Shown here: in pieces, positions 1 through 23,093 of the stretch
Position numbering within the stretch: the stretch's first letter is position 1
Layout of the letters: the number at the start of each line of letters is the position of its first letter
Virus record (IMG/VR): IMGVR_UViG_3300010299_004828
Location: 1 to 23,093 of that record
Direction: 5' to 3' (one strand)
Source: a virus
Length of the DNA stretch: 23,093 nucleotides
Program-made: the position numbers and the translations under genes
The notes under the pieces: model-generated
Told to the model about the DNA's origin: nothing
The model's database searches: none
What the model saw: the letters and a program-made list of their open reading frames with translations, nothing else

Positions 1-590
1 ATGTTGACCAGTTTCAAAAGGGTGACATGAAGGGTGACATGGGACGTAAGCCCAAGGCACTAACATCACTCGTGCGTAACACAGTTAACATGATTGGTAG
101 TTATAACGTGGGCATGGTATGTACAAATCATACATATGCATCGCAGGATATGTTTGATCCAGATGATAAGATATCAGGTGGACAAGGATTTATCTATGCA
201 AGTTCAATTGTAGTAGCAATGCGTAAATTGAAACTTAAAGAAGATGAAGATGGTAACAAGGTAACGGATGTGCGTGGTATTAGAGCTGCGTGTAAGGTTA
301 TGAAGACACGTTACGCAAAACCTTTTGAATCAGTCCAGGTTAAGATTCCATACGAAACAGGAATGGATCCATACAGCGGACTGGTTGATTTATTCGAAGC
401 AAAAGGTTTACTTAAGAAAGACGGTAATAGACTTAAATATACTGACCTCAACGGAGAGACGCATCTAGAATATAGAAAAGCGTGGGTTGGTGAAAAGTTA
501 GACATGATTATCAAGGATATTGCCAACAAGCCTGACATTGCGGATGAGGAAACCATTGAGGAAAAGACTGAAGCAGTTGAAGAAAAATAA
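1..590 (+). CDS. uvsX: UvsX-like recombinase (RecA family), 3' part only
   Basis: C-terminal half of a T4-type UvsX recombinase, the phage RecA homologue that forms filaments on single-stranded DNA and catalyses strand exchange in recombination-dependent replication and repair. The reading frame is open to the left window edge (first whole codon at base 3), so the N-terminus and Walker A lie outside. Visible features are the run GDMGRKPKALTSLVRN, the CTNHTY segment at the end of a core strand, and a conserved ISGGQGFIYASS loop, followed by the IPYETGMDPYSGL stretch that matches GGIDPYSGL of T4 UvsX. The tail is acidic (many Glu and Asp in the last 25 residues), as in UvsX. T4 UvsX is 391 aa; about 196 are here. 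The stop codon directly abuts the next ATG. An in-frame 12-base tandem repeat (18-41) encodes KGDMKGDM. Identification is confident; only the missing half limits it. Confidence 0.95.
   Translation, partial: VDQFQKGDMKGDMGRKPKALTSLVRNTVNMIGSYNVGMVCTNHTYASQDMFDPDDKISGGQGFIYASSIVVAMRKLKLKEDEDGNKVTDVRGIRAACKVMKTRYAKPFESVQVKIPYETGMDPYSGLVDLFEAKGLLKKDGNRLKYTDLNGETHLEYRKAWVGEKLDMIIKDIANKPDIADEETIEEKTEAVEEK
18..41 (+). repeat. 12-base tandem duplication in uvsX
   Basis: The 12-mer AAGGGTGACATG occurs twice in perfect tandem (18-29 and 30-41), adding an in-frame KGDM repeat just before the GRKPK segment. It may be a recent slippage event or a lineage-wide insertion. Confidence 0.8.
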
Positions 591-812
591 ATGAACGCAA
601 ATTTATTATCAGACATTTGGAATATCCTCAGCGATAAGATAGCTGAACAGGACAAGGAAGTGGTGGCGCGAGAATTCGTGACCACCCTGCTTGACTATGA
701 CATACCAGAGTCAACTCTGGAAGAAATGATGGGCATAGACACGTACCTTGATGCGGCACTTGAGTATGCGTTAGCGGATGAACCAACTGATGATATGGAT
801 GAATATAATTAA
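591..812 (+). CDS. Small acidic phage protein of unknown function
   Basis: A 73-aa acidic protein starting at the base after the uvsX stop codon, so almost certainly translated from the same transcript. It looks all-helical and ends in an Asp/Glu-rich tail (ADEPTDDMDEYN). It has no signal peptide, membrane segment or motif I recognise. The segment LLDYDIPESTLEEMMGIDTYLDAALEYAL suggests two or three short helices. Its place behind uvsX suggests a role in, or simple co-expression with, recombination. No function can be assigned from sequence. Confidence 0.8.
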   Translation: MNANLLSDIWNILSDKIAEQDKEVVAREFVTTLLDYDIPESTLEEMMGIDTYLDAALEYALADEPTDDMDEYN

Positions 813-814
813 GA

Positions 815-1273
815 ATGACTAATTGGTACGATAGGATTACTAAGGACATAAGCAGCATTCCAAATGCTGTAGAATATTATGAAAAGGAACTTGTAGAGGC
901 CAAAAAAGAAACTAACGTTAAGGGCAGAATTGAGACTGCCTCAGCAACAATGCCTGCAATTGTAGAAACAAGATTTAGTCAGTTACAGGAAATTGAAGCA
1001 ATATTGGAATACCTTAACATAGAGCTGAGGAGGCTAAGAGCCAGCCATTTTAGAAAGTATGTTGAAAATTATCAAAGACAACTAAGTTCAAGAGACGCGG
1101 AAAAATTCGTGGACGGTGAGGCAGACGTAGTTGATTTTGAAAAAATTATAAATGAATTTGCTTTACTAAGAAATAAATGGTTGGGCATTATTAAAGGGCT
1201 TGACATCAAGCAATGGCAGTTATCAAATATTGTTAAATTGAGAACTGCTGGATTGGATGACGCCACAATCTAA
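815..1273 (+). CDS. Hypothetical helical phage protein downstream of uvsX
   Basis: A 152-aa, charged, predominantly helical protein beginning two bases after the previous stop. The middle (roughly residues 50-110, with runs such as RFSQLQEIEAILEYLNIELRRL and YVENYQRQLSSRDAEKFVDG) looks like long amphipathic helices, possibly coiled coil. There is no catalytic motif, signal peptide or membrane segment. I considered the recombination mediator UvsY because of size and position, but the residues do not line up with UvsY as I remember it. Its stop overlaps the stop of the convergent sulfotransferase gene by 4 bases (CTAA). I think the gene is real and conserved among marine T4-like phages from memory; its function is unknown. 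Confidence 0.8.
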   Translation: MTNWYDRITKDISSIPNAVEYYEKELVEAKKETNVKGRIETASATMPAIVETRFSQLQEIEAILEYLNIELRRLRASHFRKYVENYQRQLSSRDAEKFVDGEADVVDFEKIINEFALLRNKWLGIIKGLDIKQWQLSNIVKLRTAGLDDATI

Positions 1274-1896
1274 TCATTAGGAATTTGGAATTTAAATTCT
1301 TCTAGTTCATCACCATAATATTTCTCAACCATTTTAATAAAGTCTTTGGTAAAATATTGAGATTTGTCTCCACCTCTTACATTTTTTCTTTGATCCAAAG
1401 GAGCGTGGCAGCCGAGCAGATCCTGTATGATTGAAAAATCGTCCTCGAGATATTCAAATCTTAACAGATGATCAACTCCTCTACTGTAACTGACCTGTGA
1501 TTCAAACAAAGGATAATGGTATGGATTGCTAGAATTTTTAAAATAGTCAAAAAAAGCAACTATACCCTGGTTAGCCAAAACATAAATCAAACCTTCATTG
1601 CTTTTGAAATCAAAAGTGCCCGTCCTTTTAATTTGCTTATTGATCCTGATGGCAACTTTTCGATAAGAGAAGTCAAACAAACTAACCAATCTATTATACG
1701 TGTTCCTTATGACCGTGAATGACCATGTGGGTTTGTTATCATTCTTAATATAATCAGAAAATAATTGGTGCCCAGGCATGAGTATTTTTTTATCATCAGG
1801 ACTGTTCACGTTAGAAACTATCCAGGACTGAATTGATTTACCTGCAGTTTTTGGAATGTGTATGAATACTGGTAACTGTTCGAATTTAGGATTCAT
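1270..1896 (-). CDS. Sulfotransferase-family protein
   Basis: A 208-aa protein of the carbohydrate sulfotransferase type (Sulfotransfer_2-like), which would move sulfate from PAPS to a hydroxyl, most likely on a sugar. The N-terminal HIPKTAGKSI (residues 13-22) is the classic loop that binds the 5'-phosphosulfate of PAPS. VIRNTYNRLVSLF (62-74) fits the 3'-phosphate-binding segment, with Arg64 and Arg69. There is no signal peptide or membrane anchor, so it should act in the cytoplasm. I chose the ATG at 1896 because the PAPS loop follows at once; an in-frame GTG at 1953 would add 19 residues lacking family features. The gene opposes its neighbours and abuts a methyltransferase remnant, which suggests a separate acquisition. 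A late-promoter-like octamer lies 5 bases upstream of the ATG. PAPS could come from the APS-kinase-like product at 12004. Confidence 0.88.
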   Translation of the reverse strand: MNPKFEQLPVFIHIPKTAGKSIQSWIVSNVNSPDDKKILMPGHQLFSDYIKNDNKPTWSFTVIRNTYNRLVSLFDFSYRKVAIRINKQIKRTGTFDFKSNEGLIYVLANQGIVAFFDYFKNSSNPYHYPLFESQVSYSRGVDHLLRFEYLEDDFSIIQDLLGCHAPLDQRKNVRGGDKSQYFTKDFIKMVEKYYGDELEEFKFQIPND

Positions 1897-1901
1897 AAAA
1901 A

Positions 1902-1909
1902 TATTTATC
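1902..1909 (-). promoter_or_regulatory. T4-late-type promoter octamer GATAAATA
   Basis: Read on the minus strand, GATAAATA differs by one base from the T4 late consensus TATAAATA and ends 5 bases before the sulfotransferase ATG. Late transcription starts roughly 6-7 bases after this element, which would place +1 at or beside the start codon. No purine-rich ribosome site lies at normal spacing; the nearest (AGGGAG) is about 17 bases upstream, before the promoter element. Confidence 0.5.
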
Positions 1910-2125
1910 AGAACTCCCTGCAATCTAGGAACATCTAGAGAGATCGTCAACACATTTTCAGATAATCTACAAGAACAATATTCGTCAGTTTACAGAACTG
2001 TTGATGAAGTAAAAAATTTAATCAACAAAAAATTTAAACTAATTGAAACTGTGAGAATCTATCCAGATGAAATCGAAAGTAAATTTGGAACAAAACAATA
2101 CTATTTTGTAGCAGAAAAATTATAG
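1902..2125 (+). pseudogene. Stranded 3' end of a methyltransferase-like gene
   Basis: An open plus-strand segment encoding about 74 residues that read like the C-terminus of a SAM-dependent methyltransferase: SSVYRTVDEVKNLINKKFKLIETVRIYPDEI followed by KFGTKQYYFVAEKL and a stop at 2123-2125. The helix, the hydrophobic strand, and the closing QYYFV strand are typical of the end of a class I Rossmann fold. No motif I (GxGxG) or plausible start with a ribosome site precedes it; the only upstream ATG (1856) lies inside the antisense sulfotransferase gene. The protein-like sequence starts about where the sulfotransferase gene begins, so the simplest reading is that arrival of that gene removed the 5' part. 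It could also be a small expressed ORF. The family call is inference from pattern. Confidence 0.5.
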
Positions 2126-2140
2126 TCAATTAACTGCGCA

Positions 2141-2148
2141 TATAAATA
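2141..2148 (+). promoter_or_regulatory. T4-late-type promoter TATAAATA
   Basis: Exact match to the T4 late promoter core TATAAATA, followed by CC, ending 5 bases before the ATG at 2154. It probably drives the plus-strand glycan operon that starts there. No Shine-Dalgarno sequence lies between it and the ATG, so the transcript may have almost no leader. Confidence 0.65.
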
Positions 2149-2153
2149 CCAGT

Positions 2154-2918
2154 ATGAAAACAATCGTACTCGTAACTGGAGGCTTTGATCCCCTGCATTC
2201 TGGACACATTGCGTATTTTACTTCGGCACGAGAACTGGGCGATGAACTTTGGGTAGGAATAAATTCCGATGAATGGCTGACGAACAAGAAGGGAAGGGCA
2301 TTCATGCCAATCAATGAGAGGCTGGAAATTATCAAAAATCTATCCATGGTGAGTGAAACGATTGAATTTAATGATGCGGATGGCACAGCCAATGACGCCA
2401 TTAGAAAATTGATTGAAATGGAACCAAATGCACACTACATTTTCGCGAATGGTGGAGACAGGAAGGAGGCTAATGTTCCTGAGATGGAGAGATTCCATCC
2501 AAGGCTGGATTTTGTGTATGGAGTGGGTGGTGAAAACAAGAAAAACTCCAGCAGCTGGATACTGAACGATTGGAAGAGCCCAAGGACTGAAAGGCAGTGG
2601 GGCTATTACAGGGTATTGGATGAACATGGAAGTCACACCAAGCTCAAGGAGTTGGTAGTCAAGCCAGGCAAGAAACTGTCAATGCAGCGACACAGGAAGA
2701 GGGCGGAACATTGGTTTGTTGCGGAGGGCACTGCCAAACTGTATGGATGGGATGATGCCGTTGGAACCTATGAGGTGGGCGAGTATTCCGCACATGAACA
2801 CATACACATTGACCTCAAACAGTGGCACCAATTGGCAAACGAAACTGATGCTGATTTAAAAATAATTGAGATACAGTATGGTACGGATTGCGTTGAGGAG
2901 GACATCGAGAGAAAATGA
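2154..2918 (+). CDS. Cytidylyltransferase-like + cupin (sugar-phosphate isomerase-like) fusion
   Basis: A 254-aa two-domain protein. Residues 1-140 are a nucleotidyltransferase of the HldE C-terminal/TagD type: VTGGFDPLHSGHIAYFTSAR with the HxGH signature (HSGH, 15-18), then LGDELWVGINSD and NERLEIIKNL. Such enzymes join CTP or ATP to a sugar- or polyol-phosphate. Residues 148-245 are a cupin like the mannose-6-phosphate isomerase part of ManC: WGYYRVLDEHG, LVVKPGKKLSMQRH, RAEHWFVAEGTAKL and a later HEHIHI. The likely role is making or activating a sugar-phosphate for the glycosyltransferases that follow. It is the first gene of an operon behind a late promoter and overlaps the next gene by ATGA. 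The substrate is unknown, and the sequence cannot tell isomerase from epimerase or a purely binding cupin. Confidence 0.85.
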   Translation: MKTIVLVTGGFDPLHSGHIAYFTSARELGDELWVGINSDEWLTNKKGRAFMPINERLEIIKNLSMVSETIEFNDADGTANDAIRKLIEMEPNAHYIFANGGDRKEANVPEMERFHPRLDFVYGVGGENKKNSSSWILNDWKSPRTERQWGYYRVLDEHGSHTKLKELVVKPGKKLSMQRHRKRAEHWFVAEGTAKLYGWDDAVGTYEVGEYSAHEHIHIDLKQWHQLANETDADLKIIEIQYGTDCVEEDIERK

Positions 2919-3715
2919 GCGACTGGATATTCATCAGCAAGGGCGGCGAGGACCCCTACATAAATGATTTTGCGAAAGGGTGTGGAGCCGTGCCCGTCAA
3001 CTCCGATGACTTTGACTATGATGCTTCGGACAAACCCATAGTGCTGAGAGGCATCCTCAAGAAGAAGTGGATACACAGATGCTGGGAGGACGGCAGAGAC
3101 TTTTACTACATGGACACTGGATACTTTGGAAACGAGCCCGCGCAGAGCAATCCCAACGGTTGGAAGTATTGGCACAGGATAGTTAAGAATGATTTGCAGC
3201 ATGGAGAAATTGTCAAGCGTCCGGATGATAGGTTCCGAGCATTTAAGAAAAAATTCCAGCCATGGAAGAGGGATGGCAGAAAAATCCTGCTCGCAGCACC
3301 CGATGAAAAACCAATGAAATTCTATGAGAAGGATTTGGAATCGTGGCTAGCAGATACAATTACAGAAATAAAAAAGCACACGGACAGGCCCGTAGAAGTT
3401 AGGCGCAGGAACAAGCTGAGAACGGATAGGCTGTTGAAGGACACTCTGAAGGAAGCACTGCACGATGATGTGTTTGCGCTGGTAACATTCAATTCAAACG
3501 CAGCCGTGGAATCAATATTCGAGGGAGTGCCAGTTTTTCCATTGGCACCAACCAGCGCTGCCAGTCCAGTGGGGCTAAGAGATTTATCCCAGATAGAAAA
3601 GCCATACTACCCGGACGATGATAAATTATATGAGTGGGGATGCCATTTGGCGTATGGACAGTTCCACATCAGCGAAATTAAAACAGGACAAGTCCAAAGG
3701 ATGTTAGAACAATGA
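2915..3715 (+). CDS. GT-B-like glycosyltransferase paralogue 1 (capsule/Kdo-transferase-like)
   Basis: A 266-aa protein and the first of five diverged paralogues here. Shared landmarks are GRDFYYMDTGYFGN (60-73), WHRIVKND (86-93), a strand GRKILLAAP (121-129), HTDRPVEVR (155-163), and the signature TFNSNAAVESIFEGVPVF (191-208) followed by an Ala/Ser/Pro-rich loop and DLSQIEKPYY. The pattern 'NS.AA.E.....G.PVF' resembles the nucleotide-sugar-binding end of GT-B enzymes such as KpsC/LpsZ-type Kdo transferases, where a conserved residue holds the donor. Transfer of a sugar to a surface or virion glycan is therefore inferred; donor and acceptor are unknown. No membrane segment. It overlaps both neighbours by ATGA, so it is translationally coupled. 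Confidence 0.7.
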   Translation: MSDWIFISKGGEDPYINDFAKGCGAVPVNSDDFDYDASDKPIVLRGILKKKWIHRCWEDGRDFYYMDTGYFGNEPAQSNPNGWKYWHRIVKNDLQHGEIVKRPDDRFRAFKKKFQPWKRDGRKILLAAPDEKPMKFYEKDLESWLADTITEIKKHTDRPVEVRRRNKLRTDRLLKDTLKEALHDDVFALVTFNSNAAVESIFEGVPVFPLAPTSAASPVGLRDLSQIEKPYYPDDDKLYEWGCHLAYGQFHISEIKTGQVQRMLEQ

Positions 3716-4386
3716 AAGTATTCGTAGGATATGATACGAGAGAAGACATTGCATACCAGGTGTGCAAGCACAGCATAATCAGCAAGCAGCCCCAGGCTGA
3801 CGTGCAACCATTGAAACAACAGGAACTGCGCGAGGCTGGATGGTACACGCGTGGCATTGACAAATTGGCTTCAACGGAATTTACATTTACACGATTCCTA
3901 ATACCCGAACTGACGAACTTCAAGGGTTGGGCACTGTTCATGGACTGTGACATGATACTAACCACGGACATCAAGGAACTGTTTGATTCCGCTGATGACA
4001 GATACGCAGTTATGTGCGTGCAGCATGATTACAAGGTGCAGGAAGGATTCAAGATGGATGGACAGAAGCAGACTGTGTATCCTAGGAAAAATTGGTCCAG
4101 CGTGGTGCTTTGGAACTGCGGACATCCAAGCAATAGGGTGGTTACTACTGATTTGGTTAATGATGAGAAAACCACCGGAAAATATCTACACAGGTTCAGT
4201 TGGCTCAAGGATGAAGAAATTGGAAGCCTCAATCACACGTGGAACTATCTCGTGGGAGTCTACGATGACATAGAAAAACCAAAACTAATTCACTATACCG
4301 AGGGTGGACCTTGGTTTGAAAATTATAGGAACTGTGAGTTCCACCGAGAATGGAAGGACGAACTGTCCCACATGATGAAGGACTGA
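3712..4386 (+). CDS. Glycosyltransferase, GT8-like (GT-A fold)
   Basis: A 224-aa cytoplasmic protein with the layout of a GT-A retaining transferase of the GT8 type. MKVFVGYDTRED opens the first strand, GWALFMDCDMIL (72-83) carries the DxD metal/nucleotide-sugar motif (DCD, 78-80), NCGHP sits mid-protein, LNHTWNYL resembles the 'D.d.lN' region, and HYTEGGPWF takes the place of the usual His-x-x-G-x-x-K-P-W end motif. It would transfer a hexose from UDP-sugar. ATGA overlap upstream and TGATG overlap downstream place it in a coupled operon between GT-B paralogues 1 and 2. Acceptor unknown. Confidence 0.82.
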   Translation: MKVFVGYDTREDIAYQVCKHSIISKQPQADVQPLKQQELREAGWYTRGIDKLASTEFTFTRFLIPELTNFKGWALFMDCDMILTTDIKELFDSADDRYAVMCVQHDYKVQEGFKMDGQKQTVYPRKNWSSVVLWNCGHPSNRVVTTDLVNDEKTTGKYLHRFSWLKDEEIGSLNHTWNYLVGVYDDIEKPKLIHYTEGGPWFENYRNCEFHREWKDELSHMMKD

Positions 4387-5162
4387 TGAAGGAAAAATCT
4401 CTTGAAGAATCACTGGTATTGGGTTCCGGCAATAGGCTTACCACGGATCCAAATGACAAGACTAAACCATTGGTGGTTAGGGGAGTAATCAAGAGAGATC
4501 ATGTAAATCAGTGCATAAAGGATGGCAGAGACTTCTATTACATAGACACGGGCTATCTGGGCAATTTTCCCAGCGTTGGCAATCCTAGTGGCAAGAAGAT
4601 TTGGCACAGGGTAGTCAAGAACGAAAATCAACACAGCACGATAAAGGAAGTACCATCAGATAGATGGGAACGATTGGTTGAACAGGATCCTAGGCTGGAG
4701 TGGAAGGGTTGGAAGAATCATGATAAAAAAATTCTACTCGTGATGCCCAATCCCAAGGCGTGCAAGTATTACAATTTTGATTATGACGAATGGGTGGAGG
4801 AAACCAAGGATAAGATTTCAAGGTACACTGGCTTGCCCGTAGAAACCAGGATAAAGGGATCCCGCTCGGAAAGGAACAAGGGCTACACGATACATGACGC
4901 CCTTGACAGCGGCACATACGCAACGGTTGCATTTAACAGCATAGCGGCACTGGAGTCAGTGCTGTACGGAGTGCCCGCATTTGTTTCCGTGCCCTGTGCG
5001 GCAGCACCCCTGAGCAGTTTTGATTTATCGCAGTTGGATGCTCCATTCAAACCATCGGAAGAACTGATAGTAAAACAGTGCAGGCACGTTGCATACGGAC
5101 AGTTCACGATAGAAGAAATTGAAAACGGCACTGCGTATGAACTTACGGAAAGATACTCATGA
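4386..5162 (+). CDS. GT-B-like glycosyltransferase paralogue 2
   Basis: A 258-aa protein, closest in the window to paralogue 1: GRDFYYIDTGYLGN (47-60), WHRVVKNENQH (73-83), KKILLVMPNP (114-123), YTGLPVETR (147-155), FNSIAALESVLYGVPAF (183-199), DLSQLDAPF, and an end with HVAYGQFTIEEIENG. Start chosen at 4386 because the ATG overlaps the previous stop as TGATG; a start 36 bases upstream in the same frame would lie within the GT8 gene. The two genes share near-identical spacing of motifs across their full length, so they arose by duplication before the GT8 gene came between them, or the GT8 gene was part of the duplicated unit and lost from one copy. Confidence 0.7.
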   Translation: MKEKSLEESLVLGSGNRLTTDPNDKTKPLVVRGVIKRDHVNQCIKDGRDFYYIDTGYLGNFPSVGNPSGKKIWHRVVKNENQHSTIKEVPSDRWERLVEQDPRLEWKGWKNHDKKILLVMPNPKACKYYNFDYDEWVEETKDKISRYTGLPVETRIKGSRSERNKGYTIHDALDSGTYATVAFNSIAALESVLYGVPAFVSVPCAAAPLSSFDLSQLDAPFKPSEELIVKQCRHVAYGQFTIEEIENGTAYELTERYS

Positions 5163-6298
5163 AACTGTTACTGAATGACAAGGAAATAGCGCACTTCCTC
5201 AATCACAGCATTGATTACTGTGCAAGGGTGCGCAGGGCCATACAGTATGATGATCCTCATACCCAGGATGTCATAAACTCATTCCTTGATAGGGATGCAG
5301 TTCGCAAGGAAAAGGCATACAAGAAAAAATCCGAATACATTCCGCAGAAGGACGTGATGGATGCTGAAACAAAAACAAAATTCTATGACAAGGTAAAAAA
5401 GGCAGTGATTAGAGATTTGGAAAACTACGTTTATACCGTGAAACAGACTGCATCATTGATTAGAGAGCAAAACTTCCATGGCATACACAGGAACATAGAA
5501 CAAATCATATCGAGACTGGGCAAGGAGAAAATTTTTGCCAGATACATGAAATCCAACTATAGTAACTTCATCAAGGGAACCGGTACCAGCCTTACCAACA
5601 CGCCAATCCTGATGAGGCGCAAAGAATTTAACAATCACAGCGAGGATTGCCTGCTGAGGAACACCGTTGGCAATGAGGACCTATTGGTAAACAAGATAGC
5701 AAAAAATTATCCCATGTGGTTCATAGACAGTGGCTACACCAACTTCCTGGAACCAAACAAGAAATGGCACAGGCTGGTGAGGAGCCATCTGCACTACGGC
5801 AAGGAGTTTGACGCACCCGTCAATAGATTGAACAACTTTCCAATATTTCCGGTACCGTGGAGAAAGAACGGTGAGATAATCTACGTGATAGAGCCTGGAC
5901 CCTTTGCGGCAAAAATTTTTAACTGTGACTTGAAAAAATGGAAGTATGACGTTGCCCGAGAGCTTAGAAAATATACTGACAAGAGAATAGTGTTTCGAAG
6001 AAAGGCTCCCTTGCGACAGAGACCAAAACTAATTAGGCAACTGCTGGATGATGATTACTACTGCGTGGTTAGCATTAACTCAAATTCAGCAACCGAGGCT
6101 ATATGGGCGGGTGTTCCAGCAATCACCCTGGATAGGCACATAACCAATCCAGTCACAAGAAACAAGCTCAGTGACATCAATGACTTATACTATGGCGATA
6201 TCAAAAATTGGTTGTGCATGCTGAGCTACAGCCAATTTACCAAGCAGGAGCTCATGGATGGAACTGCCAAGAAAATAATTGATAGATACCATGTCTAA
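5159..6298 (+). CDS. GT-B-like paralogue 3 with long N-terminal extension
   Basis: A 379-aa protein. Residues about 145-379 match the paralogue family: MWFIDSGYTNF (186-196), KKWHRLVRSHLHYG (201-214), EIIYVIEPGP, KYTDKRIVFRR (271-281), and INSNSATEAIWAGVP (306-320), then LSYSQFTKQELMDGTAKKI. The first 140 residues are extra: Lys/Glu-rich helices without a motif I recognise (for example NEDK-rich 43-100 and RNIEQIISRLGKEKIFARYM). They may be a protein-interaction or acceptor-binding domain. The ATG overlaps the previous stop (ATGA). The role as a glycosyltransferase is inferred from the family signature only. Confidence 0.68.
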   Translation: MKLLLNDKEIAHFLNHSIDYCARVRRAIQYDDPHTQDVINSFLDRDAVRKEKAYKKKSEYIPQKDVMDAETKTKFYDKVKKAVIRDLENYVYTVKQTASLIREQNFHGIHRNIEQIISRLGKEKIFARYMKSNYSNFIKGTGTSLTNTPILMRRKEFNNHSEDCLLRNTVGNEDLLVNKIAKNYPMWFIDSGYTNFLEPNKKWHRLVRSHLHYGKEFDAPVNRLNNFPIFPVPWRKNGEIIYVIEPGPFAAKIFNCDLKKWKYDVARELRKYTDKRIVFRRKAPLRQRPKLIRQLLDDDYYCVVSINSNSATEAIWAGVPAITLDRHITNPVTRNKLSDINDLYYGDIKNWLCMLSYSQFTKQELMDGTAKKIIDRYHV

Positions 6299-7211
6299 AA
6301 TTACGGCAGTTGCATACTACGGGGGAATCCCAGCAAACAACTCCAATCCAGAAAAACCTCTCATCCTGGATAACTTCCTACAGGGAGTCAAAAACTCAGG
6401 AGACACCGCCGTGGCACATAGGAGCATGAACGTGTTGGACTGTGACGTGGCATTCATACAGGGTTTCGTACACGAACACGGCAAGACGGCACCGCACCTA
6501 CAATTGAGGAGGAGGGCAGTGGAGCATCAACGCGTGAATGGCAAGCGCTCGCTGATAGTGGACAGCAATTTGTTCCTGTATGCGGATCCCGGCAATACCA
6601 AAAGATATCTACGCTACAGTTTTGATGGAGTTTTTCCAACCACGGGATTCTATTTTGATAGGGAGATTGATCCCACTAGATGGCAGAAGATTAGTAAAAA
6701 CCTGGGGATTACACTCAAGGAATACAGGAAGGATGGTAAACACATCCTTGTTTGTTGCCAAAGAAACGGAGGATGGTCAATGAAGGGAGTACCCGTACAG
6801 GATTGGTTGAATGACACCATACGTAAAATTAAATCATTTAGTGATAGACCAATCGTTGTTAGACCACATCCAGGAGACAAAAAGTGGAGGACGTACCTAA
6901 GAATTACAGATAAGAACGTTACACTAAGCACAAAACACATAGGAGAAGATCTAAGGGGTGCTTGGGCATCAGTGCTTCATAACAGCAGTCCTGCTGTTGC
7001 CAGCACCATAGAAGGTGTACCAGTTTTTCTAACTGATCCTAATCCTGAATTTAGTCAGGCAGCAGAAGTTTCAAACACAAATCTAAAAAGATTAGAGGAT
7101 CCAAAGACATTTGATAGGAAGGCATGGATAGAGAAATTATCAATGTGCCATTGGAACTTTGAGGAATTGCGATCTGGAGAAGCCTGGCAGTTTTTTAGAA
7201 AATTTATTTAA
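6291..7211 (+). CDS. GT-B-like paralogue 4
   Basis: A 306-aa protein of the same superfamily but more diverged. Family landmarks are HILVCCQRNGGWSMKG (151-166), DRPIVVRPHP (185-194), HNSSPAVASTIEGVPVF (230-246), and a C-terminal LSMCHWNFEELRSGEAW. The RPHP motif, shared with paralogue 5, is typical of capsule-type transferases. Start placed at ATG 6291, which overlaps the previous gene by 8 bases; an in-frame TTG 12 bases upstream is less likely. Its stop overlaps by 8 bases the stop of the convergent minus-strand glycosyltransferase gene, leaving no room for a classical terminator. Confidence 0.68.
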   Translation: MSKITAVAYYGGIPANNSNPEKPLILDNFLQGVKNSGDTAVAHRSMNVLDCDVAFIQGFVHEHGKTAPHLQLRRRAVEHQRVNGKRSLIVDSNLFLYADPGNTKRYLRYSFDGVFPTTGFYFDREIDPTRWQKISKNLGITLKEYRKDGKHILVCCQRNGGWSMKGVPVQDWLNDTIRKIKSFSDRPIVVRPHPGDKKWRTYLRITDKNVTLSTKHIGEDLRGAWASVLHNSSPAVASTIEGVPVFLTDPNPEFSQAAEVSNTNLKRLEDPKTFDRKAWIEKLSMCHWNFEELRSGEAWQFFRKFI

Positions 7212-8049
7212 ACTGTTGCCAGTAAGGTTCTGACCTAGCAATCCTTAAATCATCTCTCTTGCTCATGCCCAATTGCTTTCTACCACCCTTAAGATGATCA
7301 AGATATGCACCCCATTCACAATTAATTAAAGGATGCCCTTCTCCTGTTGACATGCCGGGTTTAGGTCTAATGTCTCCTAGACCTGCGCTCCAGTTGTGCT
7401 CATTTAAATTAGTAAATCGCTTTCTTACTTCATCAAAGACAAAACTATCATGCCATTCAGCCATTTGAAATATGCCATTGTTTTCTGCCTCATCATAGAC
7501 CCTTTGAAATTCTGTAAGAAAGTCCTGTGTGCCATTGTTTGTAAGATGAAGCGCGTACAATCCACACTCAGAATATTTTCCTTTCCTTCCAAGGAAACAA
7601 ATATCCTTCTTGCCAGGTAATAATCTCTGTAGATCCTTTTCTGTTATAGGACTGTGGCAAAACGTATCAGCGTCCATCCACATTAACCATTCGCTATTGC
7701 ATTCCTTAGCGCAGGCAAATATGCTATATACCTTGTGCGCAAATCTAACTGCATGCCATTTGAATCCTTTGCCTGAGTCCTTTCTCTTGCTTCTTATAGG
7801 ATCAGCACTGACGTCACCATTGGCCTTGGGTACATTTTTCCATCGCTCCTTGAATGCTACTAGTTGTGGACTTGATGCGTGTAAATCTCTTACAATTAAG
7901 TTTGGTGCAGTTTGGTCAACAATACAATCTTCTGCATAGGCATATAATTTTACGGTGGTTGGCCAATTCTTCGTATACGATTCTATCATTCTCCTGCCAT
8001 ATTGATCGTATCCTGATTTATGAAAAGTTGTCACTACGCTTATGCTCAT
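7204..8049 (-). CDS. DxD-containing glycosyltransferase-like protein (GT-A)
   Basis: A 281-aa protein with a GT-A layout: ISVVTTFHKSGYDQYGRRMIESY at the start, KWHAVRFAHKVYSIF before the WLMWMDADTF strand (DAD at 126-128), then SECGLYALHL and a WHDSFVFDEVR segment. The same order is seen in the product of 15424-16188 (VTFAKKGYAMI, LLIWVDADI, SAAESGFVII, WYDGNV), so the two are distant paralogues. It likely transfers a sugar from a nucleotide donor; acceptor unknown. The start at 8049 makes an ATGA overlap with the stop of the 132-aa gene before it; an ATG 15 bases further upstream also exists. It is the second gene of a minus-strand pair. Confidence 0.72.
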   Translation of the reverse strand: MSISVVTTFHKSGYDQYGRRMIESYTKNWPTTVKLYAYAEDCIVDQTAPNLIVRDLHASSPQLVAFKERWKNVPKANGDVSADPIRSKRKDSGKGFKWHAVRFAHKVYSIFACAKECNSEWLMWMDADTFCHSPITEKDLQRLLPGKKDICFLGRKGKYSECGLYALHLTNNGTQDFLTEFQRVYDEAENNGIFQMAEWHDSFVFDEVRKRFTNLNEHNWSAGLGDIRPKPGMSTGEGHPLINCEWGAYLDHLKGGRKQLGMSKRDDLRIARSEPYWQQFK

Positions 8050-8444
8050 ACTACCTTGCTCCATTGATGACAGAAGTCGAGTTGTGCTATTGCCCTGTAT
8101 CCTAATTGATAAAGAGTTTTTGTGTATTGTCTTTCAAGAACATCGTTTCCTTCAACAAAGACATCTGGCCAAACCTTACTAAGCAATGGAGATAGAGATT
8201 CTATGTATTCCACCTTGTCTAGATCTATGAATACTCCTCCAATGTCTCTCAATTCAAAAACTGCCTTGGCATCTGTCCTTGTTATCAAATTTTTTGCCTT
8301 TTTCACCACTGTAGAATCCAATAGGAACACGGTATTGAACATGCCCAGCAAGTCATCAAGATGATCAAAACCATCTCCCACCACCAAACAGTCTATTGGA
8401 GATTTTTTTATGCTTTTGGCAATTCTTTTTTGATGCTTGTTCAT
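8046..8444 (-). CDS. Small Rossmann-like protein of unknown function
   Basis: A 132-aa protein with an alternating strand-helix pattern: CLVVGDGFDHLDDLL (19-33), TVFLLDS (38-44), DIGGVFIDLDKVEYI (67-81), VWPDVFVEG (91-99), and a closing YRAIAQLDFCHQWS. The first three strands resemble a short methyltransferase or nucleotide-binding core, with GDGFD where a GxGxG loop would sit and an acidic residue ending strand 2, but it is too short for a full class I methyltransferase (usually about 200 aa or more). First gene of a divergently expressed pair; it is translationally coupled to the glycosyltransferase by ATGA, so the two products may work together. Function unknown. Confidence 0.72.
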   Translation of the reverse strand: MNKHQKRIAKSIKKSPIDCLVVGDGFDHLDDLLGMFNTVFLLDSTVVKKAKNLITRTDAKAVFELRDIGGVFIDLDKVEYIESLSPLLSKVWPDVFVEGNDVLERQYTKTLYQLGYRAIAQLDFCHQWSKVV

Positions 8445-8452
8445 AGTTTATC

Positions 8453-8460
8453 ATTAAATA
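8453..8460 (+). promoter_or_regulatory. Late-promoter-like ATTAAATA for paralogue 5
   Basis: ATTAAATA followed by C lies 22 bases before the ATG at 8483, with a good ribosome site (GGAGAG, 8475-8480) between. One of two back-to-back elements in the 38-base gap between divergent genes. It differs from TATAAATA at two positions, so it is weaker evidence than the site at 2141. Confidence 0.35.
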
Positions 8461-8466
8461 CTCATA

Positions 8467-8474
8467 TATTTATT
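8467..8474 (-). promoter_or_regulatory. Late-promoter-like AATAAATA for the minus-strand pair
   Basis: On the minus strand AATAAATATATG lies 22 bases before the ATG at 8444. It is one mismatch from TATAAATA and overlaps the likely start region of the plus-strand promoter, so the two may compete. I see no clear ribosome site for the minus-strand gene. Confidence 0.45.
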
Positions 8475-8482
8475 GGAGAGAA

Positions 8483-9337
8483 ATGCGTTTCAAACTTTTT
8501 AGACAGCACGGAGCACTTAACAGTCCCCAAATATTTGATGCCTTCGAACAGGGCATTACAAACATCGGTCATACCTCGGTGAATAATAATCAAGACGTCA
8601 GCGTAATTTGGTCCGTGCTGTGGAATGGAAGAATGAGAGCAAATGAAAAAATTTATAACGAAGCAATCTCACAGAATAAACCCGTGATAATCATAGAAGT
8701 GGGAAATTTGATAAGAAATAAGACCTGGAGAATATGCCTCAATCACATCAATGGACTTGGAATATTTGGTAATGATTCTGAGCTGGATCCATCAAGACCC
8801 CAACAATTAGGCATCAGACTTTTACCAGAAAAAACAAAAAGGAATCCACAAATTTTGATTGCCACACAGCACGAAAAAAGCCTACAATGGAAGGGCATGC
8901 CCCCGATGAAAGATTGGACTGCGGAAATCATTAAAGAATTAAGGAAATTTACTGATAGGCCAATAGTGATTAGGCCACATCCAAGATCACCAATGATGTT
9001 GTCTCAGAATATGGAAAACGTAGTCATACAAAAACCCACACAGATAAAAAATTCATATGATGATTTTGATATCAATTACGATTATCATTGCGTCATAAAT
9101 CACAACAGTGGCGTGCCAATATTGGCAGCCATAGCAGGAACTCCCGTCATAACGGGACCTTCAAGCCTTGCCCACCCAGTTAGTGATACAATTGAAAATA
9201 TTGAGAATCCCAGCCTGCCAATGAGGGACGATTGGTTGGTGGCAATATCACACTGTGAATGGACGATTAATGAAATAGCCGAGGGGATTCCCATGAAAAG
9301 ATTGGAAGACAGCATCATGGCACAATTAAACAGTTGA
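8483..9337 (+). CDS. GT-B-like paralogue 5
   Basis: A 284-aa protein, most like paralogue 4: QILIATQHEKSLQWKGMP (123-140), a DWTAEIIKELRKFTDRP stretch, DRPIVIRPHP (158-167), INHNSGVPILAAIAGTPVI (205-223), and SHCEWTINEIAEGIPMKR at the end. The N-terminal third (1-115) differs from all other copies. The family signature reads 'HNSGVPILAAIAGTPV', so the Ala-Ala-x-Glu turn of paralogues 1 and 2 is changed, which could mean a different donor or loss of activity. ATG with GGAGAG four to five bases upstream. It is separated from paralogue 4 by the minus-strand pair, which looks inserted into the array. Confidence 0.68.
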   Translation: MRFKLFRQHGALNSPQIFDAFEQGITNIGHTSVNNNQDVSVIWSVLWNGRMRANEKIYNEAISQNKPVIIIEVGNLIRNKTWRICLNHINGLGIFGNDSELDPSRPQQLGIRLLPEKTKRNPQILIATQHEKSLQWKGMPPMKDWTAEIIKELRKFTDRPIVIRPHPRSPMMLSQNMENVVIQKPTQIKNSYDDFDINYDYHCVINHNSGVPILAAIAGTPVITGPSSLAHPVSDTIENIENPSLPMRDDWLVAISHCEWTINEIAEGIPMKRLEDSIMAQLNS

Positions 9338-9368
9338 TTTTTTCCAAGATTGGAAATATAATGTAGTC

Positions 9369-10556
9369 ATGTCCACGAACACATACATAGAAGATATATT
9401 CATGAAGTTCTTCATAGCAATGTCACACAATGGAGTGGGCATGCTACCACGTGACACTGATGCGGCATCAAGTTTCTACATGAGCCTGCTGGAAGGTGAT
9501 GACATAACTGAAAAGCAGGGCACCTACATCCTCAAAATTCTCAACAAGTATTCTGATACCTGCGCTCCCTACTATGATTATAGGCAACTGCTTGCCAATC
9601 CCAAGTGGAAGAAACCATTCAGGATCGTGGATTACCGCAAGCAGATTTGGGTGGAGAGAGATGACAGCGACGTGCTTTGGATATGCCTAAAATTTCCGTT
9701 TCAGTTCAAGGAGACATTTGACGCGCAGATAGCGAACACCAGCAGTTATGCCAGCGGAATAACCGTGTGGGACAGGCAGAGAAGAATTAGGAAACTGTTC
9801 CTGTATGATTACAACATAATCCGAATAGTTGAATTCTGCAGGGAGCATGGATTTGAGATTGCTGACACTGCGGTTGAGGCCGTATCAGCGGTTGAGGAAA
9901 TATGGAACAATCAGGAACAGTACCTGCGCACCTCAAGGATAGAAGATGGAAGGGTCGTGCTGTCCAATGCCTCCGAGGAAGCGCTTGAATACTTTCGAGA
10001 GCACGGTACCGGCAACACGATGTCAAATTTAATTCTAGCCAAGAACTTGGGCTACGTGTACTCGGGCAGGGGCAGCTCAATGATCGAGAGGATAGCGTCC
10101 AGCCACACGAACACGTTTCACATCAAGAACCTGAAAGACTTCCTCAGGCTGTGTTATGAGGTTGAGGGTAAAATAGTAATCCTGTTGGACAAGACTGAAC
10201 AGTCAATAAATTGGGTGCGCGGTCTCGCAAGGGTGATAAGAGAAAACAAACATGACGCCAAGGACTTTAGAGTGTGCTTTCGAACCAGCAACAGCCTGGA
10301 TCCTGACTTCAACAAATGGGTTAACGAGAATGGTTTTGGAGGAAAAATTAGTGATGCCAAGTTCCTAATCTTCAGAGAAAAACCCGCAAAGTGGTTGTTC
10401 AAACAGGAAAAAGATGCTATAATAGTGGCTAGCAATGATTTGCTGCCGGGACTAAACGGTTCCGCGAGATCGATGCTGAAATCACATCCTTGTGTCATAT
10501 ACATCAGTGAATACAAGCCTGTGAAACAACACGGAGAAACAATAATTGAACTGTAA
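9369..10556 (+). CDS. 395-aa phage protein of unknown function upstream of uvsW
   Basis: A 395-aa soluble protein. Seen: a mixed alpha/beta N-terminal half with YDYRQLLANPKWKKPFRIVDYRKQIWVE (about 77-104) and WICLKFPFQFKETFDAQ, a middle rich in acidic helices, and a C-terminal half with alternating hydrophobic strands (KIVILLDKTEQ, FRVCFRTSNS, AKFLIFREKP, DAIIVASNDL, PCVIYISEYKP) like a helicase or Rossmann half-domain, but I find no Walker A or other nucleotide motif. The gene overlaps uvsW by 11 bases, a coupling that suggests shared function in recombination or DNA repair. Start is uncertain: ATG 9369 has a poor ribosome site, and ATG 9402 (MKFFIAMSHNG) is an alternative. Unlike its glycan neighbours it looks like a phage core gene. 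No function is assigned. Confidence 0.82.
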   Translation: MSTNTYIEDIFMKFFIAMSHNGVGMLPRDTDAASSFYMSLLEGDDITEKQGTYILKILNKYSDTCAPYYDYRQLLANPKWKKPFRIVDYRKQIWVERDDSDVLWICLKFPFQFKETFDAQIANTSSYASGITVWDRQRRIRKLFLYDYNIIRIVEFCREHGFEIADTAVEAVSAVEEIWNNQEQYLRTSRIEDGRVVLSNASEEALEYFREHGTGNTMSNLILAKNLGYVYSGRGSSMIERIASSHTNTFHIKNLKDFLRLCYEVEGKIVILLDKTEQSINWVRGLARVIRENKHDAKDFRVCFRTSNSLDPDFNKWVNENGFGGKISDAKFLIFREKPAKWLFKQEKDAIIVASNDLLPGLNGSARSMLKSHPCVIYISEYKPVKQHGETIIEL

Positions 10557-12003
10557 GCTCATAATAAAGGACGAGGTTAACGTGAAGTTTGAGGGGTTAG
10601 CCGTGGAAACTCGTAGGAAGATAGTCAACAAGCTGAAATACGATTTACCATACGCGAGGCACATGCCCGCATACAAATTGGGACGCTGGGATGGCACCGT
10701 TAGTTTCTTTGGCATTGGAGGCAATGGTTTCCTCGCACATCTCGAAGTTGCACTGCCCATAGTTGAGAATGATGGTTATGACATTGAGGTAATCGATCAA
10801 AGGCAACACAAGAAATACGAATTTGAAAAGATAGATGAAAACTACTGGGCAGACAAGGGCATAGTTTGGCCGGAAGGACATCCGGAGGCGGGCAAACCAA
10901 TCATCCTGAGGGATTATCAGTACGACGTGGTAAACAAGTTTCTTGAGAATCCACAATCATTACAGGAAGTTGCCACGGGTGCGGGAAAGACGATTACGAC
11001 GGCAACGCTTTCACATCTCTGCGAGCCATACGGACGCACGATGGTGATAGTGCCAAACAAGAGCCTCGTTGTACAGACTGAGGAGGATTATAAAAACTGT
11101 GGACTGGATGTTGGAGTATACTTTGGAGACAGGAAGGAACTAAATCACACCCACACAATCTGCACGTGGCAGAGCCTAAACGTCCTGGAAAAGAAGAGCT
11201 ATGACAGTGATACCCTATCCCTTGCGGAATTCACGGAGGGAGTTAATGCCGTCATAATAGACGAGGTGCACCAGGCAAAGGCTGACGTGCTGAAGAGACT
11301 GCTGACGCAGAATTTTAGGAATGCTCCAATTAGATGGGGACTGACTGGCACCGTGCCCAAGCAGCAGTGGGAATTCCAAGGAATCCTCGCTGGCATTGGA
11401 CCCGTGATAAATCAGGTAACCGCACATGACTTACAGGAGAAGGACGTGCTGGCAAGGCTGGACATACAGATACTACAAACCAAGGACGTGGAAGAATTCC
11501 GCAATTACCAGGAAGAATACACTTGGTTGGTTACGAACGAGAGAAGATTGAAATACATCAGCAATCACGTGTCAGCAGTAGCCAAGAACGGAAACACGCT
11601 GGTGCTAGTAAACAGGATTGACACGGGCAAGAAACTGCTGGAGAACATTCCCGATGCCACGTTCATCAAGGGAGATGTCAAGCTGGATGACAGGAAGGAA
11701 CAGTACGACGAAATCAAGACGTCACACGGCAAGATTATAATAGCCACATATGGAGTTGCAGCCGTGGGCATCAACATTCCACGAATATTCAATCTCGTAC
11801 TGCTGGAACCTGGCAAGAGCTTCGTGAGGGTCATCCAGTCAATTGGAAGGGGCATAAGGAAGGCTGAGGACAAGGACTTCGTGCAGATATGGGACATCAC
11901 CTCCACCTGCAAGTATGCGAAGAGGCATCTTACGGAAAGAAAGAGATTTTATAGAGAAGCAAAATATCCACACACGGTAACAAAGGTAGACAGAGGATTT
12001 TAA
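10546..12003 (+). CDS. uvsW: UvsW-like superfamily 2 helicase (apparent TTG start)
   Basis: A 485-aa DNA/RNA helicase of the T4 UvsW kind, which unwinds R-loops and branched DNA and helps switch replication from origin-dependent to recombination-dependent initiation. Motif I ATGAGKT (143-149), motif II DEVH (239-242; T4 has DECH), motif III LTGT (266-269), IIIATYGVAAVGINIP for motif V (397-412) and motif VI QSIGRGIR (431-438) are all present and in order. The N-terminal 100 residues, with PAYKLGRWDGTVSFF, match the small DNA-binding domain of UvsW (T4: YGNWDGRI). No ATG occurs before codon 40, so the start is TTG at 10546, 9 bases after GGAG (10533-10536) and overlapping the upstream stop. 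Length is close to T4 UvsW (about 500 aa). Confidence 0.93.
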   Translation: MNCKLIIKDEVNVKFEGLAVETRRKIVNKLKYDLPYARHMPAYKLGRWDGTVSFFGIGGNGFLAHLEVALPIVENDGYDIEVIDQRQHKKYEFEKIDENYWADKGIVWPEGHPEAGKPIILRDYQYDVVNKFLENPQSLQEVATGAGKTITTATLSHLCEPYGRTMVIVPNKSLVVQTEEDYKNCGLDVGVYFGDRKELNHTHTICTWQSLNVLEKKSYDSDTLSLAEFTEGVNAVIIDEVHQAKADVLKRLLTQNFRNAPIRWGLTGTVPKQQWEFQGILAGIGPVINQVTAHDLQEKDVLARLDIQILQTKDVEEFRNYQEEYTWLVTNERRLKYISNHVSAVAKNGNTLVLVNRIDTGKKLLENIPDATFIKGDVKLDDRKEQYDEIKTSHGKIIIATYGVAAVGINIPRIFNLVLLEPGKSFVRVIQSIGRGIRKAEDKDFVQIWDITSTCKYAKRHLTERKRFYREAKYPHTVTKVDRGF

Positions 12004-12783
12004 ATGAGCACTAAAAAAATATTAATAATGGGACTACCGGGATCTGGTAAAAGTTATCTGGCAGGTATACTGGCACCCATGATTGACGCGGTATGGTTAA
12101 ACGCAGATCGAGTGAGACAAGAAGCCAATGACTGGGATTTTTCGCCAGAGGGCAGACAAAGGCAGGCCAACAGAATGAAAGATCTAGCACAAAATGCATT
12201 GGACAAAGGCAAGCACGTGATTGCTGATTTTGTTTGTCCCACACCAAAAACCAGAGAAGATTTTGGAGCAGATTACACAGTATGGGTGGACACCATCAAA
12301 GAAGGAAGGTTCGAGGACACAAATAAAATGTTCGTACCACCAAAGGATTTTGACTTCAGAGTTCCCACGCAGAATGCAGAATTATGGGCGATAAGGATCT
12401 CAAACGACGTACAAGAATACACCTGGGACAATCGCAAACCCACAGCACAGATGCTGGGCAGATGGCAACCCTGGCATGAAGGACACCAAGCGTTGTTCGA
12501 AGAGATCATAAAAAAAACAGGTCAGGTAAACATCCAAGTGAGAGATGTGCAGGGAGTTGGCGACAATCCTTTTGATTTCGATACTGTGAAACAAAATATC
12601 AATAATGCATTAGAAAAAGATTACAACGGAAGATACAAAATCACACTTGTGCCAAATATCACAAACATTTGTTATGGTAGAGGTGTTGGATACAAAATAG
12701 AAAATATTGTATTACCCGAGAACATACAAAAAATATCAGCGACCGATATAAGGAAAAAGATGAGAGAAGAAGGCAAACTTTGA
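12004..12783 (+). CDS. APS-kinase-like + nucleotidyltransferase fusion
   Basis: A 259-aa two-domain protein. Residues 1-120 are a P-loop kinase: Walker A GLPGSGKS (10-17), LNADRVRQEANDWDFSPEGR (32-51), which parallels the 'LDGDNVR..LN.DLGFS..DR' region of adenylylsulfate (APS) kinase, then the strand HVIADFVCP (71-79). Residues 145-259 are a nucleotidyltransferase with GRWQPWHEGH (152-161, HxGH) and a closing ISATDIRKKMREEG (ISxTxxR type) as in NMN/pantetheine-phosphate adenylyltransferases and ATP sulfurylase. The kinase-then-transferase order matches animal PAPS synthase, though the second domain is far shorter than a normal ATP sulfurylase. A PAPS-making role would serve the sulfotransferase at 1270. 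An NAD- or coenzyme-related role is the main alternative. It starts at the base after the uvsW stop. Confidence 0.78.
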   Translation: MSTKKILIMGLPGSGKSYLAGILAPMIDAVWLNADRVRQEANDWDFSPEGRQRQANRMKDLAQNALDKGKHVIADFVCPTPKTREDFGADYTVWVDTIKEGRFEDTNKMFVPPKDFDFRVPTQNAELWAIRISNDVQEYTWDNRKPTAQMLGRWQPWHEGHQALFEEIIKKTGQVNIQVRDVQGVGDNPFDFDTVKQNINNALEKDYNGRYKITLVPNITNICYGRGVGYKIENIVLPENIQKISATDIRKKMREEGKL

Positions 12784-12796
12784 TAAAGGTAGACAC

Positions 12797-13354
12797 ATGA
12801 GTGAACAAAAAATAAATGATTGGGCCATGCCTAAAATTAAAAGTTTTAGGACCTACATAGACATTGGTGCAAGTAATGGAAAAACCTCTTTTCCTTTTAT
12901 AGATAAATTTGAAAAGATAATATGTTTTGAACCAAATCCTAATAGTTTTGAACAATTAAATTCTAATAAATCATTAATATGTTACAATGTTGCACTAGGC
13001 GAGATTGAAGAAACTAAGACGCTAATAATAAATGACGAAACCAAAAATCCAGAACACGGATCAATATCTGAGCAGAGAAACAAAGATTGGATAGATGGAG
13101 AAAGATTTGAAGTTTCTGTAAAGAGATTGGATGATTTTAAATTTTTCGATGGCGTTGATTTTATTAAAATAGACACAGAGCAGTACGAACTACAAGTTTT
13201 AAAGGGTGCAGTAAAAACTCTTAAAAAAAACAAACCAACAGTCATGTTTGAAAATAAAAGAAATGAAGCAGACGAAGCATTAATTTTTCTATTAGAATTA
13301 GGTTTCACTGTAAAAAAATATAAAAGCGATACTATTGCTTTCTTTGAGGAATAA
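12797..13354 (+). CDS. FkbM-family methyltransferase
   Basis: A 185-aa SAM-dependent O-methyltransferase of the FkbM type. Motif I is YIDIGASNGKTS (20-31), motif II FEPNP (44-48), and the family hallmark DFIKIDTEQYELQVLKGA (121-138) is followed by KPTVMFENKRNE. FkbM proteins methylate sugar or polyketide hydroxyls and are frequent in surface polysaccharide clusters. It is shorter than many relatives (about 230-280 aa). The ribosome site AAAGG lies before ATG 12797. The gene is much more AT-rich than the genes on either side (the 60-base row from 12901 has 12 G/C; that from 13741 has 28), a sign of separate acquisition. Target unknown. Confidence 0.88.
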   Translation: MSEQKINDWAMPKIKSFRTYIDIGASNGKTSFPFIDKFEKIICFEPNPNSFEQLNSNKSLICYNVALGEIEETKTLIINDETKNPEHGSISEQRNKDWIDGERFEVSVKRLDDFKFFDGVDFIKIDTEQYELQVLKGAVKTLKKNKPTVMFENKRNEADEALIFLLELGFTVKKYKSDTIAFFEE

Positions 13355-13355
13355 A

Positions 13356-13895
13356 ATGAAAATAAGCAACGAAATAAAACTACAACACAAAATTAACTTC
13401 ACGTCGGAAAACAGTGGCACGCGCGAGCATTTCATTTCCGACATAGTTAAGAATAACAATCTAAAATTGGGCGCGGAGATAGGAGTGCGCACTGGAAGGA
13501 CGACATTCCACGTCTTGGACGAGAATCCGCTGGTAGAAATGTATGCTATTGACAAGGACATCAGGCAGTTCTTCAATGACGATGTCAAGGAAAAGTATGG
13601 ACATAGGCTAAAGACGTATGAGACGGACAGCAGGGTAAGTCCTGATTTCGTTGCGGATGCCAGCCTTGATTTTTTCTTCATAGACGCCAGCCACACATAC
13701 AAGAATGTTAGGAAGGATTTGCTGGCATGGATACCAAAGCTCAGCCATGATGGATGGATGATGGGACATGACATAAATTACCCTTCAGTGCATGAGGCAG
13801 TCATGAACGTGATAGGATTTTACGAGGTGGGACCTGACAACGTATGGTTGGCAAGGAGAGACAAAACCTACCCAGGATTAAAGGAGAAAAAATGA
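13356..13895 (+). CDS. Class I SAM methyltransferase (Methyltransf_24-like)
   Basis: A 179-aa methyltransferase. Motif I is GAEIGVRTGRTTFHVL (39-54), then EMYAIDKD for the acidic end of strand 2, and LDFFFIDASHTYKNVRKDLLAW with the DxSH turn typical of the Methyltransf_24/sugar O-methyltransferase group, then KLSHDGWMMGHDI. The ATG at 13356 follows TGAGGA by about 5 bases; an upstream in-frame start would sit within the FkbM gene. Its substrate is probably a sugar given the neighbourhood, but this is inference. Its ending ATGA overlaps the next gene's start. Base composition is like the phage backbone, unlike the FkbM gene before it. Confidence 0.83.
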   Translation: MKISNEIKLQHKINFTSENSGTREHFISDIVKNNNLKLGAEIGVRTGRTTFHVLDENPLVEMYAIDKDIRQFFNDDVKEKYGHRLKTYETDSRVSPDFVADASLDFFFIDASHTYKNVRKDLLAWIPKLSHDGWMMGHDINYPSVHEAVMNVIGFYEVGPDNVWLARRDKTYPGLKEKK

Positions 13896-14398
13896 GAATA
13901 CTGACGCTGGAAAATAGGGCATTTGATTTAAACGAACTTCCGGAGGAAGTTGAACACGACGCAAGATTTAGTGTGTTGGATAATTCGGATCCCAAGAATC
14001 CGGATTTCTTCTTCCAACCTCTTATATTTTTGGAGAGTTTTAACAGCCCGGCAATACTGATGAAAATAGGAGAGCATGAACTCAAGATGCCATTGGATTG
14101 GTCTATTTTGGTTGGTGACAGCGAATGTGGCAGCGATCCCGAAATACTGCCTCTAACGTCAATCAACGAGAGAGGATTCGAAGCATTCATAATGAATCCG
14201 CTGAGAGGTTACAAGTGTGATTTCCTTCCAATCGAAATCATAAACATATACCAGGACGTGAGATGGTACTTTCCAAAAATGAGAAATGGACAGTTGCTTA
14301 CTGTACCTCTGCACGAGTTGGAGAATCCTCCCTGCGCATACTTCGTCAAGGAAATTAGCAGACAATCCGAATCGATTGACCTAGCAGAGCTATTTTGA
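13892..14398 (+). CDS. Phage protein of unknown function (168 aa)
   Basis: A 168-aa soluble acidic protein, mostly beta by eye. Seen: MRILTLENRAFDLNELPEEVEHDARF, a central LKMPLDWSILVGD, a run PLTSINERGFEAFIMNPL, and a C-terminal FLPIEIINIYQDVRWYFPKMRNGQLLTVPL and CAYFVKEISRQSE. No nucleotide or metal motif, signal peptide or membrane segment. It overlaps the upstream methyltransferase by ATGA, with GGAG 9 bases upstream. From memory proteins like this occur in marine T4-like phages without a known role, but I cannot confirm that here. It is likely a backbone gene, not a glycan gene. A start 48 bases upstream is in frame but lacks a ribosome site. Confidence 0.78.
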   Translation: MRILTLENRAFDLNELPEEVEHDARFSVLDNSDPKNPDFFFQPLIFLESFNSPAILMKIGEHELKMPLDWSILVGDSECGSDPEILPLTSINERGFEAFIMNPLRGYKCDFLPIEIINIYQDVRWYFPKMRNGQLLTVPLHELENPPCAYFVKEISRQSESIDLAELF

Positions 14399-14422
14399 TA
14401 ACTACTTAAAAAGGAAATAAAG

Positions 14423-14776
14423 ATGAAAGCTGGTAAAATTTGGGGACAGACGGAACTCATACACGCCAACGGAGTGTTGGAATTTCATAGAATTGAATTC
14501 AAGAAAGGTTACAAGTGCAGTGAGCACGAACACAGGTTTAAATGGAACGGATTCTTTGTTGAATCAGGCAAGATGATCGTGCGTGTGTGGCAGGATTCGG
14601 ATCAGGAAGGATTGGTTGATGAAACAATTCTTGGTCCTGGAGAGTTTACACAAGTAAAGCCGGGCAAGATACACCAGTTCGAAGGTGTAGAAGACGGCGT
14701 GGCTTTTGAACTATACTGGGCAGAGTTCAATCATGATGACATTGTGAGAAGAACGGTGGGCACAAAGGTCAAATAA
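14423..14776 (+). CDS. Cupin-domain protein
   Basis: A 117-aa single-domain cupin. The first cupin motif is KGYKCSEHEHRFKWNGFFVESGKMIV, with HEH at 35-37, and the second is GPGEFTQVKPGKIHQFEG (71-88) with His84, giving a plausible three-His-plus-Glu metal site. Such small cupins act as sugar isomerases/epimerases, lyases, or ligand-binding regulators; the HEHxF spacing resembles the cupin half of the fusion at 2154. A purine-rich AAAAAGGAAATAAAG precedes the ATG. Its stop overlaps the next ATG as TAATG. Role in sugar-precursor conversion is likely from context but not shown. Confidence 0.8.
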   Translation: MKAGKIWGQTELIHANGVLEFHRIEFKKGYKCSEHEHRFKWNGFFVESGKMIVRVWQDSDQEGLVDETILGPGEFTQVKPGKIHQFEGVEDGVAFELYWAEFNHDDIVRRTVGTKVK

Positions 14777-15420
14777 TGAAAAAGGAGCATAGCATGATCG
14801 TCCTGGAAGGTAAAATTTCTCATTTAACAAATCTCGTTAATGCATTTTTATCCTATACGCCTAAGAACTCAAGAGTAACTTACTTGGAAATTGGCGCTCA
14901 TCGAGGAAGAAGCATGGTTACTATTACAAATATTTTAAAAGATAAATTCGAACATTTACACGTGGTAGGTTATGATATTTTCAACAATGAGTCTCCAGAG
15001 TTTCATATTGCCGAGGATAATGGCAAGGGTGCTGGTTCTTTTGGAAAATGTGATAAGGCTCTTAGAAAAATTGTTAAGCGAAATAATAACGTTTCTTATA
15101 AACTGGTCGAAGGACTCACAACAAACACTCTGAAATCTACTGCGGTTGAATTCGCTTATATAGATGGTGGGCACAGTTACGAAACGGTAAAGTGGGATCA
15201 CGAACAACTTAAGGGCTGTAACATAATTGTATTTGATGATAGCGATTTGCCTGGAGTAAATAGATACCTTTGGGAAATTAAAAATCAATATAATTTGTAT
15301 AATCTTGGAGAAAGACAGGCCATTATTATCAATGATGAGGAAAATTTTAATTTTTCATCTGCAATCGGTATAAAAGAATTTAAAGGAAAGGATCCAGAAA
15401 CTTACGTTTCATTAAGATAA
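14776..15420 (+). CDS. Class I SAM methyltransferase (Methyltransf_24-like)
   Basis: A 214-aa methyltransferase with motif I YLEIGAHRGRSMVTI (36-50), VVGYDIF after strand 2, and EFAYIDGGHSYETVKWDHEQL, where DGGH is the counterpart of the DASH in the 13356 product. These two are distant paralogues. The 1-base TAATG overlap favours the ATG at 14776; ATG 14794, with AAGGAG 8 bases upstream, is an alternative that would drop six residues. The gene is AT-rich, unlike the cupin before it. Probably acts on a sugar; substrate unknown. Confidence 0.83.
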   Translation: MKKEHSMIVLEGKISHLTNLVNAFLSYTPKNSRVTYLEIGAHRGRSMVTITNILKDKFEHLHVVGYDIFNNESPEFHIAEDNGKGAGSFGKCDKALRKIVKRNNNVSYKLVEGLTTNTLKSTAVEFAYIDGGHSYETVKWDHEQLKGCNIIVFDDSDLPGVNRYLWEIKNQYNLYNLGERQAIIINDEENFNFSSAIGIKEFKGKDPETYVSLR

Positions 15421-15423
15421 AAA

Positions 15424-16188
15424 ATGAAAAAAATTATATGTTTTACATCTATGAATAAGCCCTATCATGATAGAATAGGAAAACTAATGATTGATTCGTG
15501 GAAAAAGTTTTGGCCAGAAGATTGTCAATTAATAGTTTATCAGGAAGGTTTTGAAATCGAAAATTTTGATAGAGTCACTGGAGTTAGTTGGGAAGAAAAT
15601 TGTTTAGAAAATTGGAATAAATTTGCAAAAAAAACTAAAGGTCCTGCGGTCACTTTTGCGAAAAAAGGTTATGCTATGATTGCAGGAATGAAAAATATTG
15701 ATTGTGATTTATTGATTTGGGTCGATGCTGATATTATTACAAATAAAAAATTTCCTAAAGATAAAATTGAATCTATACTACCTCAAAATAAGCTCATTGC
15801 ATTATTTGATACATATTATCAAATAAAGCCTAATCATACAAAGGAAGAATATCTAGATACTAATAGACCGTATAGTGCTGCTGAAAGTGGTTTTGTTATT
15901 ATTAATAAAAACCATCAACACTTTAAAGATTATCTAGCAGAGTATGAAAGATTGTACAATAATGAAATACCATTACCGGGAGTTTTTGAATGGTATGATG
16001 GAAACGTTTGCTCTACCGCTGCATATGGATTTAGAGAATACATAGAAGATTTAAGCCTTTTACGGACCACAGATAAATCTCAAACGCCAATCAATAGAAG
16101 TTGGATTCGAGAATACTGTTATCATGCCAAGGCAAAACAGAAGGACGGATTAGATATTAAACAAATAAGAAATGATTTAGGAATATAA
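15424..16188 (+). CDS. DxD-containing glycosyltransferase-like protein
   Basis: A 254-aa GT-A-type protein, distantly paralogous to the 7204-8049 product. MKKIICFTSMNKPYHDRIGKLMIDSW opens the fold, VTFAKKGYAMI (76-86) precedes LLIWVDADIIT (97-107; DxD at 101-103), and AAESGFVIINK and WYDGNVCST follow, as in the other copy (SECGLYAL, WHDSFVF). It lacks membrane segments. The very AT-rich coding sequence (13 G/C in the 60-base row from 15721) contrasts with the other copy, so the two were probably acquired separately and not duplicated in place. The ATG lies three bases after the previous stop codon. Confidence 0.75.
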   Translation: MKKIICFTSMNKPYHDRIGKLMIDSWKKFWPEDCQLIVYQEGFEIENFDRVTGVSWEENCLENWNKFAKKTKGPAVTFAKKGYAMIAGMKNIDCDLLIWVDADIITNKKFPKDKIESILPQNKLIALFDTYYQIKPNHTKEEYLDTNRPYSAAESGFVIINKNHQHFKDYLAEYERLYNNEIPLPGVFEWYDGNVCSTAAYGFREYIEDLSLLRTTDKSQTPINRSWIREYCYHAKAKQKDGLDIKQIRNDLGI

Positions 16189-16190
16189 TT

Positions 16191-16970
16191 ATGAAAGTAG
16201 GAATAGTAGGTTACGGTTGGATTGGAAAAGCAACTCAAAAACTTTTTCCAGATGCACAAGTGTATGACAAGTATATCGAAGGATACACCAAACCATTGGA
16301 AGATTGTGATATTGCGTTTCTTGCAGTTCCTACACCGTGGAATCAAGGAGACGGATTAGATTGTTCCGCCGTGGAAGATGCAATTGCCACATGTGGATGT
16401 GATTTTATTGTAATACGTTCTGCAACACAGCCTGGCTTTGCGGATGAGATGGTTAAAAAATACAAGAAGCGTATTGTTGTTCAACCGGAATATCTAGGCG
16501 AAACTCCCAATCATCCTTTCCTACAAATGGAGTCCAGACAGTTCATGATTCTCGGTGGAGAACCAGAAGACAGGCGAAAAGTCATTGAATGCTATCAGCA
16601 GGCATACAATGCAAATGTGACAATTAGGCAGGTTACTAGATATGAAGCAGAGATTATTAAATTCTCTGAGAACCGTGCTATCTTTTATAAAGTGATGCAA
16701 TGCCAAGAATTGTATGATGCATGCGAAGCAGCAGGAGTAGATTATTATACAATTAGAGATGCTGTATACGGAGACGATCCTAGACAGAATTTATGGTTTA
16801 GTTTTGTGTTTCCAAAAAATAGAGGAGCAAATAGTAAATGCATACCTAAGGACATTTACGGTTGGTGTGCGTGGGCAGAAAGTGTTGGCATAGATCCAAC
16901 TGCAACAAAGTCATTGCTTGAATACAATAATACTCTAATAAAAAGGAACAAAGATGGGAAAGAAAAATAA
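16191..16970 (+). CDS. Short UDP-sugar dehydrogenase-like protein
   Basis: A 259-aa protein of the UDP-glucose/GDP-mannose dehydrogenase family, which oxidises a nucleotide sugar to its uronic acid with NAD+. The Rossmann loop VGIVGYGWIGKA (3-14), AVPTPW (45-50), and VQPEYLGETP (97-106) match the NAD-binding domain; TRYEAEIIKFSENRAIFYKV (149-168) is the central helix; NSKCIPKD (214-221) holds the catalytic Cys217 with the PKD triplet (families usually read GSCFPKD). The C-terminal UDP-binding domain (about 100 residues) is missing: relatives run 390-450 aa. It may be a minimal active form or one that binds an unusual substrate. It overlaps the next gene by 17 bases. Confidence 0.82.
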   Translation: MKVGIVGYGWIGKATQKLFPDAQVYDKYIEGYTKPLEDCDIAFLAVPTPWNQGDGLDCSAVEDAIATCGCDFIVIRSATQPGFADEMVKKYKKRIVVQPEYLGETPNHPFLQMESRQFMILGGEPEDRRKVIECYQQAYNANVTIRQVTRYEAEIIKFSENRAIFYKVMQCQELYDACEAAGVDYYTIRDAVYGDDPRQNLWFSFVFPKNRGANSKCIPKDIYGWCAWAESVGIDPTATKSLLEYNNTLIKRNKDGKEK

Positions 16971-17808
16971 AGAACCTACAAGATTCATTTCATTAGAAGA
17001 ATTTAAACAACATCTTACAAACATGACAGATGATGGCATACATGTGAGAGATGACGGTGAGTTCAGTTTTGGATTCAATTGGTATGATTATGTTAAAAAT
17101 AGAATGAACGAAGATATCATAGCAATGCACATGAATAATCTTACAGCCTTGTACGATGAAATTGGAATATCTCTCAAAGGAAAATCTGTGTTTGACATAG
17201 GTTGCGGTAGCGGGTTATCTTCATTGTCTTTTGCCAGACTAGGATGCTCTAAAATTACAAGCATGGATATAGATAACCATTCTGTCATGGCTACAGAACA
17301 TACTAAAAATAATTTCTGGAAGGGCAACACGGAATGGAACATATACACGCATTCTATACTTAAACCGCCAATGCCTGTGGAGACAAAATCACAGGACATA
17401 GTTTACTCATGGGGAGTTTTACATCATACGGGCGATCAGTGGAACGCTATTAGAAATAGTGTCGATTGTGTTAAGCCAGGCGGATTATTTCATGTTGCTC
17501 TGTATAGGTCAGGCAGTAAATTTCCTAAATCATTGGATGAAAAATATGCATTTAAATTTGCAAACAAAGAACAAAAAATACAAATGCTTTATGACAGAGC
17601 AGGCCAAAAAATCTTTAGCGTAAAGAAAGGAAGAGGCATGAATAAGTTTCACGATGCCTTAGATTGGTTGGGTGGTCTTCCTTATGATGTGGTAGATCCT
17701 GATGTTCTTTTTGGTTGGTTAGAAAGTAGATTTAATTTTAAAGTTTTATATTTCCAAGATAGAAACGGTGGTGGAAACTTTACAGCAATACTTCAGCGAG
17801 GAAATTAA
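16954..17808 (+). CDS. SAM-dependent methyltransferase (Methyltransf_11/25-like)
   Basis: A 284-aa class I methyltransferase. SVFDIGCGSGLSSLSFARLG (78-97) is textbook motif I, followed by SMDIDNHSV, then YSWGVLHHTGD (motif IV/post region) and CVKPGGLFHVALY. The C-terminal 100 residues, with a basic GQKIFSVKKGRGMNKFHDALDWLGG stretch, could bind the acceptor. The ribosome site AAAAGGAAC lies before ATG 16954, 17 bases inside the previous gene. Sits between the sugar dehydrogenase and the FkbH gene, consistent with a sugar- or acyl-methylating step. Substrate unknown. Confidence 0.86.
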   Translation: MGKKNKEPTRFISLEEFKQHLTNMTDDGIHVRDDGEFSFGFNWYDYVKNRMNEDIIAMHMNNLTALYDEIGISLKGKSVFDIGCGSGLSSLSFARLGCSKITSMDIDNHSVMATEHTKNNFWKGNTEWNIYTHSILKPPMPVETKSQDIVYSWGVLHHTGDQWNAIRNSVDCVKPGGLFHVALYRSGSKFPKSLDEKYAFKFANKEQKIQMLYDRAGQKIFSVKKGRGMNKFHDALDWLGGLPYDVVDPDVLFGWLESRFNFKVLYFQDRNGGGNFTAILQRGN

Positions 17809-19470
17809 ATGACTGAAATAATTGCCAAATATCATGCACAGAAAAAACTTTTTTCTTCTGATGTTTCTAGATTAAATTTGTTAGATTTAAAATTAGAAAA
17901 TACAATTAATAATTTACAAAAAAGAGTCAATGTTTGGATGAATCATAATTTTGAATCTATTGTTCCTACTATGATTCCATATTTGCAATATCAAAATTTA
18001 AATTTAGATTTCCATTTTAGTGATTACGATGATTCATTTTTGTTTAATGGATATGAGAATGCTGAAATAGAAATAGTGTTTATGAATATGCAATCATATC
18101 AGAATAAATTAAATGAGAGTGATTTAATAGGGTGGATTGAAGAAAGAATTAGTTATTTGCGAGAAATTTCTAAAGGAACTATTTTAGTTGTATCCTGGAA
18201 TAACAAAATTAAAAACCAAATTGAGCAAATAATAACTAACATTCCTCAGTGTCATTATATAGATTTATCTGACATTGCAATTCAAAAAAATATTCCGTTA
18301 CTTGACACAAGAACTGAAAAATTATCTGGAACACCTCTAAGCAAAAAATTCCAACAAGTATTATCAAGAGAGTTATCCTGTAAATATATCCCGGCATGTT
18401 TATTTCCTTCTATAAAAGCAGTATGTTTAGATTTAGATAATACTTTACATCAAGGAGTATTAGGAGAAGACGGAATTGACGGTGTTATATTATCCGAAGA
18501 ACATAAGTTGTTACAAGAAATGCTTAAAAAGTTAAAAGAAGATGGCATATTCTTAGCACTTGTATCAAAAAATGATGAACAAGACGTTTTAAATTTATTT
18601 CAAAGTAGAACCGAGTATCCGTTATCTATTAAAGATTTTAGTGCGATGGAGATTTCCTGGGATAGTAAAACTGATTCGATAATTAAAATTTCTAAAAAAT
18701 TAAATATAGGAATCGATTCCATATTATTTGTAGATGATAATATAGGAGAACTTCTTTCGGTAGTTTCATCATTAGAAGGCATAAAGACAATACATGCATC
18801 GGATAACGCAACTTTAACCAAAGAAATAATTAGTAACTATCCCAGAATATGGAAATGGAGCATCAGTGAAGATGATAAAAAAAGAGTAAATGATCTTGGT
18901 GCAAATCAAGAAAGAGAAAAAATCGCAAAATCTTCACAAAATTTGAATGAGTATTTTAAGAGCCTTGGTGTTACATTGTCATTTGATTACAACAATATAA
19001 ATCATGCTCAACGAGTGACCGATCTGTGTAATAAAACAAATCAATTTAATTTATCACTAAACAGAACGCAAGAACTTGATATTTCAAATAAAATTAAACA
19101 AGATAATTGTTGTGTTGCAAGTGTAAGTTTATCAGATAAATTGTCAGACAGTGGCATTATCGGAATTGTTCTTGCAGAAACCGATCATTCAAATTTATTA
19201 ATTACAGAAGTTTGTATTAGTTGTCGAGCCATGGGAAGAAATTTAGAAGATACTATTATTTTTACTTCTATAAAAAATATGGATATATTTAAAAATCTTA
19301 AGACAGTAACATTTAATATAAAACAAGGACCAAGGAATCAGCCAGCAATCAATTGGTTAAAAAAATTAACTAAACAATCAGTTCACAATGAAGAAAAAAT
19401 AATTATAGATGCTGAAGTAATTAAAAATTTTAATTCTTTAAAAGAAATTGATATAAAGGTGCAAAAATGA
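17809..19470 (+). CDS. FkbH-like protein (HAD phosphatase + GNAT-like domain)
   Basis: A 553-aa FkbH-family protein. In bacterial relatives it takes 1,3-bisphosphoglycerate, removes a phosphate, and loads the D-glyceryl unit on the phosphopantetheine arm of an acyl carrier protein. HAD motif I reads CLDLDNTLHQGVLGEDG (206-222) with Asp208 and Asp210; family members usually have Trp where this has His214. LALVSKNDEQDV is motif II, and LFVDDNIGE motif IV. The C-terminal part carries the usual VTDLCNKTNQFNLSLNRTQ segment and a GNAT-like end (ISCRAMGRNLEDTII). Residues 1-195 are an N-terminal extension like that of FkbH proteins from O-antigen clusters. Its 4-base ATGA overlap with the ACP gene supports a joint function. 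Very AT-rich. Confidence 0.92.
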   Translation: MTEIIAKYHAQKKLFSSDVSRLNLLDLKLENTINNLQKRVNVWMNHNFESIVPTMIPYLQYQNLNLDFHFSDYDDSFLFNGYENAEIEIVFMNMQSYQNKLNESDLIGWIEERISYLREISKGTILVVSWNNKIKNQIEQIITNIPQCHYIDLSDIAIQKNIPLLDTRTEKLSGTPLSKKFQQVLSRELSCKYIPACLFPSIKAVCLDLDNTLHQGVLGEDGIDGVILSEEHKLLQEMLKKLKEDGIFLALVSKNDEQDVLNLFQSRTEYPLSIKDFSAMEISWDSKTDSIIKISKKLNIGIDSILFVDDNIGELLSVVSSLEGIKTIHASDNATLTKEIISNYPRIWKWSISEDDKKRVNDLGANQEREKIAKSSQNLNEYFKSLGVTLSFDYNNINHAQRVTDLCNKTNQFNLSLNRTQELDISNKIKQDNCCVASVSLSDKLSDSGIIGIVLAETDHSNLLITEVCISCRAMGRNLEDTIIFTSIKNMDIFKNLKTVTFNIKQGPRNQPAINWLKKLTKQSVHNEEKIIIDAEVIKNFNSLKEIDIKVQK

Positions 19471-19691
19471 AAAATATAGAAAATAAAGTAATTTCAGTTA
19501 TTTCTAAAGTATTAAAGGAAGATGTTGATATAGATACATCTAGAAAAAATTCTAATAATTGGGATTCTCTTAAACACATCGAAGTTATATTTGCAATAGA
19601 AGATGAATTTGAAATTGAATTCACAGAAGAAGAAATGTATAAAATGAATGATGTATCTTCATTTGTTAGGAAATTAAGTAATGAAGCATAA
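19467..19691 (+). CDS. Acyl carrier protein
   Basis: A 74-aa acyl carrier protein with the attachment motif WDSLKHIEVIFAIEDEFEIEF: Ser34 of D-S-L would receive the 4'-phosphopantetheine arm from a holo-ACP synthase (none is visible here, so the host's is presumably used). Length and acidic four-helix pattern fit a discrete ACP (about 75-80 aa). A ribosome site AAAGGTG lies before the ATG. It overlaps FkbH upstream by 4 bases and the GNAT gene downstream by 11 bases, so all three are coupled. It is most likely the glyceryl- or other short acyl-carrier for FkbH; a fatty-acid role is unlikely because no elongation enzymes are present. Confidence 0.93.
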   Translation: MKNIENKVISVISKVLKEDVDIDTSRKNSNNWDSLKHIEVIFAIEDEFEIEFTEEEMYKMNDVSSFVRKLSNEA

Positions 19692-20259
19692 TTACAAACT
19701 TTCTGAATCTATTTTTCAAATGCGTCCCATTAATAACAATGATGCAGAATTTACATTGATGTTAAGAAATGATAGTAACTTAAACCATTACTTGAATAAG
19801 ACATCTAATAAAATCAGCGATCAGATTGCCTGGTTAGAAAACTATTACAAAAAAAACGATGACTTTTACTTTGTAATCGAACGTATAAAAGATAAAAGGC
19901 AGGAAGGATTAATTGCTTTATATGATATTGATTTTAAAAATAACACGGCAGAATGGGGTAGATGGATACTAAGAACAGAATCAATGGCTGCTATAGAAAG
20001 TGCTTTAATGATTTATAAATTTGCCTTTGAAGAGTTAAAACTTGAAAAAATTTATTCTAGAACTGTTTCGTTAAATAAAAAAATAGTATCTTTTCATGAT
20101 TCGTGTGGCATTACAAGTAAAAAAGTTTTGAAAGATTATTTCGAATTAGACGGGAAAAAAGTCGATTCTATAGAACATACTGTCGACAAAACAACGTATA
20201 GTGATGTAGTTAATAAATTAGAAAAACTTTCTAATCTTATGGCCAAAAGAATATGCTAG
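19681..20259 (+). CDS. GNAT-family acyltransferase
   Basis: A 192-aa GNAT N-acyltransferase of the RimJ/RimL or PseH type. MRPINNNDAEFTLMLRNDSN is the usual start of the fold, EGLIALYDIDFKNNTAEWGRWIL the core strands, and a helix SALMIYKFAFEELKLEKIYSRTVSLNKKIVSFHDSCG carries the familiar 'N..s...hek.Gf' region. In amino-sugar pathways such enzymes N-acylate the 3- or 4-amino group made by a DegT aminotransferase; here the acyl donor could be the FkbH-loaded ACP instead of acetyl-CoA. The ATG overlaps the ACP stop by 11 bases and AGGA precedes it. The C-terminal tail is basic. Donor and acceptor are not visible from sequence. Confidence 0.84.
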   Translation: MKHNYKLSESIFQMRPINNNDAEFTLMLRNDSNLNHYLNKTSNKISDQIAWLENYYKKNDDFYFVIERIKDKRQEGLIALYDIDFKNNTAEWGRWILRTESMAAIESALMIYKFAFEELKLEKIYSRTVSLNKKIVSFHDSCGITSKKVLKDYFELDGKKVDSIEHTVDKTTYSDVVNKLEKLSNLMAKRIC

Positions 20260-20657
20260 AAAATTTAACTTTTCATCATTTAGGATATGCCACAAACAAA
20301 ATCGAGGATGAAATTGAATATTTTTTTAAATTAGGATACGAACTCGAAGGTAATTTTTTTGAAGACAAATTACAAGGAATTAGAGGGTGTTTTCTTGTAG
20401 GAAATGGTCCTAGATTAGAATTATTAGAAAATTTAAGTAATTCTAAAACACTTGATCCTTGGTTAGAATCAAAAATTAAAATGTATCATATAGCATACAC
20501 TACTAAAAATCTTAATTTTTCTATTAACTTAGCAAAAGAAAATAAAGGAAAATTAATTGTTCCTCCTACGACTTCTATTGCATTTAAAGGAAATCAGATA
20601 GCATTTGTATCTTTTAGAAATGCACCTTTATTAGAACTAATAGAATCGCTAGATTGA
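20253..20657 (+). CDS. VOC-superfamily (methylmalonyl-CoA epimerase-like) protein
   Basis: A 134-aa vicinal-oxygen-chelate protein. Two beta-alpha-beta-beta units are evident: FHHLGYATNKIEDEIEYFFKLGYE with His9, FLVGNGPRLELLENLSN with Glu56 or Glu59, KMYHIAYTTKN with His79, and NAPLLELIESLD with Glu128 or Glu131. The four metal-binding positions of methylmalonyl-CoA epimerase and glyoxalase relatives therefore appear filled. VOC genes next to FkbH and ACP occur in bacterial O-antigen clusters; here it might epimerise or process the ACP-bound three-carbon unit. A 7-base overlap with the GNAT gene places it in the same operon. It could also be a ligand-binding protein. Confidence 0.82.
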   Translation: MLENLTFHHLGYATNKIEDEIEYFFKLGYELEGNFFEDKLQGIRGCFLVGNGPRLELLENLSNSKTLDPWLESKIKMYHIAYTTKNLNFSINLAKENKGKLIVPPTTSIAFKGNQIAFVSFRNAPLLELIESLD

Positions 20658-20690
20658 CTTTCACTATATTAACTACTGAATATTGCGCCA

Positions 20691-20698
20691 AATAAATA
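20691..20698 (+). promoter_or_regulatory. Late-promoter-like AATAAATA before the TylF-like gene
   Basis: AATAAATA followed by TATGC lies in the 65-base gap between the VOC and TylF-like genes, the only real gap in the AT-rich operon. GGAG (20713-20716) and a GTG start at 20723 follow. A TGCGC stands just before it, as before the TATAAATA at 2141 (spacing differs by one base). Confidence 0.5.
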
Positions 20699-20722
20699 TA
20701 TGCTACTATATTGGAGAAAACA

Positions 20723-21496
20723 GTGACTCGTAAAACTTATAATTTAAGCGATAATGGAGAAAATTCTATACGTAACGAAAAATCTGAAAAGAATCATAAT
20801 AAACTATACGAGTTTACTAAAGAATTGTTACCTTACTATGGAACAAATTGGCACCGTCAAAGTTTAGTTACATTAAAAACAGAAACACTTTCTGCAATTC
20901 TTGCATTAAATGCAATTTATCAAAAAATATTAGATATTCCTGGATCTATATGTGAGTTTGGAGTCCATTGGGGTGCAACGTCTTCAACTCTTATAAACCT
21001 AAGAAATTTATACGAACCTTACAACTATACTAGAATAATCTATTCGTTTGATACTTTTGAAGGTTTCGTAAATCTTGATAATAATGATGGCCAATTAAAC
21101 AAAATAGGAGATTATAAAAGTCTTCCTAATTATGAAAAAACTTTAGAAGAAATTTTAAAAATACACGAAGGATTTGGTCCTAATTCTCACTTACAAAAAT
21201 TTGAATTAATAAAAGGGGACGCATCGATAACTATCGATAAATGGTTAGAAGATAACCCACAGGCAACTATTGCTCTTGCAATATTTGATATGGACCTGTA
21301 TGCGCCTACCAAAAAAGTATTGGAAAAAATTATTCCAAGACTAACCAAAGGATCTGTATTACTGTTTGACGAATTAAATTGCAAAAATTTTCCTGGCGAA
21401 ACTCAAGCAGTAGATGAAGTGTTAGGTATTAATAATTTAAAATTAAGAAAATTACCTTGGCAGGCAAAACTTGCATATGCTATTTACGGAGAATAA
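20723..21496 (+). CDS. TylF-type SAM O-methyltransferase (GTG start)
   Basis: A 257-aa O-methyltransferase of the TylF/macrocin type, which methylates hydroxyls on deoxysugars or other glycan parts. GSICEFGVHWGATSSTLINL is motif I with the SAM-binding Glu, IIYSFDTFEGF follows as in the family, and ALAIFDMDLYAPTKKVLEKI and GSVLLFDELNCKNFPGE carry the two metal-binding Asp residues (DxD and the DE). Start chosen at GTG 20723 because GGAG lies 6 bases before it; a TTG at 20711 is in frame but its ribosome site would be poor. It has its own late promoter, so it may be expressed apart from the FkbH unit. Length about normal for the family (250-270). Confidence 0.87.
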   Translation: MTRKTYNLSDNGENSIRNEKSEKNHNKLYEFTKELLPYYGTNWHRQSLVTLKTETLSAILALNAIYQKILDIPGSICEFGVHWGATSSTLINLRNLYEPYNYTRIIYSFDTFEGFVNLDNNDGQLNKIGDYKSLPNYEKTLEEILKIHEGFGPNSHLQKFELIKGDASITIDKWLEDNPQATIALAIFDMDLYAPTKKVLEKIIPRLTKGSVLLFDELNCKNFPGETQAVDEVLGINNLKLRKLPWQAKLAYAIYGE

Positions 21497-21498
21497 AA

Positions 21499-22407
21499 AT
21501 GATATTATTAGCAGGATACGGTTACTGGGGTAAAAATTTAGCAAGAAATTTTTCTAATGAACTATCAGCAATTTGTGAAAAAGAGAAATCGCTGTTAAGT
21601 ATTGCAAAAAATTTATATCCACATGTTGACGCATACGATAATTATGAGCAGGCTTTAGAACATCCAGGAATCAAAGCAGTATTAATCGCAACAAAAACTA
21701 AAGATCATCTGCCTATGTCTAGACTTGCTTTAGAAAAAGGTTATGATGTATGGATTGAAAAACCAGTTTGTCAAGACATAAACGAAATTAAAGAATTAAT
21801 AAAAATTAGTGAACAAAATAATAAAATTATCTTTGTTGATCATACATTTTGTTATCATCCGGCGGTAGAAAAAATTAAAACAATTGACATCGGAAAACCT
21901 TTATATTTCGATAGCACTAGAATAAGTTTAGGACTGTTTCAACCTGATGTTGATGTAATCCTCGACCTTGCAATTCATGATGTAAGTATCATAAACTTTT
22001 TATATCCAGATTTAGAGTTAAGCGAAAAATATATAGTTAAAAATAATCATGTAAACAATATTCCTAATCAAGCAATTGTTAATTTAAAATTTACAAATGG
22101 TTTTACAGCCAACATTAATGTAAACTGGGTTAGTCCGGTTAAAAAACGAGAAATAATTTTAACTGGAAATAAAAGTAGCATTGTCTACGACGATATTGAC
22201 ACTGACAAAATAAAAATTTATCAAACCGGTGATATAAAAGAAGACTATAATTCAAATAAGTTAGGAGATATGATTGCACCTAGATTAGATACTACCGAAG
22301 CATTATTTCTTGGAAAAAAACATTTTTTAGAGTGCATAAAACATAGAACTCAGCCTAGAACAAACATTTACGAATCATTAAAAATAATGGAGTGGTTATT
22401 GTCATGA
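21499..22407 (+). CDS. Gfo/Idh/MocA-family oxidoreductase
   Basis: A 302-aa NAD(P)-dependent sugar oxidoreductase. MILLAGYGYWGKNLARNF (1-18) is the Rossmann start, VLIATKTKDHLPMSRLALEKGYDVWIEKPVC (61-91) includes the EKP motif whose Lys is catalytic in the family, followed by FVDHTFCYHPAV and DLAIHDVSIINFL, the position of the His used in sugar binding. Relatives such as WlbA oxidise C3 of a UDP- or dTDP-sugar to a 3-keto intermediate that a DegT aminotransferase then aminates, and here exactly such a gene follows with an ATGA overlap. Start at ATG 21499, with GGAG (21488-21491) upstream; a start 42 bases earlier would lie inside the TylF gene. The exact sugar is unknown. Confidence 0.88.
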   Translation: MILLAGYGYWGKNLARNFSNELSAICEKEKSLLSIAKNLYPHVDAYDNYEQALEHPGIKAVLIATKTKDHLPMSRLALEKGYDVWIEKPVCQDINEIKELIKISEQNNKIIFVDHTFCYHPAVEKIKTIDIGKPLYFDSTRISLGLFQPDVDVILDLAIHDVSIINFLYPDLELSEKYIVKNNHVNNIPNQAIVNLKFTNGFTANINVNWVSPVKKREIILTGNKSSIVYDDIDTDKIKIYQTGDIKEDYNSNKLGDMIAPRLDTTEALFLGKKHFLECIKHRTQPRTNIYESLKIMEWLLS

Positions 22408-23093
22408 TACCTTTTTATAGTTTTGAAAAAATACACGACTCTATAAAACACGAATTAATAGAAAAGTCTGCTGAAATAATAACCAGCGGAAATTATGTAT
22501 TTGGAACTAGTAAATTTGAAGAAGAATTTGCATCATATGTTGGTTCTAAGTATTGTATTGCTGTATCATCGGGCACATCGGCATTGCATCTGTCCTTATT
22601 AGCATTAGGTATTAAGCCAGGAGACGAAGTAATAACTGTAAGTCATACTTTCAGAGCAACTGTTGCTGCTATAGAGTATTGTGGAGCCATACCTGTTTAT
22701 ATTGATGTTGATAAAGATACATTTACAATGGATCATACTCAACTCGAAGATAAAATCAGCAATAAAACGAAGTGTATATTACCCGTTCATCTTTATGGTA
22801 ATATGGCTAACATGACCGAAATTATGTATATTGCAAATAAACATAATATACCTGTTTTAGAGGATTGTAGCCAGGCGCACGGATCAACTCTGGATAAAAA
22901 ACATGCTGGAACTTTCGGATCTTTAGGAACATTTAGTTTTTATCCTGGCAAGGGACTAGGAGCATTAGGTGACGCAGGATGCATAGTAACAGATAATAAA
23001 GAACTTTATGATTACCTCTGTAAGGCAAGAAGTTGGGATGATAACGAAATTGGATTCAATTATAGAATGTCAAACATTCAGGCTGAATTTTTA
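22404..23093 (+). CDS. DegT/DnrJ/EryC1/StrS-family sugar aminotransferase (5' part)
   Basis: The gene begins at ATG 22404 (ATGA overlap with the oxidoreductase) and is open to the window end, giving 230 residues of an enzyme normally 360-400 aa. It is a PLP-dependent aminotransferase that puts an amino group on a keto-sugar nucleotide. AVSSGTSALHLSL (53-65), FRATVAAIEYCGAIPVYID (83-101), CILPVHLYGN (124-133), LEDCSQAHGS (152-161), and SFYPGKGLGALGDAG (178-192) with Lys183 for PLP attachment are in the canonical order. Together with the Gfo/Idh gene this is the standard pair for making a 3-amino-3-deoxy sugar (WlbA/WlbE logic). The C-terminus lies beyond the window. Confidence 0.92.
   Translation, partial: MIPFYSFEKIHDSIKHELIEKSAEIITSGNYVFGTSKFEEEFASYVGSKYCIAVSSGTSALHLSLLALGIKPGDEVITVSHTFRATVAAIEYCGAIPVYIDVDKDTFTMDHTQLEDKISNKTKCILPVHLYGNMANMTEIMYIANKHNIPVLEDCSQAHGSTLDKKHAGTFGSLGTFSFYPGKGLGALGDAGCIVTDNKELYDYLCKARSWDDNEIGFNYRMSNIQAEFL

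Follow-up and report, generated by a model that had tools for sequence, protein, structure and literature searches.

Why does a phage carry an acyl carrier protein together with what looks like the enzyme to load it? The question is raised by four overlapping genes, encoding an FkbH-like protein, a discrete acyl carrier protein (ACP), a GNAT acyltransferase and a VOC protein, in a 23,093-nt stretch of viral DNA (IMG/VR record IMGVR_UViG_3300010299_004828, positions 1 to 23,093; hereafter the window). The window represents part of the genome of a large aquatic bacterial virus from a jumbo myophage lineage: UvsX, UvsY and UvsW genes are present, and close UvsW relatives occur in 80 viral contigs, mostly syntenic with the window. 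The region comprises the following genes.

16191..16970, + strand: short NDP-sugar dehydrogenase-like protein of the left flank, 259 aa (PF00984/PF03721)
16954..17808, + strand: class I methyltransferase, the final conserved gene ahead of the cassette (identity to L031 and L104)
17809..19470, + strand: FkbH-like HAD-IIIC protein, 553 aa; N-terminal domain, HAD domain and GNAT-fold-like C-terminal domain
19467..19691, + strand: discrete acyl carrier protein, 74 aa (PF00550); Ser34 in WDSLKH
19681..20259, + strand: putative FdhC-like GNAT sugar N-acyltransferase, 192 aa (PF13302; 5KTA)
20253..20657, + strand: VOC metalloprotein of the glyoxalase I / methylmalonyl-CoA epimerase type, 134 aa (PF13669)
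20711..21496, + strand: TylF/Methyltransf_24-like methyltransferase (PF05711, 30.8 bits); 20711 is the ORF start, the real start being uncertain
21499..22407, + strand: Gfo/Idh/MocA oxidoreductase, predicted sugar C3 dehydrogenase (PF01408)
22392..23093, + strand: DegT/DnrJ/EryC1/StrS aminotransferase, incomplete at the window end (PF01041, 254 bits)

Coordinates, gene order and the 4-, 11- and 7-base overlaps (FkbH/ACP, ACP/GNAT and GNAT/VOC, respectively) are exactly those given in the initial annotation, and its four family calls were borne out by matches to TIGR01686, PF00550, PF13302 and PF13669. We consider it likely that these genes, lodged in an exchangeable glycan island of the jumbo myophage, make up a module in which a C3-amino sugar nucleotide is N-acylated from a carrier protein, and that the acyl group added is probably glyceryl.

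The FkbH-like protein scores 274.9 bits against TIGR01686, above the curated cut-off of 146.65, and residues D208/D210, S253, K287 and D309/D310, as well as the C-terminal motifs NQF (411-413) and SC472R, are invariant in seven cassette homologues. Its AF2 model (pLDDT 88) matches the fold of 3SLR best, with additional GNAT-fold hits. The ACP matches PF00550 with 23.2 bits (cut-off 20.8), and its DSL site, described earlier as intact, is found as WDSL around Ser34, the predicted phosphopantetheine site (codon 19566-19568), with W32-D33-S34 invariant in ten homologues. The HAD and DSL residues on which the initial annotation had staked its reading are thus conserved in relatives. Family membership, catalytic residues and the FkbH literature, in which FkbH and an ACP give glyceryl-ACP from 1,3-bisphosphoglycerate (PMC7489565), support its proposal of an acyl-loading pair, and the acid loaded on the carrier protein is likely glyceric acid. 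The resemblance to the glycerate-utilisation (tetronate) and methoxymalonyl-ACP operons (Mad7/Mad8, Mad14/Mad12; PMC7489565) extends to the FkbH residues, the adjacent standalone ACP and the predicted glyceryl-S-ACP. However, neither methoxymalonyl dehydrogenases leading to hydroxymalonyl-ACP nor a FabH-like tetronate former was found beside FkbH and ACP among the window ORFs scanned, and the partners of the phage pair are instead GNAT, VOC and amino-sugar enzymes. Since no phosphopantetheinyl transferase (PF01648) was found in the window, itself a fragment, or in 14 further phage records, two of them kin 357 and 383 kb long, the ACP would need that of the host.

What could be acylated? The strongest clue to the function of the cassette is a slot swap relative to kin phages. 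An acetyl-, acyl- or 3-N-formyltransferase lies directly upstream of the Gfo/Idh-DegT pair in 28 of 32 viral contigs (WbpD/NeuD-like in 17, LpxA-like in 5 and WlaRD/QdtF-like 3-N-formyl in 6 of the 32 viral Gfo/Idh loci), and in the window this slot is occupied by the FkbH-ACP-GNAT-VOC cassette, an arrangement that supports its coupling to the amino-sugar pair. The layout resembles the WbpB/WbpE/WbpD UDP-2,3-diamino-sugar and WlaRD/QdtF modules in having Gfo/Idh and DegT with, in kin phages, an N-acyl- or formyltransferase upstream, whereas here a four-gene, predicted ACP-dependent cassette replaces the single CoA- or formyl-dependent transferase. A 4-amino sugar was considered as the target and set aside, as the LbH (QdtC, WxcM) and formyltransferase (WlaRD, QdtF) relatives of the kin slot point to C3. 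The Gfo/Idh protein (ORF opening at 21457; the start at 21499 is taken from kin, MILL.GYGYWGKN) belongs to the PF01408 superfamily and is up to 66% identical to phage kin. Because it scores 118.3 bits against the UDP-GlcNAc 3-dehydrogenase model NF040723, far below the cut-off of 450, we can only infer the sugar and the C3 position. DegT, 70-75% identical to phage kin, carries the motif SFYPGKGLGALGDAG and has QdtB (3FRK) and WbpE (3NU7) as solved relatives; it is cut by the window end, and the glycosyltransferase after it lies outside the visible sequence.

The GNAT itself (48.8 bits against PF13302) has FdhC of Acinetobacter as its nearest solved relative (5KTA, E=3.7e-23; next best 3.9e-7), with about 36% of residues identical in the aligned part. 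It is 39-43% identical to the GNATs of bacterial cassettes, and its bacterial relatives adjoin FdtA/QdtA cupins and DegT. This homology, closest to FdhC among solved GNATs, and an amino-sugar gene context (DegT/Gfo-Idh or FdtA) place the protein in the FdhC type and support a role as a sugar N-acyltransferase. Together with the slot swap, they also sustain the earlier linking of GNAT and Gfo/Idh-DegT to amino-sugar N-acylation. FdhC uses acyl-CoA and acts without FkbH, ACP or VOC, whereas in the phage the gene order suggests the ACP as acyl donor and the context suggests a 3-amino NDP-sugar as acceptor. A P2/Mu-like phage (L105) has an isolated FdhC-like GNAT, with no FkbH nearby, and was not counted as carrying the cassette. 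For the TylF-like protein acyl or sugar O-methylation is possible; a different methyltransferase follows VOC in bacterial cassettes L113, L114, L117 and L159, and GNAT in L115.

Where does the cassette come from? The gene-neighbourhood search proposed in the initial annotation found the four-gene order in six bacterial loci and in three more held-out loci (L231, L235, L236) located by FkbH alone, a recurrence far beyond chance. Carriers were Duganella (L112), Thiohalobacter (L114), Hydrogenophilus (L117), Bradyrhizobium (L159) and Gastranaerophilales (L116, where GNAT and VOC are fused in one protein), and L235 and L236 are from the phylum of the latter. The phage FkbH nests with the six bacterial cassettes (tree support 100/99) and shares only 46% identity with the closest bacterial relative identified. 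Genes, order, clade and type of amino-sugar neighbour are shared: FdtA lies beside the cassette in L116, L235 and L236, and Gfo/Idh with or without DegT in L114 and L113. The bacterial cassettes differ in lying in surface or flagellar glycan loci (judged by eye, L114 adjoins flagellar genes and L117 has a NeuB-like gene) and in being often followed by that different methyltransferase. Among viruses the cassette is rare. Single-sequence FkbH scans of viral and genome contigs gave no match, and family alignments were needed; among 50,697 phage records FkbH had no true match, IMG/VR contained only 15 FkbH loci, all divergent, and TIGR01686 was found in none of 50 kin phage records, in a scan whose built-in control genomes were silent and whose positive control matched the window and 10 others. 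The exact cassette was found in one viral genome only. Two GenBank 'phage' FkbH matches were unannotated human-gut records (L002 is ICE-like by eye, not phage), and plasmid FkbH neighbourhoods were polyketide or other loci that did not match the cassette. Literature searches for FkbH with lipopolysaccharide or O-antigen, and for HAD-IIIC with polysaccharide, found nothing, and the bacterial cassette apparently has no name in the literature. The claim that such a unit is unusual in a virus, and not common in this phage group, therefore holds as to rarity; as to origin, sequence relationships indicate capture by the phage of a surface-glycan cassette that is rare in bacteria, and no viral invention.

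Is the capture real? The exchangeable glycan island that houses the cassette is rich in AT. In the cassette GC3 drops sharply (0.12-0.25, compared with roughly 0.33-0.57 for most core genes), DegT is cut off by the contig end and a second viral contig with the cassette was not found, as might be expected if bacterial glycan genes had been joined to a phage contig during assembly. We reject this chimera as very improbable because both flanks are of phage lineage, the left (UDP-sugar dehydrogenase and methyltransferase) being 87-90% identical to L104 and the right (Gfo/Idh and DegT) 64-75% identical to UvsX/UvsW-bearing phage contigs. The dehydrogenase-like protein is 75-90% identical in phage contigs L104, L031 and L242, and the methyltransferase 76-88% identical in L031 and L104, which have a different module 3′ of it where the window has the cassette. 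Moreover, the methyltransferase stop codon abuts the FkbH start cleanly at 17808/17809, the nearest bacterial Gfo/Idh with a cassette next to it is only 40% identical to that of the phage, and an equally high AT content is seen in other variable genes of the island. Foreign composition and absence from the 50 kin records might also suit bacterial DNA that was recently captured and is decaying as a non-functional hitch-hiker, but the four genes are full length, overlap and keep their catalytic residues, and the 46% identity of FkbH implies that this protein stayed intact through long divergence, so that there is hardly any likelihood of such decay.

What might the VOC protein contribute to the captured cassette? 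It matches PF13669 (50.7 bits), and the metal ligands suspected earlier (H9, E56, H79 and E128) are invariant in eight homologues. Of 9 held-out loci with cassette-type FkbH, 7 also have VOC, compared with 1 of 29 with canonical FkbH (Fisher p=2e-5). It stays with FkbH in loci where GNAT was not found (L238-L241; a DUF4910/DUF2172 neighbour in L239 may be of the Cj1295 type) and in phage L022, where a beta-helix acyltransferase replaces GNAT; because it is kept in both situations, VOC goes with FkbH/ACP. No viral VOC relatives were found beyond L022 and L008, and the VOC of the bacterial cassette probably has an acyl-ACP function not yet assigned. For its AF2 model (pLDDT 93) the nearest fold is the Ni-glyoxalase I 3HDP (TM 0.88), compared with a TM of about 0.75 for methylmalonyl-CoA epimerases, and it scores 39.5 bits against the epimerase model TIGR03081, below the cut-off of 114.95. 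The predicted 2-His-2-Glu metal site and the VOC fold are those expected of glyoxalase I; in methylmalonyl-CoA epimerase, Gln occupies the first of the two Glu-ligand positions.

The glyoxalase-like fold and Glu ligands (E56/E128) would suit the same module delivering a 2- or 3-hydroxyacyl group other than glyceryl, such as lactyl or 3-hydroxybutyryl, with FkbH mainly as a phosphatase/transferase, or VOC as a glyoxalase I that would turn the ACP-thiol hemithioacetal of methylglyoxal or hydroxypyruvaldehyde into lactyl- or glyceryl-ACP. FdhC, too, handles 3-hydroxybutanoyl. We think this rather unlikely, as FkbH retains the full set of HAD catalytic residues together with the NQF and SCR motifs found in the glyceryl-loading family, and we recognised in the window no ketosynthase, reductase or ligase that would supply a different acyl; phage L011, by contrast, apparently encodes KAS III and an SDR.

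A model of the pathway with a glyceryl group is as follows. Gfo/Idh would oxidise C3 of an NDP-sugar and DegT would aminate it, as we infer from their families and from the 3-N-acyl- and formyltransferase partners in kin. Once the ACP had been activated by the host phosphopantetheinyl transferase, FkbH would take the three-carbon acyl of 1,3-bisphosphoglycerate and strip its phosphate to give D-glyceryl-S-ACP, a step suggested by the residues conserved in FkbH and by the reaction known for its family. VOC would then act at C2 of glyceryl-ACP, most likely inverting it; this is the weakest step, and we know of no precedent among VOC enzymes for epimerisation of a glyceryl thioester. The acyl would pass from the ACP to the C3 amino group via the FdhC-like GNAT, and O-methylation of the product by the TylF-like and other methyltransferases may follow. 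The module would thus replace the acetyl-, acyl- or formyltransferase of kin and lead to a different N-acyl group.

Where would the sugar go? DNA is a frequent target of phage glycosyltransferases, and genes for methyltransferases and glycosyltransferases abound in the island, so the sugar might be made for phage DNA modification and not for a surface or virion glycan. This destination seems improbable, given that base-hypermodification genes were not recognised in the window, that bacterial cassettes lie (by eye) in surface or flagellar glycan loci (L114, L117) and that N-acylated C3-amino sugars typically belong to bacterial surface glycans. A parallel for the glycan reading is the flagellin-glycan locus of C. 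jejuni, which contains fkbH (cj1302) and whose pseudaminic acid carries di-O-methylglyceric acid (PMC7099621, PMC3068675). There, as here, FkbH lies in a sugar-modification locus. In C. jejuni a glyceric acid derivative is indeed seen on the sugar, but that sugar is a nonulosonic acid and not a C3-amino hexose, and its gene-by-gene route is unproven.

The viral auxiliary genes known for glycan decoration mostly encode glycosyltransferases and CoA-dependent acyltransferases. If our reading is true, a phage with its own ACP and acyl-loading enzyme would represent a new route to viral glycan chemistry. More tentatively, and less likely than not, this may be the first viral ACP-dependent sugar-acylation pathway, in which module exchange swaps the N-acyl group, VOC is an undescribed metal-dependent glyceryl-ACP epimerase and an N-glyceryl sugar on the virion or infected-cell surface acts as a chemotype switch. 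The interchangeable slot (acetyl, LpxA-like acyl, formyl or FkbH/ACP acyl) at a constant Gfo/Idh-DegT pair offers a natural experiment on the benefit to phages of an altered N-acyl group. The analysis also brings to light a small bacterial FkbH-ACP-GNAT-VOC cassette, in which the function of VOC would be directly assayable.

The cassette consists of four overlapping genes:

17809-19470, FkbH-like protein
19467-19691, acyl carrier protein (ACP)
19681-20259, GNAT acyltransferase
20253-20657, VOC protein

Re-examination of the ORFs confirmed these coordinates and the 4-, 11- and 7-base overlaps proposed in the initial annotation, and its four family assignments were borne out by profile searches. 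FkbH matched TIGR01686 with 274.9 bits (cut-off 146.65), the ACP passed the PF00550 threshold, and the GNAT and VOC proteins are members of PF13302 and PF13669, respectively. The predicted FkbH model matches 3SLR and GNAT folds, the latter presumably over its C-terminal part. The best solved relative of the cassette GNAT is FdhC, which N-acylates a 3-amino-3,6-dideoxy sugar nucleotide. In the VOC protein a 2-His-2-Glu site is invariant among homologues, and the predicted fold is nearest to Ni-glyoxalase I (TM 0.88), with methylmalonyl-CoA epimerase at about 0.75.

Homologues of UvsX, UvsY and UvsW are all present in the window, a 23,093-base IMG/VR record that terminates within DegT. The closest named phages by UvsW are the jumbo phages Phosso, Atu_ph07 and PA5oct (52-56%), and close UvsW relatives occur in 80 IMG/VR contigs, two of them of 357 and 383 kb, most sharing the surrounding gene order. 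Adjoining UvsW, and conserved across the phage lineage, are apparently related ORFs of 266-379 aa (g2915, g4350, g5159, g6279 and g8483; 2915-9334), without Pfam match where tested and possibly glycosyltransferases. A minus-strand ORF (1270-1953), sulfotransferase-like by eye, lies between UvsY and a cytidylyltransferase-cupin fusion.

The left flank of the cassette, a short UDP-sugar dehydrogenase and a methyltransferase (16954-17808) whose stop codon directly abuts the FkbH start codon, is shared at 76-90% identity with the kin contigs L031 and L104, where it is followed not by the cassette but by glycosyltransferase, methyltransferase, AsnB-like and epimerase genes (annotated by eye). The cassette is therefore an import into an exchangeable island: different genes follow the shared flank in kin, the cassette's GC3 is low (0.12-0.25 vs about 0.33-0.57 in most conserved genes) and TIGR01686 was not found in 50 kin records by a profile scan with a positive control. 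The dehydrogenase-like gene (16191-16970; 75-90% in phage kin) encodes only 259 aa, far shorter than the matched full-length enzyme models.

Where does such a cassette occur elsewhere? Among 50,697 GenBank phage records we found no true phage FkbH match; two unannotated human-gut records did match, and the one examined looks ICE-like. IMG/VR yielded 15 FkbH loci, all divergent, and the exact cassette was found in one viral genome only, that of the window. A GNAT-alignment scan recovered the same gene order in Duganella, a gammaproteobacterial MAG, Thiohalobacter, Gastranaerophilales (where GNAT and VOC are fused in a single ORF), Hydrogenophilus and Bradyrhizobium, and the window FkbH nests within this bacterial clade (support 100/99). 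An FkbH-profile-only search of up to about 1,550 genomes added nine cassette-type FkbHs, three with the exact cassette (L231, L235 and L236); the relative rarity in bacteria is as estimated from pattern-limited, sampled searches. A VOC gene lies near seven of these nine vs one of 29 canonical FkbH loci, although flanks of only about 1.5 kb make absences weak. VOC also accompanies FkbH/ACP at loci where GNAT was not found, and phage L022 has genes for a beta-helix acyltransferase, ACP, VOC and FkbH side by side; this constancy argues that VOC belongs to the acyl-ACP step, not to the transferase.

Several of these loci deserve mention in their own right. The 101-kb phage contig L022 (IMGVR_UViG_3300014838_000015, 3615-9002) independently carries epimerase-DegT-glycosyltransferase-beta-helix acyltransferase-ACP-VOC-FkbH, together with apparent NAMPT and NMNAT-Nudix genes. 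Viral contig L011 (IMGVR_UViG_3300031772_005065, 5113-11614) has SDR, KAS III, methyltransferase, MaoC-like, FkbH, ACP, GNAT, FdtA-like cupin, dehydratase/epimerase and DegT genes in a row, assigned by eye except FkbH/ACP/GNAT, a putative richer acyl-making pathway on a virus. In Thiohalobacter (L114, 9711-16535) the genes after the cassette encode an Sfp-type phosphopantetheinyl transferase (PPTase) and apparently the flagellar proteins FlgK/J/I/H/G, which suggests flagellin glycosylation. At locus L239 (100-4573), adjacent AAC(3)-like N-acyltransferase, ACP, VOC, FkbH, DUF4910/DUF2172 protein and DegT genes would link FkbH loading to another acyltransferase class. At L105 (1475-1993) a lone FdhC-like GNAT adjoins structural genes of an apparent P2/Mu-like phage, other amino-sugar genes not being in view.

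The window Gfo/Idh has 30 relatives in viral contigs (51-66%), nearly always with DegT next, and 15 of the loci also encode a UvsX or UvsW belonging to this phage group. Of 32 matched loci, 28 have a gene for a sugar acyl- or formyltransferase no more than about 1.3 kb upstream of Gfo/Idh, in most cases as its immediate neighbour; a contig end truncates two of the remaining four. The transferases are WbpD/NeuD-like left-handed beta-helix proteins (17), LpxA-like proteins (5) and formyltransferases (6), whose best solved relatives, WlaRD and QdtF, are sugar 3-N-formyltransferases. In the window, FkbH-ACP-GNAT-VOC and a TylF-like methyltransferase occupy the same slot. Positions 21499-23093 of the window and loci L242-L271 share a recurrent jumbo-phage amino-sugar unit of acyltransferase slot, Gfo/Idh, DegT and a glycosyltransferase-like gene, the slot being filled interchangeably by WbpD-like, LpxA-like and 3-N-formyl transferases. 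In bacteria, an FdtA-type 3,4-ketoisomerase adjoins the cassettes of Gastranaerophilales (L116) and its phylum (L235 and L236), and Gfo/Idh with DegT adjoins that of Thiohalobacter; contig L113 shows Gfo/Idh only. Slot partners, FdhC kinship and bacterial neighbours all favour a C3 amino group as the site of N-acylation.

From the observed gene content, order, residues, clade and slot of the cassette, a route can be proposed. FkbH would use 1,3-bisphosphoglycerate to form D-glyceryl-S-ACP, the reaction proposed for the FkbH/ACP pairs of tetronate and methoxymalonate pathways (PMC7489565). VOC would act on C2 of the thioester-bound acyl group, with epimerisation as the simplest reading, and GNAT would move this group from ACP onto a 3-amino NDP-sugar. 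A PPTase was found neither in the window nor in 14 other phage records, so a host PPTase would have to activate the phage ACP. The nearest chemical precedent for the phage cassette is the C. jejuni flagellin glycan, whose locus contains fkbH (cj1302) (PMC7099621) and in which a glyceric acid derivative is carried on a sugar, pseudaminic acid bearing di-O-methylglyceric acid (PMC3068675).
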